Shown here piece after piece: positions 1 through 64,000 of a DNA stretch of 64,000 nt. The DNA comes from an uncultured bacterium (GTDB taxonomy: Bacteria; Elusimicrobiota; Elusimicrobia; Elusimicrobiales; Elusimicrobiaceae). The notes below the pieces were generated by a model that saw only the letters and a list, made by a program, of their open reading frames with translations, had not been told where the DNA came from and searched no databases. The stretch spans positions 1-64,000 of the forward strand of contig CASEVJ010000006.1 in NCBI GenBank assembly GCA_949291365.1, given 5' to 3'. The position numbers were made by a program, and so were the translations under genes. Position 1 is the first letter of the stretch. Each line of letters begins with the position of its first letter.

Positions 1-336
1 CAATCCTTGCCCGGCCAAATCTTCAGAGGCGCGGTATTTTACGCCGAAATCCGGGTCGGTCAGGCCGTTTTCACTATAGCCGCCGTCCATTTTCAAGTTA
101 GCCAGCCCTAACGAGGCAAATACTTCCCAGCGCGGGGCCAAACCGTAGCGGAACGTTTCTTTGAGCAGCCATTGTTTGGCGCCGTCTGCGCCTTCGTAAT
201 TGTTGTTAAATCCCAGTTCGCTGTCAAGCAGCTTGCCGGATTTATCCAACATAAAAAAAGGATCCGTCGCTGTCGGTTGGGCCAGGGCCGGCAAAGCCAA
301 CGCACAGAAAGCCAGTACTACTGCTATTTTTTTCAT
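1..336 (-). CDS. Exported envelope protein, probable outer-membrane barrel (partial)
   Basis: This reading frame is open from the ATG at 336 to the window edge, giving 112 residues with no stop, so the C-terminus is missing. It begins with a typical signal peptide (MKKIAVVLAFCALALPALA, then Gln). The mature part has alternating aromatic and polar stretches such as FRYGLAPRWEVFASLGLANL, which resembles beta strands of an outer-membrane barrel. That is a weak structural inference and no named family is recognised. The start is supported by a strong ribosome site (AGGAGG) five to six bases upstream and by a promoter at 364-392. It is transcribed alone as far as the window shows. Confidence 0.7.
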   Translation of the reverse strand, partial: MKKIAVVLAFCALALPALAQPTATDPFFMLDKSGKLLDSELGFNNNYEGADGAKQWLLKETFRYGLAPRWEVFASLGLANLKMDGGYSENGLTDPDFGVKYRASEDLAGQGL

Positions 337-363
337 GTTTCCTCCTGATAACAAAGATATTTC

Positions 364-392
364 ATTATATCTATTTGTTTTTGTGTAGGCAA
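364..392 (-). promoter_or_regulatory. Sigma70-type promoter for the leftmost gene
   Basis: On the minus strand a TTGCCT box (387-392) and a perfect TATAAT box (364-369) are separated by 17 bases and lie just ahead of the AGGAGG site of the gene starting at 336. Confidence 0.55.
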
Positions 393-613
393 CAGGAACT
401 ACTGCTTGGTAATTCTCCGCTGCGACGCTAGTTTGTCTGGGCGCGGTAGCGGCGGCTTATCAAAGAGCTGTCGGTGCGGGGCGGCGGTATATGAAAACTG
501 TCTTTTCAGCCCGGCAGGCCGGCCAGATAAATGAAGGGCACTGTTTAAAGCGCTAAAGAGTTGGGGAAAAATAGCGGACAATCGAATTTTAAAAGGGTCA
601 ATATCGCGTTTAC
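393..613. other. Gene-free spacer
   Basis: Between the promoter of the leftmost gene and the terminator of the thioredoxin-like gene I see no convincing coding region, only short open frames without ribosome sites. It contains a GC-rich patch around 430-530. Nothing recognisable was found in it. Confidence 0.5.
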
Positions 614-650
614 GGAAAAAATAACGCCCCCATGAGTATCATGGGGGCGC
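614..650 (-). terminator. Rho-independent terminator after the thioredoxin-like gene
   Basis: Arms 625-635 and 639-649 are perfectly complementary (11 bp) around a 3-base loop. On the minus strand the stem is followed by TTATTTTTT. It lies 13 bases past the stop of the gene ending at 663. Confidence 0.9.
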
Positions 651-662
651 CGTATAACAAGA

Positions 663-1148
663 TTAGTCTAACAGTTTATTGATTTCTTGGCTGTATTGCT
701 CGGCCAGCGTGTCGGAATAGCCGCTCCAGAGCCGTACTAAATCATGGTCTTGGTCAAAGAGCATAATGTGCGGAAATCCCTGTACCATCAGGGCTTCTGC
801 CGTGGCGCCGCCTTGATACAAAATGGTGCTTTGCAAATCATAGTCTTCTATGATTTTTTTGACGGCATCTTCATTATCGTCCACATAAATACCAATGACC
901 TGCACGCCTTTGTCTTTAAATTCTTTATTGGCAGCTTCCAGCGCCGGCAAAGAACGTTTGCACCAGCCGCAGTAAGAGGCCATCACCGCCACTAATACCG
1001 GCTGGCCCTGGTAATCGGCGGATTTCCATACTTCTTCGCTGCCGGCTATGGGCAACGTAATGTCCAGCTCCGGAGCTTTAGGAACATTGACACACGCTCC
1101 CAACAGCACCGCAGCGGATAGGGTGAGCAACAACGTTTTTAGTTTCAT
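663..1148 (-). CDS. TlpA/ResA-like thioredoxin-fold lipoprotein
   Basis: This 161-residue protein is predicted to sit in the periplasm, anchored by lipid, and to carry out thiol-disulfide exchange. It begins with a lipoprotein signal ending in the lipobox LLGAC. A thioredoxin-like fold follows, with the redox motif CGWC in the context MASYCGWCKRSLPALE. The later GFPHIMLF segment supplies the cis-proline expected of the fold. The ATG at 1148 is chosen over an upstream in-frame start at 1373 because the lipoprotein signal begins there and AGAGGGA sits about seven bases ahead. The family (TlpA, ResA, AhpC/TSA-like) commonly reduces cytochrome c apoproteins or other exported thiol proteins. The target here cannot be told. 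It has its own terminator and is divergent from the barrel gene at 1227. Confidence 0.85.
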   Translation of the reverse strand: MKLKTLLLTLSAAVLLGACVNVPKAPELDITLPIAGSEEVWKSADYQGQPVLVAVMASYCGWCKRSLPALEAANKEFKDKGVQVIGIYVDDNEDAVKKIIEDYDLQSTILYQGGATAEALMVQGFPHIMLFDQDHDLVRLWSGYSDTLAEQYSQEINKLLD

Positions 1149-1226
1149 ATCAAATCCCTCTTTAGGTAAGATATTTATATTGTACTTTAAATAGTAAGAA
1201 AAGTGATATGATTTAAGCATAAACCT

Positions 1227-1880
1227 ATGAAAAAGTATCTTTTGACAGGGGCGTTGCTGGTCTGCCAGGGCATTGTTTTTGCCCAGGGTGCAGTTTCGCT
1301 GCCTAGGAATTTGGTGTATGTAACCGGAGGCGGGGGAGTGCACACAGAGGGCGCTTCTGCTGTCCCTATGCAAAAAGGGACAGCGGAGGGATCTTTGGGT
1401 TTTGTCCGCTTTTTGTCTGACACAGTGGCTGTAGGTCTGGAAGGAAGCTTTGGCCGGACAGACGGAAAAGGGGAGGGCTTACCCCCAAGTAATGTGCCTG
1501 ACACGACAATTGCCAAACAGAAAGACAACTATTTCAGCCACTGGGGCATAGGCGCCGTGGGGCGGCTGTATGTAAAGCCCCGGGGCCGGTGGCGTTGGTA
1601 TATTCCGGCAGGCGTGGGATATAGATATCTAAAACAAAATACGAAGTATGAGCTGGTGTTGGATCCGGCTATATATCCGCCGTTTATTGAATGGAGCGAA
1701 GACCGGCACGAAAAAGCCAAGAGAGCAGACGGTGTTTATCTGTATACGGGGCTGGGTATGGAGTATGATTTTAAACCTTGGTTAAGCGGCCAAGCTCAAG
1801 TGCATTTGCAGGCGTTTAAATTGGGCGGCCAGTGGCTTAAGACCATTCAGGCAGAAGCAGGGATAGGGCTGCGTTTTTAA
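1227..1880 (+). CDS. Outer-membrane beta-barrel protein
   Basis: This is a 217-residue exported protein. It starts with a signal peptide (MKKYLLTGALLVCQGIVFAQ). The mature sequence alternates aromatic and glycine-rich strands (SLGFVRFLSDTVAVGLEGSF, HWGIGAVGRLYV, GVYLYTGLGMEYDF). It ends GIGLRF, with the C-terminal phenylalanine used as an insertion signal by many outer-membrane barrels. The length fits an eight-stranded OmpA/OmpW-sized barrel. No Shine-Dalgarno site is visible. A TATGAT box at 1207-1212 lies 14 bases ahead of the ATG, so the leader would be very short. It is a single gene ending before the bidirectional terminator at 1945-1988. Function beyond an outer-membrane role is unknown. 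Confidence 0.75.
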   Translation: MKKYLLTGALLVCQGIVFAQGAVSLPRNLVYVTGGGGVHTEGASAVPMQKGTAEGSLGFVRFLSDTVAVGLEGSFGRTDGKGEGLPPSNVPDTTIAKQKDNYFSHWGIGAVGRLYVKPRGRWRWYIPAGVGYRYLKQNTKYELVLDPAIYPPFIEWSEDRHEKAKRADGVYLYTGLGMEYDFKPWLSGQAQVHLQAFKLGGQWLKTIQAEAGIGLRF

Positions 1881-1944
1881 TTGTTCTGGAGCGTGTGCGG
1901 CTTTTTATAAACGGTGCGGCTTTCGGCTTCAAAAAACAATATAT

Positions 1945-1988
1945 ACAAAAAACCCTTTGACGTGTCTGTCAAAGGGTCTAATTTTTTA
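1945..1988. terminator. Bidirectional terminator between barrel gene and tRNA-Leu
   Basis: Arms at 1952-1960 and 1968-1976 pair (ACCCTTTGAC with GTCAAAGGGT). An A-run precedes the stem and a T-run follows it. It can end the plus-strand barrel gene and the minus-strand tRNA transcript. Confidence 0.75.
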
Positions 1989-1993
1989 AATCT

Positions 1994-2077
1994 TACCGGG
2001 GAAGGGACTTGAACCCTTAAGCCCGAAAGGGCAATGGTTTTTGAGACCATCCTGTATACCAATTCCAGCACCCCGGC
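1994..2077 (-). tRNA. tRNA-Leu (CAA)
   Basis: An 84-base class II tRNA read on the minus strand. The acceptor arms pair GCCGGGG with CCCCGGT (one G-U), the anticodon stem is ATGGT/ACCAT and its loop is CTCAAAA, giving anticodon CAA for leucine codon UUG. It has a long variable arm (TGCCCTTTCGGGCTT) and a T-loop GGTTCAAGTCC. The 3' CCA is not encoded, unlike the tRNA-Ser later in the window. Confidence 0.95.
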
Positions 2078-2168
2078 GTAAAACCGTATATTTATTCTAC
2101 TAAATTTCTGTACATTTGGCTACTGCTTATTTTGAAAAGAGCGGCTGATGATTTTGTCTGTGCCTGTT

Positions 2169-3077
2169 TTAAAAACGAAGCATGGACGTATATTCTTTCA
2201 GGCGTTTTTCAATTTCACCTTCTTTGATGTTTGCCAAACGTTTGACGCTGAAAGACTCTATCGTAAAAGAAGCCATTACGTTGCCAATCATCATTGCGCG
2301 TTTGATGGCAGAAAGCGTGTCCCACTTGCGCAAGCTGGCCAAATAGCCGGTGGCCCCGCCGCCAAAGGTATCGCCCGCGCCGGTGGTGTCGTAAACATGT
2401 TCCAAGATATACGGCGGGAACTGTACAATGCCCAGCTTGCTTACCAGCATAGAGCCGTTGGGGCCCAGCTTGATAATGACGTGCTCGGCGCCTAGTTTCA
2501 AAATCTTTTTCCCGGCCGTAATCAGGTTGTACTCCCCGGTCAGCTGGCGCGCTTCTGCTTCGTTTAAGAAGAACAGATCCGTTTGTTTCAGCACTTTGAG
2601 CACGGACGCTTTTTTGGACGTAATCCAATAATTCATCGTGTCGCACGCCACCAGCTTGGGCTGCTGTACTTGCTTGAGCACGGATAGCTGCAAATCCGGG
2701 TCAATATTAGCCAAAAATACGGCCTTGGCCTGGCGCTGGTCTTGGGAAAGCACCGGATTGAAGTCCTGAAAAACGTTTAAATCGGTAAAGCGGGTGGTGG
2801 CGTTTTTGAGGTCTTTGTCATAGCTGCCGCCCCAGTGGAAGGTTTTGCCTTCTTTTACCTGCAGCCCCGACAAATCCACCCCGCATTTTTTAAACGGAGT
2901 GCGGTAAGAGGGGGCAAAATCCGTGCCGACTACCGCCACCACGGAGGGTTGGGCAAAATAGCTGGCGGAAATAGAAGAATAGCTGGCCGCCCCGCCCAGT
3001 ACGCGGTCTGCATGGCCGTGGGCGTTTTCTATGGTGTCAAATGCGACGGAACCGACTACAAGTACCTTGTTTTTCAC
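2169..3077 (-). CDS. PfkB-family sugar or nucleoside kinase
   Basis: This 302-residue kinase has the ribokinase fold. The N-terminal GSVAFDTIE and GGAASYSS segments form the substrate side. NEAEARQLTGE is the typical central motif. The signature DTTGAGDTFGGG near the C-terminus carries the catalytic Asp and the anion hole. PfkB enzymes phosphorylate sugars, nucleosides or similar alcohols using ATP. The exact substrate is not readable from sequence. It belongs to a widely conserved subgroup that has motifs like FLANIDP and DTMNYWI but no firm function that I know of. It is the last gene of a four-gene minus-strand operon (M23 peptidase, bactofilin, SurA-N protein, kinase), starting 3 bases after the previous stop, so it is translated from the same message. 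Confidence 0.85.
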   Translation of the reverse strand: MKNKVLVVGSVAFDTIENAHGHADRVLGGAASYSSISASYFAQPSVVAVVGTDFAPSYRTPFKKCGVDLSGLQVKEGKTFHWGGSYDKDLKNATTRFTDLNVFQDFNPVLSQDQRQAKAVFLANIDPDLQLSVLKQVQQPKLVACDTMNYWITSKKASVLKVLKQTDLFFLNEAEARQLTGEYNLITAGKKILKLGAEHVIIKLGPNGSMLVSKLGIVQFPPYILEHVYDTTGAGDTFGGGATGYLASLRKWDTLSAIKRAMMIGNVMASFTIESFSVKRLANIKEGEIEKRLKEYTSMLRF

Positions 3078-3080
3078 GGT

Positions 3081-3770
3081 TTAACCCTGCTGATCCAAGA
3101 ATGTTTTAATTTCTACACGGTTGTTGAAATCGTCAAAGAAGGCCTGCTGGGCCGTTTCCATTTTCGTTTCAAACAACTGGCGTTCAAAATCTTTTTTGTC
3201 TTTGTCAAAGTTTTTCAAATTGCCATGCTGCGTCTGATAGGCAAAACGTATTTCTTCCGGCGTGAGTTTATAAATGGAGAACAACGCCATGCGGAAACGA
3301 TCGGAGAGTTTGCTTCGGCGGATTTGTTCTTCAAATTGGGCTGGCGTTACGCCCAGCTGACGGCGGACGGCGTATTCATACGCTTCTTTGTTAAACTGTC
3401 CGTTTTGATTAAACATCGGAGAAGAATGAATGTCCATGGCTACCTCATAGTCAGACACAGACATGCCGAACTCTTTGGCCGCTTGGTTAAGTACTTCTTC
3501 GCTGATCAGCCCGCTGAGCACTTGCTGTTTTAAATACTGGTTTAATTCTTCGTCCACATCTACGCCGTTGTTGCGCAGGGTGCGGGCCTGGGCTTCGGTG
3601 GCTTTGTAAAGAATGCGGTAGGTAATAGGTTCGCTGCCCACCAGGGCTACATTGTCATTAAAAGTACCGCGGCGGTAGGAATCCAGCCCGATATAGGCAA
3701 TGCTACCGATAAAGAACGCCAGCGTAATAATCAAAATGCTTCTTTTGTATTTAATCAGAAACGAAATCAT
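3081..3770 (-). CDS. SurA/PpiD N-terminal-type chaperone, membrane anchored, no PPIase domain
   Basis: This 229-residue protein starts with an uncleaved-looking membrane helix (roughly residues 10-28). A long helical periplasmic part follows, resembling the SurA/PpiD N-terminal chaperone domain: VGSEPITYRILYKAT, then LKQQVLSGLISEEVLNQAAKEFGMSVSDYEV, then FNKEAYEYAVRRQLGVTPAQFEEQIR. The parvulin peptidyl-prolyl isomerase domain that follows this region in SurA or PpiD is absent, and the protein ends after a charged helix. It may be a chaperone-only foldase for exported or outer-membrane proteins. It lies between bactofilin and the PfkB kinase with gaps of 15 and 3 bases, so it is in the same operon as the cell-wall gene pair. 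Confidence 0.8.
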   Translation of the reverse strand: MISFLIKYKRSILIITLAFFIGSIAYIGLDSYRRGTFNDNVALVGSEPITYRILYKATEAQARTLRNNGVDVDEELNQYLKQQVLSGLISEEVLNQAAKEFGMSVSDYEVAMDIHSSPMFNQNGQFNKEAYEYAVRRQLGVTPAQFEEQIRRSKLSDRFRMALFSIYKLTPEEIRFAYQTQHGNLKNFDKDKKDFERQLFETKMETAQQAFFDDFNNRVEIKTFLDQQG

Positions 3771-3785
3771 GCTTTGCCATGCTCC

Positions 3786-4190
3786 TTATTTATCGTCTTC
3801 TTCGTCATCGTTTTTGTGTTTGCGGGCGTTGGGGGCTTCTTCTGCACCGATTTTGCACAGCCCTTCAATGCGTCCGCCTTCTTCTACAATCATTTTTTGG
3901 GCACGGATGTCCCCTTTAATAGAGGCCTTGCCCAATACTTCCAGCATATCAGCGCAGACATTGCCTTCAATGTCTCCGCCGCATACCACGGTTTCTGCGG
4001 TTACGTCTCCTACAATTTTGCCGCCTTCGCCTACAATGACCTGGCGGGCATTATCTACAGACCCTTCCAGCTTTCCGTCTACGCGCAGAGACCCCTGCAC
4101 GCTTAACGTCCCCTGAAAGTAACATTCCGCGCTGACGATGGAAAAATGTTCGCCGGACGCGAAATCCGAATCTTTTTTCAAAAAGCTCAT
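3786..4190 (-). CDS. Bactofilin
   Basis: This 134-residue protein is a bactofilin, a small bacterial cytoskeletal protein that polymerises as a right-handed beta helix. The core (about residues 20-110) shows the expected repeating short strands with glycine turns: GTLSVQGSLRVDGKLEGSV, VIVGEGGKIVGDV, VCGGDIEGNV, ASIKGDI, MIVEEGGRIEG. The tail is short and acidic/charged (HKNDDEEDDK). Bactofilins scaffold cell-wall enzymes and influence cell shape. In several bacteria their genes sit beside M23 peptidases, as here, where the M23 gene ends 14 bases upstream. No transmembrane segment is present, so membrane recruitment probably depends on the N-terminus or on the partner. Confidence 0.92.
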   Translation of the reverse strand: MSFLKKDSDFASGEHFSIVSAECYFQGTLSVQGSLRVDGKLEGSVDNARQVIVGEGGKIVGDVTAETVVCGGDIEGNVCADMLEVLGKASIKGDIRAQKMIVEEGGRIEGLCKIGAEEAPNARKHKNDDEEDDK

Positions 4191-4204
4191 GTTGCCTCCC
4201 GAAC

Positions 4205-5134
4205 TTATTTAAAGTAATCCCTTGGATTGACGGGCCGTCCGTCTTTCCACACTTCGTAATGTAAATGGGTGCCGGTGCTGCGCCCCGTTGTACCCATAAA
4301 AGCGATTTGCTGGCCGCGTTTGACCACATCACCCGGCTTGACTTTAATTCCGGTGGCATGGGCATACAAGGTGGAATAGCCCAGTCCATGGTCTACCAGT
4401 ACGGCTTGGCCGTATCCGTTCACCCAGCCGGTGTGGCGCACAACGCCGTCGGCGGTGACCACGATGGGGCTGTCTGGCTTGCCGGCAAAATCCAGCCCGT
4501 TATGCATGTGTCCCACCGCATTGCCAAATAAATCCCGTCGGTAGCCAAAGCCGGAGCTGATACGCGCCGAAGAGGGGCGTATGGACGGTGTGGAATAGAG
4601 CCCTTCGCGCCGGTTGGCATAATACCAGGCAATTTCCTGGAAAGAGGCCAGCCGTTCCTGCGCGTCCTCCTGCATGCTGTCTATATACTTTTCAAATTCT
4701 TCCGTATCAAAATCTTTTAAGTCCGTGCCAAAGAGCTCTTTGGCGCGTTCGTCTTCTTGGCGGGTTTTTTCTTCCAATCCTTTGGGCAAATTGATAAACT
4801 TCCCGCCGGGCATGCCCAACATTTGGCGCATTTGTTTTTCCGTTGTTTGCGTTAAATTCAAATAGTTGCGGCCCCGTTCCAATTCGTCGGAAATCAATTT
4901 CATTTTTACGCGCATAAGTTCGTTGTCTGCCTTGGTCAGATGATAGTCATAGGCCCGGCTCCACACCCACAGCGCGCCCAGCGTCAGCCCCAGCCACAGC
5001 ATGATTAACACCACCAGCGTCAGCCCGGTCAGCTTGAATTTCCTGGACGTCCCTGCCCGCGGCATGAGGATGATGTCCACGCGGTCGCTTAAAAATCGGT
5101 TCAACGAATTTGTTTTTTTGCCCATCCTTTTCAT
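4205..5134 (-). CDS. Membrane-anchored M23 (LytM-type) peptidoglycan endopeptidase
   Basis: This 309-residue protein has a short basic cytoplasmic N-terminus, one membrane helix (about residues 34-56), a coiled-coil region and a C-terminal M23 domain (about 195-309). The zinc ligands of an active LytM peptidase are present: HNGLD supplies His and Asp, YAHATG contains the catalytic His, and HLHYE supplies the last His ligand. The domain therefore looks competent to cut peptide cross-links in peptidoglycan. It is the first gene of the operon with bactofilin, which suggests localised wall remodelling. No Shine-Dalgarno is seen ahead of the ATG at 5134, and a TATGAT box lies only 3 bases upstream. 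An in-frame ATG at 5125 is an alternative start. Confidence 0.9.
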   Translation of the reverse strand: MKRMGKKTNSLNRFLSDRVDIILMPRAGTSRKFKLTGLTLVVLIMLWLGLTLGALWVWSRAYDYHLTKADNELMRVKMKLISDELERGRNYLNLTQTTEKQMRQMLGMPGGKFINLPKGLEEKTRQEDERAKELFGTDLKDFDTEEFEKYIDSMQEDAQERLASFQEIAWYYANRREGLYSTPSIRPSSARISSGFGYRRDLFGNAVGHMHNGLDFAGKPDSPIVVTADGVVRHTGWVNGYGQAVLVDHGLGYSTLYAHATGIKVKPGDVVKRGQQIAFMGTTGRSTGTHLHYEVWKDGRPVNPRDYFK

Positions 5135-5318
5135 TTTATCATATTGGACGGGCGCTTGTAGGAGTGTTCGGCTTTAGCGGTGCCAAGGCCTGCCAAAGCC
5201 GCCGGCGGCACGGAGCCAGGGTGCTCCGGAAAAGCGCCGAGGCGGAGCCAGGCGATAGGGCCTGCCGTAGATGCAGCCCACAGCGGCGGGCAAAGACAGC
5301 ACGGGGCTTTAGCGGCGG
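5135..5318. other. GC-rich spacer without a gene
   Basis: The 184 bases between the amidase stop and the M23 start contain a GC-rich stretch with several imperfect inverted repeats (for example around 5197-5212, GCCGCCGGCGGC). No ribosome site or plausible small ORF was found. The M23 promoter must lie at its right end, where TATGAT on the minus strand occupies 5138-5143. Confidence 0.4.
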
Positions 5319-7184
5319 TCAGCGGCGTTTTTGCCCGTGGGGTTCGTCTTTAGGAGCCGGGGCAAACCCGGCATAAAAATCCAAAATGCCCTGATAGATG
5401 GCCTGGGCGAATTGTTCTCTGCCCTTTTGACTCATGAACAATTCTTCCTGTTCCGGCAAAATCATATACGCGTTTTCTACCAATACGCTGGGCATTTCGG
5501 GAATGCGGGGAATAAATAGTACATCGTTGGCAATTAAGCCATTGTCCGGCAAAGCGATAAGCCGGTTGAAGGCCTGGTAAATACTTTCCGCCAGGTCAAA
5601 ACTGTGGGGGTAAGTATAGTATACGGAATAGCCGCGCGGCGCCGCCAGCGGATTGGCTGTATCCGGCAGGGCATTGTGGTGTAAACTGACAAAGATATGT
5701 GCGTCCTGCTCCAATGCCTTGCGGTAGCGGGAGGGAAGGTTCATATAGTTGTCGCCTTGGCGGGTCATAATCACTTCCGCCCCGGCGGCCTGCAGTTTGG
5801 GCTTAAGTGCTTCGGCCAGGGCCAGGTTGACTTCATACTCTAAAAAGCCGGAAGGGCTAATGGTGCCGTCATACGGAGGGGTACGTTTGGGGCTGTGCCC
5901 CGCGTCCAGCAGTATGCGTGCGCCCAGGAGCGGTTTGTCTGGGGTGGGGGTAATCACGGGGCGGTGGTTTAATTCCAGTATGAAATCGTTTTTCTCATAG
6001 CGGTAGGCGTGCCCCCACGGTTTTTGGCCTTCTTTAAAGTAAAGGATAAATTTGATGACGCCTTCCTGCGGGTCAGCCCATGCGACTCTGTCCAACAGGG
6101 GACTGGTAGCGTCAAAACTGAAGTTTTCTATAAAAACCGGCGTATAGTAAAAAGTGATTTCCATGCGGTTGGAAAATTCATGCACGGAGGCCGGCACCTG
6201 TTTGGACATATTCCAGTGTATTCGGGTGGCGCGTTCCGTAGCCAGTGTGTCCATGCCGGTTAAACGGTTGTCCGTATAATTGCGTGCAGAGAAAGATTTC
6301 AGTTTTTTCTCTTCCAGCCAGGCCTTTTCCCCATGCCCCAAATCCAGCCGGTACAGGCCATTGTCTCGCCCGTCTATGAGCACCTCTCCATAAGCGCGGT
6401 AATAGGGATACAAACTGCCCTGGTGCACCGCTATTTGGCGCAGCTTGACGCCGGCGTCCAGCACGCGGGCGGGCAGCAGCTGCTGTGGGTCTAATATGCG
6501 GATACGCTCTTGAGCGGTAAGGCGGGTTTTGGTGCGGCTGGCCGGGTCTTGCAATGTATAGGTTACTCTGGCATTGCGCGGTTTTTCGTTGGAACGCACG
6601 ACATATTTGGCGCGGTAAAGCCCCGGCGTGCGGCTGTCTTCTTTTAACTTAATATTTCGGGCTTCTTTTAAGCCGGAAAGCGCAGCGCTGACCTGTGCCC
6701 CCGGTGTGCCGCGGGCGGTAAGTGTCAGTGTGTCCCCGGGCAGCACCCAGACCGGACGGGACGGATAAATTTCCGTTTCGTCAAAACGGGCTTCTTGCTG
6801 AAAATTTTCTATTGGTTCCCCGGGTACGGTAATATGGCGTACGGCCTGATAAATCTGTTGGGGGGTTTTGGCCACCAACTCAAAAGCAAAGTCCCCTTGT
6901 TCCACCGGCAGATAGGCAATAAAAGTGCCGCTGGGGTGCAGGGCTACTTTTTGACCGTTGATAAAAAGGGTGGCGTCTTGGATATTTAGTTTGCCAAATA
7001 AAAAGATACTTTTGGCCCCGCGCATTACAGTCATGTCTTCATAGGGATATTGGACGGTGATAGGCGCGTTTTCTGCTTCGGGGCCGGTCATGGCGGGCAA
7101 ATACGGCGCCACCGGCAGCTCCTGCGCGGGTACCGAGAGCCAACAAAAAAAGAGCGCCGCCGCTGCTAAAAGTATTCTTTTCAT
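5319..7184 (-). CDS. N-acetylmuramoyl-L-alanine amidase (Amidase_3) with large N-terminal region
   Basis: This 621-residue exported enzyme has a signal peptide (cleaved around AQELP), a roughly 390-residue N-terminal region and a C-terminal Amidase_3 domain (about 418-605). The domain has the zinc ligands DAGH, the Glu of EYEVN and the His of SLHHN, plus the catalytic Glu in VLVENAYM. It should cleave the bond between MurNAc and the stem peptide in daughter-cell separation or wall turnover. The N-terminal region contains Ig-like and AMIN-like beta-rich stretches (LFGKLNIQDATLFINGQKV, a glucodextranase-type linker), which probably bind the envelope. The start codon is only 25 bases from the divergent Nif3 gene and has no ribosome site, with TATCAT 10 bases upstream. 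It is a single gene. Confidence 0.9.
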   Translation of the reverse strand: MKRILLAAAALFFCWLSVPAQELPVAPYLPAMTGPEAENAPITVQYPYEDMTVMRGAKSIFLFGKLNIQDATLFINGQKVALHPSGTFIAYLPVEQGDFAFELVAKTPQQIYQAVRHITVPGEPIENFQQEARFDETEIYPSRPVWVLPGDTLTLTARGTPGAQVSAALSGLKEARNIKLKEDSRTPGLYRAKYVVRSNEKPRNARVTYTLQDPASRTKTRLTAQERIRILDPQQLLPARVLDAGVKLRQIAVHQGSLYPYYRAYGEVLIDGRDNGLYRLDLGHGEKAWLEEKKLKSFSARNYTDNRLTGMDTLATERATRIHWNMSKQVPASVHEFSNRMEITFYYTPVFIENFSFDATSPLLDRVAWADPQEGVIKFILYFKEGQKPWGHAYRYEKNDFILELNHRPVITPTPDKPLLGARILLDAGHSPKRTPPYDGTISPSGFLEYEVNLALAEALKPKLQAAGAEVIMTRQGDNYMNLPSRYRKALEQDAHIFVSLHHNALPDTANPLAAPRGYSVYYTYPHSFDLAESIYQAFNRLIALPDNGLIANDVLFIPRIPEMPSVLVENAYMILPEQEELFMSQKGREQFAQAIYQGILDFYAGFAPAPKDEPHGQKRR

Positions 7185-7209
7185 GTTACAAAAATGATAA
7201 CATAAATCT

Positions 7210-7962
7210 ATGGCAACGCGCGAGGAAGTAATCCGCTTCTTAAATGACTATTTGCACAGCGCCGAAATCCCTGACAGCAGCTGCAACGGTTTGCAGGTGC
7301 AGGGGCGGGCGCGGGTGCAAAAAATCGTGTTCGGCGTGTCGGCGGGATTGGAGCTTTTTAAAAAAGCACACGCCGCAGGCGCGGACATGATTGTTGTCCA
7401 CCACGGGCTGTTGTGGGGCAAAGAACAACCGCTGACCGGCACCTTCGGCCGGCGGGTGGGGTTTTTGCTGCGCCACGACATCAGTTTGGCGGGGTATCAT
7501 TTGCCGCTGGACAAACATCCCCAAATCGGACACAATGCGTTGCTGCTCCAGGCCTTGCAGGCACAGCATGTCCGCCCGTTTGCGTCTTATCATGGGCAGG
7601 ATATCGGATTTTACGGCGAGATTAAACCGGCGGCCCTTTCTGCCGTCGTGCGCAAGCTGGAGCGTTTTTGCGGGGCCAAAGCCCTGCAGCTTGCTTTTGG
7701 GCCTAAACAAATCCGCACGGTAGGTGCGGTCAGCGGCGGCGGCTGGAGCATGATTACAGATGCGGCGGCGCTGGGATTAGACTTGTTTGTAACGGGGTCT
7801 TTGGACGAACCCGCCCAGGAGCTGTGCCGCGAAAACCGACTAAACTGCGTAGCGCTGGGGCATTATAATTCCGAAAAACCGGGCGTATTGGCTCTGATGG
7901 ATTTGCTCGGGCAGCGTTTTGGCGTGCAGACGCAGTTTATAGATATACAAAATCCCATTTAG
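7210..7962 (+). CDS. Nif3-like dinuclear metal protein (YbgI family)
   Basis: This 250-residue protein matches the Nif3/YbgI family, ring-shaped hexamers with a dimetal centre that are often labelled GTP cyclohydrolase I type 2. Recognisable segments are SSCNGLQVQG at the N-terminus, MIVVHHGLLWG (metal-binding His pair), AGYHLPLDKHPQIGHN and, near the end, NCVALGHYNSEKPG. The length is typical for the short bacterial form. Biological function is not settled for the family. No Shine-Dalgarno site precedes the ATG, and only 25 bases separate it from the divergent amidase start. The M20 peptidase follows 11 bases later and is probably co-transcribed. Confidence 0.88.
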   Translation: MATREEVIRFLNDYLHSAEIPDSSCNGLQVQGRARVQKIVFGVSAGLELFKKAHAAGADMIVVHHGLLWGKEQPLTGTFGRRVGFLLRHDISLAGYHLPLDKHPQIGHNALLLQALQAQHVRPFASYHGQDIGFYGEIKPAALSAVVRKLERFCGAKALQLAFGPKQIRTVGAVSGGGWSMITDAAALGLDLFVTGSLDEPAQELCRENRLNCVALGHYNSEKPGVLALMDLLGQRFGVQTQFIDIQNPI

Positions 7963-7973
7963 GAGAAAGATGT

Positions 7974-9209
7974 ATGAATGACGTGAAAGATTTGCTGAAA
8001 AAAATAGACGGATATCGTGATTTTATTATTGATTTGCAGACTAAAATGACCGCCTGCCCCGCCATCACTCCGCACGAAAAAGGCGGCCTGGGGGAAGCTG
8101 CCAAGGCGGAGGTATTGTTAAAAGCGCTTAAAGCCATGAAATTTGACGAAATTGATGTGTTGGAAGCCAAAGACTCCGCTTCTCCGACGGGAGTGCGCCC
8201 CAATATTGTAGCCAAATATTATGGCCAAAACCGCAAAAAAACGCTGTGGGTGATGGCCCACATGGACGTGGTGCCCCCGGGAGATTTGTCCATGTGGAAA
8301 ACCGATCCTTTTAAAGCGGTGGTAAAAGGGGATAAAATTTACGGCCGCGGCACGGAGGACAATCAGCAGGGGCTGATGTCGGGCTTATTGGCAGTAAAAG
8401 CCATGATGGACGCCGGCATACGCCCGCCGGTAAATTATGCGTTGCTTTTGAATGCAGATGAAGAAGTAGGCAGCGATTACGGGATTGTGACGGTACTGAA
8501 AAAACACGGCAAAATTTTTGGCAAAGAGGACAGCTTTATCGTGCCTGACAGCGGCAATTCTAAAGGGGACGTGATTGAAATAGCCGAAAAGAATATGCTG
8601 TGGCTGAAAATTACTGTTGAAGGAAAGCAGACACATGCTTCCACGCCTCAAAACGGCAACAATGCTTTTGTAGCGTCCAGCCATTTGGTGGTAGCGTTGC
8701 GGGATTTGTATAAAAAGTTTAATAAAAAAGACCGCCTCTTTGATGTGCCGGGCAGTGTGTTTGAACCCACCAAGCATGAGCCCAATGTGCCCAATGTCAA
8801 CACCATTCCGGGCAAAGAAGTGTTGTATGTGGACTGCCGCATTTTGCCTTGCTATACCAATAAACAGGTGTATGATGAGGCGGTTAAAATTGCCAAAACG
8901 ATAGAGAAAAAATTCAAAGTTAAAATTACGGTGCAGGCCATTATTAACGACAGTTCCAAACCGACCGACAAGAATGCTCCCCTTGTCAAATTGCTGGCCC
9001 AGCATGTCAAAGCCGTGTACCGCAACCAGCCCAAAGTGCAGGGAGTAGGCGGCGGCACGGTGGCGGCCTATTTGCGCAATGCCGGCTTCCCGGCGGTGGT
9101 ATACTCTAAATTGGACGAAACCATGCACCAACCCAATGAGTACAGCAGTATCAAAAATACAATGGGCGATGCCAAAGTGTTTGCCTTGGTCGCCATGAAC
9201 TTAAAATAA
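7974..9209 (+). CDS. M20-family metallopeptidase (dipeptidase/deacylase-like)
   Basis: This cytoplasmic protein of 411 residues has no signal peptide. It carries the M20 dizinc pattern: VMAHMDVVPPGD (His and Asp), GRGTEDNQQG (bridging Asp), NADEEVGSDYG (general base Glu and Glu ligand), PDSGNSKGD (Asp ligand) and the C-terminal His in LDETMHQPNEY. The lid-domain His is in KQTHASTPQNG. All catalytic positions are filled, so it should be active as an amidohydrolase on a small peptide or N-acyl amino acid. The substrate is not readable. A good ribosome site, AGGAGA, lies ahead of the ATG. It follows the Nif3 gene by 11 bases and precedes the pseudopilin by 9, so the three are probably in one transcript. 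Confidence 0.88.
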   Translation: MNDVKDLLKKIDGYRDFIIDLQTKMTACPAITPHEKGGLGEAAKAEVLLKALKAMKFDEIDVLEAKDSASPTGVRPNIVAKYYGQNRKKTLWVMAHMDVVPPGDLSMWKTDPFKAVVKGDKIYGRGTEDNQQGLMSGLLAVKAMMDAGIRPPVNYALLLNADEEVGSDYGIVTVLKKHGKIFGKEDSFIVPDSGNSKGDVIEIAEKNMLWLKITVEGKQTHASTPQNGNNAFVASSHLVVALRDLYKKFNKKDRLFDVPGSVFEPTKHEPNVPNVNTIPGKEVLYVDCRILPCYTNKQVYDEAVKIAKTIEKKFKVKITVQAIINDSSKPTDKNAPLVKLLAQHVKAVYRNQPKVQGVGGGTVAAYLRNAGFPAVVYSKLDETMHQPNEYSSIKNTMGDAKVFALVAMNLK

Positions 9210-9218
9210 GGCGGGCTT

Positions 9219-9635
9219 ATGAAAAAAGGTTTTACCGTTATAGAAATACTGATTACGCTAATCGTCTTTGCCTTGTTGCTGGGGCTGACGGTGCCGAAGT
9301 TTATTACGCTGGTGCATAAAGCGCGCGAAGGCAGCACCAAGCACCAGCTGGTGCGTTTGCGCAGTGCGATAGCGGCCTATTACGGGGAAAACCAGGGTAC
9401 CTATCCCACCGATGATTTGACCAGCTTGGTGCCTACTTATATAGAAGCCATTCCGCAGGCGCAGGTGCCGGGACTGGAGCCGAGCAATAAAGTGTCTGCC
9501 GGTTCGTATGAGGCGGCCTTTACCAAAACGGGCGGCTGGGCGTATGTGAGCGACGCCTCTGACCCGCGCTTTGGGGACATATTTGTCAACAGCGACAAAG
9601 AAGACAGCTACGGCAAGGCCTGGAACACACTTTAA
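9219..9635 (+). CDS. Type II secretion/type IV pilus pseudopilin
   Basis: This 138-residue protein begins with a class III prepilin signal: a very short leader MKKG, then FTVIEILITLIVFALLLGL. The Glu at mature position 5 and the hydrophobic helix that anchors pilins are intact. The rest resembles the GspG-like globular head: STKHQLVRLRSAIAAYYGENQGTYPTDDLTSLVP, then GGWAYV. It should be cleaved and N-methylated by the prepilin peptidase encoded immediately downstream (55 bases away, after a terminator). It may form part of a pseudopilus or a minor pilin. A ribosome site is weak (GGCGGGC). Confidence 0.88.
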   Translation: MKKGFTVIEILITLIVFALLLGLTVPKFITLVHKAREGSTKHQLVRLRSAIAAYYGENQGTYPTDDLTSLVPTYIEAIPQAQVPGLEPSNKVSAGSYEAAFTKTGGWAYVSDASDPRFGDIFVNSDKEDSYGKAWNTL

Positions 9636-9642
9636 ATCAAAC

Positions 9643-9671
9643 GGCCCCCGCATACAGGCGGGGGCTCTTTT
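9643..9671 (+). terminator. Terminator between pseudopilin and prepilin peptidase
   Basis: Arms 9644-9651 and 9658-9665 pair over 8 bp (GCCCCCGC with GCGGGGGC), followed by TCTTTT. Some read-through into the peptidase gene is likely because no obvious promoter is visible in the short gap that follows. Confidence 0.85.
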
Positions 9672-9689
9672 GGCAGAAAAGGAGAGAGC

Positions 9690-10472
9690 ATGGAGACTTT
9701 GATTCTTGTATTTGCGGCCTTATTTGGGCTGATTATCGGCAGTTTTTTAAATGTTTGTATTTATCGTATTCCCCAAAATAAGTCCATTGTGTGGCCGCCT
9801 TCTTTCTGCCCTAAATGCGGCAAACCCATTAAGTTTTACGACAATGTGCCCCTCATCAGCTATATACTGCTGTGGGGGAAATGCCGCAACTGCAAAGCGC
9901 CGATTTCCTGCCAGTATCCCATTGTGGAATTTCTGACGGGGCTGCTGACTGTGTTATTTGTGTGGCGCTGGGGGTTGAGCGCCTGGACGGCGGTATTGCT
10001 GGTAGCGGTGTACAGCTTGATTATTTTGTCGGTGATTGATTTGGAGCTGATGATTATCCCCGATCGTTTTTCTTTAGGGTTAATCGTGCTGGGGCTGGCT
10101 TTTTGCTGGCTGAACCCGAATTTTGAAGGCAGCGGCTGGAGCCATTTTGTGCAGGGGCTTACCGGGGCGGCGGTAGGATTTTTTGGCACCTTGGCCGTGG
10201 CCGTATTGGGCTATTTTATGTTTAAGAAAGAGGCCATGGGCGGCGGGGACGTCAAACTGATGGGCGGCATCGGTGCTTTTGTGGGCTGGGAAGGGGTTAT
10301 TACGACTATTGTGTTTGCCTCTGCACTGGGGTTGGTCTATTCCCTGTTTTTGATGATTTTTAAAGGGAAAGGAAAAGGCGACGCTATCCCGTTCGGCCCG
10401 TTTTTAAGTGCAGGCGCGCTGATTAATCTGTTTTACTTAATCCGTCCGGAAATGCTGGCCATTCACTTTTAA
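9690..10472 (+). CDS. pilD: Prepilin leader peptidase / N-methyltransferase
   Basis: This 260-residue inner-membrane aspartic protease removes prepilin leaders and methylates the new N-terminus. It begins with IIGSFLNVCIYRIP, followed by the cytoplasmic zinc-binding loop with CPKCGK and CRNCKAP. The two catalytic aspartates are in IDLELMIIPD and in GGGDVKLMGG. About eight hydrophobic segments follow the normal layout of the full-length bifunctional enzyme. AGGAGAG sits ahead of the ATG. Its natural clients in this window are the pseudopilin just upstream and the pilin at 45663. Confidence 0.95.
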   Translation: METLILVFAALFGLIIGSFLNVCIYRIPQNKSIVWPPSFCPKCGKPIKFYDNVPLISYILLWGKCRNCKAPISCQYPIVEFLTGLLTVLFVWRWGLSAWTAVLLVAVYSLIILSVIDLELMIIPDRFSLGLIVLGLAFCWLNPNFEGSGWSHFVQGLTGAAVGFFGTLAVAVLGYFMFKKEAMGGGDVKLMGGIGAFVGWEGVITTIVFASALGLVYSLFLMIFKGKGKGDAIPFGPFLSAGALINLFYLIRPEMLAIHF

Positions 10473-10490
10473 CAGTTTACACGCAGAGAT

Positions 10491-10525
10491 AAAAAGCGGC
10501 GCAAGTGCAAATGCGCCGCTTTTTT
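10491..10525 (+). terminator. Terminator after pilD
   Basis: Arms 10496-10503 and 10512-10519 pair (GCGGCGCA with TGCGCCGC), with an A-run before and TTTTTT after. Confidence 0.9.
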
Positions 10526-10592
10526 ATGTATAGAAAAGCCGCGTCTGTGTGGCTGGGAGAAATGTTTCTTGCTGTTACATGCAGGAAAAAGG

Positions 10593-10619
10593 CAAAAAAA
10601 AGCCCGCTCTAAAGCGGGG
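10593..10619 (-). terminator. Terminator after rdgB
   Basis: CCCGCT and AGCGGG arms (10603-10608 and 10613-10618) pair on the minus strand and are followed by a run of seven T residues. It lies just past the rdgB stop. Confidence 0.85.
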
Positions 10620-10625
10620 GAAAAG

Positions 10626-11234
10626 TTATTTGCTTAATACTTGCAGATGTTCTGCCAGCTGTTTAAAGGCATGGGCGCGGTGGCTGATGGAGTTTTTTTC
10701 TTTCTCCGTCATTTCCGCTAGTGTTTTGCGGGTGCCGGCCACGATGAAAATAGGGTCATAGCCAAAGCCGTTTTCCCCACGGTATCCAAAGCCGATAAAT
10801 CCGTCCAGCGTCCCTTCAAAGCTGACCACTTTTCCCTGTGGGGTGGCCAAACACGCCACTGTGCGGAAGCGCGCTGCCCGCTTGCCCAAAAAGAGCCCTT
10901 CCAACTCATTGAGCAGCTTGCGGTTGTTATCGGCGGCGTCGGCTTGTTCGCCGGCGTAACGGGCCGTATGTACGCCCGGTTTGCCGTCTAAAAATTCCAC
11001 TTCCAGCCCCGTATCGTCCGACACGGCAGGCAAGCCGCTTTCCTGGGCGGCATAGACGGCTTTTAACTCGGCATTTTCCGTAAGCGTATTGCCGGTTTCT
11101 TCCGGCAGTTTTAACCCGCCAATCCCGGCCAGACTGACATATTCAATCTCCTCCCCCGTTTTTGTTTTGCGGGGGAGGAGTGCGATAATTTCTTTGAATT
11201 TATGTTCGTTGCCAGTAGCAATCAAAATTTTCAT
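10626..11234 (-). CDS. rdgB: XTP/dITP diphosphatase (non-canonical purine NTP pyrophosphatase)
   Basis: This 202-residue enzyme of the HAM1/RdgB family hydrolyses dITP, XTP and dHAPTP to monophosphates and so keeps deaminated purines out of nucleic acid. The family pattern is clear: ILIATGNEHKFKEI at the N-terminus, PEETGNTLTENAELKA, AVSDDTGLEV, GVHTARYAGE, GENGFGYDPIF and the terminal SHRAHAF. The ATG at 11234 is used rather than an upstream in-frame start at 11324, because the family's N-terminal ATGN motif immediately follows it. It begins 5 bases after the stop of the PepT-like gene, so it is translated from the same message. Confidence 0.95.
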   Translation of the reverse strand: MKILIATGNEHKFKEIIALLPRKTKTGEEIEYVSLAGIGGLKLPEETGNTLTENAELKAVYAAQESGLPAVSDDTGLEVEFLDGKPGVHTARYAGEQADAADNNRKLLNELEGLFLGKRAARFRTVACLATPQGKVVSFEGTLDGFIGFGYRGENGFGYDPIFIVAGTRKTLAEMTEKEKNSISHRAHAFKQLAEHLQVLSK

Positions 11235-11239
11235 GCGTC

Positions 11240-12559
11240 TTATTTGACCTTTAACTGGGATACCTGTTTCACTAGGTTCAGCGCCACTTTGTAGGCCTTG
11301 AACATATCTTCTTCGCTCAACCACTCGGTAAACGCATGCGGATTGTTCTGCCCGGTGAATACCGTGTAGCCGCCAAAACCATGTTTGGCCATAATCATGG
11401 CAGAGGTGGTGCCGGCGCGTTCTTTCTTGGTATTGGGGGTAACACCGGCGTCTTTCATGGCACTGCTCAACAAATCCAACGCTTCGGGTTTGACCCCGTA
11501 GGCCACGTTTTCATACTGTTTGATGACCTGGATTTCAATTTCCGTGCCGAGGGCGCGTTCCAAGCTGTCGGCGGCATGTTTGATGCCGTCTAAATAGCGT
11601 TTGCCTTCCTGCTGGTCAAAGTAGCGCAGGCGGAAATCTACCATGTGGGTATTGTTTACCGGGTCATATTCAATATGATGGGGTTCCAGGTAGCCCTGTT
11701 CGCCGGTGCTGTTGTTGGGCAGGTTTTTGGAAGGAGCGGCCGCGGCAATCAAGTCCCCAATGGGTTTGACAGAGTTGCGGTAGCCGTTTTCCGCGGCATA
11801 GGATTGATGTCCGTTTACGCCTTTGGCGGTAACCAACACGCGGTCAGCCGAGAAGTTTGCCACCACGACTTCCCCATTTACGCCTCCGTCAAAATCGTAG
11901 GCGTAGTCCGGGTTATAATATTCCAGTTCCAAACGTTCGGCGCTGCGGCCCACATCTTCGTTCGGGGTGATGACAATTTGAATCGGGCCGTGCGGAATTT
12001 TCGGGTTTTCTGCCAGCGTTTTGATTAAGGTAACGATAATAGTTACACCGGCTTTATCATCGGCGCCCAGGTTGGTGGTGCCGTCGGAAGTAACAATCGT
12101 TTTGCCCAGCATGTTGCGCAAATAAGGGTCGCTGTCAAAATCAATGACATGATTGTTTTTGAGAACAATGGGTTTGCCGTCATAATTTTTGATGACTTGC
12201 GGCTTAATTCCGTTCCCGATAATATCGGGCGTGGTGTCGTAGTGGGCGCTGATGCCCAAAACGGGGGCCTGACGGTTTTTTAGATTGGACGGAATATTCA
12301 CATAGATATATTTGTCCTTGGAAAAATACGTCGGGAAACCAAAACCTTTAATGTCTTCATAAAGGATTTGGGCCATTTCTTCCTGACCGGGAGTCATCCA
12401 TTCGGCGCTGTTGTCGCTCATGCTGCCGGTTTGTACATATTTGACGAAGCGGTCTATCATGCCAGAGCGGTATTTATTTGCCACATTGCCCTGGGCGGAC
12501 GCCGCACCCGCGCTGAAAATAAGCGCCAGCACGACGGGCCATGCAAATAGTTTTCTCAT
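11240..12559 (-). CDS. Exported peptidase T-like M20 aminopeptidase (paralogue 1)
   Basis: This protein of 439 residues has a signal peptide (MRKLFAWPVVLALIFSAGAASAQ) followed by a PepT-like M20 body. PepT is normally cytoplasmic, so export is unusual. The active-site positions are filled: SAHYDTTPD (His and Asp), LGADDKAG (bridging Asp), TPNEDVG (general base Glu, with Asp in place of the second Glu), YDFDGG (Asp), KGVNGHQS (dimer-domain His) and GQNNPHAF (final His ligand). It should cleave small peptides in the periplasm. The ATG at 12559 has AGGAG ahead; an upstream in-frame start would destroy the signal peptide. It is followed by rdgB and preceded by a second, more degenerate paralogue. 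Confidence 0.85.
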   Translation of the reverse strand: MRKLFAWPVVLALIFSAGAASAQGNVANKYRSGMIDRFVKYVQTGSMSDNSAEWMTPGQEEMAQILYEDIKGFGFPTYFSKDKYIYVNIPSNLKNRQAPVLGISAHYDTTPDIIGNGIKPQVIKNYDGKPIVLKNNHVIDFDSDPYLRNMLGKTIVTSDGTTNLGADDKAGVTIIVTLIKTLAENPKIPHGPIQIVITPNEDVGRSAERLELEYYNPDYAYDFDGGVNGEVVVANFSADRVLVTAKGVNGHQSYAAENGYRNSVKPIGDLIAAAAPSKNLPNNSTGEQGYLEPHHIEYDPVNNTHMVDFRLRYFDQQEGKRYLDGIKHAADSLERALGTEIEIQVIKQYENVAYGVKPEALDLLSSAMKDAGVTPNTKKERAGTTSAMIMAKHGFGGYTVFTGQNNPHAFTEWLSEEDMFKAYKVALNLVKQVSQLKVK

Positions 12560-12680
12560 AAGTTTTTCTCCTGTGTGAAAATTGATCAAAGAAGCGCAGC
12601 AAATCTGTTTCACAATCTTATTTTAGTTAATCGGTTTTCTTTTTCACAAGGGCCAAAAGACCTAAAAAAGACCTGGGCCC

Positions 12681-12715
12681 GAAAAAATAAAAAACCCCGC
12701 CTTAAAAGGCGGGGT
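12681..12715 (-). terminator. Terminator after PepT-like paralogue 2
   Basis: Arms 12695-12702 and 12707-12714 pair over 8 bp (CCCCGCCT/AGGCGGGG) and are followed on the minus strand by TTTTTTATTTTTT. It separates the two PepT-like genes transcriptionally. Confidence 0.92.
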
Positions 12716-12732
12716 GCAAAGCGTAGGGTTTT

Positions 12733-14076
12733 CTAGGGCTGCGGCGTATAATCTGTCCAGCCCGCCGCCGTGCTGATTAAAGTGCGCAGGGCAGCTTCCA
12801 TGACGTCTATATCCGCATATTCCAATGCGGTGTGTTTATTAAAAACCCCAGAAAAAACTTCCACCGTAGGCAGCCCTTTGGCACAAAGCAGTGCATTGTT
12901 CGTGCCGCGCCGCGCAGACACCGGGTGGGGCTTGATGTCTTCGTCGCGCATGGCTTGCTGCAATACCGTCAATAAAGGGGCGGGCAGAGAATCTTTTGCA
13001 TTAGTGTATTCATCTGTAAAAGAAAGGTCGGCCTGCACCAGTTTGGGGTTCATGGCCTTGACGGTATTGAAAGCTTGGGTGACGGCTTGTGTGAGCTCTT
13101 GCATTTCCTGCGGGGTAAAAGCGGCAATCTGGCCGAGAATGGTGCTGGTGTCTTCTTGCTGCAGGATAGACTGCACCCAAATATAGCCGCGGGTGCCGGA
13201 CGTTGTTTCCGGTCGGAGGTGGCGCGGCAACAGCGTGTGAAAGTCCGACGCCATAAGCACATTATCTGCAAAAGCGGCGTTCATGGCCTGGCCCGGATCT
13301 GCAGAGCGGTTGCCTTCAAAGACAGCGGTAAAAGTGCGGGAAGCAAAATTCTCCGTGACTATTTCTCCCACATTGGCTCCGTCCACCATATAGGCGTAGG
13401 TTGCGCCTAATGAAGCGGGGTCAAAATCCTGCAGTACTTTTCCGTTTTCCGTATCCGGCAGGAAAGCGATTTGAATGGTGCCGTGTGCTATGCTCCGGTT
13501 GCCCAGCAAGTAGTCCGCCAGTGTCATAATCAGCGCTATGCCGGCTTTGCCGTCCGCACCCAACAGGGTGCCGCCGGACGCAGTTAGCAAGTTATGGCTG
13601 CGCGCCTGCAAAAGCTGGGGGCTGTTGTATTCCGTAAGGCGTAGGTCTTGTTCTTTGTTTATCAGGATGTCGCCGCCGTTGTATTTGGCATGCAGCTGGG
13701 GTTTTACATCCGCCCCCGAAAGCCCCGGGTAAGTATCCAAATGGGCCAGCAGGGCAATAACCGGGGGCGCGTGGCCCGTGGTGGCCGGGATAGTGGCGGT
13801 AACGACGCCGCTTTTAGAAACGGACACATTTTCAGCGCCTATTTGTTTGAGTTCTTTGCCCAGCGCTTTGGCAAAAGATAATTGACCTTTGGTGGAGGGG
13901 ACGTTTTGGGGGTGGGCGTCTGCTTGGGTGTTATATCCCACATAACGTTCCAAACGTTGGGTCAAATCTTCTTTGGCTGTTTGTTTGTCATACTGCATGA
14001 CCGCTTTCCAATTGGGCCCGGCTGCGGCACACAGCGGCAAACACGCACAGCAACATACGGCAAGCAGTTTTTTCAT
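12733..14076 (-). CDS. Exported PepT-like M20 protein lacking key catalytic residues (paralogue 2)
   Basis: This protein of 447 residues has a signal peptide rich in Cys (LLAVCCCACLPLCAAA) and aligns along its length with peptidase T. The zinc ligands survive: LLAHLDTYPG (His, Asp), LLGADGKAG (bridging Asp), the second Glu of LPDTENG, YMVDGA and FNKHTALEY (His). However, the general base Glu of the TPDEE motif is Thr (LPDTENG). The dimer-domain His of the NxxHPG motif is Asp (NRSADPG). Both are needed for normal catalysis in M20 peptidases, so it is likely inactive or altered, perhaps a peptide-binding protein. AGGAGGG precedes the ATG. It sits between valS and paralogue 1 with its own terminator. 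Confidence 0.8.
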   Translation of the reverse strand: MKKLLAVCCCACLPLCAAAGPNWKAVMQYDKQTAKEDLTQRLERYVGYNTQADAHPQNVPSTKGQLSFAKALGKELKQIGAENVSVSKSGVVTATIPATTGHAPPVIALLAHLDTYPGLSGADVKPQLHAKYNGGDILINKEQDLRLTEYNSPQLLQARSHNLLTASGGTLLGADGKAGIALIMTLADYLLGNRSIAHGTIQIAFLPDTENGKVLQDFDPASLGATYAYMVDGANVGEIVTENFASRTFTAVFEGNRSADPGQAMNAAFADNVLMASDFHTLLPRHLRPETTSGTRGYIWVQSILQQEDTSTILGQIAAFTPQEMQELTQAVTQAFNTVKAMNPKLVQADLSFTDEYTNAKDSLPAPLLTVLQQAMRDEDIKPHPVSARRGTNNALLCAKGLPTVEVFSGVFNKHTALEYADIDVMEAALRTLISTAAGWTDYTPQP

Positions 14077-14092
14077 GGAAGCCCTCCTTTCG

Positions 14093-14131
14093 TTTAAAAA
14101 AACAGCTCTGCGGATATTCCGCAGAGCTGTC
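14093..14131 (-). terminator. Terminator after valS
   Basis: A perfect 13-bp stem (14102-14114 with 14118-14130) with loop TAT is followed on the minus strand by a run of T residues (the A-run at 14094-14101). Confidence 0.92.
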
Positions 14132-14133
14132 GG

Positions 14134-16851
14134 TTACGCTAAATCCGTCAAAGCGGCCTGGGCCTGCGCCAACAGGGTTTCTGCGGCGGCAAGCTCTGCT
14201 TTGGTTTTGTCTATTTGTTCTTGGGGCGCGTGCTTGATAAAGTTTTCCTGGGCCAGACGCGCTTTGCGCGAAGCAATGTTGGCCTGCGCGGCGGCGATGT
14301 CTTTTTCCAGGCGTTTCTTCTCTTTATCAAAATCAATCAGCCCCGTCAGCGGTACATAAATAGCTATTTTGCCGTAGGTAGCGGTGGCGGTTTGTGCGGG
14401 CTTGGGCAGATTGACGCCAATTTGCAGCTCGTCAATTTTGGCCATTAATTTGATATATCCTTCCTGCTCACGCACGATGGAGAGTTCCTCTTCGTTTTTG
14501 GCGGAGAGCATCGCCTTAATTTTCAGCCCCGGCGGCACATTAAACTGGGCGCGTATGGTGCGGATTTCTTTGGTCACGCCCTGCACTGTTTCCATTTTTT
14601 TGACGGCTGCAGCATTGAGCAGCGAAGCGTCAAACTGCGGGTATTGCTGGCGCAGCAGGAACTCTTCTTTTTCGTCTACATACGGGCGCAAGCTGGCGGC
14701 GATTTCTTCGGTAATAAACGGTATCAACGGGTGCAGCGCCTTGAGCGTGCCGTATAAAATGTTGACGCACAGCGCCATGACGTATTCTTTTTCCTGCGTT
14801 TGGAAGCGCTGTTTGGCCAGCTCAATGTACCAGTCGCAGAAGTCGCCCCACAGGAAATGGTAAAGCGTGTTGGCGGTTAAGGCGAGATTGTATTTTTCTA
14901 TGCCTTCGCGGGCGGTTTTGACGGCGTTTTCATAGCGGTCTAAAATCCACTGGTCGGCCAGCTCTTTGGCTTCTTTGGGCATAGAGAGCGGGCCTTTTAT
15001 GCCTTCCATATTCATTAAAATAAAGCGGGAGGCGTTGTAGATTTTGTTGCAGAAATTGCGCGCGCCAGTAATGCTTTCCTCAGCGTAAGGAATGTCTTTG
15101 CCGGGCACGGCCTGCATCAGAAGCGAAAAGCGCACCGCGTCTGTGCCGTATTTGGCGGTCATATCCAGCGGGTCAATGACGTTGCCCAGAGATTTGGACA
15201 TTTTCTTGCCGCGTTTATCGCGCACAATTCCGTTTAAAAACACGTCTTTAAACGGCAGCTGGCCTTTAAATTCCAGCCCCATCATCACCATACGGGCCAC
15301 CCACAGATACAGAATTTCATAGCCCGTGACCATAGAGGTAGTGGGGTAAAAATAGTTTAATTCTTCGGTTTCGTCCGGCCAGCCGAAAACGGACATCGGC
15401 CACAAGGCGGAAGAAAACCACGTGTCCAGCACGTCGGGGTCTTGCACCAAGTCGTGCCCGCCGCAGAGGGGACATTTTTCCGGTTTGTGGTAGGAAACTA
15501 TCGGCTTTGCGCCGTCTTCAAAAGAGACCTTGGTCAGCTGTTCTTTGCCTTGTTTGTCGGTGGCAAAAGTCAGCCCCTTTTCACTGCAGTGTCGGCAATA
15601 CCACACGGGAATGCGGTGCCCCCACCAAATTTGGCGGGAAATGCACCAGTCCTGTATGTTTTTAAGCCAGTTTACAAAAGGGGTTTTCCAGCTGGCGGGG
15701 TGAAATTGCAGCTCGCCCGATTCGGCCGCGGCAATAGCCGGGGCAGTCAGCTTGTCCATTTTGACAAACCACTGTTCGCTCAAATACGGCTCAATGGCGT
15801 TGTGGCAGCGGTAGCAGGAAGAAACGGCGTTTGTATATTTTTCTTCTTTGACCAGCAAGCCCGCCGATTCCAAATCCTGTACGGTTTCTTTGCGGCAGAG
15901 GTCGCGGTCCATGCCATTGTATTTTTCGGGGCAGTTCATCATCTTGCCTTTGTCGTTGATGACGGTCATCATCGGCAGATTGTGGCGTTGGCCCACTTCG
16001 TAGTCAGTGGCGTCGTGCGCCGGGGTAATTTTTAAGGCGCCGGTGCCGAATTCCATTTCCACCGCTTCATCGGCAATAACGGGAATGGCGCGGTTGGCCA
16101 GCGGAATGATGACTTTTTTGCCCACCAAATCTTTATAGCGTTTGTCATTGGGGTTGACGGCGATGGCCGCATCGGCAAAAATAGTTTCCGGGCGGGTGGT
16201 GGCAATGACTACGCCGTCGCTGCCGTCTTCGCCTTTATAGCGCAGGTACCACAGTTTGCCGGCATGCTGTTCGTGTTCCACTTCAATGTCGGACAAAGCC
16301 GTAGAGCAGCGCACACACCAGTTAATCAAGCGTTTGCCGCGGTAAATATAGCCCTTTTCCCACAGGCGTTTAAAGCATTCGTAAACGGATTTGGCCCGTT
16401 TTTCGTCCATGGTAAAGCGGATATTTTCGGGGGAGAGGTCCAAGCTCCAGCCCATTTTTTTAAATTGGTTAAAAATGGCGTTGCCGCATTCGTTGTACCA
16501 ATCCCAAACGGTTTGCACAAATTTTTCGCGTCCTAAGTCGTGGCGGGAAAGGTGCTGTTCTTTGGCCAGCTTTTTTTCAATGACGTTTTGGGTGGCTATG
16601 CCGCCATGGTCGGTGCCGGGCACCCAGTAGGATTCCTGTCCGAACATGCGGTGCGCGCGGATAAGCGCGTCCTGCAACGTGTCGTTAAGGGCATGGCCCA
16701 TGTGCAAAGCGCCGGTGATGTTCGGAGGCGGAATAACGATAACAAAGGGTTTTTTGTTTTTATCTACTTTAGCGGTAAAAAGTTTGGCTTCCTGCCATTT
16801 ATTGACTAGTTTTTCTTCTACTTCTTTGGGTTCGTATGCTTTAGGCAACAT
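14134..16851 (-). CDS. valS: Valyl-tRNA synthetase
   Basis: This 905-residue class Ia aminoacyl-tRNA synthetase charges tRNA-Val. The HIGH-type motif is GALHMGHALND and the KMSKS motif is GKKMSKSLGN. The editing (CP1) domain shows the ATTRPETIFAD and TPAHDATDYEVG segments. Cys pairs such as CVRCS, CYRCH, CRHC and CPLC suggest zinc knuckles in the insertion. The C-terminus (about 835-905) is the basic coiled coil typical of bacterial ValRS, beginning GLIDFDKEKKRLEKDI. A GAAGGAA site precedes the ATG. It is monocistronic, with its own terminator. Confidence 0.97.
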   Translation of the reverse strand: MLPKAYEPKEVEEKLVNKWQEAKLFTAKVDKNKKPFVIVIPPPNITGALHMGHALNDTLQDALIRAHRMFGQESYWVPGTDHGGIATQNVIEKKLAKEQHLSRHDLGREKFVQTVWDWYNECGNAIFNQFKKMGWSLDLSPENIRFTMDEKRAKSVYECFKRLWEKGYIYRGKRLINWCVRCSTALSDIEVEHEQHAGKLWYLRYKGEDGSDGVVIATTRPETIFADAAIAVNPNDKRYKDLVGKKVIIPLANRAIPVIADEAVEMEFGTGALKITPAHDATDYEVGQRHNLPMMTVINDKGKMMNCPEKYNGMDRDLCRKETVQDLESAGLLVKEEKYTNAVSSCYRCHNAIEPYLSEQWFVKMDKLTAPAIAAAESGELQFHPASWKTPFVNWLKNIQDWCISRQIWWGHRIPVWYCRHCSEKGLTFATDKQGKEQLTKVSFEDGAKPIVSYHKPEKCPLCGGHDLVQDPDVLDTWFSSALWPMSVFGWPDETEELNYFYPTTSMVTGYEILYLWVARMVMMGLEFKGQLPFKDVFLNGIVRDKRGKKMSKSLGNVIDPLDMTAKYGTDAVRFSLLMQAVPGKDIPYAEESITGARNFCNKIYNASRFILMNMEGIKGPLSMPKEAKELADQWILDRYENAVKTAREGIEKYNLALTANTLYHFLWGDFCDWYIELAKQRFQTQEKEYVMALCVNILYGTLKALHPLIPFITEEIAASLRPYVDEKEEFLLRQQYPQFDASLLNAAAVKKMETVQGVTKEIRTIRAQFNVPPGLKIKAMLSAKNEEELSIVREQEGYIKLMAKIDELQIGVNLPKPAQTATATYGKIAIYVPLTGLIDFDKEKKRLEKDIAAAQANIASRKARLAQENFIKHAPQEQIDKTKAELAAAETLLAQAQAALTDLA

Positions 16852-16996
16852 GCTCGTATTCCTTCGGTTTTGAATTTGCGTGATGTGACTTCACGCGTAA
16901 CCTATATATATTTTAGCAATTTACGGGCAGGCAGGTGAGGGCGGACTAATTAGTTGTTTTGTGGAAAAGTGGGCCAAATTATGTAAAAATATACAT

Positions 16997-17266
16997 ATGC
17001 AAGAAGATAAGAATATTGTTTCTACCGCTGAAGTGATAGAAGCCGAAGTGCTCGACGAAGAAGGCCGCCCCATTGGGCAGGAGTCGTCAGCTTCCGCCAA
17101 GCCGGCGCATGAACAGGCCGGAGCCAGTTTTTTGGCGGGGTTTTTTGCGCTTGCTTTTAGCGTGCTAATGATTTTGGTAATGGCGGTGGTGACGGTGTTT
17201 ATCGTTCTACCGCTGATGCTGCTGGGGCGGCTGCTGGGCATGCAGGTTAAAACATTCCGTCGTTAA
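16997..17266 (+). CDS. Small membrane protein of unknown function
   Basis: About 89 residues: a charged acidic N-terminus (EDKNIVSTAEVIEAEVLDEEGRP) and then a long hydrophobic region near residues 45-75 that can form one or two membrane helices, ending in a basic tail (QVKTFRR). No family is recognised. The start is uncertain. An in-frame ATG at 16961 would add 12 residues, but neither start has a Shine-Dalgarno site. A TATGTA box 11 bases upstream of 16997 hints at a very short leader. It lies in the gap between divergent valS and the CoA operon. Confidence 0.55.
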   Translation: MQEDKNIVSTAEVIEAEVLDEEGRPIGQESSASAKPAHEQAGASFLAGFFALAFSVLMILVMAVVTVFIVLPLMLLGRLLGMQVKTFRR

Positions 17267-17278
17267 ATCCAAACTTAC

Positions 17279-17284
17279 TATAAT
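17279..17284 (+). promoter_or_regulatory. Probable -10 box for the CoA operon
   Basis: A perfect TATAAT at 17279-17284 lies about 100 bases ahead of the coaX ATG. The -35 region is weak (TTCCGT about 19 bases upstream). The leader between them holds GC-rich inverted repeats (near 17295-17335) whose role is unknown. Confidence 0.4.
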
Positions 17285-17386
17285 ATAAAGGAAGGGCCCA
17301 CCGCTCTGCGGAGGCCGCTTTGCCGTAAAATCCAACGAAGTGCCGTCAGGTTTCGCCCGCGCGCTTGCCCAGACAAAAGGAGATGT

Positions 17387-18214
17387 ATGCTGCTGACATT
17401 AGACATAGGCAATACGCAGATTTTTGCCGGCGTGTTTGCCCAAGACGAATTATTGCTGCGTTTTCGCAAAACTTCCAAAGATATTTTTTCTTCCGATGAA
17501 TTAGGGCTGTTTCTGCGTTTAATCTTGCGCGAGAACGACATTGCCCTTTCCGATATAAAAGATGTAGCCATTGCTTCCGTTGTGCCGGATGTCTCGCGCA
17601 CGGCGGCGGTGGCGTGTGCGCGCTATTTTGGCAAAGAGCCCTTTTTTGTGCGCCCCGGCATTAAAACGGGGCTGAAAATCAACACCGCCTATGGGCAGAA
17701 ACTAGGCGCCGACCGGCTGGCAGACATTGCCGCCGCCCAGCAGCTGTTTCCGGAGCAGAATTTGTTAGTTATTGATTTTGGCACCGCCAACACCTATGAC
17801 GCTCTTTCCAAAGATAAAGAATACAAAGGCGGCGCTATTACGCCGGGATTGGGCACGGGGCTAAAAGCGCTGTGCCAGCATACGGCGCTGCTGCCCAAAG
17901 TGGAAATCGTCCGCCCAGAAAAAGCCGCCGGATTAAGTACCGAAACGCAAATGCAGTCGGGGCTGTATTACGGACAGTTGGGAGAAATTAAAGAATTTAT
18001 TTACCGCTTCAAACGGGAAGTGTTTGCCGGGGAGCCCTTCCGCATAGTGGCTACAGGCGGTTTTGCACGTATGTTTGAAGAAGCCGGCGTATTTGACGTG
18101 TATGAGCCGGATTTGGTGCTGCGCGGCATAAAAACATTGTGGCAGTACAACCAAATGCCCCGCGGGAAAAAAGCCACCCCGTCTGCCCATAAGGAGAAAG
18201 TGTGTGCCCGGTAA
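17387..18214 (+). CDS. coaX: Type III pantothenate kinase
   Basis: This 275-residue enzyme phosphorylates pantothenate, the first step of CoA synthesis. It belongs to the ASKHA-fold CoaX type: LLTLDIGNTQIFAGVF (phosphate loop), VASVVPDVSR-like IASVVPDVSR, GADRLADIAAA, LVIDFGTANTYDAL (catalytic Asp region), GGAITPGLGTG and VATGGFARMF. CoaX needs a monovalent cation and is not feedback inhibited by CoA, as known for the family. AAAGGAG lies ahead of the ATG. The last 11 bases overlap coaC, so coaX, coaC and coaB form one translationally coupled operon. Confidence 0.95.
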   Translation: MLLTLDIGNTQIFAGVFAQDELLLRFRKTSKDIFSSDELGLFLRLILRENDIALSDIKDVAIASVVPDVSRTAAVACARYFGKEPFFVRPGIKTGLKINTAYGQKLGADRLADIAAAQQLFPEQNLLVIDFGTANTYDALSKDKEYKGGAITPGLGTGLKALCQHTALLPKVEIVRPEKAAGLSTETQMQSGLYYGQLGEIKEFIYRFKREVFAGEPFRIVATGGFARMFEEAGVFDVYEPDLVLRGIKTLWQYNQMPRGKKATPSAHKEKVCAR

Positions 18215-18746
18215 AAATATTTTGTTTATGATGAGCGCTTCGGTGGCATGCTTTAAAGCATGCAGTGTGCTGTCTGCTTTGGTAAAAAAAGAGCATGCGG
18301 TGCAAACAGCTATTACGCCGCGCACGCTGCAGTTTGTGGGCCCGGCTACGCTGCAGGGGCTGACCGGGCGGGCCGTCTATTCGGATATGTTTGCCCCGCG
18401 CCAAAGCGGCACGGAACATATTTCTTTGGCAAAATGGGCGGATATAGCCGTCTTATGTCCCGCCTCTGCCGATGTCATTAATAAAATGGCCGCCGGCGTG
18501 GCGGACGATTGCGTAACTACGCTGTTTTTGGCGCATGACTTTGCCAAGCCGTTCCTGATTGTACCTGCGATGAACACGCGCATGTTTTTACATCCGGCTA
18601 CACAGGGCGCGCTGGAAAAACTGCGCTCCTGGGGGGTGCAGGTGCTGCAGCCGCAAACGGGGCACTTGGCTTGCGGAGATGACGGCCCCGGCCGTATGCC
18701 CGAGCCAGAGAATGTTGTGAAAAAAATAGGGGAGTTGCTGGCGTGA
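18204..18746 (+). CDS. coaC: Phosphopantothenoylcysteine decarboxylase (stand-alone CoaC)
   Basis: This 180-residue flavoprotein removes CO2 from 4-phosphopantothenoylcysteine. The catalytic His is in the EHISLAKWAD segment, the substrate-clamp motif is PAMNTRM and the proton-donor Cys is in GHLACGDDGPGRM. In most bacteria this domain is fused to the synthetase as CoaBC. Here it is a separate protein that ends in GELLA*. It begins with GTG at 18204, with AAGGAG at about 18191, inside the end of coaX. Its stop overlaps the coaB start codon. Confidence 0.93.
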   Translation: MPGKNILFMMSASVACFKACSVLSALVKKEHAVQTAITPRTLQFVGPATLQGLTGRAVYSDMFAPRQSGTEHISLAKWADIAVLCPASADVINKMAAGVADDCVTTLFLAHDFAKPFLIVPAMNTRMFLHPATQGALEKLRSWGVQVLQPQTGHLACGDDGPGRMPEPENVVKKIGELLA

Positions 18747-19417
18747 ACGTATTGATTACCTCTGGCGGTACAGCCGAACCGGTGGACGGAGTGCGCTTCC
18801 TGACTAATTTTAGCACTGGACATACCGCAGCGGTGCTGGCGCGGGAACTGCAAAAGGCCGGACATACCGTGCACTTGCTGCGTGCCAGGCGTGCGGAAAA
18901 TGTGCCGGAAGTGGAGCAATCTTTTTTTACGGATTTTCGGAGTTTGGACGAAGCCCTGCGCGCTCTGCTGGCCCAGCGGAATTTTGATTTGATTGTGCAT
19001 GCGGCGGCGGTGGCGGATTTTGCTGTAGAAAGCGTACAAATAGACGGACGCGATTTTGTTCCGGCCCAGCTGGCTAAAATTCACGGCGCGTCCGAGGTGC
19101 GCCTGCTGTTAAAGCCGACATATAAAATTATTGACCGGCTGCCCTCCTATGCGCGCCGCCGGCCGCTGATTGTCGGATTTAAACTGACAAACGGAGCCAG
19201 CGCCGTGCAAGCGCAGCAGGCCGCCGCGCGCGTGTGTGCCGACTGGGTGGTGCAGAATGATTTAAAAGATATACAGAGCGGCAGACGGATTTTTTCTCTG
19301 TATTGGCAAGGGCAGAAAATGCAGGAGATAGAAGGCACCGTGGCGCTGGCGGCCTGGCTGGGGCAGTTGACAGCGGCGGAGGACGAAATTTTTCAAACGA
19401 GTTCGAATTTGATATAA
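18743..19417 (+). CDS. coaB: Phosphopantothenate-cysteine ligase (stand-alone CoaB)
   Basis: This 224-residue protein is the synthetase half of CoaBC. It joins cysteine to 4-phosphopantothenate. Family motifs are VLITSGGTAEPVDGVRFLTNFSTG (nucleotide-binding Rossmann start), LIVHAAAVADF and IVGFKLTNG; the last is the GFxxET-like region, here GFKLTN rather than GFAAET, which is a divergence. WVVQNDL is the VANDI-like motif. The start is GTG at 18743, overlapping the coaC stop TGA. The separate arrangement is known in some Firmicutes but is not the common one. Confidence 0.9.
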   Translation: MNVLITSGGTAEPVDGVRFLTNFSTGHTAAVLARELQKAGHTVHLLRARRAENVPEVEQSFFTDFRSLDEALRALLAQRNFDLIVHAAAVADFAVESVQIDGRDFVPAQLAKIHGASEVRLLLKPTYKIIDRLPSYARRRPLIVGFKLTNGASAVQAQQAAARVCADWVVQNDLKDIQSGRRIFSLYWQGQKMQEIEGTVALAAWLGQLTAAEDEIFQTSSNLI

Positions 19418-19449
19418 TTTACCTATACTTACCGCCAGACAACACTTTT

Positions 19450-19539
19450 GGAGAGGTGGCCGAGCGGTTTAAGGCACAGTCCTGGAAAGACTGCATACGG
19501 GAAACCGTATCGAGAGTTCGAATCTCTCCCTCTCCGCCA
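19450..19539 (+). tRNA. tRNA-Ser (GGA)
   Basis: A 90-base class II tRNA with the 3' CCA encoded. The acceptor arms GGAGAGG and CCTCTCC pair perfectly with discriminator G. The anticodon stem is CAGTC/GACTG with loop CTGGAAA (anticodon GGA). The variable arm is ATACGGGAAACCGTAT. It is followed at once by a terminator. Confidence 0.97.
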
Positions 19540-19544
19540 TTTAA

Positions 19545-19570
19545 AAGCCCGCTTAACGCGGGCTTTTTTA
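19545..19570 (+). terminator. Terminator after tRNA-Ser
   Basis: AGCCCGC (19546-19552) pairs with GCGGGCT (19558-19564), followed by TTTTTTA. Confidence 0.93.
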
Positions 19571-19587
19571 TTCAGAATATACATATT

Positions 19588-19616
19588 TAAAAACCGGGCT
19601 AAACCCGGTTTTTATT
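19588..19616. terminator. Bidirectional terminator before the MFS stop
   Basis: AAAACCGGG and CCCGGTTTT arms pair around CTAAA, with A-run and T-run on the two sides. It mainly serves the minus-strand MFS gene. Confidence 0.85.
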
Positions 19617-20846
19617 TTACGCGTTTTGTTTTAAACAGACATCAACGTTTTCTCTGGGCTTATGTGCCAGAAAAGCACACAGGGCCGAAAGGAGTGCACA
19701 GATGAGAAAAGTAAGGCCGGTGGAAACTAAAATGTTTCCAAGGCCTACCAGAGGTGACACCAAACTGCCGGCCAAAAAGCCCGAAGCCCCCAGCAAAGCG
19801 GAGGCAGAACCTGCCTGCTGGCGTGCGCTGTCCATAGCCAGCGTGGTGGACGCCGTGAAAGAAAGACCCATTGTAAAAAGCAGTGCAAAGAGCAGCGCTT
19901 CAAATATCCAAATGGAGGATTTCATCCATAAAACAGCGGCTAGCAAAACGCTGAACAACAGCATGCCCGCACAGCTGAGCGTGACGCAGTTTTCCTGGCG
20001 TTTAAACTTGACGGAGAACCCTGCCCCTATGCCTATGGCTATGGCATTGGCCGCAAAAAAGAAGCTGAATGCCAAAGGCGAAAAGCCATAATGCTGCTGG
20101 ATAATAAAAGGCGACGCCGCAATATAGCCAAACAAAATGCCTTGCGCGCAAGCCAGCTGCAGGGTGTAGAAAATAAATTTGCGGTTGGAGAAAAGCGGTT
20201 TAAACAGACGGGCTGTTTTGGACAGTTTTTCCTTGGAGCGTTTGGCATGGGAAAGGGATTCTTTGAAGTGTAAACAGCACCCCATTAATATCAGCCCCAG
20301 TACCAATAATACGACAAAAATGCCGCGCCAGCCGCTGCTGCCTACCAGCACACCTCCTAGTACCGGCGCCGCCACCGGGGCGATGCCGTTAATAGCGCCC
20401 ACAATGGCAAGCGCTTTGGCTAAACTTTTGCCTTTGAATTTGTCCGTAGCTATGGAGCGGGAAATAACGATGCCGCCCGCCGCGGCAATCCCTTGTACAA
20501 AGCGAAACAGCACAAAGCATTCTATGCTTGGGGAAAAAATACAGCCCAGCGTGGACAGCAGAAACAAGAGCATGGAAAGCAGCAGCGGGCTTCTGCGTCC
20601 GTATTTATCGCTTAACGGGCCGAATAAAATCTGCCCGGCGGCCAGCCCCAGCATAGAGGTAGTAAGCCCCAGCTGTACCAAAGAGGCGGAAGCACCAAAA
20701 TACTCCGCCATAGCTGGCAGACTGGGCAAATACATATCCGTGACAAACGGCCCAAAAGCTGTCAGCATGCTCAAAAAAAGAAATAAAAACAAGGCCGAAT
20801 TGCGCCTTGTTGCGGAGGTTCCCTGCCAGGTTTTCTTTTGTTTCAT
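19617..20846 (-). CDS. Bcr/CflA-type MFS drug exporter
   Basis: This 409-residue inner-membrane transporter has 12 predicted hydrophobic segments. It carries the hallmarks of the DHA1 Bcr/CflA drug-efflux group: FGPFVTDMYLPSLPAMAEYF in helix 1, GQILFGPLSDKYGRRSPLL (MFS motif A) and FRFVQGIAAAGGIVISRSIATD (helix 4). It probably expels a toxic compound using the proton gradient, as known for the family, with substrate unknown. There is no ribosome site before the ATG. A TACAAT box (20853-20858) lies only 6 bases upstream, making it a candidate for leaderless translation. Confidence 0.9.
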   Translation of the reverse strand: MKQKKTWQGTSATRRNSALFLFLFLSMLTAFGPFVTDMYLPSLPAMAEYFGASASLVQLGLTTSMLGLAAGQILFGPLSDKYGRRSPLLLSMLLFLLSTLGCIFSPSIECFVLFRFVQGIAAAGGIVISRSIATDKFKGKSLAKALAIVGAINGIAPVAAPVLGGVLVGSSGWRGIFVVLLVLGLILMGCCLHFKESLSHAKRSKEKLSKTARLFKPLFSNRKFIFYTLQLACAQGILFGYIAASPFIIQQHYGFSPLAFSFFFAANAIAIGIGAGFSVKFKRQENCVTLSCAGMLLFSVLLAAVLWMKSSIWIFEALLFALLFTMGLSFTASTTLAMDSARQQAGSASALLGASGFLAGSLVSPLVGLGNILVSTGLTFLICALLSALCAFLAHKPRENVDVCLKQNA

Positions 20847-20898
20847 ATATAAATTGTATCTTTTTTGGGAAAAATGTTCTAATCAATAGACGTGTTTT

Positions 20899-22212
20899 TC
20901 AGCCGCGTACGCTGCGCAAAAAAGCCTGGACGCGGCCGTCGCAGCGAATATCTTTAAGGGTGATGTCTTTTTTTAGTTTGACCCCTTGCAAAGAGCGGCA
21001 GCGGCTTAACGCCACATAGGTTTGCCCCGGGGCAAAAGCGCCGCGGCCAATGTCCAAATAAATGCTGTCAAACGTCAGCCCCTGGCTTTTGTGTATGGTA
21101 ATGGCCCAGGCGGGTTTAAGCGGATATTGTTTAAAAAAGCCGTTTACTTTGGGCTCCAGTTTTTGCGAAAGCGGATTGAACACATATTTCACGTCTTCCC
21201 ACACATACGGCTCCACCTGGTAAATGCTGCCTTTGAGTTCCACCTTAATAAAATCGTCTCCCAGGTCGTACACGGTGCCAAGGTCGCCGTTGACCCAATA
21301 GTCGTCAGGATGATTGGAAAGCATCATAATTTTTGCCCCTCGTTTAAGCCGCAGGCAAACCTCGGCGGGGACGCTTTTCTTTTTGAATGTTTCGTCTACA
21401 ACGGCTTGGTAGACAAATTCTTTCCCCGGCAGGCGGGCCAGGCGGTCTTGGTTGCGCCAGGCGGCTCCTTCGTTGGTGGGGGAGAGGATAACAGTGTCTT
21501 CCAAATCTCCGGGCTCGGATTCGCTTTTGCGGCAGTTGAGCAAGCTGTCCAGCTCCTGCTGGGAGACGGCATTGGCGCGGATTTTATTGAGCAGGCGGGC
21601 AAAAACACCGTCATCTTTCTGGCGGAAAATGCGGGTAAGTTCAAATACTTCTATCCCGCTCTCTTTAGCCGCCCGCGCGTCAAAAAAATACGGGCTGGGA
21701 TAGAGCGCGCGGAAATAATCAAACAGTCCGCCCGCCGGCGTTTCTTCCACGGGGGGCAGCTGGAATAAATCCCCAAATAAAATAAGCTGCTTGCCGCCAA
21801 AAGGGACATTTTCCCGTGTGGAAATGCGCAGGATATGGTCTATGGCGTCCAACAGGTCAGCGCGCAGCATGGAGGCCTCGTCTATGATAATTGTCTCTAA
21901 AGCGTCCACGGTGCGCCGCGGCAGTTTTTTCAGGTTTTCCAAATCCAGCAAATTGCCCGGTTTTAAATGGAAAAAAGAATGCACTGTTTGGCCGTGCACA
22001 TGGACGGCCGCTATGCCCGTGGTGGCCAGTACCACGGTATTTTTGACCGTATGGCGCGCAAAGTAATTAAGCAGGGTTGTTTTGCCCGTGCCGGCTTTTC
22101 CGGTGATAAAAATAAGCGGATACTTCCGGGCGGGAGCATGCAGCAAAGCCAGCGCATCTTTTAGTTCATCGGTCAATTCTATAGATTGGTCAAGCGAGCA
22201 GATAAACGGCAT
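20899..22212 (-). CDS. PIF1/RecD2-like SF1B DNA helicase
   Basis: This 437-residue ATPase resembles PIF1-type helicases, which move 5' to 3' on DNA. Motifs in order are GKAGTGKTTLLNYF (Walker A), TTGIAA with HGQTVHSFF, IIIDEASMLRADLLDAI (Walker B), LFGDLFQLPPV, FELTRIFRQ, ILSPTNEGAAWRN and, near the end, AITIHKSQGLTFDSIYLDIG with YVALSRCRSLQG. The protein is close to the minimal length for this group and has no extra nuclease domain. A short hydrophobic start MPFICSLDQ precedes a helical lead. TATAAT (22218-22223) lies only 5 bases before the ATG. It may act in replication-fork or repair tasks. Confidence 0.9.
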   Translation of the reverse strand: MPFICSLDQSIELTDELKDALALLHAPARKYPLIFITGKAGTGKTTLLNYFARHTVKNTVVLATTGIAAVHVHGQTVHSFFHLKPGNLLDLENLKKLPRRTVDALETIIIDEASMLRADLLDAIDHILRISTRENVPFGGKQLILFGDLFQLPPVEETPAGGLFDYFRALYPSPYFFDARAAKESGIEVFELTRIFRQKDDGVFARLLNKIRANAVSQQELDSLLNCRKSESEPGDLEDTVILSPTNEGAAWRNQDRLARLPGKEFVYQAVVDETFKKKSVPAEVCLRLKRGAKIMMLSNHPDDYWVNGDLGTVYDLGDDFIKVELKGSIYQVEPYVWEDVKYVFNPLSQKLEPKVNGFFKQYPLKPAWAITIHKSQGLTFDSIYLDIGRGAFAPGQTYVALSRCRSLQGVKLKKDITLKDIRCDGRVQAFLRSVRG

Positions 22213-22396
22213 ACCTCATTATACTATTTTGGCGTGGGGGAACAGAGCTGCCCGTCGCGGTGTATGGGCTGCTACCGGTGCCCAAAGACACGAGCCAGAT
22301 ATGCGCGTGGGGCTTTGGCGTGCTGCAAAAACAGCGTCCGGCTAGGTAATGTGTTTTTTTGAGAGATTAGACCGCGCAGTTTGCTATGATATACAC

Positions 22397-23170
22397 ATGA
22401 ACACGGCTATTTCTACGGCTTTCTTTTTAAGTTTCCTGGCTGGTGCCGCCACCAGTGTAGGCGCTCTGCTGGCCTTTGTGGTAAAAAAAGACAATTTTGC
22501 CGCGCTGGCTTTGGGGTTGGGTTTTTCGGCCGGGGTGATGTTATATGTTTCTTTTGTGGAAATGATGCCTGCGGCCAAAGAGTCGTTGGCGTTGCTGTAC
22601 GGCATAGACGGCGGGGCCTGGCTGGCTACCGGCGTATTTTTTGCCGGGGTGGTGCTGGCCTGGCTGATAGACCGCTTCATGCCTTCCCACCATGTGCATT
22701 CCGACGCGCTGGAACAAAAAAACAAGCTCAAACATTTGGGGCTTTTTACGGCGCTGGCTCTGGCTATTCATAATTTCCCGGAAGGGCTGGCTACGTTTAT
22801 GGCTTCTGTGGAGGATGTGACGCTGGGAGTGTCTATTGCTATTGCGGTGGCTATACATAATATTCCAGAAGGGATAGCGGTGGCTTTGCCGATATATCAT
22901 GCCAGCGGCAGCAAAAGCAAGGCCTTTTGGTACAGTACGTTTTCCGGCATGGCGGAGCCGGTTGGAGCGGTGTTGGGCTATGTGGTATTCCGCTCGGTAT
23001 TAAGTGAGGCCGCTTTTGGCGTGATGTTTGCGCTGGTGGCCGGGATTATGGTGTATATTTCTTTGGACGAACTGCTGCCCACTGCGCATGAATATGGAGA
23101 CGGACACGGCGTAATCTGGGGGGTTATCGGCGGAATGATGGTGATGGCCTTATCTCTTTTGGTGTTTTAA
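22397..23170 (+). CDS. zupT: ZIP-family divalent metal importer
   Basis: This 257-residue protein aligns throughout with ZupT of Escherichia coli: LAGAATSVGALLAF in the first helix, the metal-site motifs HNFPEGLATF and HNIPEGIAVALP in helices 4 and 5, and VSFVEMMPAA. About eight membrane helices are visible. It should bring Zn2+, Fe2+ or Mn2+ into the cytoplasm. The ATG at 22397 matches the E. coli N-terminus. An upstream start at 22349 would add residues that precede the family's start. No Shine-Dalgarno site is present, and TATGAT (22385-22390) ends exactly 6 bases before the ATG, so transcription may begin at the start codon. Regulation by Zur was not seen. Confidence 0.93.
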   Translation: MNTAISTAFFLSFLAGAATSVGALLAFVVKKDNFAALALGLGFSAGVMLYVSFVEMMPAAKESLALLYGIDGGAWLATGVFFAGVVLAWLIDRFMPSHHVHSDALEQKNKLKHLGLFTALALAIHNFPEGLATFMASVEDVTLGVSIAIAVAIHNIPEGIAVALPIYHASGSKSKAFWYSTFSGMAEPVGAVLGYVVFRSVLSEAAFGVMFALVAGIMVYISLDELLPTAHEYGDGHGVIWGVIGGMMVMALSLLVF

Positions 23171-23187
23171 AGTGTTAAACGCGTGCA

Positions 23188-23215
23188 AAACCCGCTCATA
23201 AGAGCGGGTTTTTTC
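23188..23215 (+). terminator. Terminator after zupT
   Basis: AACCCGCT (23189-23196) pairs with AGCGGGTT (23203-23210), followed by TTTTTT. Confidence 0.93.
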
Positions 23216-23290
23216 ATGCATCTGGAACGCTCTGGGAACGGAGATGCTCTCCCGGCAACAGAAAACAACACTTTTTGCAAGTGGGGTAGC

Positions 23291-23330
23291 GGCGGGCAAA
23301 CTGGACAGAAGCGAGGCGTTGGCTATAACA
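23291..23330. repeat. Intergenic repeat copy A
   Basis: About 40 bases here are roughly 80 percent identical by eye to 62281-62320, including a shared GGCGGGCAAA start and GAAGCG core. Both copies lie immediately past the terminator of a minus-strand gene. Significance is uncertain. Confidence 0.4.
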
Positions 23331-23357
23331 AAACCCCCGGGTAAATCCGGGGGGGCA
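23328..23357 (-). terminator. Terminator for the membrane protein at 23384
   Basis: CCCCCGG and CCGGGGG arms pair around TAAAT and are followed on the minus strand by TTTTGTTAT. Confidence 0.8.
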
Positions 23358-23383
23358 TACATAAAAAAGAGAACGTGATCGGT

Positions 23384-24142
23384 TTAAAACAGATACGGCG
23401 CTATCATAAAAGAAATCATGGAGCCCACGGAATAGCTGGTAACATTGACCGCCACGCTCAACGCCGCCGCATTGCGCAGGGAAAGCTGCCGCCGGTTGCA
23501 CAGCCAGAAAATCAGCGTTTCCGCCACGACGCAGAACAGCCACATCAGTGCCGTCTCCGTGACTATTTTGCCCAGCACTTGCCAGGCCAGCGGCATGGTA
23601 ATCAAATTGGCAATAGCCACAGAGTAAAGCACCCGGTAGCTTTTGCCGGTATATGCCAAGTAGGCAAACGCTGCCAAAAGTTCCGTCAGCAGAATGATAA
23701 TCAGCGACAGCCATGCATCTGCCCGCAGCAATGCATTAAATGCCTGTGGCTGGGTGGAACGCTGTACCCGCAAATCATCTTCACGCACCGTAACAGTAAA
23801 CGAATCATGCAGCCGCTCCGGTGCCGGGAATACATTGCTTTGGCGTTGGATACCGTCTGAAAAATCAATGATTAATTTTTGGTAGGGGGCATATTTGTAT
23901 GCGATGGAAAAGCAGGAATTTTCCTGGCAGTAAAGCTTTTGTATGCCGTAGTTGCCCAGCGGGGTGCTTTGGATACATTGGTTGTCTTCGCATTGGATTT
24001 GTTCGCTGGTGTCTGGCAGAATGGTGGGGGTGTTTTCTGTCTGGTAGACAAAATCAAAGTCCATTTCGGGCTTGGGAAATACCCCGCCGTAAAGGGGGGC
24101 GAAAAGCAAAAAACAAACCGACAAAAGCAAAATTTTCTTCAT
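23384..24142 (-). CDS. Exported-N-terminus multipass membrane protein, unknown function
   Basis: I do not recognise this 252-residue protein. It starts with a signal peptide (ILLLSVCFLLFAPLYGG). A periplasmic domain of about 110 residues follows, with four cysteines in two close pairs (QCEDNQC, YCQENSC), which may form disulfides. The rest (about 140-252) contains four hydrophobic helices: LSLIIILLTELLAAFAYLAY, VLYSVAIANLITMPLAW, ALMWLFCVVAETLIFWL and a final one. The layout, an exported sensor-like domain followed by a membrane bundle, could fit an envelope sensor or an anchor, but this is only a guess. It is monocistronic with its own terminator and divergent from the M29 aminopeptidase. 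Confidence 0.7.
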   Translation of the reverse strand: MKKILLLSVCFLLFAPLYGGVFPKPEMDFDFVYQTENTPTILPDTSEQIQCEDNQCIQSTPLGNYGIQKLYCQENSCFSIAYKYAPYQKLIIDFSDGIQRQSNVFPAPERLHDSFTVTVREDDLRVQRSTQPQAFNALLRADAWLSLIIILLTELLAAFAYLAYTGKSYRVLYSVAIANLITMPLAWQVLGKIVTETALMWLFCVVAETLIFWLCNRRQLSLRNAAALSVAVNVTSYSVGSMISFMIAPYLF

Positions 24143-24202
24143 ATTTTCATCCCGTATTTTATATTTGCTATTATAACATTATACGAGGAAAAAGGGGGAC
24201 AG

Positions 24203-25408
24203 ATGATTTTTAGCAAAATACAGTTGGCCCGCTATGCAGATGTCATGGTATGGGCGATGGAAAATGCCCGCCGCGGCGGTAAATTTAAAAAATACGATAG
24301 CGTACTTTTGCGCTATGACCGCGCCGCGGCCCCGCTGGCGGCGGCGGTGTATGAACGGCTGTTAAAAAAACAGTATCTGACAACGGCGCGCGCTAATTCA
24401 GAAGAAGCGTTTGCGCGGATTTTTTACACCTGTGCCGATGAAAAGCAACTCTGCTCCATAGCCGCAGGGGAAAAGGAGTTCCAAGAAAAATTAAACGGGC
24501 TGATTTCGCTGCGCGCCCCAGAAGATTTGACGGCTTTAAAACACACAGATCCCGCCCGCTTGGGCCGGGCTGCGGTGGCGCGCAAGCCGCTGCGGGAGAT
24601 TATGGACAGGGCCGAGCAGGCCGGGGCCTTTGCGTGGACATTGTGCAATTATCCCACCGAGGAGCTGGCCTCCAAAGCCGGTCTTTCGCTCAAAGCATAC
24701 GCCGCGCAAGTGGCCAAGGCCTGTTTTTTAAATGAGAAAGACCCGGTTAAAAAATGGAAAGAGGTAATGGCGCAAATTGCCGATATAGGCGCTTGGCTTA
24801 ACGGATTGAATATAGAGCGTTTGCGCGTGGAAACGGCCAGCATGGATTTTGAGGTGCTGCTGGGAGAGAAACGCCAGTTTATCTCCGGCGGAGGCAATAA
24901 TATTCCTTCGTTTGAAATTTTTACTTCGCCGGATTGGCGCGGTACGCGCGGAACGTATTATGCGGATTTGTCCTCTTACCGCAGCGGCAACTATGTGCAG
25001 GGCGTCAAACTGGAGTTTAAAAATGGCCGCGTGGTCAAAGCCAGTGCCCGGCAGGGGCAGGAGTTTTTGCGCAAGATGCTGGCTATGGACAAAGGGGCTA
25101 GCCAAATTGGGGAATTTTCACTTACGGATAGGCGTTTTTCCAAAATAGATAAATTCATGGCAGACATTTTATTTGATGAAAACTTTGGCGGCAAGCACGG
25201 CAACTGCCATATTGCCGTGGGCGCCAGCTATGCCGACACTTTTGCCGGAGAGGTGAGCAAACTGGACAAAAAAGCCAAAGACAAGCTGGGCTTTAATGAC
25301 TCCTCTTTGCATTGGGATTTGATTAATACGGAAGAGAAAACCGTACAGGCCCGCTTGAAAGACGGCCGCAGTGTGTTAATTTACGAAAACGGTCGCTTTC
25401 GGCACTGA
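24203..25408 (+). CDS. M29-family aminopeptidase (AmpS/aminopeptidase T type)
   Basis: This 401-residue dimetal aminopeptidase contains all ligands known from the M29 family: Glu in PSFEIFTSPDW, Glu in IGEFSLTD, His and Tyr in HGNCHIAVGASYADT, and His and Asp in SLHWDLI. It is predicted to be cytoplasmic, since no signal peptide is seen, and to trim N-terminal residues from peptides. The ATG at 24203 follows AAAGGGGGA. A much earlier in-frame start at 23879 is rejected because it runs antisense through the neighbouring gene and lacks a ribosome site. It is monocistronic. Confidence 0.93.
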   Translation: MIFSKIQLARYADVMVWAMENARRGGKFKKYDSVLLRYDRAAAPLAAAVYERLLKKQYLTTARANSEEAFARIFYTCADEKQLCSIAAGEKEFQEKLNGLISLRAPEDLTALKHTDPARLGRAAVARKPLREIMDRAEQAGAFAWTLCNYPTEELASKAGLSLKAYAAQVAKACFLNEKDPVKKWKEVMAQIADIGAWLNGLNIERLRVETASMDFEVLLGEKRQFISGGGNNIPSFEIFTSPDWRGTRGTYYADLSSYRSGNYVQGVKLEFKNGRVVKASARQGQEFLRKMLAMDKGASQIGEFSLTDRRFSKIDKFMADILFDENFGGKHGNCHIAVGASYADTFAGEVSKLDKKAKDKLGFNDSSLHWDLINTEEKTVQARLKDGRSVLIYENGRFRH

Positions 25409-25511
25409 TCATGGGCCTTTTGGCCCGCAATATTTGGGTCTAAAGGCCCTTGTTGCGTTGTGGCGGATTTTTTACACTAACAGTATACAGATTTTACAGA
25501 GAGGAGTCTTT

Positions 25512-26339
25512 ATGAAAAAATTCATAGCCGTATTGTTGGCTGCCGTGGTGGCCCCTTGTGCTTTTGCCCAGGTTTATGAGCTAAATGCTTCTGCTAAAAC
25601 CCAGGCCAATGCTTTTCAAAGAGCGCTTACCCAGTCCGCCGCCAGATCTGCAGTACGCAGCCATGAGAGAGTGACTGACTTGCAAAAAAAGCTGGAAACT
25701 ACTCTTCTGCATTTTGCCCAGGTTATGTATACGCAGAAATATAGCGATTATGGATATATTTTCCAAGCGCTGGATAATGTACGTTTATCGTATTTGGCCT
25801 TGCGCAATGCTTCCGTAGAAGCGGCCCGCACAATGGTACCGCGCCTCAATGAGCCAATACAAATTGACAACGGCGCCCGCACCATCCGCATTGCCGACTA
25901 TGTGCGTATGGAATCCTGCGTATTGGGCAGTGTCAGCTCTCGGGAAATGATTTTGTGGGAAAACTGGAGCCAAGTGCTGGAAGAAGACCTTGCTCCTGTG
26001 CAAAGCCCGGTCCTGGCCTCGCTGCCATCCAGCTTTCCGGCTGATTTTGCGCGTGGTGTGCAAAACTTCCGCCGCTATGTGTCCCAGGCCAAAGAATTAA
26101 ACCCCCAGTATGTATTGCAAAGCATGATGGGAGCTATGGATGCTTTTAATGCCACCCTGAAGAAAAACCCCCAGTTGGGCCCAGAGCTGGCTAAAGAATT
26201 TGTTAAACCACTGCAAGCGGGTTGGGGAAGCAAAGTAGAGCCCGTGTCTTTTATCAAAGACCATGCCTGCGAGTTGTATGGCCCGGTGCAGCAGGATTTG
26301 GAGCTCTTTGCCGAAAAGCTGGAGCAATTATCCCGCTAA
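25512..26339 (+). CDS. Secreted helical protein, unknown function
   Basis: This protein of 275 residues has a clean signal peptide (MKKFIAVLLAAVVAPCAFAQ). The mature part is mostly predicted helix without recognisable motifs: KTQANAFQRALTQSAARS, VTDLQKKLETTLLHFAQVM and later AGWGSKVEPVSFIKDHACELYG. Two cysteines (ESCVLG and DHACEL) might form a disulfide. The best guess is a periplasmic or surface structural protein, with no known family. GAGGAG precedes the ATG. An earlier in-frame start at 25434 lacks a site and would mask the signal peptide. It is monocistronic with a strong terminator. Confidence 0.75.
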   Translation: MKKFIAVLLAAVVAPCAFAQVYELNASAKTQANAFQRALTQSAARSAVRSHERVTDLQKKLETTLLHFAQVMYTQKYSDYGYIFQALDNVRLSYLALRNASVEAARTMVPRLNEPIQIDNGARTIRIADYVRMESCVLGSVSSREMILWENWSQVLEEDLAPVQSPVLASLPSSFPADFARGVQNFRRYVSQAKELNPQYVLQSMMGAMDAFNATLKKNPQLGPELAKEFVKPLQAGWGSKVEPVSFIKDHACELYGPVQQDLELFAEKLEQLSR

Positions 26340-26361
26340 TTTAACCTGTTAGCAAGTACAT

Positions 26362-26389
26362 AAAACCCCCGGAAAACCGGGGGTTTTTA
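26362..26389 (+). terminator. Terminator after the secreted helical protein
   Basis: ACCCCCGG (26365-26372) pairs with CCGGGGGT (26377-26384), followed by TTTTT. Confidence 0.93.
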
Positions 26390-26791
26390 ATGGGCTCAAA
26401 CCGATGAAACGGCTTAAAAACCGACGTTTTTAGCCAGCGGCAACTCCGTTTAGCTTTTGGTCTGGCGGGCGGTGCTGGCCTAACATTTTTAGGAGAGCGG
26501 GATAGGCGCAGCTGGGGGATAAGCAGTGTCTGGCATAATTGGGCGTACCCCTTTAGGCGGGGCAGGGAAAGTTGGAGCTGCCCAGTGTCTAGTGCAAGTT
26601 AGCTCACCCTTTCAGTCGGGAGGGCCGGCACCCGTAAACCTAAAATCCTTTCCGCGGCAGAGGCGGCCTAGGGGGTGGTTTTCCATACAGGGCTTGGGAC
26701 GTACCCATCTGCCGGCAGGGGTATGCTATCTGTCAGAAAAAAAGAAATTTCAATAAGGTAAAGCGAAAGGTTTGTAGCTTATGTCTCGGGG
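26390..26791. other. 400-base gene-free GC-rich region
   Basis: No ORF here has a ribosome site or protein-like composition. The region is GC-rich with several short repeated words (for example CAGTGTCT twice, near 26525 and 26586) and many GGC/GCC runs that could fold. I compared it by eye with RNase P RNA, tmRNA and SRP RNA consensus segments and saw no match. It could encode a structured RNA or be decayed sequence. Confidence 0.35.
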
Positions 26792-27415
26792 TTACAGTTC
26801 TTTGTGTAGCACTTTTAGCGCAGCTTTTTCTTTGGCCACCGGCAGGCATTCCTGCACGCGGTAGCATTTGCCGTCTACGCTTTGGGAAATGGCTTCTATA
26901 TCGGCATCTGTGAGCACTTCTTTGTCATAGGTGGTGCGGAATTCATAGCCGATGCCGGCATTGCGTATCAACTCCATGGATTGGCGCAGCAGGACGGGAT
27001 TAAACGACACCCCGGTAATGAGGGAATACTTATCCAGCGGGGCTTTTAAATCCATGGCAATAAAATCCACTAATTTTTTGTCCAGCAGTTCTTTAATCAT
27101 CTCGGGGCGTGTGCCGTTGGTGTCCAGCTTTACGGCATAGCCCATGGCTTTTATTTTGGCCAAAAATTGGGGCAAATCATCAAATAAGCTGGGCTCCCCG
27201 CCGGAGACGACAATTCCCTCCAGCGTGCCCTGGCGGCGCTTTAGAAACGCGTCTATTTCCTCTTCTGCAACGGGTTGGGAGAACATGTGCGGATAGACCA
27301 GCTCCGGGTTGTGGCAGTAGCGGCAGCGGAAATTACACCCCTGGGTGAATATCACCGCCGCCGGCCGGCCCGGAAAGTCAATGAGCGTAAATTTTAGCAG
27401 TCCGCCAATCTTCAT
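26792..27415 (-). CDS. nrdG: Anaerobic ribonucleotide reductase activase (radical SAM)
   Basis: This 207-residue radical SAM protein makes the glycyl radical on the class III ribonucleotide reductase. The cluster motif is CNFRCRYCHNPE (CxxxCxxC), followed by VVSGGEPSLFDDL and a typical partial TIM-barrel. MKIGGLLKFTLIDFPGRPAAVIFTQG at the start is typical of the NrdG group that acts on ATP-cone NrdD proteins. It is the third gene of the operon nrdD, glycyl-radical subunit, nrdG, and starts 27 bases after the small gene's stop. It must act on the separate 70-residue protein if that carries the radical glycine. Confidence 0.92.
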   Translation of the reverse strand: MKIGGLLKFTLIDFPGRPAAVIFTQGCNFRCRYCHNPELVYPHMFSQPVAEEEIDAFLKRRQGTLEGIVVSGGEPSLFDDLPQFLAKIKAMGYAVKLDTNGTRPEMIKELLDKKLVDFIAMDLKAPLDKYSLITGVSFNPVLLRQSMELIRNAGIGYEFRTTYDKEVLTDADIEAISQSVDGKCYRVQECLPVAKEKAALKVLHKEL

Positions 27416-27442
27416 CTCAAGCCCGTTGCAAAAAAAGGAGAT

Positions 27443-27655
27443 TTATTTGTCGCTGTGGCAGCTGCAGCCGCAGCCCACGTTCATGTTTTTGCGCATGGCA
27501 AACTCTTCTTTTTTGCCTTTGTTCCAGTTCTGCACTGGGCGCAAGTAGCCGACTACGCGGCTGTACACTTCACATTTAGAGCCGTGTACGTCCTGCATTT
27601 CTTTTTTAAGTTCAGAGATTTTGTTCTCTACAATTTTTCTTTCTTCAGCGGTCAT
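27443..27655 (-). CDS. Separate glycyl-radical domain of class III ribonucleotide reductase
   Basis: This 70-residue protein matches the segment normally found at the extreme C-terminus of NrdD. CEVYSRVVGYLRPVQNWNKG followed by KKEEF is the glycyl-radical loop, and Gly36 in RVVGYL is the expected radical site. It is preceded by a helix (residues 4-22) with a heptad pattern Val9, Ile13, Leu16, Met20, and followed by a Cys-rich tail (GCGCSCH). It has its own AGGAG seven bases before the ATG and lies 123 bases past the nrdD stop, in the same reading frame but separated by four stop codons. It therefore appears to be a real, independently translated subunit. A decayed gene fragment is the alternative. 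Confidence 0.85.
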   Translation of the reverse strand: MTAEERKIVENKISELKKEMQDVHGSKCEVYSRVVGYLRPVQNWNKGKKEEFAMRKNMNVGCGCSCHSDK

Positions 27656-27738
27656 TTTATACTCCTGTTACTACATTCGTCCTCTCCGGGCAGATAGCTG
27701 CGGGTAAACGCACAATCATGTCGGGCCGGACTGCTTCG

Positions 27739-27765
27739 CGGGGGCTTTTCGGGGCCCCCGAAAAG
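27739..27765. repeat. Palindrome between nrdD and its glycyl-radical subunit
   Basis: CTTTTCGGGG (27745-27754) and CCCCGAAAAG (27756-27765) form a perfect inverted repeat with a single central base. An alternative fold pairs 27739-27745 with 27754-27760. There is no T-run on the minus strand, so it is not a standard terminator. It may be a processing site, a weak attenuator or a protein site. Confidence 0.6.
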
Positions 27766-27778
27766 GTACTTGCACAAA

Positions 27779-29839
27779 TTATTTGCTATACAGCTGCTCT
27801 TCCAATAGGCGCACTTGGCGTTCCAGTTCCTGCATGCGTTCGGCTTTGCATTTGGGGCATTCAAAGTGTTCCCCTTCAATGTAGCCGCATTTGGGGCAGA
27901 CGCTGAACGTTGGCGTAATGGAGAAGTAAGGAAGCGTGTATTTTTCACATACAGTTTTGATGAATTTCTTCATCGCTTCCAAGTCTTTAATGCGCTCTCC
28001 GGTAAAAATATGCTGTACGGTACCGCCGGTGTATTTGGACTGGATATTGCTCTGCAAGTCCAGCATTTCAAACACGTCGTCGGTATAGTTGACCGGCAGC
28101 TGCGAAGAATTGGTATAGAAAGGCTGGTGGCCCTGCTTGTAGAGTTCTTCATTGGCGCAGATAATTTCCGGGTAGCGCTCTTTGTCCAGTTTGGCCAGGC
28201 GGTAAGAAGTGCCTTCGGCCGGGGTGGCTTCTAAATTGTAATTATTGCCCGTCTCTTCCTGGAATTTAACCAGCGTTTCACGCATAAACGTCAGCACTTT
28301 TTCGGCAAAGGCGCGGCCTTTTTCGGTGCCGATGTCTTCGCCAATCAAGTTGACAGACGCTTCATTGAGCCCCACTAATCCAATAGTGGAGAAATGGTTT
28401 TTCCAGTATTCGTTAAAGCGCTGTTTGACCGAGCGCAGGTAAAAGCTCATATACGGATAGAGGTTGGCGCTGGTAAAACGTTCAATCACTTTACGCTTGA
28501 TTTCCAAGCTTTCTTTGGCCGTTTCCATGCGGTCAAGCAGATTTTTGAAAAATTCTTCTTCATTTTTGGACAAATATCCCAAACGCGGCAGGTTAATGGT
28601 TACCACGCCGATAGAGCCCGTCAGCGGGGCCGAGCCGAATAAGCCGCCTCCGCGTTTGCGCAGCTCGCGGTTGTCAATGCGCAAGCGGCAGCACATGGAG
28701 CGGGCGTCCTCGGGGTTCATGTCGGAATTAATAAAGTTGGCAAAGTACGGAATACCGTATTTAGCCGTCATTTCCCACAGCGGGGTCAGTTTGGGGTTGT
28801 CCCAGTCAAAATCTTTGGTAATGTTATAGGTCGGGATAGGGAACGTGAACACGCGGCCCTTGGCGTCCCCTGCCAGCATAACTTCACAGAAGGCGCGGTT
28901 GAGCAAATCCATTTCATTCTGGAAGTCCTTATAGGTTTTGTCCATCAGTTTCCCGCCGATAATCACCGGCTGGTCTTTATAATAAGAAGGTACATTAAGA
29001 TCCAGCGTCAGGTTGGTAAACGGTGTTTGAAACCCTACGCGGGTGGGCACGTTGACGTTAAACAAAAACTCCTGCAGCGCCTGTTTTACTTCCTCGTAAG
29101 AGAGCTTATCATAATAGATAAACGGCGCCAGCAGCGTGTCAAAATTGCTAAACGCCTGCGCACCGGCGCTTTCGCCCTGCAAGGTATAGAAAAAGTTGAC
29201 CACCTGGCCCAAGGCCGTGCGGAAATGTTTGGCCGGTTTGCTTTCGGCTTTGCCGACTACGCCGGTAAAACCGCTGAGCAGTAGGTCTTGCAAATCCCAG
29301 CCCACGCAGTAAGCGCCCAGCAGGCCCAAATCGTGCAGGTGAAAATCCCCTTCGCTGTGCATGCGTTTTACTTTTTCTGGATAAATTTTATTAAGCCAGT
29401 AAATTTTGCTCACTTCAGAGGAAATATAGTTGTTCAGCCCCTGCAGCGAGTAGCCCATATTGCTGTTTTCATTTACCTGCCAGTCCAGCTGTTTAAGGTA
29501 TTGGTCAACTAAATCCACGTTAAATTTAGAGGAAATTTCGCGGATACGCGCATGCTGATCGCGGTACAAAATGTAGGCCTTGGCAGTTTTATGGTAATTA
29601 GAGGTCAGCAAAACGTCTTCCACAATGTCCTGCACGTTTTCCACGTTGGGGGTGGTGTCGGCGTAAAGCTGTTGGATAATGTTAATGGCCCGGATAGTCA
29701 GTTTTTTGGCAGTTTCTGCGTCAAACTCTCCGGTTACCGCGGCGGCTTTTTCTATGGCCTTGGTAATCTTTTTGGAATCAAAATGCTGAATGGTGCCGTC
29801 TCTTTTGACGATGTTTGTGATGACTTCTGCGTTTTCCAT
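27779..29839 (-). CDS. nrdD: Anaerobic (class III) ribonucleoside-triphosphate reductase, large part lacking the glycyl-radical segment
   Basis: This 686-residue protein reduces ribonucleotides to deoxyribonucleotides without oxygen. It has an N-terminal ATP-cone (about 1-95, VITNIVKRDGTIQHFDSKKI) that senses ATP/dATP, then the barrel with the conserved DARSMCCRLRIDNRELRKRGGG and GLNEASVNLIG segments. Near the end are two Cys pairs (Cys648, Cys651, Cys661, Cys664) that form the zinc site. In usual family members the zinc site runs straight into the glycyl-radical loop. Here the chain instead ends with a 22-residue helix (heptads Met, Leu, Val, Leu, Leu) and stops. The missing segment is encoded by the next gene. 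GGAC is the only weak ribosome site. Confidence 0.95.
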   Translation of the reverse strand: MENAEVITNIVKRDGTIQHFDSKKITKAIEKAAAVTGEFDAETAKKLTIRAINIIQQLYADTTPNVENVQDIVEDVLLTSNYHKTAKAYILYRDQHARIREISSKFNVDLVDQYLKQLDWQVNENSNMGYSLQGLNNYISSEVSKIYWLNKIYPEKVKRMHSEGDFHLHDLGLLGAYCVGWDLQDLLLSGFTGVVGKAESKPAKHFRTALGQVVNFFYTLQGESAGAQAFSNFDTLLAPFIYYDKLSYEEVKQALQEFLFNVNVPTRVGFQTPFTNLTLDLNVPSYYKDQPVIIGGKLMDKTYKDFQNEMDLLNRAFCEVMLAGDAKGRVFTFPIPTYNITKDFDWDNPKLTPLWEMTAKYGIPYFANFINSDMNPEDARSMCCRLRIDNRELRKRGGGLFGSAPLTGSIGVVTINLPRLGYLSKNEEEFFKNLLDRMETAKESLEIKRKVIERFTSANLYPYMSFYLRSVKQRFNEYWKNHFSTIGLVGLNEASVNLIGEDIGTEKGRAFAEKVLTFMRETLVKFQEETGNNYNLEATPAEGTSYRLAKLDKERYPEIICANEELYKQGHQPFYTNSSQLPVNYTDDVFEMLDLQSNIQSKYTGGTVQHIFTGERIKDLEAMKKFIKTVCEKYTLPYFSITPTFSVCPKCGYIEGEHFECPKCKAERMQELERQVRLLEEQLYSK

Positions 29840-30430
29840 GGTATAAGTCCTGTGTATGTGGTGGCCGCGCGGGTAGAAACCTGCGACAGTTTAAATTTTT
29901 GCATAAAAAAACGAAAAATGCAAATCCCGTCTTAAAATACAAAAGCCCGGCCTGAAAAAAATAAATTTTACCGTCTGAAAATTAAAATTTTTACGCAAGC
30001 CAAACCCCTCAAAAATTTTTTGCATTATTTGGGCTAATTAGTAATTATTACTATTAAGAGTATAGCTTATTTTTCACTTTTTATAAACCCTGTTCTGAAA
30101 AGGGATTTAGCAAAAACAGGGGGCAATAACAGCCAGTTGGCATTTGGACAGCAATGGGCGCAGCCAGGTCTGGGCCGCTGTGCATGAAAGGTTGGGTGGA
30201 TAAGGTTTGGGTGCGAAAAAGAATATGTGCGGGCTGAAAAAGACATCCTGTGCGGGACAGGAGCGTTGCCCGTAAGCGGAATTAGGCGACCGGTAAACAG
30301 AAGAGCTCGCTTTCGGGCTTGCTAAAGCGTTGGGAAAGCGCTTGGGCAAAAGGAAAAGCAAAATAGGGTGTTTTTTATCTTGACCGCAGGCCGCGAAAGT
30401 GATTAAATAGAAAAAACGGGAGGGGAAACT
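29840..30430. other. Divergent intergenic region upstream of nrdD
   Basis: About 590 bases. The left part (29880-30100) is AT-rich and should hold the nrdD promoter. It includes an inverted repeat of TTTGCAT and ATGCAAA (about 29897-29921). The right part (30110-30400) is GC-richer with no convincing ORF. No NrdR-box pair or known riboswitch was recognised. Confidence 0.4.
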
Positions 30431-30700
30431 ATGGACTTTTATCAAGTAATGGTCTTGATTGCCGTAATAGCTTTTGTTGTACTGGTGGTGTATGCGGTGG
30501 TGACGCTGCGCCAAGTGGGGCGTACGGCGGAATCGCTGGAATATTTGGCTACGATCACAGCCGAAAATATGGCCAAAACGCAAAGCACGTTTGATTTGCT
30601 GGACAATGTATCTTCTTTGCTTGACAGTACTTTTTACAAGCTGCTGCGTTTGGGTGTAGACACCGTGCACCGTTACCGTTCTGCCAATAAAGGAAAATAA
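30431..30700 (+). CDS. Small membrane protein, DUF948-like
   Basis: This protein of 89 residues begins with a transmembrane helix (VMVLIAVIAFVVLVVYAVVTL) followed by an amphipathic helical region (VGRTAESLEYLATITAENMAKTQSTFDLLDNVSSLLD) like that in DUF948 proteins of many bacteria. A basic tail, VHRYRSANKGK, lies at the end. The function of the family is unknown. GGGAGGGG is a strong ribosome site. It has its own terminator. Confidence 0.8.
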   Translation: MDFYQVMVLIAVIAFVVLVVYAVVTLRQVGRTAESLEYLATITAENMAKTQSTFDLLDNVSSLLDSTFYKLLRLGVDTVHRYRSANKGK

Positions 30701-30727
30701 AAAGGCCGCCTTCGGGCGGCTTTTTTA
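30700..30727 (+). terminator. Terminator after the DUF948-like gene
   Basis: GCCGCC (30705-30710), a TTCG tetraloop and GGCGGC (30715-30720), with AAAA before and TTTTTT after. Confidence 0.95.
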
Positions 30728-30857
30728 TAAATGCCTTATCACAAATTCACGAGCATAGTGCTGACGTTTGAAATGGATTTACACTATAAAAAAAGGGGTT
30801 TTTGTAGGCGGAGTTTAGTGCCAGTTAATATAGAGTAAGCAGGAATTTTTGTATTTC

Positions 30858-30888
30858 AAAATCCCCCGGTTTGAGTCCGGGGGATTGC
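30858..30888 (-). terminator. Hairpin, probable terminator downstream of tspO
   Basis: AATCCCCCGG and CCGGGGGATT arms pair. On the minus strand TTTTGAAAT follows the stem. It lies about 110 bases past the tspO stop, so the transcript would have a long 3' tail. Confidence 0.6.
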
Positions 30889-30998
30889 TGCGAGAGAAGG
30901 ATGCGCTGGGCTAGGAGACAATATTGCTTTTAGAGTTTCCTTTCTGTTAAAAGCAGAAACAGCCACAGCCCCTGCATATCAGTTTTATGGCGGTTGGT

Positions 30999-31460
30999 TT
31001 AGTTAAGCAGCAGAATGGCGTAGTTTAAGCTCCAGGCAAAGCCCAGCCAGGCGATATACGGCACCAGCAGCCAAAACGCCGTCCGGCACACATTCCAAAG
31101 TTGTTTAAGCAGCCAGGCAGTTATAAAGATAAGCGCTGTTAAAATCAGCAAGGCCCAGCCGACTTCCTGCCGGCCAAAAAATACCGGCGTCCATAAGGCA
31201 TTTAGCGCAAGTTGCCCTATAAACAAAAGTAAAGCCGGGCGTATTTCCCGGCGCAACCCCTGACGGGTGAGGAAAAACCCGGCTACCCCCATCAGAATAT
31301 ACAGCACGCCCCACGCCGCCCCAAAAAGCCAGTCCGGCGGTGTAAAAGAGGGCTGCACCAGTCCATGATACCAGTTTAGCCCGCGGCTGACGGCTCCGCC
31401 CCCAGCCAAAGCCGGCATCTGGCAAAAAATAATCCAAAAAATCAGTTTGGCAATTTGCAT
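30999..31460 (-). CDS. tspO: TspO/MBR family membrane protein
   Basis: This protein of 153 residues has five hydrophobic helices and the aromatic signature of the TspO/peripheral benzodiazepine receptor family: NWYHGLVQPSFTPPDWLFGAAWGVLYILMG, then ALNALWTPVFF and WSLNYAILLLN. Family members bind tetrapyrroles and other hydrophobic ligands in the cell envelope. The ATG at 31460 has AGGGGG close ahead, whereas an in-frame start at 31634 adds a non-conserved extension. The gene stands alone. Confidence 0.93.
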   Translation of the reverse strand: MQIAKLIFWIIFCQMPALAGGGAVSRGLNWYHGLVQPSFTPPDWLFGAAWGVLYILMGVAGFFLTRQGLRREIRPALLLFIGQLALNALWTPVFFGRQEVGWALLILTALIFITAWLLKQLWNVCRTAFWLLVPYIAWLGFAWSLNYAILLLN

Positions 31461-31807
31461 AATTCCCCCTATAATGCGGCTATTGTGTGTGCTTATCCGC
31501 CCCGGGCTTTGGTCTTTTGGCTTCGCGGAGCGGCATTTCCAGTATAACTTTTTCGGTACCAAAGCGGATATAAAAAAGTGGACTAGAAGCGTTTGCCCGG
31601 GTTTTTCAGACAGCTGCCGCCCCGGCCCAAACATAAACCGGCGCCGGGATTTGGGGGCGGGGGCGGTATTGGCTGCTGACGGCGGGGCCGCGGCTGTGCG
31701 GCAAGGGGCCCTTGTGGGGCTCTTGCGCCGGGGAGCTTGTTTCCCCTCAAGGGATAAAAATGCTAAAATAAAAAAGAACTATTTTAACCTCTCCCAAGCG
31801 AGGCGTT
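31461..31807. other. Gene-free region upstream of accB-like gene
   Basis: About 350 bases between divergent tspO and the accB-like gene. It contains TATAAT at 31469-31474 near the tspO start, a GC-rich middle (31580-31740) and an AT-rich stretch (31755-31790) likely to be the promoter of the carboxylase operon. No ORF is convincing. Confidence 0.4.
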
Positions 31808-32182
31808 ATGGATACAAAACTGATTACCGAAATTACCCAGTGGATGAAAACCACGGATTTGGCTGAATTTTGTTACGAGAAAAATCATAATTGCATAGAA
31901 ATCAAAACCCGCGAAGCTTTGCCCGAACCGGCCAAGTTCTCCTGCCATTTAACGGCGGTTACCGCGCCTGCTTTGGGCTTTTATCACGCCGCTCCAAAAG
32001 GTAAAAATTTACCGCTTTCCGAAGGCCAAAAAGTAAAAGAAGGAGACAGCTTGGGCCTGGTGGAAACGCTGTCTAAAAAACATCCCATTACCGCGCCCGT
32101 GGCCGGTACCTTGCGTATTATTTCCGCCGAAGAAGGCAAATCCGTGGAATACGGCCAGCCGCTGTTTTTCATTGAACCGTAG
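31808..32182 (+). CDS. accB: Biotin carboxyl carrier-like protein without the usual biotin lysine
   Basis: This 124-residue protein aligns with the biotin carboxyl carrier protein of acetyl-CoA carboxylase. It has an N-terminal helix MDTKLITEITQWMKTTDL, a short linker, and a biotinyl domain from TAPALGFYH through EGQKVKEGDSLGLVE to the end GQPLFFIEP. The hairpin tip that reads EAMKM in normal BCCPs reads ETLSKK (residues 86-91). In a gap-free alignment Ser89 sits at the biotinylated lysine, with lysines at the next two positions. It is therefore either biotinylated at a shifted lysine or not biotinylated. The gene starts a four-gene operon with accC, 9 bases before it. Calling it accB is by homology and place only. 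Confidence 0.8.
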   Translation: MDTKLITEITQWMKTTDLAEFCYEKNHNCIEIKTREALPEPAKFSCHLTAVTAPALGFYHAAPKGKNLPLSEGQKVKEGDSLGLVETLSKKHPITAPVAGTLRIISAEEGKSVEYGQPLFFIEP

Positions 32183-32191
32183 AGGCCTTCC

Positions 32192-33583
32192 ATGAATGCA
32201 AAAATAAAAGTTACCCCCTTTAAAAAAGTACTTATCGCCAACCGCGGCGAAATTGCTTTGCGCGTCATTCGCACGCTCAAAGAAATGAATATCAAGTCCG
32301 TGGCTGTTTACTCCGAGGCCGACCGTAACAGCTTGCATGTGCGCATGGCTGATGAAGCGGTGTGCATAGGAGCGGCTCCGTCTCCAATGAGCTATTTAAA
32401 TATTGACGCGGTGGTAACCGCCGCCAAGATGACCGGAGCGGACGCCGTGCACCCGGGTTATGGTTTTTTGTCTGAAAATGCCGATTTTGCCGAAGCCGTG
32501 ACCAAAGCCGGCATTACGTTTATCGGCCCTACGGCCCAAGCTATCAGCATGCTGGGCGTAAAGAGCACCGCGCGTGAAATCGCCGTCAAAGGCGGCGTGC
32601 CTATTACCCCGGGTTCTGACGGCGTGGTGGGAAAAGATTTTCGGGAAGTGGCCCGCAAAATCGGTTTCCCAATTATGATTAAGGCCTCTTTGGGCGGCGG
32701 CGGCAAAGGCATGCGCGCCTGCTTGGAAGAGAAAGATTTGGAGCGGATGATGAAAACCGCCCAGGCCGAAGCCAAAGCCAACTTTGGAGACGACCGCGTC
32801 TATTTTGAAAAACTTGTTTTAAACCCGCGCCATATTGAGGTGCAGGTAGCGGCCGACAATTACGGCAACGCCATCGCGTTTGCCGAGCGCGACTGCAGTA
32901 TGCAGCGCCGCCACCAGAAACTGGTGGAAGAATCCCCGTCCCCGTTTGTGGACGAGGCCACCCGCCGCAAATTGCAGGAAGCCGCCGTCAAATTAGTCAA
33001 GGCCGCCAAATACCGCGGTGTAGGCACGGTGGAATTTTTGATGGCGCAGAACAAAGAATTTTATTTTATGGAAGTCAACACGCGTTTGCAGGTGGAACAC
33101 CCGGTAACGGAAGCCGTGTGCGGCTATGACCTGGTCAAAATGCAAATCCGCATTGCCCAGGGCGAACCGCTGTGCATCGGCCAGAAAGAAGCGGCGGTAA
33201 TCCGCTGCCATGCCATTGAGCACCGCATTAACGCCGAAGACAGCGATAAAAACTTTACCCCGTGCCCGGGCACCATTGAAGAGTGGATACCTGCCGGGGG
33301 CTTGGGTGTGCGTGTGGACAGCCACATGTATACGGGATACACCATTCCCAGCTATTATGACAGCTTGATAGCCAAACTGATTTTAACGGCTCCAGACCGC
33401 GAAAAATTGCTGCAGCGCAGCCGCCGTGCCCTAGGGGAATTTAAGGTGGGGGGCGTCAAAACGACCATTCCTTTCCACCAGAAAATTGTCAATAATCCGG
33501 ATTTCGTGGCCGGCAATATGGATACGGGTCTAATTGAACGTATGCTGGAAGCGGAAAAAAAGCAAGATGAAGGCCAAAAGTAA
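32192..33583 (+). CDS. accC: Biotin carboxylase subunit
   Basis: This 463-residue ATP-grasp enzyme uses ATP and bicarbonate to carboxylate biotin. All family motifs are intact: [84 protein letters not shown] (metal and substrate site) and EHRINAED. The C-terminus shows the [10 protein letters not shown] segment. It pairs with the BCCP-like protein immediately upstream. The carboxyltransferase that would complete a carboxylase is not here but at 60433-62037. The start of the adenylyltransferase gene overlaps its last 17 bases. Confidence 0.96.
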
Positions 33584-34031
33584 AATTTTCAGCCGGCCCG
33601 CTTTAGCCAAATGGCTGGATACACAGCGCAAAGCAGGTAAAAAAATCGTTTTTACCAACGGCTGTTTTGATATTCTGCACGCCGGACACGTAAGCGTGCT
33701 GGAGTTTTCGCGCGCACAGGGAGACGTGCTGGTGGTGGGCGTGAACAGCGACGCGTCCGTGCGGCGCTTAAAAGGCCCCACCCGCCCCGTCAATAAACAA
33801 GCCGACCGCGCATTGGTGCTGGCGGCCCTGCAGGCGGTGGACGCCGTGTGCGTATTTGGGGAAGATACCCCGTACAATTTGATTAAACTCGTCCGTCCCG
33901 ACGTGCTGGTAAAAGGCGGCGATTATAAGCCCTCGGAAATCGTGGGCCGTGAATTTGCAAAAAAAGTAGCGCGTTTTGCCCTGTTAAAAGGGCGTTCCAC
34001 TACCAATATTATTAAGAAAGTACAGAAGTAA
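33567..34031 (+). CDS. HldE C-terminal-type cytidylyltransferase-fold heptose-phosphate adenylyltransferase
   Basis: This protein of 154 residues has the nucleotidyltransferase signature [19 protein letters not shown] (HxGH), then [22 protein letters not shown] and VLVKGGDY, and ends with [10 protein letters not shown]. This is the RfaE domain II/HldE C-terminal type that adenylylates heptose-1-phosphate for ADP-heptose, a lipopolysaccharide core precursor. It stands alone without the kinase half that is fused to it in Escherichia coli. A separate PfkB-like kinase at 2169-3077 is not obviously its partner. It overlaps accC and precedes the SPT-like gene by 23 bases, so it is in the carboxylase operon. 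Confidence 0.85.
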
Positions 34032-34054
34032 ACGGGTACCAAAAGGAAAAGAAT

Positions 34055-35245
34055 ATGTCCGATATTTTTGAAAAGTGCAAAAATTATAAAGATGCCAAAC
34101 TGGCCATGAAGCTGGGCATTTACGGCTATTTCCAGCCGATAGAATCTGCCCAGGGGCCGGAAGTCATACTGGGAGGGAAAAAATATATTATGGCCGGCTC
34201 CAATAACTATTTGGGCCTGGCTGACGACCCGGAGATGAAAAAAGCCGCCGCTGATGCCGCTTTGAAGTACGGCACCGGCTGTGCAGGTTCCCGCTTTTTA
34301 AACGGCAATACCGTTTTTCACGACCAGTTGGAGCAGCGCCTTGCACGTTTTAAACGCAAAGAAGCCGGCCTTCTCTTTTCCACCGGCTACCAGATGAATT
34401 TGGGTGTGGTGTCCTGCCTGATTAAAAAAGGTGATTACGCCATCGTGGATAAACTAGACCATGCCAGCATTTTGGACGGGGTCAAGCTCTCCGACGGGGA
34501 AATGGTGCGCTTTAAACACAATGACCCGGAAGATTTGGAGCGGGTGCTTTCTAAACTGCCGCCGGAGGCGGGCAAGCTGATTATTGTAGACGGCGTATTT
34601 AGCATGGAAGGCGATATCTGCCCGCTGCCCGACATTGTCAAAGCAGCCAAGAAATACGGCGCGCGCATTATTGTAGACGATGCCCACGCCACCGGCATTA
34701 TTGGCAAAACCGGGCGCGGAACCTGCGAATATTTTGGGCTGGAAAACGGTGAAGTGGATCTCGTAGTGGGCACCTGCTCTAAAACGTTTGCCACCGTGGG
34801 TGGCTTTGTGGTGGGGGATGCTGACATTATCCATTATATCCGCCACAATGCGCGCAGCCAGATTTTCTCCGCCGCGCTGCCGCCGGCCTCTGTGGCTTCC
34901 ATTAATAAGGCGCTGGAGCTGATTGAAAATGACACCTCCCGCCGCGACAATTTGTTCCGCATGACCGATAACCTTAAAAAAGGCCTGCGCGATCTGGGCT
35001 TTGACTTGGGCCACAGCACCACGCCGGTTATCCCGGTGCATGTGGGCAGCAATGAAAACTGCTTTAAGATGTGGCGCGCCCTGCATGAGCTGGGCATTTT
35101 CTCCAACCCGGTTGTCAGCCCCGCTGTGCCCCCGGGCCGCGCTTTAATGCGCCTGACGCTGATGGCTACGCATACCGATGAACATGTACAAAAAATCATT
35201 GACGCGTTTGCCCAAGCGGGCCGGGCCGTAGGTGTGATTAAATAA
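34055..35245 (+). CDS. Serine palmitoyltransferase-like alpha-oxoamine synthase
   Basis: This 396-residue PLP enzyme condenses an amino acid with an acyl thioester, losing CO2. It belongs to the fold shared by SPT, BioF and Kbl. Features closest to bacterial SPT are SNNYLGL, FSTGYQMNLG, KLDHASILDG (stacking His136), VDDAHATG and the PLP lysine Lys243 in GTCSKTFATVGGFVVG. SPT of Sphingomonas, recalled from memory, has GTFSKSxGTVGGFVV and ends QAAGRAVGVIG, matching the end here QAGRAVGVIK. The first step of sphingolipid synthesis (serine plus acyl-CoA or acyl-ACP to 3-ketosphinganine) is therefore the favoured function. BioF is an alternative, but no biotin genes are near. A strong ribosome site precedes it and a terminator follows. 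Confidence 0.8.
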   Translation: MSDIFEKCKNYKDAKLAMKLGIYGYFQPIESAQGPEVILGGKKYIMAGSNNYLGLADDPEMKKAAADAALKYGTGCAGSRFLNGNTVFHDQLEQRLARFKRKEAGLLFSTGYQMNLGVVSCLIKKGDYAIVDKLDHASILDGVKLSDGEMVRFKHNDPEDLERVLSKLPPEAGKLIIVDGVFSMEGDICPLPDIVKAAKKYGARIIVDDAHATGIIGKTGRGTCEYFGLENGEVDLVVGTCSKTFATVGGFVVGDADIIHYIRHNARSQIFSAALPPASVASINKALELIENDTSRRDNLFRMTDNLKKGLRDLGFDLGHSTTPVIPVHVGSNENCFKMWRALHELGIFSNPVVSPAVPPGRALMRLTLMATHTDEHVQKIIDAFAQAGRAVGVIK

Positions 35246-35253
35246 GAGTTTTC

Positions 35254-35285
35254 AAACCCCGCACTCGCAAGAGGCGGGGTTTTGG
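35254..35285 (+). terminator. Terminator after the SPT-like gene
   Basis: ACCCCGC and GCGGGGT arms pair around an extended loop (ACTCGCAAGAG), followed by TTTTG. It closes the accB-accC-adenylyltransferase-SPT operon. Confidence 0.85.
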
Positions 35286-35375
35286 TATATCCGGGGGAAG
35301 CGGCTGTAAAACGTCAGATAAGCGGAAAGCATATTTAGGCCTCTGCCTGCCGCCGGGCCGCTTTAGCCAAAAGAG

Positions 35376-35395
35376 CCACGGGCCGGAGCCCGTGG
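35376..35395 (+). promoter_or_regulatory. Hairpin in the leader of the GNAT-like gene
   Basis: CCACGGGC and GCCCGTGG pair around CGGA just ahead of a weak ribosome site (GGAGCGAG) and the ATG at 35416. It is too close to the start codon to be an ordinary terminator of the previous operon. It could limit initiation or act as a weak attenuator. Confidence 0.45.
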
Positions 35396-35415
35396 TCGTT
35401 TATTTCGGAGCGAGT

Positions 35416-36525
35416 ATGGCACAGATAGAAATCAAAGACGCAGAAAACCAACTCAAAACATTTGTCCAATTTCCGTTTGATTTATATAAAAAAGACCCCT
35501 ATTGGGTGGGGGAATTGAAGGCCGATACGCTAAAACTATTGCACCCTAAAAATACATTTTGGACACACGCGCGGCGCAAACTGCTTTTGGCCTACAAAGA
35601 CGGCGCCGTGGCCGGGCGTTTGTGCGTGCTGGTCAATGATACCTATAACCAGTACCATAAAGAAAATATCGGGTTCTTTGGTTTTTTTGATTGTATAGAT
35701 GATGTGTCCGTTCCCCGCGCGCTCTTTGCCGAAGGGGAAAGCTGGCTGCGCGCCCAGGGGGTGGAGGCGGTGCGCGGGCCGGCCAACCCTTCGTCCAATC
35801 ATGTATACGGCTTGCTGGTGGACAGCTTTGACCAAATGCCGGCTATCATGATGCCTTACAATTATCCTTATTATATGAAGCTGATAGAAGCGTGCGGCTT
35901 TGGCAAAGTGAAAGATTTGCTGGCGTTTAAACGCACGCGCAACGATAAATTCTCCCCGTTGTTTGAAAAAATAGTGGCCCGCGCTGCCCGCGGCAAAGGG
36001 CTGACGCTGCGGCGGCTGGATTTGAAAAATTTAAAACAGGAAGCCGCCATTATCCGCAAAATTTATAATGAGGCCTGGGCGGAAAACTGGGGCCACACGC
36101 CGCTTTCGGAAGAAGAAATGCAGGATATGGTGCAGGAACTGAAATGGGTAGTGCGTCCCGAAGGCACCTGCGTGGCGGAAGTGGACGGCGTGCCGGCCGG
36201 GTTTTATATTGCTATTCCCAATATGAACCACGTGCTTAAAATTCTGCGCGGCGGGCTGTTTAATCCGTGGCGCACGCTCAAAGCGCTGTTGGCTTGGCCC
36301 AAAATACGCGACGCGCGGCTGATTATGCTGGGCGTGGAGCCGGGCTTTCGCAAGCGTGGTATAGATTTGGTGCTTATTAAGCACATTGTGGAATACGGCG
36401 TGGCTGTTTGGGACGAGGCGGAGCTGTCTTGGATTTTGGAGGATAATGAAGGCATTATCCGCGCCATGACCGAAGCCGGCTGTTACCAAACCAAACGCTA
36501 CCGGCTGTATCAGAAGCCGCTTTGA
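35416..36525 (+). CDS. GNAT-like acyltransferase, candidate bacterial ceramide synthase
   Basis: This 369-residue protein belongs to a conserved GNAT-like family of about 370-380 residues. Recognisable segments are GFFGFFDCIDDV, then VRGPANPSSNHVYGLLVDSF, then MMPYNYPYYMKLIEACGFGKVKDLLAF, and a second GNAT-like half with TCVAEVDGVPAGFYIAIPNMN and LGVEPGFRKRGIDLVLIKHIVE. From memory, the ceramide synthase found in Caulobacter and its relatives is a GNAT-like protein of this size encoded near SPT. The position directly after the SPT-like gene supports a role in N-acylating a sphingoid base. That role is inference; any acyl transfer to an amine or hydroxyl is possible. The ATG at 35416 is preferred over GTG at 35392. 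Confidence 0.6.
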   Translation: MAQIEIKDAENQLKTFVQFPFDLYKKDPYWVGELKADTLKLLHPKNTFWTHARRKLLLAYKDGAVAGRLCVLVNDTYNQYHKENIGFFGFFDCIDDVSVPRALFAEGESWLRAQGVEAVRGPANPSSNHVYGLLVDSFDQMPAIMMPYNYPYYMKLIEACGFGKVKDLLAFKRTRNDKFSPLFEKIVARAARGKGLTLRRLDLKNLKQEAAIIRKIYNEAWAENWGHTPLSEEEMQDMVQELKWVVRPEGTCVAEVDGVPAGFYIAIPNMNHVLKILRGGLFNPWRTLKALLAWPKIRDARLIMLGVEPGFRKRGIDLVLIKHIVEYGVAVWDEAELSWILEDNEGIIRAMTEAGCYQTKRYRLYQKPL

Positions 36526-36563
36526 GCCGGCTGTTTGTGTATTCTTTGCCATGTAGATAAAAC

Positions 36564-36594
36564 TGCCCCCTGTTTGCATAGGGGGCTTCTTTTA
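36564..36594 (+). terminator. Terminator after the GNAT-like gene
   Basis: GCCCCCT (36565-36571) pairs with AGGGGGC (36580-36586), followed by TTCTTTT. Confidence 0.88.
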
Positions 36595-36885
36595 ACCATA
36601 AAAGTTTCCCCGCTTGCTTGCGGCACCCTGTTAGGCAGCGCTGCTGCTTTCTGAAGATAGCGCCGATAGAGGACGCGGGCGTTTCACCGGGGACATCCGG
36701 CAACCCCGCAACATATTTGTTTTAGCGTAATGAAGTAGAGAGGCGGCCCCTCGTAACTGGAAAATAAAAAACTTTTTCTTTTTATATTTTTATCTGTCCT
36801 TTGTCCGGGTATGGGTACGTTTTATTCGGGGGAAGATTATAATAATTTTTACATTGTTTGTTGCTGAAGGGTTAGGGGGTAAAGA
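36595..36885. other. Gene-free convergent spacer
   Basis: About 290 bases between two convergent genes. The left half is GC-rich, the right half AT-rich (36760-36860). No ORF or known RNA was recognised. Confidence 0.4.
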
Positions 36886-36917
36886 CTTAAACCCCGCGCT
36901 TTGGGCGCGGGGTTTGG
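36886..36917 (-). terminator. Terminator after rluD
   Basis: AACCCCGCGC pairs with GCGCGGGGTT around TTTGG. On the minus strand TTTAAGTCTTT follows. Confidence 0.8.
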
Positions 36918-36954
36918 CAGGGGAAAACGGACGGTTGTTTGGGTAACAAGAGTA

Positions 36955-37863
36955 TTATTTCTGGGTAACCCGTTTCCAGGCCGCCTCAAAATCCGGCGGG
37001 ACAGGCGATTCAAATTTCATGGTGCGCCCGGTAAAGGGGTGCTTAAACTCAAGCCGCCGCGCATGCAGCATCAGGCGCTCTGCCGTGGCGCCTTTATACA
37101 GCCAGTCTCCCAGCACCGGGTAACCCAGCCAGCTTAAATGTACGCGCAGCTGATTGGTGCGGCCGGTGCGCGGGTAAAGCTCCACATAGGTAAATCCGTT
37201 TTTGCGCTGCAGCACTTTATAATCGGTCACCGCTTCGCGCCCGACGTCAGAGGCCTTTATTTTGCCGCCCGCCACGCGCCCGATGGGCACATCTATGGTG
37301 CCGCTGCCATCGGGGATTTCTCCGCAGGCGATAGAGTGGTAGGTTTTGTGTACATCGCGGTTGGCAAACAGCTCTGTCATTGCGGCCTGAAAATCGGCGT
37401 TTTTAGCCAGCAGCATGACGCCGCTGGTTTCGCGGTCTAGCCGGTGCACCAGCCCGGCGCGCGGAGTGCCCGGCTCAAACCCTTTGGGCGGGCAGGCCAG
37501 TACCCGCGAGACCAAGGTTTCCTCCGCGGCAAAGGCGGCCTCGGGGCTGGTTTCCCATATCGGGCTTTGCGGGTGCACCAGCATACCGGCGGGCTTGTTG
37601 ATGACAAAATAGTCTTTGCCGTCTGCTATAATCAGCTCTGCCAGTTGGCTTTTTTGGTCTTGGGCGGCGGGGAGCTCTATTTCCACCTTTTCGCCTTCTT
37701 GCAGCGGCCAGGAAGGTTTCACTTTTTTGCCGTTGACGGTGATTTTGCCTTCCTTAATCATCTTCTGTACCAACGCGCGCGAAAACTGCGGCAGTTCGTC
37801 GGTGGCAAAGATGTCTAAACGGCGGGAGTAACCCGTAAAATCAAGAATTTTTTTATCCGGCAT
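36955..37863 (-). CDS. rluD: Large-subunit pseudouridine synthase, RluD family
   Basis: This 302-residue enzyme isomerises uridines in 23S rRNA. It has an N-terminal S4 RNA-binding domain (about 15-75, RLDIFATDELPQFSRALVQKMIKEGKITVNGK), then the catalytic domain with GLVHRLDRETSGVMLLAKN, in which the Asp is the nucleophile, and RTGRTNQLRVHLSWLGYPVLGD. The start at 37863 is preferred because AAGGA lies at good spacing. An in-frame ATG at 37872 has the site too close. The gene overlaps the end of lgt by about 10 bases, so the two are translationally coupled. It could equally be RluC-like, since specificity is not certain. Confidence 0.9.
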   Translation of the reverse strand: MPDKKILDFTGYSRRLDIFATDELPQFSRALVQKMIKEGKITVNGKKVKPSWPLQEGEKVEIELPAAQDQKSQLAELIIADGKDYFVINKPAGMLVHPQSPIWETSPEAAFAAEETLVSRVLACPPKGFEPGTPRAGLVHRLDRETSGVMLLAKNADFQAAMTELFANRDVHKTYHSIACGEIPDGSGTIDVPIGRVAGGKIKASDVGREAVTDYKVLQRKNGFTYVELYPRTGRTNQLRVHLSWLGYPVLGDWLYKGATAERLMLHARRLEFKHPFTGRTMKFESPVPPDFEAAWKRVTQK

Positions 37864-38644
37864 GGGACGCATCCTTTTTCAAAAACCGCATGGCTGCCAG
37901 CGTAACCGCTATTGCCAGCACGGCAATCAGCTGGGAGGGGGAGAGCCCCCACAGATATTCCCCGCGGAAGTCCCCGCGGAAAAATTCAATTACAAAGCGG
38001 ATTACGCAGTAGCCGATGATATAGGCCGCCAGTACGGCGCCGTTTTTATGCGTTTTTTTGTAATAGTATTGTAAAACAAAAAATAAAATCAGATTAGCGG
38101 CGACTTCATAGAGCTGGGTGGGATGCAGCGGTGTGGTGCCCAGGTATTGCGGGGCGACCAAGCTGTGCGGGTCGGTAAACGTAACGCCCCAGGGCAGGTC
38201 GGTCGGCTTTCCGTAACAGCACCCCGCCAAAAAACAGCCAATACGCCCTATGGCGTGCCCGATAGGCAGGGCGACGATAAAAAAATCTGCCGTCGGCAAC
38301 ACCGGCAGTTTTTTCTTTTTAAGATAAATCAGCAGCGCCACAATAGCCGTTACCGCCCCACCGAAAAATACAAAGCCGTAGCGGAAATTTTTGGCGGCGT
38401 AAACTAAACGCTCGGTAAACGTGGCTCCCATTTCCTGCCAGGATACGATGATATAAAGCAGTTTGGCCCCCAGCAGTGCAGATACAAACGCAATAAAAAT
38501 AATGTTCCAAAAAGTATCTTTGTCCAGCTTAATATAATGCAGGCGTTTGTACAGATACCATGCCGCCGCCATATAGGCCAGCGCGGTCATCAGTCCGTAG
38601 GAGGCCAGCTCAAAGGAGCCGATTTTAACTAGTACCGGGTGCAT
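37853..38644 (-). CDS. lgt: Prolipoprotein diacylglyceryl transferase
   Basis: This 263-residue inner-membrane enzyme adds diacylglycerol to the lipobox cysteine of prolipoproteins. The Lgt signature is HAIGRIGCFLAGCCYGKPTD, followed by the LHPTQLYE motif. FRYGFVFFGGAV is the conserved YGGxxG-like region. Seven hydrophobic helices are visible. Substrates in this window include the lipoproteins starting at 1148 and 43630. Its ATG overlaps the stop of the MBL gene (TAATG), and rluD starts inside its end, giving a tight operon. Confidence 0.96.
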   Translation of the reverse strand: MHPVLVKIGSFELASYGLMTALAYMAAAWYLYKRLHYIKLDKDTFWNIIFIAFVSALLGAKLLYIIVSWQEMGATFTERLVYAAKNFRYGFVFFGGAVTAIVALLIYLKKKKLPVLPTADFFIVALPIGHAIGRIGCFLAGCCYGKPTDLPWGVTFTDPHSLVAPQYLGTTPLHPTQLYEVAANLILFFVLQYYYKKTHKNGAVLAAYIIGYCVIRFVIEFFRGDFRGEYLWGLSPSQLIAVLAIAVTLAAMRFLKKDASHAG

Positions 38645-39255
38645 TAAGAAATTACCTTTTCGTCTTTAATGGCGCTTCGCATAAATGGGTTGGTCACGCG
38701 TTCATAGCCAATGTTGGAGGAGCACTTGCCCCCGTAGCTGTGCCCGGCAAAAATGCGCGTATCCGGCGGCAGTTTGGACAGCAGGAGCAAACTTTTGCGC
38801 ATGGCCCGCGGGTCAGAAGAAGGCAAATCCACCCGTCCGCACGCGCCCGGGAAAAGCGTGTCCCCGGTAAAAATTGCGTCTTCAATCTGCAAGCACACGC
38901 CTCCGGCTGTATGCCCGGGGGTGGGGATAATGTGCACGGAAAAAGGGCCTGCTTGTATATCCTGCGCGCCGCTGTAGGGCTGCAGCACCTCTTCGGGCAG
39001 GCCGCTTAACAGTACGTCATTTTGCTCTATGTATGCTTTTAATCCGTGCGCGCGCAGCAGCTGGTCTGCTTCTTTGACATGGTCAAAATGTCCGTGTGTA
39101 AAAAACACGGCCAGCAAGGTAAGCCCTTTTGTTTTTAGGGTATGCTCAATATAGTTCATATCCCACGCCGGGTCTATGAGCAAAGCGTCTTTGCCCTGGC
39201 TGACCAGGTAGGTGCAGTTGGCCATGGGGCCTAATTCTAAAACGTCTATATTCAT
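38644..39255 (-). CDS. Metallo-beta-lactamase-fold hydrolase, glyoxalase II-like
   Basis: This 203-residue cytoplasmic protein has the dizinc signature THGHFDHVKEAD, then PTPGHTAGGVCLQI, FTGDTLFPGACGRVDL (bridging Asp) and FAGHSYGG (final His). The short length fits the YcbL-type glyoxalase II-like hydrolases that act on thioesters, but the real substrate is not known. The start at 39255 follows AAAGGA. An earlier in-frame start at 39378 would extend it with a poor sequence. It lies between the FtsB-like gene and lgt. Confidence 0.88.
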   Translation of the reverse strand: MNIDVLELGPMANCTYLVSQGKDALLIDPAWDMNYIEHTLKTKGLTLLAVFFTHGHFDHVKEADQLLRAHGLKAYIEQNDVLLSGLPEEVLQPYSGAQDIQAGPFSVHIIPTPGHTAGGVCLQIEDAIFTGDTLFPGACGRVDLPSSDPRAMRKSLLLLSKLPPDTRIFAGHSYGGKCSSNIGYERVTNPFMRSAIKDEKVIS

Positions 39256-39377
39256 GGTGTATCCTTCTTTTGCGCCGTACGGCAAAACAGCTGGCGCGAG
39301 CGGCGACATAGAGTAAAGTCCCTGCATGCGTGGGGCAGACGGCTGTAGGCCCGGCCTGCCCCTGCGCAAGCGGCACA

Positions 39378-39674
39378 TTAATCGGCTTTAAAACGGAATT
39401 CCGTTTCCCCGGGGGCGGACATGTGGTACTCCACGCGCGCCACCCGCTCCATATAGGCCGGGTCTTGTTTTTTCAGCAAGTCCAGTTTTTTTTGCAGCTC
39501 TTCGTGCTGTTGGTCTAACAGGACGGTTTGCTTGCTTAAATTTTTCAGCTCTATTTTATTATGGATTAAGCTAATAAATGTATTCCCCAGAAACCAGCAA
39601 ACCACCAGTACCGCCAAAGCGGCGGCGATGAGCGGTTTGCGGTGGCGCACAAGCAGGGCTTTAAAGTTGTTCAT
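39378..39674 (-). CDS. FtsB/DivIC-like septum formation protein
   Basis: This protein of 98 residues has one membrane helix (IAAALAVLVVCWFLGNTFI) followed by a coiled coil (IELKNLSKQTVLLDQQHEELQKKLDLLKK) and the typical DPAYMERVARVEYHMSAPGE tail of the FtsB/DivIC family, where DP..EE.AR is conserved. These proteins join FtsL and FtsQ in the divisome and help activate septal wall synthesis. Its ATG overlaps the enolase stop by 4 bases. The eno-ftsB neighbourhood is common across bacteria, which supports the call. Confidence 0.9.
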   Translation of the reverse strand: MNNFKALLVRHRKPLIAAALAVLVVCWFLGNTFISLIHNKIELKNLSKQTVLLDQQHEELQKKLDLLKKQDPAYMERVARVEYHMSAPGETEFRFKAD

Positions 39675-40942
39675 TTTTTAAATGCGGTATCCTTGGCGTA
39701 AGAACCCTTTTTGCCCAGTTCGTGCTCTATTTGCAGCAGGCGGTTGTATTTGGCGGTACGCTCTGCGCGGGCCGGGGCACCGGTTTTAATGGCGCCGGCA
39801 TTAGTGGCCACAGCCAGGTCTGCAATAAAGCTGTCTTCCGTTTCTCCGGAGCGGTGCGAAATAATGCACGAATAATGGGCTTTCTGCGCGGCTAAAATAA
39901 CGTCCACCGTTTCTGACACGGTGCCGATTTGGTTCAGTTTAATCAAAATGGCGTTGGCCGCTTTTTGCTCAATACCCATTTGCAGGCGGACAGGATTTGT
40001 GACAAACAAGTCATCTCCCACCAAACGGATTTTCTTGCCCAGCTGGGCGGTGATATGCTGCCAGCCGGCCCAGTCGTCTTCCTGCAAAGGGTCTTCTATA
40101 GACACTATGGGAAATTTCTTACACCACCCGGCGTAAATCTGGCTCATCTGCTGGGAGGTGTAGGTTTTCTTTTCAAAATAGTATTTGCCGTTTTTGTAAA
40201 ACTCGCTGGCGGCACAGTCCATGGCTAAAGACATAGACGGGTGTTTGGCCTTTTTGCAGGCGCTGACCAGCGTTTTAAGCACGTCTTCATGCTTGGCAAT
40301 TTTGGGCGCAAAGCCGCCTTCGTCCCCCACGGCAATCACCTGGCCTGCTTTTTTCAAAATATCCTTAAGAGAATGGTAGGTTTCGCTGGCCCATTGGAGC
40401 GCTTCGGAAAAAGTGTTGGCTTGGGCGGGCACAATCATAAATTCCTGCACGTCTAAACCGGAGTCTGCGTGTTTGCCGCCGTTGATAATGTTAAGCATAG
40501 GCGTGGGCAGCAGGTATTGTTTGCTTTTTAGCCCGTAGCAGCTACGTATATGCTGGTAGAGCGGCAGGCCTGCACTTTGCGCGCCGGCCCGCAGTACGCC
40601 CATAGACACCGCCAGCATGGCATTGGCGCCGAGTTTGCTTTTATTTTCGGTGCCGTCCAGCGCCAGCATGGTGTCATCAATGAGGCGGATATCGGCGGCG
40701 TCTATGCCTGTTAAGCTTTTGGCTATTTTTTGCACATTGGCTACGGCTTTCAAAACGCCTTTGCCGTTGTAGCGCGCGGTACCGTCGCGCAGTTCCAGTG
40801 CTTCGTGAGAGCCGGTGCTGGCGCCGCTGGGCACCATGGCGGTGGCGGTGCTGCCGTCGTCTAGAACAACATCGGCGGCTACCGTCGGGTATCCGCGGGA
40901 ATCCAACACTTCTCTGCCGGTTATTTTTTTAATCCGGGCCAT
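39671..40942 (-). CDS. eno: Enolase
   Basis: This glycolytic enzyme of 423 residues converts 2-phosphoglycerate to phosphoenolpyruvate. Typical segments are REVLDSRGYPTVAADV, VPSGASTGSHEALELRD, GANAMLAVSM, the metal ligands in SLAMDCAASEF, SIEDPLQEDDW and LVGDDLFVTN, the catalytic Lys region IKLNQIGTVSET, and SHRSGETEDSFIADLAV. Interestingly the Lys-bearing segment ends LNQIGT as in archetypal enolases. The ATG at 40942 follows GAAGGGGG, and a TTG six bases earlier is an alternative. It is coupled to the FtsB-like gene. Confidence 0.97.
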   Translation of the reverse strand: MARIKKITGREVLDSRGYPTVAADVVLDDGSTATAMVPSGASTGSHEALELRDGTARYNGKGVLKAVANVQKIAKSLTGIDAADIRLIDDTMLALDGTENKSKLGANAMLAVSMGVLRAGAQSAGLPLYQHIRSCYGLKSKQYLLPTPMLNIINGGKHADSGLDVQEFMIVPAQANTFSEALQWASETYHSLKDILKKAGQVIAVGDEGGFAPKIAKHEDVLKTLVSACKKAKHPSMSLAMDCAASEFYKNGKYYFEKKTYTSQQMSQIYAGWCKKFPIVSIEDPLQEDDWAGWQHITAQLGKKIRLVGDDLFVTNPVRLQMGIEQKAANAILIKLNQIGTVSETVDVILAAQKAHYSCIISHRSGETEDSFIADLAVATNAGAIKTGAPARAERTAKYNRLLQIEHELGKKGSYAKDTAFKK

Positions 40943-40968
40943 ACACAACCCCCTTCGTCTAATGAAAC

Positions 40969-42456
40969 CTAGACGATACTGTCTATGATTTTTTTGCCTT
41001 CCTTAATTAATACGGCGGGCAATTTTTCATCTGGCGCTTCGGCATAGAGGCGGATGCGCCGCTCCGTGCTGGAAGGGCGTATTGCCAGCCAGCTGCCTCC
41101 CTTCAAAATAAATTTGAAGCCGTCTGTGGAGTCAATGCGCCACACAGAAGTTTTATTAATAGCCAGGGGGGGCTTGATGTCCAGCCGTTCCATGATACGG
41201 TTGATTTCGGTTTCCGTTTTGGGAATACTGACTTTTTGGTCATACATGGGGCGGTATTGTTTGTAGAAATCTTTGCGCAGCTGTTTAAGCGTTTTGCCTT
41301 CCACAGCCAGCATATCTATTACCAGAAAGCAAGCCAATAGACCGTCTTTGTCGGGGATATGGTTGGCTACGGCAATGCCGCCGGACTCTTCCATACCCAT
41401 AATGTACTGCCCGGTGGTCATCAGCTCGGTAATGTATTTAAATCCGACAGGCGTTTCGCGCATCATCAGCCCATGGGTTTTGGCCACCTGATCAAAGAGG
41501 GTGGACGTAATTACGCTGCGCACTACGCGGCCCTTGAGCTTTTTGTTTTTCACCATGTGGTGCAAAAGCATGGGGCCTATTTCATTAGGGGAGACCCATT
41601 CCCCATCGGAGTCAATGAGTCCAAATTTGTCACAGTCAGGGTTGCAGGCAATACCCAGGTGCATTTTTTTAGACAAAACCAGTTTTTTCAGCCCTTCCAA
41701 GCTGACCGGGCCGGCGTTGGGCACTTTGCCGCCGAAGAGCACATCGGCTCCTTCGTCCACCGCCTCCACTGTAACGCCGCATTTTTCCAGTGGTGCGCGG
41801 AAATAATATTGGGCTGTGCCAAAAAGCGGGTCAAGGGCAATTTTCAGTTTGGCTTTTTTCAGGGCTTTGCCGTCTAAAAGTTTTTCCAAATGCGCCATAT
41901 ATTCTTTTTTCAAAGAATTAGTAGGCACGACGGCGGAATTTAGGTGGTCAAATTCGGTGGAGGAGGTTTTAAGCACTTGGGCAGACGGGCCAGGGGTGCG
42001 CTTTTCAATGTCTTCCACAATTTCATTGTTGGCAATACCACCGTAATAGGCAATCCATTTGAGCCCGCAGACATGGTATTCCGCCTCACTGCCGGTAATG
42101 ACCACCGCGCCAACGGCGCCTTCTTTGAGTACATTCCATTCCGCCACCGGTGTAGGCAGTGGTTCGTCGGCCATTTTCACGCCGATGCCGTTGGCTAAAA
42201 AGGCATTGGCGGCCACATAGGCCAGTTGTTTGGATAAAAAGCGTGTGTCATAGCCGATGAGTACCAGCGGTTTTTTGGGCTTTTTGCCTAGCTGTTGGCA
42301 GTGCTTTTGGTAACCGCTGCCCTCAAAACCGTAGAAGGAGTTTTCCAAAATATGGTCGGAAATCCCGAATGCAAGACGTTGGACGGACTGGGCCGTCAGC
42401 CCTTCGGCAATGACCGCCCGGAAACCGGATGTGCTAAATTTGATATCTTCGCTCAT
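40969..42456 (-). CDS. Phosphohexomutase family protein with altered active-site loops
   Basis: This 495-residue protein aligns with phosphoglucomutase/phosphomannomutase enzymes (alpha-D-phosphohexomutase superfamily). The phosphoserine loop, normally TASHNP, reads ITGSEAEYHVCGLKW: the Ser is kept but His, Asn and Pro are replaced. The metal loop, normally DGDGDR, reads NPDCDKFGLID, losing the first Asp. The sugar loop MEESGGIAVANHIPDKDG and the phosphate loop RPSSTERRIRLYAEA are close to normal. Such changes could slow catalysis or shift substrate. It could still interconvert hexose 1- and 6-phosphates. No Shine-Dalgarno site precedes the ATG, and TATAAT (42466-42471) lies 9 bases upstream. 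It is just upstream of eno on the same strand. Confidence 0.85.
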   Translation of the reverse strand: MSEDIKFSTSGFRAVIAEGLTAQSVQRLAFGISDHILENSFYGFEGSGYQKHCQQLGKKPKKPLVLIGYDTRFLSKQLAYVAANAFLANGIGVKMADEPLPTPVAEWNVLKEGAVGAVVITGSEAEYHVCGLKWIAYYGGIANNEIVEDIEKRTPGPSAQVLKTSSTEFDHLNSAVVPTNSLKKEYMAHLEKLLDGKALKKAKLKIALDPLFGTAQYYFRAPLEKCGVTVEAVDEGADVLFGGKVPNAGPVSLEGLKKLVLSKKMHLGIACNPDCDKFGLIDSDGEWVSPNEIGPMLLHHMVKNKKLKGRVVRSVITSTLFDQVAKTHGLMMRETPVGFKYITELMTTGQYIMGMEESGGIAVANHIPDKDGLLACFLVIDMLAVEGKTLKQLRKDFYKQYRPMYDQKVSIPKTETEINRIMERLDIKPPLAINKTSVWRIDSTDGFKFILKGGSWLAIRPSSTERRIRLYAEAPDEKLPAVLIKEGKKIIDSIV

Positions 42457-42600
42457 AGTGCTGGTATTATACTAAAAAAACGGCCTTTTTTCATTTTTTC
42501 TTACCTTATATATGCAAAATTTTTTCCGCGGCTGTGCCGGCTCTTTTCAGCGGGTGGAAAAATGATAAAATAATAAAGATTTTAAGCAGGGGTGTCCTAA

Positions 42601-43620
42601 ATGAATTTTGAACAGGTTAAACAATTTGTCAAAGAGGCCGGTCTACCGTCCTATCGCATCGGCCAGGTAAAAGATGCCGTGTATAAAAATGGTATTTCTT
42701 CCTGGCAGGAGGCCACGGCTTTGCCGGCCGCGTTGCGCGAAAAACTAGACAAAGAACAACCGATTTTAAGTTTTACCGTCAAAAAAATGGTATTTTCCGA
42801 ACAAGACCGTGTGGCCAAAGCACTGTTAAAACTCAAGGACGGCCTGCTGATTGAAACGGTGCTGTTAAAGCCGCATGACGGCTGGAGTGTGTGCGTGTCT
42901 ACGCAGGTGGGCTGCGCCATGAAATGCAGCTTTTGCAGTACGGGACGCATGGGCTTTAAGCGGGATTTGACGGAAGAAGAAATTGCCGACCAGGTGCTGA
43001 TGTGGTTCCAGTATGTAAAAAAAGAGAAGATAGGGGAGCGTATTTCCCATGTGGTTTTTATGGGAATGGGGGAGCCGCTGGTCAATTATTTAAATGTGGT
43101 CAAAGCCGTGCAAAATTTGACTAATCCCGATTTTTTAAATATCGGCGCAAGGCATATTTCCATTTCCACCTCCGGTATTGCAGACAAACTGCATAAATTG
43201 GCGGTGGATTTGCCCCAAGTCAATTTGGCTGTATCGTTGCATAATGCCGATGACGAGGAACGCAGCCGCCTCATGCCGGTCAACCGCCGCTATGATTTGG
43301 AAGAGCTGCGTTTGGCGCTGGATGAATACCTGGCGCTGACCGGGCGGCAAGTGTTTTTGGAATATGCCGTTATTGACGGGGTGAACAACCGCCCCGAGCA
43401 TATCCGCAAGCTGGGCAAATGGATACGCGAAAGCAAATTTGCCTATTTGTTGCACGTCAATTTAATTGCCTGTAATTTGGGCCGCGGCAAAAAGACCGAC
43501 GACCGCGCCGTGCAGGATATGGCAGATGCTTTAAAAGCGATGGGCATTGGCGTGACGATTCGCAAAAGTATGGGCAATGACATCAGCGCGGCCTGCGGGC
43601 AGCTGGCGTCTAAAAACTAG
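42601..43620 (+). CDS. rlmN: 23S rRNA (A2503-C2)/tRNA A37 methyltransferase RlmN
   Basis: This radical SAM methyltransferase of 339 residues has the cluster motif CAMKCSFCSTG and a complete set of RlmN segments: GDGRTVCVSTQVGC-like SVCVSTQVGC, VVFMGMGEPL, ARHISISTSGI, LAVSLHNADDEERSRLMPVN and VIDGVNNR. The mechanistic Cys near the C-terminus is in DISAACGQL. It methylates A2503 of 23S rRNA and A37 of some tRNAs and affects translation accuracy. An AGGGG segment is the probable ribosome site. It heads a cluster with a lipoprotein gene and queC, both starting within 10 bases of the previous stop. Confidence 0.96.
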   Translation: MNFEQVKQFVKEAGLPSYRIGQVKDAVYKNGISSWQEATALPAALREKLDKEQPILSFTVKKMVFSEQDRVAKALLKLKDGLLIETVLLKPHDGWSVCVSTQVGCAMKCSFCSTGRMGFKRDLTEEEIADQVLMWFQYVKKEKIGERISHVVFMGMGEPLVNYLNVVKAVQNLTNPDFLNIGARHISISTSGIADKLHKLAVDLPQVNLAVSLHNADDEERSRLMPVNRRYDLEELRLALDEYLALTGRQVFLEYAVIDGVNNRPEHIRKLGKWIRESKFAYLLHVNLIACNLGRGKKTDDRAVQDMADALKAMGIGVTIRKSMGNDISAACGQLASKN

Positions 43621-43629
43621 GAGAGAAAT

Positions 43630-44064
43630 ATGAAAAAATTAGCTATTTTGCCATTGTGCTTTTTATTGGGAGCGTGTGCCACGCTCAATCAGGCCAATTT
43701 GGATTGGATACCCATCGGCCCTACTTTCCCGGAGACGATGCCGCCTGATGTGCAAATCGTAACGGATAAGAGCGAGATTACCCGCCCGTACGGCAACCTG
43801 GGGCTCTTGCGCATTAAAAATCTGGAGCCCGACCGTGACACCTTAAAACGCGGGGTGGAAAAAGCCCGCCGTTTTGTGGCTTCCAAAGGGGCGGACGCCA
43901 TGTTCCTGGGGCAGTATAACAGCGCAGAGGACGGCGCACCGAATCCTAAGGTAACATTGATTGTATACGCAATAAAATATGTAGACGATTTGAGTGAAGC
44001 AGATATTAAGGCCATGCAAGACTTTGAAGTGGAAGGGGCCCTAAACGCCAGTTTGGATTTTTAG
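43630..44064 (+). CDS. Small lipoprotein, unknown function
   Basis: This protein of 144 residues starts with a lipoprotein signal and the lipobox LLGAC. The mature part shows a short beta/alpha domain (VQIVTDKSEITRPYGNLGLLRIKN, then KRGVEKARRFVASKGADAMFLGQYN) resembling small YjgF- or DUF4156-like exported domains, but I cannot name a family. AGGAGAG precedes the ATG. It lies between rlmN and queC with gaps of 9 and 8 bases, so it is co-expressed with them without a clear functional link. Confidence 0.8.
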   Translation: MKKLAILPLCFLLGACATLNQANLDWIPIGPTFPETMPPDVQIVTDKSEITRPYGNLGLLRIKNLEPDRDTLKRGVEKARRFVASKGADAMFLGQYNSAEDGAPNPKVTLIVYAIKYVDDLSEADIKAMQDFEVEGALNASLDF

Positions 44065-44072
44065 GAGAGCAT

Positions 44073-44744
44073 ATGAAAAAGAAAGCAATTGTTTTATTTT
44101 CCGGCGGCTTGGACAGTACCACCTGTTTGTACTGGGCGCTGGACAAAGGATATGAATGCGAAACTTTGACGGTTTCGTACGGGCAAAAGCACGATCGGGA
44201 GGTACGTTCCGCCCGGGAAATAGCGCAAAAACTGGGAGTCAAACAGCATTTTGTTACGCTGGATTTTCCGTGGCTGGTGTCCAGCTCACTGGTGGACAAG
44301 AACCAGTCTATTCCGGATTTGCCTATGGCAGAAATAGAAAGCGGGAAAATCCCTTCCACCTATGTGCCGGGCCGCAATTTGATGTTTTTATCCGTAGCGG
44401 CTTCATTAATGGATTCTCTGAATGCAGATGCAATTATAGCGGGGCCAAACGCAGTGGATTTTTCGGGATATCCGGATTGTACGCCGGCGTTTTTTAAGGC
44501 CGCCACAGAAGCAATTAACCACGGCACTAAACGCGGCGTTACCCATGGGGTGGAAGTACTGGCCCCGCTGATGGACTTGAACAAAGCCGATATTGTGCGG
44601 CTGGGGGCCAAGCTGGGGGTGCCCTTTGCGCTTACCTGGAGCTGTTACAGCGGAGGGGAAAAACCTTGCGGACATTGTGATTCCTGCAAGTTGCGCGCAC
44701 GCGGCTTTGCCGAGGCGGGCGTGCAGGACGGCTCCGTTAAATAA
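44073..44744 (+). CDS. queC: 7-cyano-7-deazaguanine synthase
   Basis: This 223-residue enzyme of queuosine synthesis converts 7-carboxy-7-deazaguanine to preQ0 with ATP and ammonia. The PP-loop SGGLDSTTC is at the N-terminus. The zinc-binding Cys cluster SCYSGGEKPCGHCDSCKLRARGF lies at the end. STYVPGRNLMFLS and PNAVDFSGYPDC are family segments. AGGAGA precedes the ATG. It shares an operon with rlmN, and both are RNA-modification genes. Other queuosine genes are not in this window. Confidence 0.97.
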   Translation: MKKKAIVLFSGGLDSTTCLYWALDKGYECETLTVSYGQKHDREVRSAREIAQKLGVKQHFVTLDFPWLVSSSLVDKNQSIPDLPMAEIESGKIPSTYVPGRNLMFLSVAASLMDSLNADAIIAGPNAVDFSGYPDCTPAFFKAATEAINHGTKRGVTHGVEVLAPLMDLNKADIVRLGAKLGVPFALTWSCYSGGEKPCGHCDSCKLRARGFAEAGVQDGSVK

Positions 44745-44798
44745 AGGGCGCAGCGGTGCGCCGGGGCTGTGCCCATACGGTTTTTATAAGGAGAAATA

Positions 44799-45302
44799 AT
44801 GAAGAAAACTATTTTGACGGTGGCCCTGGGTTTGTTGGTATGTCCCGTGTGGGGCCAGGAAGGTGCGTCTACCCAGCAGAACGTGATAAAAGAAACGGCG
44901 TCCGCTCCGGCGGCTGCCGCTGCGGAGCCGGAAAAACCTGTTTTGACCCAAGAGGAGCTGCGGGAGCGTTTTGAAAAGCGCAATAAAGAAATCAAGAAAT
45001 TAGCCAAAGCATACCGCAAAGCCAAAAGTGAAGAGAAAAAGGCAGATATAAAAGCCCGCCTGGCGGAGATTGTTTCCGAGGCGACAGACGAAAGCATGGC
45101 CTGGTCTAAAGAGCGCATTGCTTCTGTGCGCGCCAATTTAGACCAGTGGGAAATTACCCTTCAGCAGCAGCAAGCCAATCTGGAACAAATTAAAGCCCAG
45201 CGGGTGGAAGACATTTTAAGTGGTGAGGCGGAGCGGCGGCATAAATTGGCGCAGAAACGCTGGAAACAGGAAATGAAAGACCGCAAAAAATATATGAAAT
45301 AA
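44799..45302 (+). CDS. Exported coiled-coil protein, unknown function
   Basis: This protein of 167 residues has a signal peptide (MKKTILTVALGLLVCPVWGQ), an Ala/Pro-rich linker (SAPAAAAAEPEKP) and a long charged helix with coiled-coil character (LTQEELRERFEKRNKEIKKLAKAYRKAKSEEKKADIKARL, later RANLDQWEITLQQQQANLEQIKAQ). It ends in a strongly basic KRWKQEMKDRKKYMK. No family is recognised. It might line the periplasm or bind peptidoglycan or other anionic polymers. AAGGAG precedes the ATG, and a strong terminator follows. Confidence 0.75.
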   Translation: MKKTILTVALGLLVCPVWGQEGASTQQNVIKETASAPAAAAAEPEKPVLTQEELRERFEKRNKEIKKLAKAYRKAKSEEKKADIKARLAEIVSEATDESMAWSKERIASVRANLDQWEITLQQQQANLEQIKAQRVEDILSGEAERRHKLAQKRWKQEMKDRKKYMK

Positions 45303-45315
45303 ATGGCTTAAAGCA

Positions 45316-45350
45316 GCAAACACGCCCTTTTTTAAAGGGCGTGTTTTTGT
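45316..45350 (+). terminator. Terminator after the coiled-coil gene
   Basis: AAACACGCCCTTT pairs with AAAGGGCGTGTTT (about 45318-45343), followed by TTGTTT. Confidence 0.9.
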
Positions 45351-45616
45351 TTGTAAACAGCGTTCTTCCTAAATCCCGGCTGCTAACTCCGGGGAATGAA
45401 GCTCCGGCAGTTGGACGGAGATTTGACGGAAGCGGCTGAAGAAAAAGAAAAGAAATCCGGGCGCGTAACAATCAAACCGCAGAGAAATGTTTGCGGGGGC
45501 GATGTATTTTGCCTTCGGGGAAAAAGAGTTCTCTGTTTACCGGCTCCAAGGGGCTCCGGGGCAAAGAATGAAATTAATACCAGACGGGGGGTGCCTGTTA
45601 GCTGGCGAATTTTTTG
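45351..45616. other. Gene-free region upstream of pilin
   Basis: About 265 bases. A 76-codon open frame (45396-45626) has no ribosome site and a low-complexity charged start. It is considered doubtful. The sequence is mixed GC-rich and purine-rich and no known motif was found. Confidence 0.4.
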
Positions 45617-45660
45617 TTTTTTTTGATGAAATTTGTTTATGAACAAATTTTATCAAAAAA
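45617..45660 (+). promoter_or_regulatory. AT-rich hairpin at the pilin translation start
   Basis: Arms 45619-45627/45652-45660 and 45629-45637/45642-45650 pair to an 18-bp stem with one mismatch. The four-base loop holds an ATG (45639-45641). The preferred start at 45663 is 3 bases past the stem. No Shine-Dalgarno site exists. Confidence 0.65.
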
Positions 45661-45662
45661 AT

Positions 45663-46199
45663 ATGAGAGACATACACCTCGTAAAACGCAAAAATGGCGG
45701 TTTTACGCTTATTGAACTGTTGGTGGTTGTGCTGATTATTGGCATTTTGTCTGCGGTGGTGTTGCCGCAGTATACCAAAGCCGTAGAAAAGAGCCGCTCT
45801 GCCGAGGCCATGGTGATATTGAACTATTTGAAGAAACAAGGCGATCTATATATATTGGCAAATGGTATCCCGTCTCAAGCGGTTTCTTTTGCTGATTTAG
45901 AGGCGGAACTGCCTAGTGGTTTTCAGGTTATGCCAGATCAGGAAGATATGGCCTGTGATAATAAACATTGGTGTTATATGACTCATTCCGAGGTATGGGG
46001 TGATGTGGCAACCACTTACCCAGATAGCCCTATGGCGCGCCGCTATAAAAATGGCAACGACGGAAGAGAACTTCTTTATTCTTTAGAATATATATCCAAT
46101 CAAATTAATGATAGCCGCAAAGGAAAGATAATTTGCACAGATGACAGTGCCAATTATTGTTCTATGTTTGGCACGACCAGTGGAAATGTAATCAATTAA
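45663..46199 (+). CDS. Type IV pilin (Elusimicrobium-type)
   Basis: This protein of 178 residues (start at 45663) has the class III leader ...KRKNGG then FTLIELLVVVLIIGILSAVVLPQYTKAVEKSRSAEAM. The Glu5 and the SRSAEA hallmark follow the pilins of Elusimicrobium. The globular part has two Cys pairs (MACDNKHWC and KIICTDDSANYC) that should form disulfides. Codons in the C-terminal half are more AT-rich than neighbouring genes, which may indicate relaxed selection or transfer. Alternative ATG at 45639 (or TTG at 45633) would extend the leader. PilD (9690-10472) should process it. Confidence 0.88.
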   Translation: MRDIHLVKRKNGGFTLIELLVVVLIIGILSAVVLPQYTKAVEKSRSAEAMVILNYLKKQGDLYILANGIPSQAVSFADLEAELPSGFQVMPDQEDMACDNKHWCYMTHSEVWGDVATTYPDSPMARRYKNGNDGRELLYSLEYISNQINDSRKGKIICTDDSANYCSMFGTTSGNVIN

Positions 46200-46200
46200 A

Positions 46201-46231
46201 ATAAAACCCGCCGAAAGGCGGGTTTTATTTT
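46201..46231. terminator. Bidirectional terminator between pilin and ACT gene
   Basis: AAAACCCGCC (46203-46212) pairs with GGCGGGTTTT (46217-46226) around GAAA, with A-run and T-run on the two sides. Confidence 0.92.
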
Positions 46232-46242
46232 ACCTGTATTCG

Positions 46243-46650
46243 TTAAAATAAGCCGGAGCTTTCCAGCGCGCTGAGCGCCTGGGTAATATCGCTGACCACG
46301 ATGATAAAACGGGTGCGTCCGTTGCCTACGCACGCCCCGTAAATGGTGGTAATATTAATGTCTTTTTTATACAGTACATTGCCTATGTCAAAGGCAAGCC
46401 CCACGCGGTCGGCCGTATCAATGCAGATAGCGTCTGTTTTTACGCTGGTAAAGCCGGCTTTGGTCAGCGCGTGGCTGATTTCCGTATTATAGTTGACCGC
46501 CACCCGCACCACCGCCGCGTCAAAGCGTACGTCCTGTGAAATGGCAATCAAGTTGACCCGCTCTTTTACAAACAGATCCGCAAAATTTTTTAGTGCGCCC
46601 GGCTCATTGACCAGGAACACGCTGTACTGTTTTACTACGCCGATAGACAT
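46243..46650 (-). CDS. Tandem ACT-domain protein
   Basis: This protein of 135 residues is built from two ACT-type regulatory domains: VVKQYSVFLVNEPGALKNFADLFVKERVNLIAISQDV (about 5-40) and CIDTADRVGLAFDIGNVLYKKDINITTIYGACVGNGRTRFIIVV (about 76-120). ACT domains bind amino acids or other small ligands. No catalytic domain is attached, so it is a stand-alone sensor or regulatory subunit. The partner is unknown. AGAGGG precedes the ATG. SuhB and the RecB-like gene are just upstream on the same strand, 20 bases away. Confidence 0.85.
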   Translation of the reverse strand: MSIGVVKQYSVFLVNEPGALKNFADLFVKERVNLIAISQDVRFDAAVVRVAVNYNTEISHALTKAGFTSVKTDAICIDTADRVGLAFDIGNVLYKKDINITTIYGACVGNGRTRFIIVVSDITQALSALESSGLF

Positions 46651-46670
46651 GAAGAAACACCCTCTTTACG

Positions 46671-47501
46671 TCAAACCCTTGCTGCTTGGCGGCACGCAGG
46701 CGCGTCCGCCGTGTGTGAAAGCTGTCTTTTGTTTATTATAGCAAACATTTCCCGGTGAATTTTACCGTTGCTGGCCAATGTCTGCGCGCCGAAAGTTTCC
46801 AGCCGGCTCCATTTTTTGCCGCAGAAGTCGGTTACCTTACCACCGGCTTCTTCCAAAATCAGCTTCCCGGCGGATATGTCCCACGGGTTTAGGCAGTCTT
46901 CCCAGTAGCCGTCAAAGCGGCCCGCTGCCACCCAGCACATATCCAGCGCCGCCGACCCCAGCCGGCGGATATCATGACAGGAAAGAATAAAATTTTTAAA
47001 CCGTTCCAGCAGTTCGTCCATGCGCTGTTCACGCACATACGGAAAGCCCGTCACCAGCAGGGCATTTTCCAATTTGCTGACGGAAGAGACGTGTATTTTT
47101 TTCCCGTTTAGCGTAGCGCCTTTGCCTTTGCGCGCCAAGAATATTTCGTCCATGCATACGTCATACACGCCGCCCAGCACGATTTCGTTTTTATAAGCCA
47201 GCGCTACGGAAATGGAAAAATGCGGCATAGTGTGGGCGTAGTTGGTGGTGCCGTCTATGGGGTCTATCACCCACTTCCAGGCAGAGCCGGTGTTTTTCAG
47301 CCCGTTTTCTTCGGCCAGAAAATCATGTCCCGGAAAGTTCTTTTTAATAAGCTGCAAAATGGCTTTTTGGCAGGCCACATCCGCCTGGGTGATTAGATTA
47401 GCCCGGCCTTTTAAACCGTAGCTGACCTTGCCTAAGCGCCGCCGGGCGATGGCGCCCGCGGTTTGCAAACATTGCTGCAAAACAGAAAATTCTTTGTTCA
47501 T
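46671..47501 (-). CDS. suhB: Inositol monophosphatase-family phosphatase
   Basis: This 276-residue Li+-sensitive, Mg2+-dependent phosphatase carries the family sites: FLAEENG (Glu), WVIDPIDGTTNYAHTMPHFSIS (metal-binding Asp cluster) and NPWDISAGKLILEEAGG (second metal motif). It could dephosphorylate inositol phosphate or related sugar phosphates. In some bacteria SuhB also binds the transcription machinery. The C-terminal tail ends in DAPACRQAARV. Its ATG overlaps the stop of the RecB-like gene (ATGA). Confidence 0.93.
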   Translation of the reverse strand: MNKEFSVLQQCLQTAGAIARRRLGKVSYGLKGRANLITQADVACQKAILQLIKKNFPGHDFLAEENGLKNTGSAWKWVIDPIDGTTNYAHTMPHFSISVALAYKNEIVLGGVYDVCMDEIFLARKGKGATLNGKKIHVSSVSKLENALLVTGFPYVREQRMDELLERFKNFILSCHDIRRLGSAALDMCWVAAGRFDGYWEDCLNPWDISAGKLILEEAGGKVTDFCGKKWSRLETFGAQTLASNGKIHREMFAIINKRQLSHTADAPACRQAARV

Positions 47502-48982
47502 GGTATCAGGATGTCGGCCTGTTTTAATTTGTTTTCCAAATCCAGCATGGCTTTGCAGTCGTCCTCATTGTACATGAGTACTTTTTTAATCAGTTCGTCA
47601 TTGCCGGTTTTGAGCCAATTGGTAAAATAGACCATGCTGTCCATGGCGCCACAGTCGTCTTGGCGCCAGTTAAACCCAAAGGCCGGTGCGGCGGCCTTGA
47701 GCGAAAAGCTCGGCGCCGGCAGGTAAAACGCTTTTTGCACGGCCACTTTTAAATCGTAGCACAAGCTGATCAGCAAGTTGAGTTTTTGCTCGTCATGCTT
47801 GTTTTCCTGCGCCATTTTTCGCATTTTTTTGGCTTCGTATTCCGTCCAATGGTACAGGACGGTGTTTTCCGGGTCTTTAATATAATCGTAAAATTGTTCA
47901 AAAATTTTGATTTCTTCTTCCGGCGTTTTGGCCAGAAATGAGACGTATTTGTCTTCTTCTTTGTCCCAAATGCCAATTAAATAGACAAAAGACACATTGT
48001 CTTTGGTAAAAGTTTCCGTCGCTTCAAAATCAAAATATAAATTGTGTTTTTTGGCAGGAGGGGGAAATTGCCCCGCTTGTTTAAGTACCGGTTTATGGTG
48101 CAGATAGGCCAGGGAATTATAATAAGCGTCCGTGGCAAAGGGCTCTTCCAGCAAGCTGCGCAGTTTATCCAGCCCGGCGTGTGCAACGTCGTCTGTAGTG
48201 AACATGCCGTAAATTTTGAGGCATTGGCGCATTTCGGCGCTTAAACCGGGCAGCAACTGCAAATCTTTGCTTTCCGTTACCATTTTATTGGCGTAAATGC
48301 GCCAGGGCGGATTGGCCGCTTTGGGCGGTTTGTGGGCTTCCGGTTTGGCTTTCCCGTCGCGGATACGGCGGAAATAATCCAGCTCCCGCTCCAGGCGTTG
48401 CTCGTGATCCAAATAATCCACATCCACCGTTTTGCCTTTGAGCTCCACCCGGGTATAGCGGCAGGTAAAACCCTGTATGTCCGATAAAATATGGTTTAAA
48501 AGGGATACCTGTAAGGCATAATGCTCTTTTAAATCATGGGCTCGTTTAAACTGGATGATGCGGTAATGGTAATCTCCAAACACACTTTTTCCGCCGTCTA
48601 TCCGCTGCAGCAGGTTAACGCTTCCGTATACGTTCTTCGGCAGGTTCCACAGGGCTGCATTGGCAATAGCGGTTTTCCCCTGTGCCATAGCATGCAGGGT
48701 TCCTTTGAAACGGTCGGTATCGTTGGTGGCGGAAATAAATTCCACCCCGGGGAAATGTTCGCGTATCCAAATATCGCGGCTGTTACGGTCGGTGCGGACT
48801 TTGAGGTTTTCGTAACGGTTGAGTTCGTTGACCGCGGCCTGCGCTGGCGCGTGAAAAGAGCACCAGATGCCAAACGGGTCTTCTAGCAAAGAAAACATTT
48901 TGGAAGCGTTAAAATCGGTTTTGTCCGGGGTACGCCCGGCGGAAAAACGGGTAAACAATGTATTTGTTAGTGTATCGTCCAT
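47498..48982 (-). CDS. TM0106-like RecB-family nuclease with RNase H-like domain
   Basis: This 494-residue protein resembles the TM0106 family: an N-terminal RecB/Cas4-type PD-(D/E)xK region followed by helix-hairpin-helix repeats and a C-terminal RNase H-like 3'-5' exonuclease domain. The N-terminal site reads GKSVFGDYHYRIIQFKRAHDL, with Gln where Asp or Glu is normal, then YALQVSLLNHIL. The C-terminal half has LYFDFEATE (Asp, Glu) and YNEDDCKAMLDL (Tyr, Asp), consistent with an intact DEDDy exonuclease. Function of the family is not established; DNA processing is likely. No Shine-Dalgarno site precedes the ATG. It is the first gene of an operon with suhB and the ACT gene. Confidence 0.8.
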   Translation of the reverse strand: MDDTLTNTLFTRFSAGRTPDKTDFNASKMFSLLEDPFGIWCSFHAPAQAAVNELNRYENLKVRTDRNSRDIWIREHFPGVEFISATNDTDRFKGTLHAMAQGKTAIANAALWNLPKNVYGSVNLLQRIDGGKSVFGDYHYRIIQFKRAHDLKEHYALQVSLLNHILSDIQGFTCRYTRVELKGKTVDVDYLDHEQRLERELDYFRRIRDGKAKPEAHKPPKAANPPWRIYANKMVTESKDLQLLPGLSAEMRQCLKIYGMFTTDDVAHAGLDKLRSLLEEPFATDAYYNSLAYLHHKPVLKQAGQFPPPAKKHNLYFDFEATETFTKDNVSFVYLIGIWDKEEDKYVSFLAKTPEEEIKIFEQFYDYIKDPENTVLYHWTEYEAKKMRKMAQENKHDEQKLNLLISLCYDLKVAVQKAFYLPAPSFSLKAAAPAFGFNWRQDDCGAMDSMVYFTNWLKTGNDELIKKVLMYNEDDCKAMLDLENKLKQADILIP

Positions 48983-49131
48983 TATCTACATTCTATATCT
49001 TTTTGGGCGGACGTGCACGGCTCTGTCTTGCCAAAGGAGAGGATACACACAACGGCGCATACAAACAGCCCGGCAGGCAGGCATGTATTGTAATTGAAAA
49101 GAGCTGTGTTTTCTGTGTGAAAATATGATAA

Positions 49132-49137
49132 TATAAT
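49132..49137 (+). promoter_or_regulatory. Start-proximal -10 box of the coiled-coil membrane gene
   Basis: TATAAT ends 4 bases before the ATG at 49142, and TATGAT (49124-49129) overlaps the same stretch. There is no Shine-Dalgarno site, so a leaderless or nearly leaderless message is likely. Confidence 0.5.
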
Positions 49138-49141
49138 ACTT

Positions 49142-49573
49142 ATGTTAAACGCCCTGCTTTTTCAACTAATTGGTTTTACGGTATGTTTTGTTTTGCTGTT
49201 TTATTTTACGGCAAAATACCGTGCCGCGCTGGTGCGCGAGACGGATTTGGACTATCCGGTGGAAGATTTGACGGTGATGACCGTGTCCAAGCCCAGCTTT
49301 GCGTCCCGCGCTTCTATTTTAAGTTCCTTGCAAAACACGTCCGCTTTGGAAGTAACGGATTTAAAAGAGAAAGTGAAAGAGCTGCACTACCGTTTGGAAG
49401 AAATGAAACTGGCACAGGACAAAAACAATGCGGAGCTGAACCGGTTGGTCTCCCGCATGGAACAGCGTCTTTCTACTTTTGAACAGGAATATATCACCAA
49501 ATTGCAGCCCACTTTGTTGAGCTTGATTGAAGAATTGGAAAATATGAAAGTGGCTGAAAAAGCCGAAAAATAG
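49142..49573 (+). CDS. Membrane-anchored coiled-coil protein, unknown function
   Basis: This protein of 143 residues has an N-terminal membrane helix (ALLFQLIGFTVCFVLLFYFTA), a flexible region with VEDLTVMTVSKPSFASRAS, and then a coiled coil (LKEKVKELHYRLEEMKLAQDKNNAELNRLVSRMEQRLSTFEQEYITKLQPTLLSLIEELENMK). No family was recognised. It might be a cell-envelope spacer or a partner of a larger complex. It is monocistronic and lies between the divergent RecB-like gene and the large synthase. Confidence 0.75.
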   Translation: MLNALLFQLIGFTVCFVLLFYFTAKYRAALVRETDLDYPVEDLTVMTVSKPSFASRASILSSLQNTSALEVTDLKEKVKELHYRLEEMKLAQDKNNAELNRLVSRMEQRLSTFEQEYITKLQPTLLSLIEELENMKVAEKAEK

Positions 49574-49594
49574 CAAAAAAGCATTTCATTTTGA

Positions 49595-49627
49595 AAAACC
49601 CGCCTGTAAAAAGGCGGGCTTTTTTAT
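49595..49627 (+). terminator. Terminator after the coiled-coil membrane gene
   Basis: CCCGCCT pairs with AGGCGGG (about 49599-49605 and 49612-49618), followed by CTTTTTTAT. Confidence 0.9.
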
Positions 49628-50011
49628 GTGCTTAGCTGGCTTAATAAAAAGGGTTTTAAGTCCGCCAATTTTGTTTTTGTGCCTATATATTCTTCTCCTT
49701 TTATCAAAGACCGGCGCAAAAAGCACAGGCTTTTTGCATATAACTTTTAGTTTTAGGGGAGCACTTGGGCAAAACGGGCCGCCGTTTACAAAATTAGAAA
49801 ATGCAAAAAAGAAGATGTTTTTGCGTTTAAGTGCAAGATTATGCTGCATATATCCCAATGACAAAGGCAAGCACAATTGGCCGGAGTCTATGAATGTGGT
49901 TTCGTTTTGGGCAGAGAAGAGGCCCATGCTGGTTCTTGTGTTAAACGAGAAATAAATCTAAGTGGGCGGCTTAGAATTTATTTTTTAAGTTTGGCAAAAA
50001 GGGGGGGCGGC
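49628..50011. other. Region upstream of the synthase promoter
   Basis: A 109-codon open frame on the plus strand (49626-49955) and another on the minus strand (49586-49927) overlap here. Neither has a ribosome site or protein-like features. I treat the stretch as noncoding. No known regulatory element was recognised. Confidence 0.4.
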
Positions 50012-50041
50012 TTGGCCCATAAGCGCTAAATTTAATATAAT
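50012..50041 (+). promoter_or_regulatory. Promoter of the large synthase operon
   Basis: TTGGCC (50012-50017) and a perfect TATAAT (50036-50041) are separated by 18 bases. A leader of about 32 bases ends with GGGAG (50071-50075) before the ATG at 50081. Confidence 0.65.
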
Positions 50042-50080
50042 ATATCCATATAGAGTTTTACCCAAAACTCGGGAGACAAA

Positions 50081-53000
50081 ATGAACAATAAAACCAAAGA
50101 GCCCATTGCCATTGTCGGCATCGGCGCCATTATGCCCGGATCTTTAAATAAAGACGAGTTCTGGCAAAACATTCAAACTGGTAAATATTGCATCACCGAA
50201 ATTCCCCAATCTTATTGGGATTATAAACTTTTCTACAGCCCGGACCATAAAGCCGAAGATAAACTTTATTCCAAAATTGGCGGCTTTATTCCCGCTGGAT
50301 TTAAATTTAATTCTATTAAGTACCGCATTCCTCCCCAAATCGCCAAGCAGATGGATACCGTGCAGCACCTAGCTATTGAAACCACCCGCATGGCTTTGGA
50401 AGACAGCGGATATGACAAAAAAGAATTTGACCGTAACCGCTGTGCGGTAATTGTAGGCAATTCTATGGGCGGCATGAAAAACGAGATGTCCAACACGCGT
50501 TTGAACCGCCCGTTTTTATATGAAATTTTGAAAGAAACCCCTACCTATAAATCGCTTTCTCCGGACGCCGAACAGAAACTGATGGACGAAATGGACGAAG
50601 GCGTCCGCCAGAGATTTACCCCTATTACTGAGGACTCCATGCCCGGCGAACTGGCTAACGTTATTGCCGGCCGCTTGGCTAACGTCTTTGACATACACGG
50701 TACCAACTTTACCGTAGACGCTGCGTGCGCCACCTCTTTGGCGGCGGTGGATCAAGCCGTCAACGGCTTGCGCGAAGGAAACTTTGATATGGCTATTGTG
50801 GGCGGTGTAGACCAGATGATGTCGCCTTCTGCCTATATTAAGTTCTGCAAAATCGGCGCTTTGTCTGAAAAGGGTTCTTGCCCCTTTGACGCCAAGGCCG
50901 ACGGCTTTGTCATGGCCGAAGGCGCCGGTACGGTCATTTTGAAACGTTTGTCTGACGCGGTTAAAGACGGAGACAAAATTTACGCCGTTATCCGCGCTAT
51001 TGGTGCATCTTCCGACGGAAAAGGCAAAGGCATTACCGCCCCCAATCCCAAAGGACAAAAGATTGCCGTAGAAAAGGCCTTTGAACAGGTGGACTATACG
51101 CCGGGCGATGTGGGCCTGGTGGAAGCGCACGGCACCAGCACCCGCGTGGGTGACGCTGTGGAGCTGAACGCTTTGTATGAAATTTTTGCCCCGTATGCCA
51201 AGCCCGGTACCATTGGTCTGGGCAGCGTCAAAAGCCAAATCGGTCACGCCAAGGCCGCGGCGGGTATTGCCTCTTTAATTAAGACCTCTTTGGCCTTATA
51301 TAATAAGGTATTGCCTCCTTCTGTCAATTTTGAAACTCCGAACCCGACGGTGAACTGGGCTACCAGCCCCTTCCGCGTCATTACCAAGCTGGAGCCGTGG
51401 AACACCGACAAAGTGCGCCGCGCCAACGTGTCCGCCTTCGGCTTTGGCGGCACCAACTTCCATGTAGCTATGGAAGAGATGAATGACGGCCTGCTTAAAA
51501 AGACGGAGGAAAACAAAGTCTGCGCCGCCGCAATTTCAAATCCTACCCCCGCAGTAGAGGAGAAACAAGAAATGAATGCCAGTGAGTATACGCTGCTTGT
51601 CCCGGGCGAAAAAATCCAAAGCGATGTGCTGACCTTCTCGGCAGACACCAAGCAGGATTTGTTCAGCGAATTGGGCAAAGCCATTTTAGCTATTAAATAT
51701 GACCCTACCTATCTGCCCAGCATCTCTTACAAAAACCACATTCAGAAGCCGCGCAAATTTGCGGTGTCTATTAATGTGGAAAATCCGGAAAAGCTGAAAG
51801 AAAAAATTGAGTATTTTATTAAAATCGCCGGTGGGCAGGATGTGTGGACGCAGGAATCTTTGTATTTAAAGATGAAAGGTATCTATCCGTTCACTCCGAC
51901 GGAAATTAAACCCAAAGTATGCTTCATGTTCCCGGGGCAGGGCTCCCAATATGTGGACATGATGAAAGATTTGGCTTCCAAATATAAAATAGTCAAAGAT
52001 ACTTTTGATGAAGCCGACCGCCTGCTGATTAAAATTATCGGACAAAACTTGACCGATACCTTGTGGAGTAAACCCGGCGAAACCAAAGAACAAATCGCCG
52101 CGCGCGAAGCCGCCATTAAGAAAACGGAAATGACCCAGCCGGCGATGCTCACGGCAGATATTGCCATGATGCGTCTGCTTTCTTCATTTGGTTTAAAACC
52201 CGATGTAGTGATGGGCCACAGCTTGGGCGAGTATGCCGCTGCGGTGGCTGCTGGTATTTTTGATTTTGAAAACGGGCTCAAGGCCGTCTGCACCCGCGGC
52301 AAAGTGATGTCTGAAATACGCGTGGAAGACAACGGCAAAATGGCCTCTATCGCCGCTACGGCTGAAGCGGTGGAGCCGGAGCTCAAACGCATCAATGGGT
52401 ATGTGGCAGTAGCCAACAAAAACTGCCCGACGCAAACCGTTATTGCCGGTGCGTCCAAATCCGTAGACGACGCTATTAAAATGTTTACCGATATGGGCAT
52501 TCAGGCGGTGCAAATCCCGGTGTCTCACGCGTTTCACTCTGAAATCGTGCGCCCGGCTATGCCGCAGTACCGCGCATTCTTGGATACCTTGACGTTCCAC
52601 GCGCCTACTATGCCTATTACCACCAACGTGACGGCGGAATTTTATCCTAATGACCCCGAGAAAATCAAAGACCTCATGGTCACGCAGATTTCCCACTCGG
52701 TGGAATGGATGAAACAGCTTAAAACCACCTATGATTCCGGTGTGCGCTTGTTTGTGGAATGCGGCCCCAAACGGGTGCTTTCTGCATTAGCAGCCAGCAC
52801 GCTTTCTGACAAGAAAGACATTAAAGTACTGGCCTCCAACCACCCCAAAAAGGGCGGTATTGTGGAATTTAACGATTTGTTTGCCAACCTGATTTCTTCC
52901 GGCATTTACATTGACTGGAAAGGCACCGATATTTACGGCGATAATTCCACCTATAACCCTGCGTTTGTAAAATGGGTGGACGCCACCGCCACGCCGACTG

Positions 53001-56000
53001 AAAAATGTGAGGGAAATATGCCTGCCACTATGGAAGAACAGCTGCAAGCGGGCCAGGAATGCTGCGCACGCAAAAATGTGGTCATCAGCGGTATTGCCGC
53101 CGGCGGCCCGGGCAGCTGGGACAAAGTATTCCGCGAAGGGGTGCTGGACGAAATTTTGCAGGGGCGCAATTTAATTGAGCCCGTCAGCTCCGACTGCCAG
53201 CAAAAACAAATTGACAAGAATGTGGAAATCGTCATTAAATCCAAAGACGGCAACCACCGTATTGAACATTTGGCTTCTGTTTCCCAGGCCATTAAGCTGG
53301 CCGCCAAAGCAGGGAGCTTTGACTTGGAAAAAGAGTTTGGCCTGCCTGCCAAATGGGTGGCTTCTATGGACAAAGCTTTCCAGCTGGCTATTGCGGCGGG
53401 TATCTTGGCTTTGAAAGACGCCGGCATTCCGCTGGTGCTCTACTATAAACCCACCTCTACCGGCGGCTACTTGCCCGACCGCTGGGGCCTGCCGGAAGAG
53501 ATGATTGACAATACGGGCGTCATTTTCACTTCTGCCTATCCTATTACCAACAGCATGATGGGGGAATTTGCCCAAAAGCTGACGGCCCTGCTGGAAAATA
53601 AAAACGCGAAAGAATTAACTAAATTCTACGAAACGTTTATCAACCAGATTTCCGACCCGGCTTTAAAAGCCGAACTGAAAGCGTGGTACGACGCAGAAAT
53701 GGCCAAAGTGCCAGCTTTGCAGTCGTTTACCTCCCAGTTTATTTTAAAGACCATTATTATTGCCCAGTCCCACTTTGCACAGTGGATCCGCGCCAAAGGC
53801 CCCGCCACCTCTATGAGTGCGGCGTGCGCTTCTACGGCGCAGGCCATTTCCGTGGCGCATGACTGGATCCGCCTGGGCCGGGCCAAACGCGTCATCGTCA
53901 TCAGCGCAGACGATATTACCAACGACTCTATCGCCGAGTGGATGCTGACGGCATTCTTGGCCTCCGGCGCCGCTACGACAGAGGGCGATGTGACCAAAGC
54001 CGCCCTGCCTTTTGACCGCCGCCGCAACGGTATGATTGTGGGTATGGGGGCTGTGTCTTTGGTGGTAGAAGAACAGAGTGAAGTGGAAAAACGCGGCATG
54101 AAACCGCTGGCCAAGCTCTTGGCTACCGAAATCCGCAACAGTGGCTTCCACGTGACCCGCTTGGATGTCAACCATGTGGCCCAAGTGATGAATGAGCTGG
54201 TATCCACGGCGGAAAAAGATTTCGGTTTGAACCGCTCTGATATTGCTAAACAACTGGTATTTATCTCGCACGAAACTTATACGCCTGCACGCGGCGGTTC
54301 CGCCAGTGCCGAAGCGTATGCGCTTAAATCCACCTTTGGCAAAGACGTCAGCTCCGTCATCGTCAGCAATACCAAGGGCTTTACCGGCCATTCTATGGGC
54401 GCCGGCTTGGAAGACGCTATTGCCGTGCGCTGCTTAAACACCGGTATCGTACCCCCGATTGCCAATTTCAAAGAAGCCGATCCTGAATTGGAAGGCATTA
54501 CCTTAAGCAAAGGCGGCCATTATGACTTTAAGTATGCGCTTCGCCTGGCGGCGGGTTTTGGCTCCCAGATTGGCATGACGCTATTGGAAAGAATGTGGAC
54601 AGAAGGCGAGCCCCGCATTTATGACAATGCCAAACATGAAGCGTGGCTGAGACAAATTTCTAACCAAGAAAACCCGGTGCTGGAAATTGACCACAACACC
54701 TTGCGTGTGAAAGACAACTATAAACACGGGGTGAAACCTTCCTTAATTATGGAAGGAGCGCAAGCTTTTGTGGACAAAGCCAGCATGATGCACAGCCACA
54801 CCGCGCCGAAAGCGGCAGCTGCCCCTGTGGCGGTTCCCGCCGCGGTAACCCCGGCGGCAACTCCTGCTCCGGCGGCTGTGCCTGCTTCTGCCCCGGCTCC
54901 TGCGGCCCAACCTGCCGCTGCGCCGAAAGCGGCTCTGCCGAACTTGGACGAAGCGTCCGTAACCAAAGACATTTTGGCTATCGTATCTGAGAAGACCGGC
55001 TACCCCGAAGATATGCTGGACTTAGATTTGGATATGGAAGCGGACCTGGGTATTGACACCGTCAAACAGGCCGAGTTGTTTGCCATTATGCGTGAGAAGT
55101 ATCAGATTGCGCGCCAAGAGGGCGTACAGCTCAAAGATTATCCGACCATTCGCTCCATTATTAAATACGCCATGAACAATGCTGGCAGTGAAGGTGCGGC
55201 TTCTGCGGCCCCGGCTGCTGTGGCTCCTGCCGCGGTAACCCCGGCGGCTCAACCTGCTCCGGCGGCTGTGCCTGCTTCTGCCCCGGCTCCTGCGGCCCAA
55301 CCTGCCGCTGCGCCGAAAGCGGCTCTGCCGAGCTTGGACGAAACAGCGGTAACCAAAGACATTTTGGCGATTGTAGCCGAAAAGACCGGCTACCCTGAGG
55401 ATATGCTGGACTTGGACTTGGATATGGAAGCCGATTTGGGTATTGATACCGTCAAACAGGCCGAATTGTTTGCCATTATGCGCGAGAAATACCAAATCGC
55501 GCGTCAGGAAGGCGTACAGCTTAAAGATTATCCGACGATTCGCTCCATTATTAAATATGCTATGGCCAATGCCGGCAGCGAAACGGGTGCGGCTTCTGCG
55601 GCTCAATCTGCCGCTGCGCCGGTAACCCCGGCAACCACACCTGCCCCGGCTCCTGCCGCCCAACCTGTTGCGGCTCCGAAAGCAGCTCTGCCGAGCTTGG
55701 ACGAAGCGGCTGTCACCAAAGACATTTTAGCGATTGTGGCGGAGAAAACGGGATACCCCGAGGACATGCTGGACTTGGATTTGGATATGGAAGCGGACTT
55801 GGGTATTGACACGGTCAAACAGGCCGAACTGTTCGCTATTATGCGCGAGAAGTATCAGATTGCGCGCCAAGAGGGCGTACAGCTCAAAGATTATCCGACC
55901 ATTCGCTCCATTATTAAATACGCCATGAGCAATGCCGGCAGCGAAGGTGCGGCTTCTGCGGCCCCGGCTGCTGTGGCTCCTGCCGCGGTAACCCCGACCG

Positions 56001-59000
56001 CCGCGACTGTCCAACCGGCAGTTGCTCCTGCTCCGGCGGTGGCGCCTGCAGCCCAACCTGCTGTAGCGGCTCAGCCTGCCGCTGCCCCGGCAAAAGCAGC
56101 CGGCCCGATGCCGAGCTTAGACGAAGCTGCGGTAACCAAAGACATTTTAGCGATTGTGGCGGAGAAAACGGGATACCCCGAAGATATGCTGGACTTGGAT
56201 TTGGATATGGAAGCGGACTTGGGCATTGACACCGTCAAACAGGCCGAGTTGTTTGCCATTATGCGTGAGAAATACCAGATTGCGCGCCAAGAGGGCGTAC
56301 AGCTTAAGGATTATCCGACCATTCGCTCCATTATTAAATATGCTATGACCAATGCCGGCACCGAAGGTGCGGCGGCTCCTGCCGCGGCAACCCCGGCTCC
56401 TGTGGCTCATCCTGCCCCGGCGGTAACTCCTGCGGCCCAACCCGCTCCAGCGCCTGTGGCTCAGCATGCTGCGGCTCCTGCCGCTGCGCCGAAAGCAGCC
56501 GGCCCGATGCCGAGCTTAGACGAAGCGTCCGTAACTAAAGATATTAAAGCCATTGTAGCGGAAAAGACCGGCTACCCCGAGGATATGCTGGACCTGGACT
56601 TGGATATGGAAGCGGACTTGGGTATTGACACCGTCAAACAGGCCGAACTGTTTGCCGTCATGCGCGAGAAGTACCAGATTGCGCGCCAGGAAGGCGTACA
56701 GCTCAAAGATTATCCGACCATTCGCTCTATCATTCAATATGCTATGGCTAATGCCGGCACCGAAGGTGCGGCGGCTCCTGCCGCGGTAACCCCGGCCCCG
56801 GCTCCTGTGGCTCAGCCTGCCCCGGCGGTAACTCCGGCTCCGGCGCCTGCAGCTCAGCCTGTTCCCGCTGCGGCGGTTCAACCTGCCCCGGTTCCTGTGG
56901 CCCAGCCGCAAGAGCCGCAGCTGCCCACCATTCAGGTAGCTACGGTGCAGGAAGCGGTGCCGACGGCGGAAAAGGTGGAGAAACCTTCTGAAGAAATGTT
57001 GACCACCAACCCGACCGAGCCGATTAAACCGCACGTTTCTTTGGCGGAACGCCCGGAGCGTGAGGGCTACGCCGGAGAACATTGCCACGAGAAGAAACTG
57101 CGCAATGTAACCGTGGTGGCGCAGGCCCCGCTGACAGAGCGCGAAAACCGCCGTTTGTCCAAAGACCGCACGGTGCTGATTTTTGCCGATAACTCCCAAC
57201 TGATTAAGGCCTATCAGGAAGAGTTCAAAGAATTGGGCGTAAAGACTCACGTGTTCACCACACTCAAGACCCGCAGCAAAAATACCACAATTGTGAACTG
57301 GGAATCGTACGAAGAAACCGAAGCCGCGCTCAAAGAGTACGCCGCAGAAGATCCCAACATTCAGGGTATTGTGTATTTGCTGGGAGCCACCGTCAAGAAA
57401 TTTGACAAGAAAGCCAGCCCGCACAATGAACTGACCAAATACGTTATGCCGTTGTTTATTGCCTTGCGCGTATTTGAAAAAGGATTGTCCAACCGTACCG
57501 ACGCCGATACGTTCTTTGCAGTCAACACGAAGATTGATGGTAACTTCGGTTACACGACCAAAGATGAGTTTAACCCCATCTCCGGCGCGCTGACCGGCGG
57601 CGTTACCTGCTACCGCAAAGACGTCTATGAACGCACCGGCGCGATTAGCAAGCTCATTGACTTTGAGCCCACCACCACGCCAGACGAAATGGCCCGCTAC
57701 ACCATGGAAGAAGTACTCCACGGCGATATGCGCCTGATGATTGGCGCGCGGGAAGGCGGACGCAGCACTATCTTGTCCGTCCCGGTGCGCTTGGACAGAA
57801 GCGAAAAACGCTTTGACCTGGCCGGCAAGACCATTATCTTTACCGGTTCGGGCCGCGGCATTGGCGCGATGCTCAGCCAGAAAATTGCGGCGCAGTACCA
57901 CAGCAAGATTATCGTCTTGGATATCATTGAAATCCAGGAAAAGACTCCGCTGTGGGCGTCCATGAACGAAGCCGAACTGGCGGCGCTTAAGAAACAAATC
58001 TGGGAAGACCTCAAAGCCGACAAGACGCAAAAGGCCACCCCGGTCATATTGGAGCGCGCTTTCGGCCGCGTGAAAGACTCTATCACGCTTTACAACAACT
58101 TGCAGAAATTGCGCGACCTGGGTAGCGAAGTGGAATACTACCACTGCGACGTGATGAACAGCTCCATGGTCAAAGAAGTCTGCACGAAAATCAAAGCCAA
58201 AAACGGCCGCGTGGACGGGTTAATCCACTTTGCCGGATTGGAACGCTCCAAGCTGATTTACGACAAAGACCCCGCGGAATATTACCGCATCTTTGACGTA
58301 AAAGCCACCAGCTTTGCCAGCTTCTTGGCTAACAATATCGTGCGTGACGACGGCTTCTTCGCTTTTGCCTCTTCCATTGCCGGTAAATACGGCAACCTGG
58401 GCCAGAGCGATTATGCCTCCGCCAACGACTATTTGGCCAAATCGGCTTTCTCGCTGACCAACCAGGGCTACCGTGCCATTTCTATCGCGATGAGCGCCTA
58501 TAAGAATGTGGGTATGGGCGTGCGCGCCGGCGTGGAAACGTTTCTTAAATCCAACGGCGTAGACTTTGTAGACCCCGAAGACGGTATGCAGATATTCTTG
58601 GACGAAATCGTGTACGGCGACGTGCCCGAAATCGTGCTGACCGGCTCTTTGGGCCGCCTGGACTGGGATCACCAGCACCGCTTTGAGATGGACGAAATTG
58701 TCCCCACGGGCGCGCAAAACGCGCCCAAAGGAGGCAATGGCTCTCACGGAAACGGCGGCTCCTCTTCTGCCGCGCCCAAAGCGGCGGAAGCACCTTTGCC
58801 TGATCCGGTGCAGGCCAACCACTTTTTAGCCAACGTGTCCTCTCTGGAAAAAGGCAAAGAAATTCATGCCGAAAAAGAATTTAACTTGGAGTCAGACCCA
58901 TATCTGGCCGACCACGCTATTGAAGGCACCCCCTATGTGCCGGGCGTGATGGGCATTGAAACGTTTATGGAAACCGCCACCGCTTTGGGCGGACGCGTGC

Positions 59001-59665
59001 CGCAGGGCTTAAAGGACGTGCATTTTTACCTGCCTATTAAACTCTTGCGCAACCGCCCGCAGGCCGTGCGCGTAATCGGCACGGAAGTCAACGGCGATAT
59101 TTCCATGGAAATTGAGTCCGACTTTATCAACAGCAAAGGCGTAAAAATGGGCAACACCCGCCGCCATTTTACGGCGCACGCTATGCAGGACGGCTTTGTG
59201 TCCACCTGGAATGAAGTGAAAGACCAAATCCAGTTAGACCCCAACGCCGCACCGCAAATTACCAAAGAAGAAATCTATAAAAAGTATTTCCACGGGCCGA
59301 GCTTTCAGGTGCTGGGCGGCATTTTAAGAGCCGATAAAGACAGCTCTTTAGCCATTTATAACACCACCCCGCAGCCGCAGTGGAAAGACGGCGAAAAAGT
59401 ACTGCTGGCTAACCCGATGCTCATTGAAGCGGCCTTCCAGTGCTGCGGTTTTCGGGATATGGCCATTGACAACAAGATGACCTTGCCCGACGGCATAAAA
59501 GAAGTAGCCGTATTTAAACGCCAGACCCCGCCGCAGAAGCTGTATCTCTACGGACGGTTTAAAGGCTTGACCGCCGACGGAAAAACATTGCACGACGCCT
59601 ATGTGTTTGATCAAAACGGCGACGTGTGGGTGGAATTCCACGGATATCAGGCCATTGGCCAATAA
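50081..59665 (+). CDS. PfaA-like iterative polyketide/lipid synthase, KS-AT-KS-(ACP)5-KR-DH
   Basis: This giant enzyme of 3194 residues assembles an acyl chain from malonyl-type units. Ketosynthase 1 (about 1-470) has Cys216 in DAACATS, His350 in EAHGTST and His389 in GHAKAAAG. The acyltransferase (about 613-930) has GQGSQY and Ser714 in GHSLGEY. Ketosynthase 2 (about 995-1510) has Cys1249 in SAACAST, His1397 in SHETYTPARGG and His1437 in GHSMGAG. Five ACPs (about 1619-2225) follow, each with Thr at the phosphopantetheine position (1660, 1790, 1911, 2051, 2184). The ketoreductase (core 2582-2860) has GSGRGIG and Tyr2778. The dehydratase (about 2900-3190) has His2945 in DHAIEGTPYVPG. No enoyl reductase or thioesterase is present. 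PfaA of PUFA synthases has the same order without the second KS. The product is unknown. Confidence 0.9.
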   Translation: MNNKTKEPIAIVGIGAIMPGSLNKDEFWQNIQTGKYCITEIPQSYWDYKLFYSPDHKAEDKLYSKIGGFIPAGFKFNSIKYRIPPQIAKQMDTVQHLAIETTRMALEDSGYDKKEFDRNRCAVIVGNSMGGMKNEMSNTRLNRPFLYEILKETPTYKSLSPDAEQKLMDEMDEGVRQRFTPITEDSMPGELANVIAGRLANVFDIHGTNFTVDAACATSLAAVDQAVNGLREGNFDMAIVGGVDQMMSPSAYIKFCKIGALSEKGSCPFDAKADGFVMAEGAGTVILKRLSDAVKDGDKIYAVIRAIGASSDGKGKGITAPNPKGQKIAVEKAFEQVDYTPGDVGLVEAHGTSTRVGDAVELNALYEIFAPYAKPGTIGLGSVKSQIGHAKAAAGIASLIKTSLALYNKVLPPSVNFETPNPTVNWATSPFRVITKLEPWNTDKVRRANVSAFGFGGTNFHVAMEEMNDGLLKKTEENKVCAAAISNPTPAVEEKQEMNASEYTLLVPGEKIQSDVLTFSADTKQDLFSELGKAILAIKYDPTYLPSISYKNHIQKPRKFAVSINVENPEKLKEKIEYFIKIAGGQDVWTQESLYLKMKGIYPFTPTEIKPKVCFMFPGQGSQYVDMMKDLASKYKIVKDTFDEADRLLIKIIGQNLTDTLWSKPGETKEQIAAREAAIKKTEMTQPAMLTADIAMMRLLSSFGLKPDVVMGHSLGEYAAAVAAGIFDFENGLKAVCTRGKVMSEIRVEDNGKMASIAATAEAVEPELKRINGYVAVANKNCPTQTVIAGASKSVDDAIKMFTDMGIQAVQIPVSHAFHSEIVRPAMPQYRAFLDTLTFHAPTMPITTNVTAEFYPNDPEKIKDLMVTQISHSVEWMKQLKTTYDSGVRLFVECGPKRVLSALAASTLSDKKDIKVLASNHPKKGGIVEFNDLFANLISSGIYIDWKGTDIYGDNSTYNPAFVKWVDATATPTEKCEGNMPATMEEQLQAGQECCARKNVVISGIAAGGPGSWDKVFREGVLDEILQGRNLIEPVSSDCQQKQIDKNVEIVIKSKDGNHRIEHLASVSQAIKLAAKAGSFDLEKEFGLPAKWVASMDKAFQLAIAAGILALKDAGIPLVLYYKPTSTGGYLPDRWGLPEEMIDNTGVIFTSAYPITNSMMGEFAQKLTALLENKNAKELTKFYETFINQISDPALKAELKAWYDAEMAKVPALQSFTSQFILKTIIIAQSHFAQWIRAKGPATSMSAACASTAQAISVAHDWIRLGRAKRVIVISADDITNDSIAEWMLTAFLASGAATTEGDVTKAALPFDRRRNGMIVGMGAVSLVVEEQSEVEKRGMKPLAKLLATEIRNSGFHVTRLDVNHVAQVMNELVSTAEKDFGLNRSDIAKQLVFISHETYTPARGGSASAEAYALKSTFGKDVSSVIVSNTKGFTGHSMGAGLEDAIAVRCLNTGIVPPIANFKEADPELEGITLSKGGHYDFKYALRLAAGFGSQIGMTLLERMWTEGEPRIYDNAKHEAWLRQISNQENPVLEIDHNTLRVKDNYKHGVKPSLIMEGAQAFVDKASMMHSHTAPKAAAAPVAVPAAVTPAATPAPAAVPASAPAPAAQPAAAPKAALPNLDEASVTKDILAIVSEKTGYPEDMLDLDLDMEADLGIDTVKQAELFAIMREKYQIARQEGVQLKDYPTIRSIIKYAMNNAGSEGAASAAPAAVAPAAVTPAAQPAPAAVPASAPAPAAQPAAAPKAALPSLDETAVTKDILAIVAEKTGYPEDMLDLDLDMEADLGIDTVKQAELFAIMREKYQIARQEGVQLKDYPTIRSIIKYAMANAGSETGAASAAQSAAAPVTPATTPAPAPAAQPVAAPKAALPSLDEAAVTKDILAIVAEKTGYPEDMLDLDLDMEADLGIDTVKQAELFAIMREKYQIARQEGVQLKDYPTIRSIIKYAMSNAGSEGAASAAPAAVAPAAVTPTAATVQPAVAPAPAVAPAAQPAVAAQPAAAPAKAAGPMPSLDEAAVTKDILAIVAEKTGYPEDMLDLDLDMEADLGIDTVKQAELFAIMREKYQIARQEGVQLKDYPTIRSIIKYAMTNAGTEGAAAPAAATPAPVAHPAPAVTPAAQPAPAPVAQHAAAPAAAPKAAGPMPSLDEASVTKDIKAIVAEKTGYPEDMLDLDLDMEADLGIDTVKQAELFAVMREKYQIARQEGVQLKDYPTIRSIIQYAMANAGTEGAAAPAAVTPAPAPVAQPAPAVTPAPAPAAQPVPAAAVQPAPVPVAQPQEPQLPTIQVATVQEAVPTAEKVEKPSEEMLTTNPTEPIKPHVSLAERPEREGYAGEHCHEKKLRNVTVVAQAPLTERENRRLSKDRTVLIFADNSQLIKAYQEEFKELGVKTHVFTTLKTRSKNTTIVNWESYEETEAALKEYAAEDPNIQGIVYLLGATVKKFDKKASPHNELTKYVMPLFIALRVFEKGLSNRTDADTFFAVNTKIDGNFGYTTKDEFNPISGALTGGVTCYRKDVYERTGAISKLIDFEPTTTPDEMARYTMEEVLHGDMRLMIGAREGGRSTILSVPVRLDRSEKRFDLAGKTIIFTGSGRGIGAMLSQKIAAQYHSKIIVLDIIEIQEKTPLWASMNEAELAALKKQIWEDLKADKTQKATPVILERAFGRVKDSITLYNNLQKLRDLGSEVEYYHCDVMNSSMVKEVCTKIKAKNGRVDGLIHFAGLERSKLIYDKDPAEYYRIFDVKATSFASFLANNIVRDDGFFAFASSIAGKYGNLGQSDYASANDYLAKSAFSLTNQGYRAISIAMSAYKNVGMGVRAGVETFLKSNGVDFVDPEDGMQIFLDEIVYGDVPEIVLTGSLGRLDWDHQHRFEMDEIVPTGAQNAPKGGNGSHGNGGSSSAAPKAAEAPLPDPVQANHFLANVSSLEKGKEIHAEKEFNLESDPYLADHAIEGTPYVPGVMGIETFMETATALGGRVPQGLKDVHFYLPIKLLRNRPQAVRVIGTEVNGDISMEIESDFINSKGVKMGNTRRHFTAHAMQDGFVSTWNEVKDQIQLDPNAAPQITKEEIYKKYFHGPSFQVLGGILRADKDSSLAIYNTTPQPQWKDGEKVLLANPMLIEAAFQCCGFRDMAIDNKMTLPDGIKEVAVFKRQTPPQKLYLYGRFKGLTADGKTLHDAYVFDQNGDVWVEFHGYQAIGQ
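54935..56757 (+). repeat. Five tandem ACP-coding repeats with Ala/Pro linkers
   Basis: Five copies of an ACP-coding unit of about 250 bases are spaced 121-140 codons apart (Thr codons at 55058, 55448, 55811, 56231 and 56630). The copies differ mainly by synonymous changes, and copies 3 and 4 are nearly identical at DNA level over their first half. The linkers are Ala/Pro-rich and vary in length. Confidence 0.95.
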
Positions 59666-60417
59666 TGCAGTACAAAACGCAGTTTATAAAAATTAAAGAC
59701 CTGCCCCCGGCAGACTCTTTTCTCTCTTCCAGCGAAAGCGCCTACTTGCAAACGCTTCGCTCCGATAAGCGAAAAGGGGACTGGCTCGGGGGCCGGTTTG
59801 CGTTAAAGACGCTTTTGGCGCGCGAAAGCGGCCTGTTGCCGGTGTGCAGTTTGCCGCCGGCGCGCCCGCAAACGCCGGACGCGGCGCAGGCAGAAGGGGG
59901 AGTGCCCCTCTCTGAAATGTCTGCGGCGGCGCTGGCGGTGCTTAAGCAGATTGATATTGTAAAACTGCCCAGCGGCGCGCCGCAGGTGTTTGTTGGCTCC
60001 GTGCCCGACGCGCGCAGCGTGAGCATTACCCATTCGGGCCCATGGGCGGCGGCGGCGGTGTCTGCGCCGCATACGTTTTTAGGCATAGATTTGGAAAAAA
60101 TAGAAAAAAGAAGCCGCGCCTGGGCCGAAGAATTTTTTGACCCGTCCGAAAAAGGCCCCGCCACAGAGGCGCATTTAACAAAAGTGTGGACGCAAAAAGA
60201 AGCGGTGGTAAAGCTATTGGGGAGGGGGCTTTCGCTTAATACGCGCGAGATTGTGCTGGACAATGAGCGCCTGCGGCTGACGGGGCGTGCCCTGCAGGCG
60301 TGGCAGCAGGCGGCAGAGCCGCAAATTATACTTAACTCGGTTCCGTTTGACAATGATTTTATATTTACCGTGGCCTTTGCGCCCGCCGCCGCAGGCGCGA
60401 AGTTTGGTAAAATGTAG
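59665..60417 (+). CDS. Sfp-type 4'-phosphopantetheinyl transferase
   Basis: This 250-residue enzyme transfers phosphopantetheine from CoA to a carrier protein. The Sfp-type signatures are FLGIDLEKIEKRS and VWTQKEAVVKLLGRGLSL, with WTxKEAxxK intact. SITHSG is the upstream motif. Its ATG overlaps the stop codon of the synthase (TAATG at 59663-59667), so both are translated from one message at linked rates. The obvious client is the five-ACP array. If it acts there, it must modify threonine, which is unusual. No other PPTase is visible in this window. Confidence 0.93.
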   Translation: MQYKTQFIKIKDLPPADSFLSSSESAYLQTLRSDKRKGDWLGGRFALKTLLARESGLLPVCSLPPARPQTPDAAQAEGGVPLSEMSAAALAVLKQIDIVKLPSGAPQVFVGSVPDARSVSITHSGPWAAAAVSAPHTFLGIDLEKIEKRSRAWAEEFFDPSEKGPATEAHLTKVWTQKEAVVKLLGRGLSLNTREIVLDNERLRLTGRALQAWQQAAEPQIILNSVPFDNDFIFTVAFAPAAAGAKFGKM

Positions 60418-60432
60418 CTTTAGGGAGGGCAA

Positions 60433-62037
60433 ATGATAGAACTTTTTGATAATCCCAGAGAAGATAAAAAATCCGACCGGCCGGCTCCGAAAAGCTTGGT
60501 CAAATTCCGTCAGATTTATCAGGACGCCATGGCCGGTGCCGGAGAAGAAAAAAATAAAGCCCAGAAGGCCAAAGGCAAGTTTACGGCCCGGGAGCGGCTT
60601 TCTTATTTATTGGATAAAGACAGCTTTTTTGAAATTAAAAGTTTGGTAGAGAGCAACTGCCACGACTTTGGCGTAGCCGAAAAACACATCAAAGGCGACG
60701 GCGTTATTACCGGCTTTGGCCGCATTAACGGCCGCCCGGTGGCTATCTTTGCGCAGGACTTTACACAGCTGGGCGGTTCTTTGGGGTTGGCCCACGCCAA
60801 AAAAATTGCCGATATTATGGATAAAGCGCTGGAAGCCAAAATCCCGGTCATCGGGCTTTTGGACAGCGGCGGCGCGCGCATTCAGGAAGGGGTGGGCAGC
60901 TTGGACGGTTATGGAGAGATTTTCTACCGCAACGTCAAAGCGTCCGGCGTCATTCCGCAGATTTCCGTCATTTTGGGCCCCTGTGCCGGCGGTGCGGTGT
61001 ATTCCCCGGCGCTGACGGACTTTATTTTTATGGTGGAAGGCATCAGCCACATGTTTGTAACGGGGCCGAGCGTGGTAAAAGCGGCTACCGGCGAAGAAGT
61101 GGATTTTGATACCCTTGGCGGCAGCCAGCCGCACAGCGAAAAAAGCGGCGTGTGCCAGTTTGTGGCGAAATCGGAGCAGGACTGCTTCCGTCAGGTGCGC
61201 GAATTGTTGAGCTTCCTGCCGCAAAACAACCAGGAAAAGGCCCCTACTGAAACGACCACCGACACTACCGACCGGCCCGTGCATGTGCTGGAGCGCGTGT
61301 GCGAAATGGACCCCAAAAAGGCGTTCCGTATTCACCACGTCATTTGGCGCTTGGCGGACAATTATGAGTTCTTTGAAATTCACCAAAACTTTGCCAAAAA
61401 CGTGGTAACCGGCTTTGTCCGCATGGGCGGGCAGGTGGTGGGGGTAATTGCCAATAACCCGGCCCATTTGGGCGGTGCGCTGGATTGCGACGCCAGCGAC
61501 AAGGCGGCGCGGTTTATCCGCTTTTTAAATGCATTTAATATCCCCATTTTGACGTTGGTGGACATTGGCGGCTATCTGCCCGGCGTACAGCAAGAGCACG
61601 GCGGCATTATTCGCCACGGTGCCAAGCTGCTTTATGCCTATGCAGAAGCCACGGTGCCTAAAGTCACGCTGGTACTGCGCAAAGCGTACGGCGGGGCGTA
61701 TATTGCGATGGGCTCTAAATATTTGCGCGGGGATTTTAATTTTGCCTTCCCCAGCGCTGAAATTGCTGTTATGGGCCCGCGCGGCGCGGTGGAAATCTTG
61801 TATTCCAAAGATTTGAAAAAAGAGACTGACGAGCAGAAAAAAGAAGCCATGAAGGAGAAGCTGACGCAGGAATATTCCGACAAGTTTGCCTCTCCCTATC
61901 AAACGGCAATGAACGGCTCCATTGATGAAATCATAGAGCCGTCCGAAGCGCGCAGCAAAATTATCGGTGCGCTGCGTATCTTAAAAAACAAACGGGATCC
62001 CAAAGCCCACCACAATACGGGTAATATCCCACTGTAA
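60433..62037 (+). CDS. Acyl-CoA carboxylase carboxyltransferase (PccB/MmdA-like)
   Basis: This 534-residue biotin-dependent carboxyltransferase moves CO2 from carboxybiotin to acetyl- or propionyl-CoA. It contains both crotonase-like halves in one chain: KFTARERLSYLLD, LLDSGGARIQEGVGSLDGYG, ILGPCAGGAVYSPALTDF, IANNPAHLGGALDCDASDKAARFI, VDIGGYLPGVQQEHGGIIRHGAKLLYAY and RKAYGGAYIAMGSK. The usual DVPGFLPG reads DIGGYLPG. It is single-chain, unlike AccA plus AccD of Escherichia coli. It starts 15 bases after the PPTase gene with GGGAGG ahead, so it is part of the synthase operon and probably supplies malonyl-CoA or methylmalonyl-CoA. The matching biotin carboxylase is at 32192-33583. Confidence 0.95.
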   Translation: MIELFDNPREDKKSDRPAPKSLVKFRQIYQDAMAGAGEEKNKAQKAKGKFTARERLSYLLDKDSFFEIKSLVESNCHDFGVAEKHIKGDGVITGFGRINGRPVAIFAQDFTQLGGSLGLAHAKKIADIMDKALEAKIPVIGLLDSGGARIQEGVGSLDGYGEIFYRNVKASGVIPQISVILGPCAGGAVYSPALTDFIFMVEGISHMFVTGPSVVKAATGEEVDFDTLGGSQPHSEKSGVCQFVAKSEQDCFRQVRELLSFLPQNNQEKAPTETTTDTTDRPVHVLERVCEMDPKKAFRIHHVIWRLADNYEFFEIHQNFAKNVVTGFVRMGGQVVGVIANNPAHLGGALDCDASDKAARFIRFLNAFNIPILTLVDIGGYLPGVQQEHGGIIRHGAKLLYAYAEATVPKVTLVLRKAYGGAYIAMGSKYLRGDFNFAFPSAEIAVMGPRGAVEILYSKDLKKETDEQKKEAMKEKLTQEYSDKFASPYQTAMNGSIDEIIEPSEARSKIIGALRILKNKRDPKAHHNTGNIPL

Positions 62038-62050
62038 AATAAACCGTTTA

Positions 62051-62084
62051 CAAAAACCCCCGGACAAGGCCCGGGGGTTTTGTT
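62051..62084 (+). terminator. Terminator closing the synthase operon
   Basis: AAACCCCCGG pairs with CCGGGGGTTT (ends near 62080) around ACAAGG, followed by TTTTGTTGTT. Confidence 0.92.
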
Positions 62085-62280
62085 GTTGTCTGGAAAGTAT
62101 AGTGGAAAAACCCGGGGAGCAGCGTTGTTGCCGCCGTAGAGCGACGCAATTGTAAGGGTTGTTTATTGGCGGGGTTGAGCAGCAAAGTAAATAAAAAATG
62201 CTTTCCTGGTGAATTCCTTTTACAAACCTAAAAACGGGCACCCGTCTCCCCAAGAAATAACGTTTTTGTACAATTGGGCG
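62085..62280. other. Spacer between convergent operons
   Basis: About 195 bases between the two terminators. No ORF or known motif was recognised. It contains the beginning of the run-up to repeat copy B. Confidence 0.4.
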
Positions 62281-62320
62281 GGCGGGCAAAATGGACGAAG
62301 CGGAGATTTGGAAATAAAAG
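62281..62320. repeat. Intergenic repeat copy B
   Basis: About 40 bases resembling 23291-23330 at roughly 80 percent by eye. It likewise lies just past the terminator of a minus-strand gene. Confidence 0.4.
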
Positions 62321-62345
62321 AAACCCCGGTTTATCCGGGGTTTCC
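62313..62345 (-). terminator. Terminator after malQ
   Basis: AACCCCGG and CCGGGGTT arms pair around TTTAT, followed on the minus strand by TTCTTTTATTT. Confidence 0.88.
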
Positions 62346-62347
62346 GA

Positions 62348-64000
62348 TTACCGTCCGCTTTGTTCAATGAGCGTTTTGATTTTCTTATTGAATGCTTCTT
62401 TTTTTAGCAGTTCTTCCACCGTTATAGGCATGCGATAGCGCCAATAATGGAGGGGATTGGCCGGGATATTAATACGCTCGGCCTGTGGGTCTGGCGCGCG
62501 CAGCTGCCCGTCCATGCTTGTCCAATCCTGAAAAGAAATCAGACAAAGCAGAGAAGGGCTGTGCAGGTGATTGTAGATAATTTGCTCGCAGGCGTCGGGC
62601 GGCAAATTCGCCGGAGCCGGTGCGGCACGGTGGAGCACTTCTTCCCAAAAGCGGGCGCTTAATGCCGGGTCTTCCTGCCACCAGCTGCGCAAGACGGACA
62701 TGTCATGCGTACCCGGTGTAGCTACGGAAAGCAGCGGGTAATCTTCCGTCCGGGCAAAGGTTTCGCCGGGATGTTTAGGCATACGCTGTATTTCCAAGCT
62801 CAACATTTGCAGTGCATGCATTACTTCCGGCACACAATGCGGTATCATGCCCAAGTCTTCGGCACAGCAGAGCATGCGGGTGGACTGGGTAAGCGCGGGC
62901 AATTTTTTAAGGGCTTGCTCCTTCCAGAACGTATCCTGCCGATGGTAGAAATAATCATTATACAGCTGGGTATAGCTTTGCTGCAGCTGCGGCGGCAGAG
63001 TGTGAAATACGTCGCTTTTGAGTGCGCTGATGCAGGGGTGATAAAGCTCCGGGTTTTTGCGGTCTGGCACAAATAACACATTGGCGGCCAGCGCATAGAG
63101 CCCGTCACGCATTTGGACGCTTTCCGGGTCGGTTTTATCGGCAAAAGCCGCTTCTATTTTCCGTTGGGTATTGTACGGCTCTTTAAACGTATACAGCCCG
63201 TCCGGGCGCTGCGTCAGAAAGGTTTGTTTAACCTGGCTGGCTTTGGCGCCGAAGTATTTTTCCAATAATTCGTCGGAAATATAGGGCTGCAAATACAGCT
63301 CATTAAACGGGAATCCGGCAAAAGCTATTTCCCGCGCGCTCAAGGCAATTGCCGGGGAGAACTGCCCCAGCAGCCCTTGCACCGCGTGCAGCGGGATTTC
63401 CCAAATGCGGAAAAAGCCCAGTACATGGTCTATGCGGTAAGCGTCAAAATACAAAGACATGTTCAGAAACCGCTTATGCCACCAATCATAACCGTCCTTG
63501 GCCATTTCGTCCCAGTTGTAGGTGGGAAAGCCCCAGTTTTGGCCGGTTTCTGAAAAATCATCTGGCGGCGCGCCCGCCTGCGTGTTAAGCAGGAACAAAG
63601 CAGGCGCGGCCCAGGCATCGGCGCTGTGGGGGGAGACGCCGATAGGAATATCCCCTTTCAAGCAAACATGTTTGCTTTGTGCATAGCGGTGGGCTTGCAC
63701 CAGTTGTTGGTGCAGCAGAAACTGTACATAAAAGTAAAAGTAGGCATTAGCGCGGTCTTTGGTGTCAGAGGCGAAGAATTTGCGCATTTGCTGTTCGGAA
63801 AAATCTTTATGCCGGGGCCAGGTCGTAAAATCGGCCGTGCCAAAACGGTCTCGCAGTGCCGAAAACATGGCATAGGGCGCCAGCCAGGTATTAGACATTT
63901 GCCAAAATTCTTTAAACTCTTTGCCAGCCAGCGTTTGGGCGCCGTTCTTTTTATATTCCAGCCGCAGACGTTCCAGTTTTAGCTTGCAGACGGATTCATA
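62348..64000 (-). CDS. malQ: 4-alpha-glucanotransferase, DPE2-like (partial)
   Basis: The reading frame is open to the window's right edge, so the N-terminus is missing; 550 residues are visible. It belongs to GH77. The DPE2/Bacteroides-type features are EFWQMSNTWLAPYAMFSALRDRFG, LKGDIPIGVSPHSADAWA, then the nucleophile Asp in YFDAYRIDHVLGFFRIWEIP, CCAEDLGMIPHCVPEVM and LEIQRMPKHPGE, and VATPGTHDMSVLRSWW. It transfers alpha-1,4-glucan segments and so helps use maltodextrins or glycogen. DPE2-type enzymes often carry N-terminal starch-binding domains, which would lie beyond the window. It is followed by its own terminator. Confidence 0.93.
   Translation of the reverse strand, partial: YESVCKLKLERLRLEYKKNGAQTLAGKEFKEFWQMSNTWLAPYAMFSALRDRFGTADFTTWPRHKDFSEQQMRKFFASDTKDRANAYFYFYVQFLLHQQLVQAHRYAQSKHVCLKGDIPIGVSPHSADAWAAPALFLLNTQAGAPPDDFSETGQNWGFPTYNWDEMAKDGYDWWHKRFLNMSLYFDAYRIDHVLGFFRIWEIPLHAVQGLLGQFSPAIALSAREIAFAGFPFNELYLQPYISDELLEKYFGAKASQVKQTFLTQRPDGLYTFKEPYNTQRKIEAAFADKTDPESVQMRDGLYALAANVLFVPDRKNPELYHPCISALKSDVFHTLPPQLQQSYTQLYNDYFYHRQDTFWKEQALKKLPALTQSTRMLCCAEDLGMIPHCVPEVMHALQMLSLEIQRMPKHPGETFARTEDYPLLSVATPGTHDMSVLRSWWQEDPALSARFWEEVLHRAAPAPANLPPDACEQIIYNHLHSPSLLCLISFQDWTSMDGQLRAPDPQAERINIPANPLHYWRYRMPITVEELLKKEAFNKKIKTLIEQSGR

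Follow-up and report, generated by a model that had tools for sequence, protein, structure and literature searches.

The window, the whole stretch of 64,000 nucleotides analysed here from an uncultured member of the Elusimicrobiaceae, contains two neighbouring open reading frames for peptidase T (PepT)-like proteins, P1 and P2, both predicted to be exported, as a sequence-only reading of this DNA had proposed (Table 1). The longest open reading frame of P1 begins at a GTG codon at position 12613; the likelier start is the ATG at 12559, just ahead of the signal peptide. Of the terminator that had been read between the two genes, a terminator-like hairpin was indeed found, but by count alone (one hairpin, shuffle mean 0.7) it does not exceed the shuffles. 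Hairpins with T-rich tails occur in 44 of 49 P2-P1 intergenic gaps, as counted by a lax script with no shuffled control.

Table 1. Features of the P2-P1 locus, in positions of the window
Feature	Position	Strand	Basis
P2, exported PepT-fold protein, predicted inactive	12733..14076	-	447 aa; PRK05469.1, AlphaFold, PDB matches
P1, exported PepT-like peptidase (predicted), catalytic residues intact	11240..12559	-	ORF, profile, alignment
P2 signal peptide (predicted), approx. residues 1-20	14017..14076	-	sequence; hydropathy rule
P1 signal peptide (predicted), approx. 22 residues, ..ASA / Q	12494..12559	-	sequence
Terminator-like hairpin, P2/P1 gap	12694..12715	-	9 pairs, 7 G-C
Promoter-like site 5' of P1	12620..12649	-	2 overlapping matches against shuffle mean 0.2; consensus match only
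P2-specific conserved mature N-terminus (WK----Y-K)	13984..14010	-	orthologue alignment
P2-specific conserved lid-domain helix and loop (DN-LMASDFHTLLPR--RP)	13210..13266	-	near-invariant in active-type and inactive orthologues
P2-specific conserved C-terminal segment (EYADxDVME---R)	12784..12822	-	orthologue alignment
P2 His112 codon, zinc ligand kept (PepT His78)	13741..13743	-	alignment
P2 Asp175 codon, bridging zinc ligand kept (PepT Asp140)	13552..13554	-	alignment
P2 Thr209 codon, at place of PepT catalytic Glu173	13450..13452	-	alignment
P2 Glu210 codon, zinc ligand kept (PepT Glu174)	13447..13449	-	alignment
P2 Asp232 codon, zinc ligand kept (PepT Asp196)	13381..13383	-	alignment
P2 Asp260 codon, at place of PepT lid His223	13297..13299	-	alignment
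P2 Ala318 codon, at place of PepT lid Arg280	13123..13125	-	alignment
P2 His415 codon, zinc ligand kept (PepT His379)	12832..12834	-	alignment

P2 scored 345.8 bits against the NCBIfam subfamily model PRK05469.1 (cut-off 255) and remained under the cut-offs of the equivalog TIGR01882 (261.2; cut-off 285.75) and of PRK13381.1 (285.3; cut-off 293); Pfam returned no family for the window P2 at E<=0.001. Its predicted structure (AlphaFold, mean pLDDT 91) shows the two-domain M20 fold, with catalytic and lid domains, across the whole chain, and the best PDB matches of the model were PepT 1vix and 1fno (Z 48.3; for 1fno over 406 residues, rmsd 1.6).

An export-type N-terminus, called by a simple hydropathy rule and not by a trained predictor, was found in all 61 P2 rows having an N-terminus versus none of 24 PepT-type comparison rows. 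For P1 it was present in 54 of 63 rows as first trimmed; eight of the nine misses pass from a better-chosen methionine and the ninth is truncated. These counts bear out the signal peptides that had been read on both proteins, and P2 is probably periplasmic. The description of the pair as tandem paralogues calls for caution: in the tree P2 groups with cytoplasmic PepT and not with P1, the two staying together in 27% of bootstrap trees. The split between P1 and P2 is old, whichever placement holds.

Active site of P2 compared with solved PepT structures

Homology to peptidase T (tripeptide aminopeptidase, M20B; 1fno, 1vix and 3ife) extends across nearly the whole mature P2 (E 1.3e-61 to 5.9e-72), and the alignment to these structures is gap-free through LPDTENG of P2 and TPDEEVG of PepT. 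It agrees with the earlier observation that P2 keeps the zinc ligands (five of five in the window copy) and carries Thr for the catalytic Glu and Asp for the lid His. Near Asp260 the alignment to 1fno carries a one-residue gap, and Asp260 is placed at the His223 position because orthologues reading ..RAVHPG.. confirm the register. Another alignment that would restore the residues was looked for and none was found, such a solution being ruled out by the gap-free match at the Glu together with the register of the active-type orthologues. The sequence-only reading had mentioned neither the loss of the lid Arg (Arg280 to Ala318) nor the replacement of the second Asp in the DDK motif by Gly176. The window P2 shares with PepT the predicted fold and the zinc ligands; it differs in being predicted to be exported and in the absence of three residues, namely the catalytic Glu, lid His and lid Arg.

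In other M20 enzymes the residues that correspond to His223 and Arg280 are believed to touch either the C-terminus of the substrate or the transition state; in PepD a His-to-Ala exchange was almost without effect and an Arg-to-Ala exchange abolished activity (PMC6271292). Judged from its residues, P2 is very probably inactive, and since its zinc cage remains the window copy may still bind zinc.

P1, by comparison, keeps the catalytic Glu and the lid His, as had been noted for the window copy, and both are present in 63 of 63 P1 rows, one of which is truncated before the lid Arg and the last zinc ligand. At the position of the zinc ligand Glu174, 55 P1 rows carry Asp and eight carry Glu; the window P1 has Asp, again a point not raised before. 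P1 is predicted to be a working exported peptidase.

Recurrent loss of catalytic residues in the genus

The genus is represented by 66 genomes, many of them many-contig drafts, and P2 orthologues were found in 62 of these. P2 was not found in G012, G028, G034 and G035, and in three of these P1 lies at a contig end, so that absence of P2 cannot be claimed there. The catalytic Glu is gone in 26 of the 62 P2 rows (window included); 23 of these 26, unlike the window copy, have also lost a zinc ligand, and the lid His is missing in 25. Many species still hold a P2 copy with the complete catalytic set. Loss of the catalytic Glu or lid His was seen in none of the 63 P1 rows or the 24 other PepT-type rows, the latter covering cytoplasmic PepT from only 18 of the 66 genomes and five rows from other genera. 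The distant PepT-like protein CAN_L164 is among the 24 and did not enter the comparison consensus. Open reading frames below 300 aa were dropped before counting, and the two P1 pieces of G047 hence stand outside the 63.

The best P2 tree found requires five losses, three of which are well supported, all counts assuming that a lost site is never regained. A single origin of all inactive copies was rejected (p-AU 2.2e-41), as was the union of clades 3, 4 and 5 (p-AU 3.3e-5). Three rather than five losses are taken as well supported because joining clade 4 (two rows) with clade 5 (13 rows, including the window) was not rejected (p-AU 0.64; tree 3.8 log units better) and joining clades 1 and 2 was borderline (p-AU 0.0525). 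The separation of clades 1 and 2 from the rest is carried by a 100/100 branch leading to their six-row clade, which includes three active-type members. The AU p-values are too small, since the groups were named after inspection of the tree, although the margins are large.

Depending on the species, S, G, A, K, Q, H, T, V or Y stands in place of the catalytic Glu. This variation, together with the widespread loss of a zinc ligand, makes it very improbable that P2 has remained an enzyme but changed its chemistry or its substrate, for instance as a metal-dependent hydrolase using another base, even if the complete set of zinc ligands in the window copy would suit such an activity. The proposal that P2 binds peptides is weakened too, by the loss of the His223 and Arg280 counterparts in the window copy and of a zinc ligand in most inactive copies; canonical peptide binding is unlikely because the substrate-anchoring residues are also lost.

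Selection on the inactive copies

For three inactive P2 sets, of which the first is contained in the third, codon omega came to 0.163, 0.105 and 0.178; the clade 3 set holds six of eight rows, L124 and L125 being left out. Active-type P2 sets gave 0.062, 0.096 and 0.092, and the P1 sets ranged over 0.093-0.110. When omega was fixed at 1, the log-likelihood of the inactive sets fell by 220, 465 and 684 units, a drop due in part to kappa, which was held at about 2.0 with the topology fixed. Among sites invariant in active-type P2s, retention by the inactive copies is 42% for the nine catalytic ones, 80% for 60 others shared across the family and 90% for 56 that are specific to P2, and the sites of low retention lie mostly within recognisable pocket motifs. 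The partial rows L121, L122 and L123 are left out of this 24-against-35 site comparison and are included in the 62 and in the tree. The export signal is likewise kept by the inactive copies.

Inactive P2s evolve somewhat faster than active-type ones, and the inactive P2 of G027 has two in-frame stop codons, both as expected of a gene losing its need. We therefore weighed whether P2 is redundant with P1 and merely decaying, the inactive copies being young relics that are still unbroken. Repeated losses, the higher omega and the stops speak for it; the split frame in the P2 of G001 could be added, yet this is an active-type copy whose split may be an assembly gap, because the first piece stops at an unresolved base. 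Decay is nevertheless unlikely to be the explanation: omega stays far under 1 in sets made up of inactive members only, the losses are concentrated in the pocket and not spread, and frame and signal peptide are kept across long branches (the P2s of G017 and G018 share 60% identity, with NG86 dN 0.33 and dS 1.99). Moreover, P1 was not found in these two species, and redundancy with P1 therefore cannot explain their P2s.

Catalytic residues lost under purifying selection, as in a maintained pseudoenzyme, are what is found in P2. The suggestion that P2 is a pseudoenzyme is in this way well supported by repeated active-site loss within the genus, beyond what could be seen from the window by itself; P2 has the appearance of a pseudopeptidase that arose recurrently, is maintained and serves a non-catalytic function. 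Since the gene is held by selection although the active site was lost several times, P2 probably now has a task different from cutting.

Relation to P1 and a probable non-catalytic role of P2

One such role would be to regulate or stabilise P1, either allosterically or within a heterodimer; some two-subunit metallopeptidases use an inactive subunit in this way. P2 and P1 are same-strand neighbours in the window and in all 49 fetched loci holding both frames, both are predicted to be exported, and no P1 row has lost a catalytic residue. Against this role, P1 is found on the opposite strand at a distance of about 14 kb in G053 and 19 kb in G064, and in G017 and G018 an inactive P2, which keeps the P2-specific lid motif, stands directly between valS-like and rdgB-like genes with no P1-type match found genome-wide. 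P1 and P2 also recombine apart, as seen in G042 and G062, where identity is 97-100% to the end of P2 and 62-83% thereafter, and in two more P2 pairs of 93% and 98% identity that adjoin P1 pairs of 59% and 55%. Terminator-like hairpins stand between the genes. Regulation of P1, which had been suggested before, is not favoured because two species hold an inactive P2 with no P1 match and the two genes recombine apart; we hold it to be unlikely. Donation of the lid His to P1 in trans is not favoured either, as nearly all inactive P2s lack that residue and could hardly lend it.

Known systems offer partial parallels. Nicastrin and the transferrin receptor have M28-type pseudopeptidase ectodomains, which are exported, inactive binding domains with an aminopeptidase fold; unlike P2 they are eukaryotic, of family M28 and membrane-anchored. 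In a two-subunit M16B metallopeptidase one subunit is inactive, the fold being unrelated to that of PepT. P1 and P2 differ from the M16B pair in that they separate by recombination and that P2 persists where P1 was not found. The likeness lies in a bacterial pair of related metallopeptidase subunits, as given by a title in the reference list of a review of metallopeptidase-family pseudopeptidases (PMC11266112). Such pseudopeptidases resemble P2 as inactive homologues beside an active cousin with an expected non-catalytic role, whereas inactivation of P2 recurs in one bacterial genus in which active-type orthologues are still present; in that review M20 turned up in the reference list only, and a look for M28 and nicastrin gave no hit. 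A search of the literature on Elusimicrobia peptidases, Avelusimicrobium and peptidase or M20 pseudoenzymes found nothing on the P1 and P2 proteins.

We consider it probable that P2 is an exported, folded PepT-type protein with a selected non-catalytic role, whose surface is kept while its pocket erodes. Its ancestor would have been an active di-zinc peptidase sent to the envelope. The surface of the protein would already have served a second purpose or acquired one later; most likely it binds an envelope partner or holds together a structural (homo)dimer, using the conserved lid helix, mature N-terminus and C-terminal segment. The P2-specific conservation could also reflect folding constraints instead of a binding surface. 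Catalysis may then have become dispensable, perhaps aided by the active neighbour P1, and the active site would have eroded in several lineages with the conserved surface still under selection; the window P2 would have lost its catalytic Glu, lid His and lid Arg in this process and been left with the zinc cage. Tentatively, the PepT fold may serve as a binding module in an envelope family founded by P2, one that docks a partner other than P1 and in which activity is optional and was dropped three to five times in gut Elusimicrobiaceae.

For annotation the locus carries a warning, since the NCBIfam subfamily model would name the window P2 a tripeptide aminopeptidase PepT, although it is very probably inactive. 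P2 constitutes a natural replicate experiment on the passage from enzyme to pseudoenzyme, with several independent losses in one genus, mostly at one locus, orthologues of both the active and the inactive type, and an active neighbour as control, and it makes testable whether a non-catalytic role preceded the loss of catalysis.

The exported pair and its active sites

The proposal that the window encodes two exported PepT-like neighbours agrees with PepT alignments and with their export-type N-termini, since solved structures of PepT (peptidase T, M20) could be aligned with both P1, the neighbour with an intact catalytic set, and P2, the one predicted to be inactive, over almost the full mature length. 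Contig 6 of a genome of 1.39 Mb carries the pair, and the flanking genes, which we take to be valS-like and rdgB-like, were named by recognition of their translations.

Features of the window discussed in the text
Feature	Position	Strand	Remark
P2	12733-14076	-	between valS-like gene and P1
P1	11240-12559	-	ORF open to GTG at 12613
valS-like	14134-16851	-	first in local minus-strand order valS-like, P2, P1, rdgB-like
rdgB-like		-	likely ATG start close after P1
Third M20 enzyme nearby	7974-9209	+	NF010589, 539 bits; signal peptide not evident
Polyketide/PUFA-synthase-like protein	50081-59665	+	3194 aa; run of near-identical carrier-protein-like repeats; by eye from translation only
Phosphopantetheinyl-transferase-like ORF	59626-60417		after polyketide/PUFA-synthase-like gene; by eye from translation only

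Residues were numbered by counting along the alignment with the PepT chain 1fno and are named by the roles assigned to them in PepT itself. As the sequence-only reading had stated, window P2 has all five zinc ligands, with Thr for the catalytic Glu (Glu173) and Asp for the His of the lid, the second domain (His223); in addition Arg280 is replaced by Ala and the second Asp of DDK by Gly. The reading was likewise right that window P1 retains the Glu and His at these two positions, as do all 63 aligned P1 rows; its catalytic residues are all present, and its zinc ligand Glu174 is Asp. Passages of PMC6271292 describe the counterparts of these residues in other M20 enzymes as five metal ligands, a catalytic Glu and, in the lid, a His, an Asn and an Arg. 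The same passages report that a His-to-Ala change hardly reduces the activity of PepD, and the argument for inactivity is therefore based on the catalytic Glu and Arg.

AlphaFold2, given window P2 and 51 orthologues, returned a model with mean pLDDT 91 and pTM 0.86, which among solved chains resembles PepT 1vix and 1fno most (Z 48.3, rmsd 1.6); PepT chains were top-ranked by Foldseek as well. Window P2 is predicted to have a complete, well-ordered PepT fold, a likeness that is uninformative on function. It passed the NCBIfam PepT subfamily model and not the equivalog, and matched no Pfam family at E<=0.001; three other inactive P2s matched none at 0.1, and one active-type P2 tried matched Peptidase_M20.

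Distribution and repeated loss of the catalytic Glu

We searched 66 genomes from the genus for P1 and P2 and fetched the loci. A P2 turned up in 62 of them, two of the copies being truncated or split and one broken; 64 had a P1, giving 63 aligned P1 rows, as the copy in genome G047 is in two pieces. The catalytic Glu is kept in 36 of the 62 P2 rows (active-type) and replaced by S, G, A, K, Q, H, T, V or Y in the other 26 (counted as inactive). Across nine scored residues the active-type rows show no losses; among the inactive ones a zinc ligand is also lost in 23 and the lid His in 25. Catalytic Glu and lid His are both kept in all 24 PepT-type comparison rows, of which the genus supplied 18 and other genera 5, the last being a distant homologue. 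None of the 24 has an export-type N-terminus, which is present in all 61 P2 rows having an N-terminus (25/25 inactive, 36/36 active-type). A divergent P1 subtype of about 500-520 aa with an ETGGA motif (loci L087, L111, L112, L118, L129, L136, L138) occurs alongside both active-type and inactive P2s.

In 24 genomes from other genera of the family, one without a match, all listed P2 matches are 31-37% identical and are ordinary PepT or more distant proteins. A record scan with P2-specific patterns, able to find P2-like genes only, yielded 54 P2s, all of them proteins that the genus set already contains; 48 of their records are titled Elusimicrobiaceae, Elusimicrobiales or similar and 6 'uncultured bacterium'. 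One is Candidatus Avelusimicrobium excrementipullorum, and wherever a record title gives a source this is the gut or faeces of an animal, for example sheep colon, yak rumen or horse faeces. No description of P1- or P2-type proteins was found in the titles and abstract starts of papers listed by literature searches, or in passages of PMC11266112, PMC6271292 and PMC4012986.

On a tree built from 62 P2 and 6 PepT rows, the active-type and inactive states must switch five times, the inactive groups being L110, L106+L092, a clade of 8, L071+L065 and a clade of 13 with the window copy. A single origin of all inactive P2s was rejected (p-AU 2.2e-41), as was one clade uniting the clade of 8, L071+L065 and the clade of 13 (p-AU 3.3e-5). 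Joining L110 with L106+L092 was borderline (p-AU 0.0525), and joining L071+L065 with the window clade was not rejected (p-AU 0.64). Three independent losses of predicted catalysis are well supported, because of these AU results and because L110 and L106+L092 fall, with three active-type members, inside a 6-row clade with support 100/100. Since only the window copy in its clade has the full zinc ligand set, the Glu may have been lost there before the zinc ligands.

Selection on the predicted inactive proteins

For the inactive P2 sets codon-model omega was 0.163 with 5 rows, 0.105 with 6 rows from the clade of 8, and 0.178 with 13 rows that include the 5. Three active-type sets gave 0.062, 0.096 and 0.092, and three P1 sets 0.093-0.110. 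With kappa held at ~2.0, omega = 1 fitted the inactive sets worse by 220, 465 and 684 log units. NG86 ratios of close pairs agree with the codon model, ranging over 0.06-0.25 for 6 inactive pairs and 0.05-0.12 for 12 active-type pairs. Selection on inactive P2s is therefore somewhat relaxed yet clearly purifying.

Sites invariant (>=97%) in 35 active-type P2s were scored in 24 full-length inactive P2s, where retention is 42% at 9 catalytic, 80% at 60 other PepT-shared and 90% at 56 P2-specific sites (catalytic vs shared p 0.0005, shared vs specific p 0.04; the rows are related and the p-values a guide only). Among P2-specific blocks, retention is highest for WK----Y-K (mature N-terminus), DN-LMASDFHTLLPR--RP (lid helix) and EYADxDVME---R (close to the C-terminus). 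Of the 22 PepT-shared sites kept in <70% of inactive P2s, the majority, though not every one, are within pocket motifs. Simple decay of P2 is less likely, given omega far below 1 in the inactive sets and losses mostly in the pocket. Against a maintained P2 stand two in-frame TAA stops in the inactive copy of genome G027 (L121) and the active-type copy of G001 (L123), split into two frames; the latter may be an assembly gap, since an unresolved base marks the end of the first of its two pieces.

Relation of P2 to P1

At all loci holding both ORFs (49 fetched and the window) P2 is upstream of P1 on the same strand. In genomes G017 and G018 (91% and 96% complete) an rdgB-like gene directly follows P2 and no P1-type match was found; the P2s of both belong to the inactive group, yet the lid motif is retained in them. 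In G053 and G064, P1 is on the opposite strand, about 14 and 19 kb away. Between G042 and G062 (L170:1900-2300 vs L173) identity is 97-100% through the P2 end and then 62-83%, a sharp step at the P2/P1 gap that reads as a recombination breakpoint or, alternatively, as one chimeric assembly; P2 is also 98% identical in G007/G061 and 93% in G013/G008, with adjoining P1s just 55% and 59% identical. P1 alleles seem to pass from species to species by recombination, unless the G042 or G062 assembly is chimeric. A lax script without shuffled control found a terminator-like hairpin in the gap at 44 of 49 loci. For the terminator proposed between the window genes, such a hairpin is indeed seen, but its count is not above shuffles; a promoter-like site is upstream of P1. 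In several species the opposite strand at this locus carries Type IV pilin-like ORFs (FTLIELLVVVLIIGIL or similar), in the gap in L085, L094 and L110 and upstream of P1 in L126. In the tree P2 joins cytoplasmic PepT and P1 sits on a long separate branch, the two grouping together in 27% of bootstrap trees. Because of the genomes without a P1-type match, distant P1s, identity steps, hairpins and tree, we regard P1 and P2, at the sequence level, as old neighbours evolving apart.

The suggestion that P2 regulates P1 is less likely, given this separate evolution and the inactive P2s of G017 and G018 without a P1 match, and canonical peptide binding is also a less likely role. The view of P2 as a probable pseudoenzyme is sound, with 26 of 62 orthologues lacking the Glu under purifying selection, and the better-supported reading is of an exported protein that selection has maintained, that probably lost catalysis more than once and that would have a non-catalytic role.

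What the first reader, a model, noticed from the sequence alone, without database searches (positions are those of the whole stretch)
31808..32182. Biotin carboxyl carrier protein without the biotinylated lysine
Seen: in a gap-free alignment to BCCP, the EAMKM hairpin reads ETLSKK, placing Ser89 at the biotin position and lysines one and two positions on. The rest of the domain, including EGQKVKEGD and the C-terminal strand, is conserved. It is encoded 9 bases before accC. Known: biotin ligase is strict about the lysine position in the hairpin. Inference: shifted biotinylation with a co-adapted ligase, or a non-biotinylated helper with the true carrier elsewhere.
Basis: partly seen in the sequence, partly recalled or inferred. 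Interest (0 to 1): 0.72.

Follow-up and report, generated by a model that had tools for sequence, protein, structure and literature searches.

The report
Biotin-free BCCP twin beside accC
In gut Elusimicrobiota bacteria, the gene beside the biotin carboxylase gene makes a conserved look-alike of the biotin carrier protein that has lost the biotin attachment site, while the true carrier is encoded elsewhere; it is probably a structural or regulatory part of the enzyme that starts fatty-acid synthesis, something so far described mainly in plants (BADC proteins).

Summary
ORF 31808-32182 encodes a 124-aa BCCP-like protein with Ser89 at the biotin position, nine bases before accC. It is not an error: 35 of 36 searched genomes of the genus and all 24 of a second family have the orthologue. 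Median dN/dS is 0.075, and the hairpin is the least constrained segment. No Lys is conserved: position 89 is S/A/G/T/F in 63 distinct genus sequences, and Lys sits only at 90, only at 91, or at both. Shifted biotinylation is therefore unlikely. The same genome has a canonical AccB (EAMKV) on another contig, one AccC, one PccB-type carboxyltransferase, one intact biotin ligase and one ligase with decayed motifs. In sampled genomes across the phylum there is an orphan canonical BCCP ("A", always EAMK) and an accC-linked paralogue ("B"). B kept EAMK in many lineages, changed K to R or Q six times, and lost the whole motif once at the base of a large clade of class Elusimicrobia, where the flexible linker also shortened (about 36 to 16 residues). 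Best explanation: B is a noncatalytic subunit that binds AccC, working like plant BADC proteins. Binding, stoichiometry and any effect on activity are inferred. Interest 0.6; a new variant of a known kind.

The parts
31808..32182 (+). B: BCCP-like protein without a biotin-attachment lysine, 124 aa
31814..31906 (+). N-terminal region: predicted helix (residues 3-15) and beta-hairpin (20-33), the most conserved segment; counterpart of the N-terminal beta-hairpin that joins biotin carboxylase dimers in Chloroflexus BC1
   Evidence: AF2 model; pN/pS 0.099; alignment; PMC11077971
32063..32083 (+). degenerate hairpin E86-T-L-S89-K-K-H92 in place of EAMKM; Ser89 codon at 32072-32074
32192..33583 (+). 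accC, biotin carboxylase, the only one found in the genome
   Evidence: TIGR00514 652 bits; active-site motifs present
33534..34031 (+). nucleotidyltransferase (RfaE2-like), follows accC also in relatives
34055..35245 (+). PLP-dependent acyltransferase (Kbl/AONS-like), follows in relatives too
60433..62037 (+). PccB/MmdA-type carboxyltransferase, the only CT found in the genome (no AccA/AccD)

Best explanation
The gene encodes a noncatalytic paralogue of the biotin carboxyl carrier protein (here called B). It works like plant BADC proteins: its N-terminal helix and beta-hairpin and its biotinyl-fold domain bind biotin carboxylase (AccC), and probably the true AccB, to build or tune the carboxylase complex. 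It carries no biotin itself. The CO2 carrier is the separate canonical AccB (A), which partners AccC and the PccB-type carboxyltransferase. Shown by sequence: loss of the attachment lysine, conservation under purifying selection, linkage to accC, a complete canonical AccB in the same genomes, retained fold and N-terminal element, shortened linker. Inferred: binding to AccC, hetero-assembly with A, and whether the effect is assembly or inhibition.
For: Orthologue in 59 of 60 relatives. In exceptions followed up, accC itself is missing, at or near a contig edge, or B is present but partly masked. B lies next to or in the same gene string as accC in the loci read. Canonical AccB with EAMK in 35/35 A-type rows and in all 20 genus genomes checked. 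dN/dS median 0.075 over 54 usable pairs; hairpin pN/pS 0.36 against 0.10 (N-terminus) and 0.11 (C-terminus). A/B is a single split on the tree (A with E. coli AccB 99/90). Among B, the motif is lost 7 times by parsimony, six of these by a single K-to-R or K-to-Q change. Median linker: A 36, motif-bearing B 30, degenerate B 16 residues. Fold as 1BDO. In Chloroflexus BC1 the BCCP N-terminal beta-hairpin, not the biotinyl core, makes the BC tetramer and supports activity (PMC11077971). Plant BADCs lack the AMKL motif and assemble BC-BCCP (PMC11926652).
Against: No binding or activity data. The N-terminal match to E. coli AccB is weak by score (4.8 bits), although in exact register. All genus members keep at least one Lys at 90 or 91, so a basic residue there may matter. 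In family f2 Lys often stands at the biotin column (EVGKD), so modification there is not strictly excluded. B of Endomicrobia and others keeps EAMK and may still be biotinylated, so the non-carrier role need not be phylum-wide.
Confidence: 0.66

Rival explanations
1. Inhibitory decoy: B competes with holo-AccB for AccC and lowers carboxylase activity, the older model for plant BADC.
For: Same sequence facts; BADC inhibition models cited in PMC11926652. accC-proximal B would be made in step with AccC while A is encoded elsewhere.
Against: The N-terminal assembly region is the most conserved part and the linker is shortened, which suits a fixed structural place; the NMR paper argues against simple inhibition for plants.
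Confidence: 0.15
2. Autoregulator: B senses AccC/AccB levels and controls the accC operon, as reported for E. coli AccB (own knowledge).
For: First gene of the accC string; N-terminus conserved.
Against: No DNA-binding element seen; the biotinyl-like core would not need such conservation.
Confidence: 0.07
3. Shifted biotinylation: Lys90 or Lys91 is biotinylated by a co-adapted ligase.
For: Every genus member has Lys at 90 or 91 or both; two ligase genes in the genome.
Against: Lys only at 90 in some, only at 91 in others; hairpin is the least constrained segment; second ligase lost GRGRxGR and KWPND in the window species. Ligases do not tolerate a one-place shift (own knowledge).
Confidence: 0.04
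4. Carrier of something else, such as lipoate.
For: Biotinyl and lipoyl domains share a fold.
Against: No Lys in the hairpin apex is conserved; a separate GcvH exists.
Confidence: 0.03
5. Pseudogene, assembly or sequencing artefact.
For: Hairpin degenerate; genomes are mostly metagenome-assembled.
Against: Open frame of near-constant length in all orthologues read; dN/dS 0.075.
Confidence: 0.01

Closest known systems
Plant BADC proteins (BADC1-3 of the plastid heteromeric acetyl-CoA carboxylase)
   Same: BCCP-derived, lack the biotinylation motif, coexist with true BCCPs and one BC; BADCs bind BC and BCCP and act as glue or inhibitor (PMC11926652)
   Different: Bacterial; the gene sits next to accC; its B relatives in other classes of the phylum still carry EAMK, so the loss happened within this phylum, apparently independently of plants; no biochemical test yet; direct sequence comparison with BADC not made here
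Bacterial AccB/BCCP (E. coli, TIGR00531)
   Same: Fold, thumb region of similar length, N-terminal helix and hairpin register, accB-accC gene order
   Different: No attachment lysine, no EAMKM, linker less than half as long, score below the family cut-off, true AccB encoded elsewhere
Chloroflexus aurantiacus BC1 (fused BC-BCCP)
   Same: BCCP N-terminal beta-hairpin as an assembly element for BC (PMC11077971)
   Different: There the BCCP core is biotinylated and fused to BC
AccE/epsilon subunits of actinobacterial acyl-CoA carboxylases
   Same: Small noncatalytic subunit that helps assembly (mentioned in PMC11926652 and PMC3199775)
   Different: Not BCCP-derived (own knowledge; not tested here)

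Membership tests
AccB/BCCP (biotin carboxyl carrier protein) | Biotinyl-domain fold | tested here: met
   AF2 and Foldseek: 1BDO, 4HR7 at rmsd 1.4-1.6
AccB/BCCP (biotin carboxyl carrier protein) | Attachment lysine in E-A-M-K-M/V hairpin | tested here: not met
   Ser89; 0 of 63 distinct genus sequences have Lys there
AccB/BCCP (biotin carboxyl carrier protein) | Score above the TIGR00531 equivalog cut-off | tested here: not met
   50.3 bits against 115.2; note the genome's canonical AccB also falls just short, 109.7
AccB/BCCP (biotin carboxyl carrier protein) | Long flexible Ala/Pro linker before the core | tested here: not met
   median 16 residues against 36 in A type
BADC-type noncatalytic subunit | BCCP homologue without biotinylation motif, alongside a true BCCP | tested here: met
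BADC-type noncatalytic subunit | Binds BC and BCCP, alters assembly or activity | not testable with these tools
   needs co-purification and assay
BADC-type noncatalytic subunit | Common descent with plant BADC | not tested
   no BADC sequence was in hand; the B relatives with intact EAMK in this phylum point to independent loss
Lipoyl domain | Conserved Lys in the hairpin (DKA) | tested here: not met
   no conserved hairpin Lys

The most novel reading that the evidence does not exclude
A bacterial phylum split its biotin carrier in two: the accC-linked BCCP repeatedly gave up biotin and became a fixed, noncatalytic BC-binding subunit, while an unlinked copy became the sole carrier. This is an evolution of BADC-type subunits apparently independent of plants, with intermediates (EAMK, EAMR, EAMQ, fully degenerate) still alive.
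Probability: 0.55. Interest if true: 0.72.

Novelty: new variant of a known kind. Interest (0 to 1): 0.6.

Why it matters
A 2025 paper calls noncatalytic BADC subunits unique to the plant enzyme (PMC11926652), and whether BADC assembles or inhibits the carboxylase is disputed. A bacterial counterpart, with a graded series of losses of the biotin lysine in one phylum and at least one probable cultured species, would let the role of a biotin-free BCCP be tested by reconstitution, and would show that acetyl-CoA carboxylase gained such subunits more than once. It also warns that the accB-like gene next to accC in these genomes should not be annotated as the biotin carrier.

Tried and rejected
Shifted biotinylation: rejected because Lys moves between 90 and 91 and the hairpin is the most variable part. 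Sequencing error or pseudogene: rejected by conservation and dN/dS. Absence in some genomes: of 14 genomes with weak, cut-off or no B match, most lack a recognisable accC altogether; where a true accC is held it is at or near a contig edge (G062, G071, G187, G171) or has a partly masked B upstream (G061). A first A/B label was wrong because of an alignment gap; the counts quoted come. The N-terminal 41 residues alone found no PDB relative. A fused B-AccC model was considered and not run: only summary confidence would come back, not interface geometry. Presence of similar proteins in other phyla was not tested; the one named-genome scan returned records titled as Elusimicrobia/Elusimicrobiota or only as uncultured bacteria.

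Full report
What is there. The ORF at 31808-32182 (+) encodes 124 residues ending nine bases before accC. Residues 50-122 match Biotin_lipoyl (PF00364, E=1e-11), and the best equivalog is BCCP, but at 50 bits against a cut-off of 115. The hairpin reads E86-T-L-S89-K-K-H, with Ser89 on the biotinyl lysine of E. coli AccB and of the genome's own AccB. AlphaFold2 gives a helix (3-15), a beta-hairpin (20-33) and a biotinyl-domain core; the core superposes on 1BDO at 1.4 A over 76 columns.

The genome. It is 1.39 Mb, 93% complete. Its nearest named relatives are records of Elusimicrobiales, including Candidatus Avelusimicrobium. It holds four biotin/lipoyl places: an OadA-like protein with EAMKM, a canonical AccB with EAMKV on contig C5, GcvH, and the finding. 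There is one AccC. No AccA or AccD was found, and the only carboxyltransferase is a PccB/MmdA-type protein at window 60433-62037. AccC aligns end to end with solved biotin carboxylases and keeps the motifs of the active site. There are two biotin ligases: one with intact GRGR and KWPND motifs, and a shorter one in which these read GRDREGK and TSAGD.

Conservation. The orthologue is in 59 of 60 relatives. In 63 distinct genus-level sequences position 89 is S (53), A (4), G (3), T (2) or F (1), never K. Lys occurs at 90 in 41 and at 91 in 54; no sequence lacks both, but many have only one. Pairwise dN/dS among 12 genus members has a median of 0.075; pN/pS is 0.10 for residues 1-34, 0.36 for the hairpin and 0.11 for the C-terminus. 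So the protein is kept, and the former attachment site is the part that drifts. The order-level family f2 mostly reads EVGKD, with R, G, N and loss of the Glu as alternatives.

Phylum view. A profile search matched 335 of 341 genomes of the phylum (some of these matches are the canonical AccB), and representatives were read in detail. The pattern is two BCCP-like proteins: A, unlinked, EAMK in all 35 rows including E. coli; and B, linked to accC. On a tree built without the hairpin columns, A and B form a single split, with E. coli AccB on the A side (99/90; short alignment, moderate support). B kept E-x-M-K in Endomicrobia-like and several other families, shows EAMR/ETMR/VAMR or EAMQ in six rows from different families, and lost the whole motif once, in the clade with the window genus. 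The linker before the core has a median of 36 residues in A, 30 in motif-bearing B and 16 in degenerate B, as expected if the domain no longer has to swing between two active sites. One genome of another family (G061) has an EF-P-like gene, then B, then accC, an order known to me from canonical bacterial accBC loci; so B may hold the original place of accB, which is inference.

How it most likely works. In Chloroflexus BC1 the N-terminal beta-hairpin of the BCCP part, and not its biotinyl core, joins carboxylase dimers into a tetramer and supports activity (PMC11077971). Plant BADC proteins are BCCP relatives without the biotinylation motif that bind BC and BCCP; they are described as unique to plants, with a disputed role as glue or inhibitor (PMC11926652). 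B keeps the N-terminal element and the fold but not the cargo site. I therefore propose a noncatalytic AccC-binding subunit, with A as the only carrier. Shown: sequence loss, selection, linkage, presence of A. Inferred: binding, stoichiometry, effect on activity.

What it is not. It cannot be filed as an AccB, because the defining lysine, the linker and the family score are not met. It works like a BADC, but membership by descent was not tested; intact-motif B proteins in the same phylum point to an independent origin.

Limits. Most genomes are metagenome-assembled; the domain is short, so deep branches are uncertain; other phyla were not surveyed; no interaction data exist. One single-contig genome of the same family (G102, 1,643,562 bases) has the size I remember for Elusimicrobium minutum; its B reads ETSAKKI, so a cultured test organism is probably available.

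Noticed in passing
window 50081-62037: A 3194-aa PfaA-like megasynthase (KS, AT, five ACPs, KR, DH) followed by a phosphopantetheinyl transferase and the genome's only carboxyltransferase. Its KS domains are the only ketoacyl-synthase matches in the genome, so type II fatty-acid synthesis appears to be missing.
   Followed up: partly
L078:1453-2028 (G000:C8 near 113238-113810): Second biotin-ligase paralogue whose catalytic motifs are decayed in the window species and several others of the genus but intact in others, with the reading frame kept: repeated loss of catalysis.
   Followed up: partly
L035:3273-4970 (-) and equivalents in family f2: A protein of roughly 540 aa with a double zinc ribbon and a probable membrane segment stands between B and accC in family f2 but not in the window genus.
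   Followed up: no
B loci L207, L215, L216, L221, L238, L202: accC-linked BCCPs with otherwise good motifs but Arg or Gln in place of the biotin lysine, in six lineages.
   Followed up: yes
L001: OadA-like protein with its own EAMKM next to an OadB-like membrane subunit, with an intact biotin ligase close by.
   Followed up: no

What the first reader, a model, noticed from the sequence alone, without database searches (positions are those of the whole stretch)
34055..36525. Candidate sphingolipid genes: SPT-like enzyme beside a GNAT-like acyltransferase
Seen: an alpha-oxoamine synthase with SPT-type GTCSKTFATVGGFVVG and a C-terminus matching Sphingomonas SPT, followed by a 369-residue GNAT-like protein. 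Known: bacterial ceramide synthesis uses SPT, a GNAT-like ceramide synthase and a reductase, often clustered. Inference: this organism may make sphingolipids, with the reductase outside the window.
Basis: partly seen in the sequence, partly recalled or inferred. Interest (0 to 1): 0.62.

Follow-up and report, generated by a model that had tools for sequence, protein, structure and literature searches.

The report
Ceramide-synthesis gene pair in Elusimicrobiota
This gut-type bacterium carries two neighbouring genes, and a third elsewhere in its genome, that together look like the known bacterial recipe for ceramide-type membrane lipids, and the set is kept across most of its little-studied phylum.

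Summary
Window 34055-35245 encodes a serine-palmitoyltransferase (SPT)-type alpha-oxoamine synthase. Window 35416-36525 encodes a tandem-GNAT protein of the YghO/bCerS (bacterial ceramide synthase) family. In two trees the synthase falls on the SPT side, away from BioF and Kbl. It has the SPT-type alanine where cysteate acyltransferases have a diagnostic lysine. The genome has a separate Kbl beside a zinc alcohol dehydrogenase, and no bioB over cut-off. Closest named relatives are Elusimicrobiales.

The pair is adjacent in 121 of 127 phylum genomes holding the synthase, including assemblies of 0.5-0.8 Mb. The missing reductase has a good candidate on another contig (C5:25482-26438): in SPT-bearing genomes outside the two Elusimicrobiales-type families, its best match lies within 2.5 kb of the SPT gene in 53 of the 67 with a match. 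In other families of the phylum, reductase-SPT-GNAT is a contiguous cassette. In Elusimicrobiales-type loci the pair instead sits behind accB-accC-rfaE2.

Its 'Sphingomonas-like C-terminus' is wrong; that region resembles Sphingobacterium SPT. This is a known pathway in a phylum for which I found no report. Substrate and product lipid are untested.

The parts
34055..35245 (+). SPT-type alpha-oxoamine synthase, 396 aa: PLP lysine K243, H136, H211, N50, R366, and A273 (SPT-type alanine)
35416..36525 (+). Tandem-GNAT N-acyltransferase of the YghO/bCerS family, 369 aa (open frame from a GTG at 35392), candidate ceramide synthase
35246..35415 (+). 170-nt spacer between the two genes with two terminator-like hairpins (35264-35278 and 35375-35396)
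   Evidence: consensus match only, function not shown
33567..34031 (+). rfaE2/hldE2-like heptose-1-phosphate adenylyltransferase (TIGR02199 191.2 bits, cut-off 181.5), directly upstream; same order in all 21 Elusimicrobiales-type loci examined
   Evidence: the ORF list starts it at a TTG at 33534, an ATG lies at 33567
32192..33583 (+). accC, acetyl-CoA carboxylase biotin carboxylase (TIGR00514 652.5 bits, cut-off 626.5)
31808..32182 (+). accB-like biotin carboxyl carrier protein (Biotin_lipoyl; under the TIGR00531 cut-off)

Best explanation
The two genes encode the first two steps of bacterial ceramide backbone synthesis in an Elusimicrobiales bacterium. The PLP enzyme most likely condenses an amino acid (serine first choice, alanine possible) with a fatty acyl thioester, losing CO2, to give a 3-keto long-chain base. 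The tandem-GNAT protein most likely N-acylates that base with a second fatty acyl group. A reductase encoded elsewhere (G000:C5:25482-26438) most likely reduces the 3-keto group, giving a (dihydro)ceramide-type lipid for the envelope. Shown here: sequence family, phylogeny, active-site residues, conserved adjacency, co-occurrence with the reductase, and a predicted tandem-GNAT fold. Inferred: the reactions, their order, the amino acid used, the acyl donor (CoA or ACP), any head group and the membrane location.
For: SPT identity: best NCBIfam is NF047600 (506 bits, against 392 for BioF and 364 for a Kbl model); on the SPT side of both trees; Ala273 at the position that is Lys281 in cysteate acyltransferase SulA (PMC9304779), Thr in 3 of 3 BioF rows, Ser/Asn in 3 of 3 Kbl rows, Ala in 86 of 87 SPT-side rows. 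Not a housekeeping enzyme: the only other alpha-oxoamine synthase found in the genome passes a glycine C-acetyltransferase model (486.8, cut-off 460) and sits beside a zinc alcohol dehydrogenase; bioB is not over cut-off. GNAT: relative of YghO; of 80 relatives from named contigs, 62 have an SPT-like gene, 41 a reductase-like gene and 40 both within the fetched flank. Pairing in the phylum: 121 of 127. Reductase: candidate in the CerR side of an SDR tree (98/97), best match beside SPT in 53 of 67 genomes outside f1/f2, present in 122 of 127 genomes with SPT against 7 of 22 without (Fisher p 1.4e-11, not corrected for kinship). Fold: tandem GNAT, pLDDT 92.8, best Z 23.7, N-myristoyltransferases at Z about 15.5-15.9.
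Against: The synthase misses the curated cut-offs of all three NCBIfam SPT models; Rubrobacter and Aureispira synthases lying in SPT-GNAT-reductase loci miss them too. No specialised acyl carrier protein or acyl-ACP synthetase was seen beside the pair, as is usual in Rhodobacteria (PMC9386255). In this genome the reductase is unlinked to the pair. Terminator-like hairpins lie between the two genes. Ala at position 273 is not exclusive: two unassigned synthases outside the SPT clade also have it. The CerR tree had only four outgroup rows. No lipid data.
Confidence: 0.87

Rival explanations
1. The synthase uses an amino acid other than serine (alanine, glycine or another), so that the lipid is a 1-deoxy or otherwise unusual N-acylated long-chain base, made by the same three-step logic.
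For: PMC11334938 reports many 1-deoxyceramides in anoxic waters and notes that Spt can use alanine. The Elusimicrobiales synthases form their own clade, apart from all characterised SPTs, and miss the SPT cut-offs.
Against: Catalytic residues are the SPT set and the closest solved relatives are serine enzymes. No sequence rule known to me separates alanine from serine use.
Confidence: 0.2
2. The pair makes a sulfonolipid (capnine type): cysteate condensation followed by N-acylation.
For: Cysteate acyltransferases are relatives with the same fold (28eh and 7u7h, E about 1e-74).
Against: Lys281, stated in PMC9304779 to distinguish the cysteate enzyme, is alanine here (A273). SPT chains match far better than cysteate enzymes (1e-124 against 1e-74).
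Confidence: 0.03
3. The synthase is a BioF or Kbl (biotin or threonine metabolism) and the GNAT neighbour is unrelated.
For: Same superfamily; BioF-type models score well but below cut-off.
Against: Both trees, a separate Kbl in the genome, no bioB over cut-off, and pairing with GNAT in 121 of 127 genomes.
Confidence: 0.02
4. The reductase candidate on contig C5 is another extended SDR, and the 3-keto group is reduced by an unrelated enzyme or not at all.
For: It is only about 31% identical to the cassette reductases and lies away from the pair; few outgroups in the tree; NCBIfam gives only below-threshold matches, best HpnA, as for the cassette reductases.
Against: In 53 of 67 genomes outside f1/f2 its best match is the SDR next to SPT; it tracks SPT presence (122 of 127 against 7 of 22).
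Confidence: 0.15

Closest known systems
Caulobacter crescentus ceramide pathway (Spt, bCerS/CC_1154, CerR; PMC11087976, PMC9386255)
   Same: Three enzyme families present; GNAT of the YghO family, which PMC9386255 lists with CC_1154
   Different: No specialised ACP or acyl-ACP synthetase beside the pair; reductase on another contig; CC_1154 itself was not compared directly
Bacteroidota-type SPT (NCBIfam NF047600; Sphingobacterium multivorum 3a2b; Parabacteroides)
   Same: Best model and best solved structure; same active-site residues including Ala at the SulA-Lys281 position
   Different: Below the curated cut-off (506.5 against 640); separate clade; tandem partner GNAT and accBC-rfaE2 upstream, not seen beside the one Bacteroidota SPT locus read with flanks (L090, Parabacteroides)
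Reductase-SPT-GNAT cassettes of other Elusimicrobiota families and of Rubrobacter, Streptomyces and Aureispira (L072-L083, L085, L086, L091)
   Same: Same three families, contiguous
   Different: Gene order varies (reductase first in Elusimicrobiota, last in Rubrobacter and Streptomyces, divergent in Aureispira); in Elusimicrobiales the reductase lies elsewhere
Escherichia coli yghO locus (L092)
   Same: AOS, GNAT (YghO, about 35% identical to the window protein), SDR
   Different: Carries its own ACP and fatty acyl-AMP ligase; its SPT is of the Rhodobacteria type

Membership tests
Bacterial SPT clade (alpha-oxoamine synthases) | Groups with known SPTs and apart from BioF and Kbl | tested here: met
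   61-row clade 100/97 holding Sphingobacterium, Parabacteroides, Sphingomonas and Aureispira SPTs; SPT side 100/99 in a 43-row tree without the longest rows
Bacterial SPT clade (alpha-oxoamine synthases) | PLP lysine and catalytic/carboxylate residues; alanine at the position of SulA Lys281 | tested here: met
   K243, H136, H211, N50, R366 and A273 in the alignment (residue roles from PMC9304779)
Bacterial SPT clade (alpha-oxoamine synthases) | Condenses L-serine with an acyl thioester | not testable with these tools
   needs an enzyme assay
NCBIfam NF047600 (narrow Bacteroidota SPT equivalog) | Score over the curated cut-off of 640 bits | tested here: not met
   506.5 bits; so it is not filed in this narrow family
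YghO/bCerS tandem-GNAT family | Sequence relationship to a published member | tested here: met
   35.3% identity and E 2e-58 to YghO of an E. coli plasmid over 99% of the query; yghO of E. coli BL21 listed with CC_1154 in PMC9386255
YghO/bCerS tandem-GNAT family | Direct relation to the verified Caulobacter CC_1154 | not tested
   CC_1154 was not fetched; linked only through YghO and the paper
YghO/bCerS tandem-GNAT family | Genetic linkage to SPT and reductase | tested here: met
   62 of 80 relatives with SPT-like, 41 of 80 with reductase-like in the flank; SPT-GNAT adjacent in 121 of 127 in the phylum; in this genome itself the reductase is unlinked
YghO/bCerS tandem-GNAT family | N-acylates a long-chain base | not testable with these tools
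   needs an assay or complementation
CerR-type reductase (candidate G000:C5:25482-26438, outside the window) | Extended SDR with TGxxGFxG and YxxxK | tested here: met
   TGGKGFIG at the N-terminus and YGITK at 139; Pfam Epimerase E 8e-36
CerR-type reductase (candidate G000:C5:25482-26438, outside the window) | Groups with SPT-linked reductases, apart from other SDRs | tested here: met
   98/97 split, but only 4 outgroup rows; best match beside SPT in 53 of 67 genomes
CerR-type reductase (candidate G000:C5:25482-26438, outside the window) | Periplasmic location, as shown for Caulobacter CerR (PMC11087976) | not testable with these tools
   no obvious hydrophobic N-terminal segment, not decisive
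BioF (8-amino-7-oxononanoate synthase) | Groups with BioF; biotin genes present | tested here: not met
   Trees; bioB best 99.4 bits, cut-off 225, in a genome about 93% complete
Kbl (glycine C-acetyltransferase) | Groups with Kbl, beside tdh | tested here: not met
   Trees; the genome's Kbl is at C7:134820-135932 beside a zinc alcohol dehydrogenase
Cysteate acyltransferase (SulA/CFAT) | Lysine at SulA position 281 | tested here: not met
   alanine, A273

The most novel reading that the evidence does not exclude
A ceramide-type lipid is a conserved, near-indispensable envelope component of most Elusimicrobiota. It stands alongside lipid A rather than replacing it, and is retained even in reduced 0.5-0.8 Mb assemblies that probably belong to intracellular Endomicrobia-like symbionts. 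In Elusimicrobiales its synthesis is tied to fatty-acid and heptose (LPS) supply through an accB-accC-rfaE2-SPT-bCerS operon. The product could be a new sphingolipid class, since these synthases form their own clade.
Probability: 0.35. Interest if true: 0.62.

Novelty: new member of a known kind. Interest (0 to 1): 0.42.

Why it matters
Sphingolipids were long thought rare in bacteria. A metagenome study lists 38 Black Sea phyla with Spt-like genes (PMC11334938), but its main text does not name Elusimicrobiota (supplements not seen), and my searches found no paper on sphingolipids of this phylum. The data here give a near phylum-wide gene set with all three steps, a reductase candidate that lies apart from the pair, retention in small genomes and decay in a few. 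That makes a clear prediction, lipids of Elusimicrobium minutum and of gut relatives, and adds a possible source of bacterial sphingolipids in animal guts.

Tried and rejected
Rejected: BioF, Kbl and cysteate acyltransferase identities (see membership tests). Rejected: that the pathway replaces lipid A as in Sphingomonas, because lpxC is present in this genome (C7:110762-111577) and matched in 145 of 149 phylum genomes (142 over cut-off). Tried with little gain: sequence search of the GNAT protein against solved structures gave no match with the single sequence and only weak C-terminal GNAT matches with a profile; fold search gave a tandem-GNAT fold but no substrate hint. The NCBIfam scan of the reductase gave only below-threshold matches. 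Paper searches for Elusimicrobiota or Endomicrobia with sphingolipids listed only unrelated works (judged from titles and abstract starts). One of them, PMC7203096, was opened for passages: in the part held, it names sphingolipids for the Bacteroidetes/Flavobacterium group and Chlorobiales only.

Rows dropped before trees: rows of 26 locus prefixes, near-duplicates and others chosen by hand, were dropped from the 96-row synthase set, leaving 70 rows; 43 rows were used in the second tree, without four long rows. For the reductase tree 15 locus prefixes were dropped, and three spurious antisense ORFs were removed after the first run. The SPT list used for pairing was cut by me at E 2.2e-118 or better, one per genome (127 of 149).
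Full report
OBSERVATION. The window is contig C6 of a 1.39 Mb, 12-contig genome about 93% complete. At 34055-35245 (+) there is an intact 396-aa alpha-oxoamine synthase and at 35416-36525 (+) a 369-aa GNAT-like protein. The first enzyme's best NCBIfam model is a serine palmitoyltransferase (NF047600, 506.5 bits, under its cut-off of 640); BioF and Kbl models score 392 and 364 or less. Its best solved relatives are Sphingobacterium-type SPT chains (E 1.5e-124). The C-terminal stretch resembles Sphingobacterium SPT, not Sphingomonas.

WHICH ORGANISM. One scan of named genome contigs with the GNAT family gave as closest relatives uncultured Elusimicrobiales (L145: GNAT 84%, synthase 93% identical) and other Elusimicrobiota. 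The window is therefore from phylum Elusimicrobiota, order Elusimicrobiales by nearest named relatives. Family codes such as f1 and f10 below are the tool's; that f10 is Endomicrobia-like is my inference from genome sizes.

IDENTITY OF THE SYNTHASE. A 70-row maximum-likelihood tree separates three Kbl and three BioF rows from the rest at 99/98. It puts the window enzyme in a 61-row clade (100/97) with SPTs of Sphingobacterium (3a2b), Parabacteroides, Sphingomonas, Roseomonas and Aureispira. A 43-row tree without the longest rows repeats the split at 100/99. In the alignment the window enzyme has K243 (PLP lysine), H136, H211, N50 and R366, and alanine at 273. That last position is Lys281 in the cysteate enzyme SulA and alanine in SPT (PMC9304779, passages read). 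In my alignment it is Ala in 86 of 87 SPT-side rows, Thr in 3 of 3 BioF and Ser/Asn in 3 of 3 Kbl. Two unassigned synthases outside the clade also have Ala, so the residue is a filter rather than proof. The genome's only other alpha-oxoamine synthase found (C7:134820-135932) passes a glycine C-acetyltransferase cut-off (486.8 against 460) and lies beside a zinc alcohol dehydrogenase, as expected for Kbl-Tdh. bioB is not over cut-off (best 99.4 bits against 225).

IDENTITY OF THE GNAT PROTEIN. Against plasmids the window protein matches YghO of E. coli (about 35%, E 2e-58) and GNAT proteins in annotated loci that also hold SPT-like and reductase-like genes: Rubrobacter, Aureispira, Streptomyces, Sphingomonas and Roseomonas. 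PMC9386255 (passages read) lists E. coli BL21 yghO (ECD_02850) with Caulobacter CC_1154 as the N-acyltransferase of dihydroceramide synthesis. I did not fetch CC_1154 itself. Of 80 relatives from named contigs, spanning more than 20 phyla, 62 have an SPT-like gene (over 200 bits), 41 a reductase-like gene (over 90 bits) and 40 both, within the fetched flank. Several flanks are cut by contig ends, so these are lower bounds. AlphaFold2 with 41 sequences gives mean pLDDT 92.8. The fold is a tandem GNAT (best Z 23.7, rmsd 3.5, 301 aligned, MAB_4324), with N-myristoyltransferases at Z about 15.5-15.9. The fold is consistent with an acyltransferase but does not show the substrate.

CONSERVATION IN THE PHYLUM. 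In 149 genomes drawn from the phylum, 129 have the GNAT protein at E 1e-5 or better and 127 have an SPT-clade synthase by my cut of E 2.2e-118. In 121 of those 127 the GNAT gene follows directly on the same strand, gap 5-397 nt, median 82. This includes assemblies of 0.5-0.8 Mb (for example G131, G097, G105, G113). Six of 127 lack the adjacency; in several of these a contig end lies close by. All 14 genomes of seven other families of the same class (f3-f9) lack the GNAT protein, and none has an SPT-clade hit. In three f10 genomes the pathway is decayed or incomplete: G017 has reductase and GNAT but no detectable SPT between them, G001 has SPT fragments only, and G123 has all three genes broken.

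GENE ORDER. In the 21 Elusimicrobiales-type loci examined, accC, rfaE2 and the SPT gene keep the order seen in the window, accB lies upstream as well (in many of them further away), and the GNAT gene follows in 20 of 21 (the exception is L141). None of 19 other Elusimicrobiota loci examined has accB, accC or rfaE2 nearby. In families f10, f15, f16 and f18-f22 the order is reductase-SPT-GNAT. In the window a 170-nt spacer with terminator-like hairpins separates the genes; the scan found 10 such sites in the region against 4.8 in shuffles, so this is weak.

THE REDUCTASE. No reductase-like gene was detected in the window. With the cassette reductase of G037 as query, this genome's best match is C5:25485-26426 (31%, E 2.7e-38), against E 5e-11 for the next SDR. 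The full gene is C5:25482-26438, 318 aa, with TGGKGFIG and YGITK. Within about 6.5 kb upstream of it lie TonB-like, PgpA, CDP-alcohol phosphatidyltransferase, LolA-like and FtsK genes. In a 48-row SDR tree it falls with SPT-linked reductases, apart from three other SDRs of this genome and E. coli RfaD, at 98/97; only four outgroup rows were used. As a query it finds the SPT-adjacent gene as best match in 53 of the 67 SPT-bearing genomes outside f1/f2 that match at all; 3 more do not match. It is found (E 1e-20) in 122 of 127 genomes with SPT and 7 of 22 without (counts by hand; Fisher p 1.4e-11, which ignores kinship).

MECHANISM. Most likely: amino acid plus acyl thioester gives a 3-keto base by the PLP enzyme; N-acylation by the tandem-GNAT enzyme; keto reduction by the C5 gene product. 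The order N-acylation before reduction follows the Caulobacter work (PMC11087976, part 1 of 4 of the text read), where SPT and bCerS are cytoplasmic and CerR periplasmic; PMC9386255 describes the other order as well. Steps shown here are sequence family, conserved linkage, co-occurrence and predicted fold. The reactions, amino acid, acyl donor, head group and location are inferred. The genome also has lpxC (C7:110762-111577), so lipid A is probably made too.

KNOWN OR NEW. The pathway is known. PMC11334938 (passages read) reports Spt-like proteins in 38 phyla of the Black Sea; its main text has no occurrence of 'elusimicrob', and its supplements were not open to me. Searches for Elusimicrobia or Elusimicrobiota with sphingolipid, elusimicrob with SPT or ceramide, and Endomicrobi with sphingolipid listed no paper on the matter. 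PMC11257099 on Endomicrobia genomes has no occurrence of sphingo or ceramide in its main text. I therefore rate it a new member of a known kind, with a variant gene order and an unlinked reductase.

Noticed in passing
L238 (G017), L239 (G001), L240 (G123): In three genomes of group f10/g24 the reductase-SPT-GNAT cassette is incomplete or broken: SPT missing between intact-looking neighbours, SPT in fragments, or all three genes broken. This looks like recent loss of the pathway.
   Followed up: partly
genomes of families f3-f9 (14 genomes): These members of the same class lack the SPT-clade synthase and the GNAT protein altogether (0 of 14), so the pathway was lost or never present in part of the class.
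   Followed up: no
L089:5998-7212 (Priestia megaterium plasmid): A Gram-positive plasmid carries an SPT-clade synthase 48.5% identical to the window enzyme, with no GNAT or reductase partner annotated nearby, but beside a methyltransferase gene and an acyltransferase-family gene.
   Followed up: no
L071:6631-7764, L075:1231-2355, G030:C2:43109-44185: Some Elusimicrobiota carry a second GNAT paralogue of the same family away from SPT; its role is unknown.
   Followed up: no
31808-34031: accB, accC and an rfaE2-like heptose adenylyltransferase sit directly upstream of the pair, with the same accC-rfaE2-SPT order in all 21 Elusimicrobiales-type loci examined: a possible envelope-lipid operon.
   Followed up: partly
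35264-35278 and 35375-35396: Two terminator-like hairpins between the SPT and GNAT genes may separate or attenuate their transcription.
   Followed up: no
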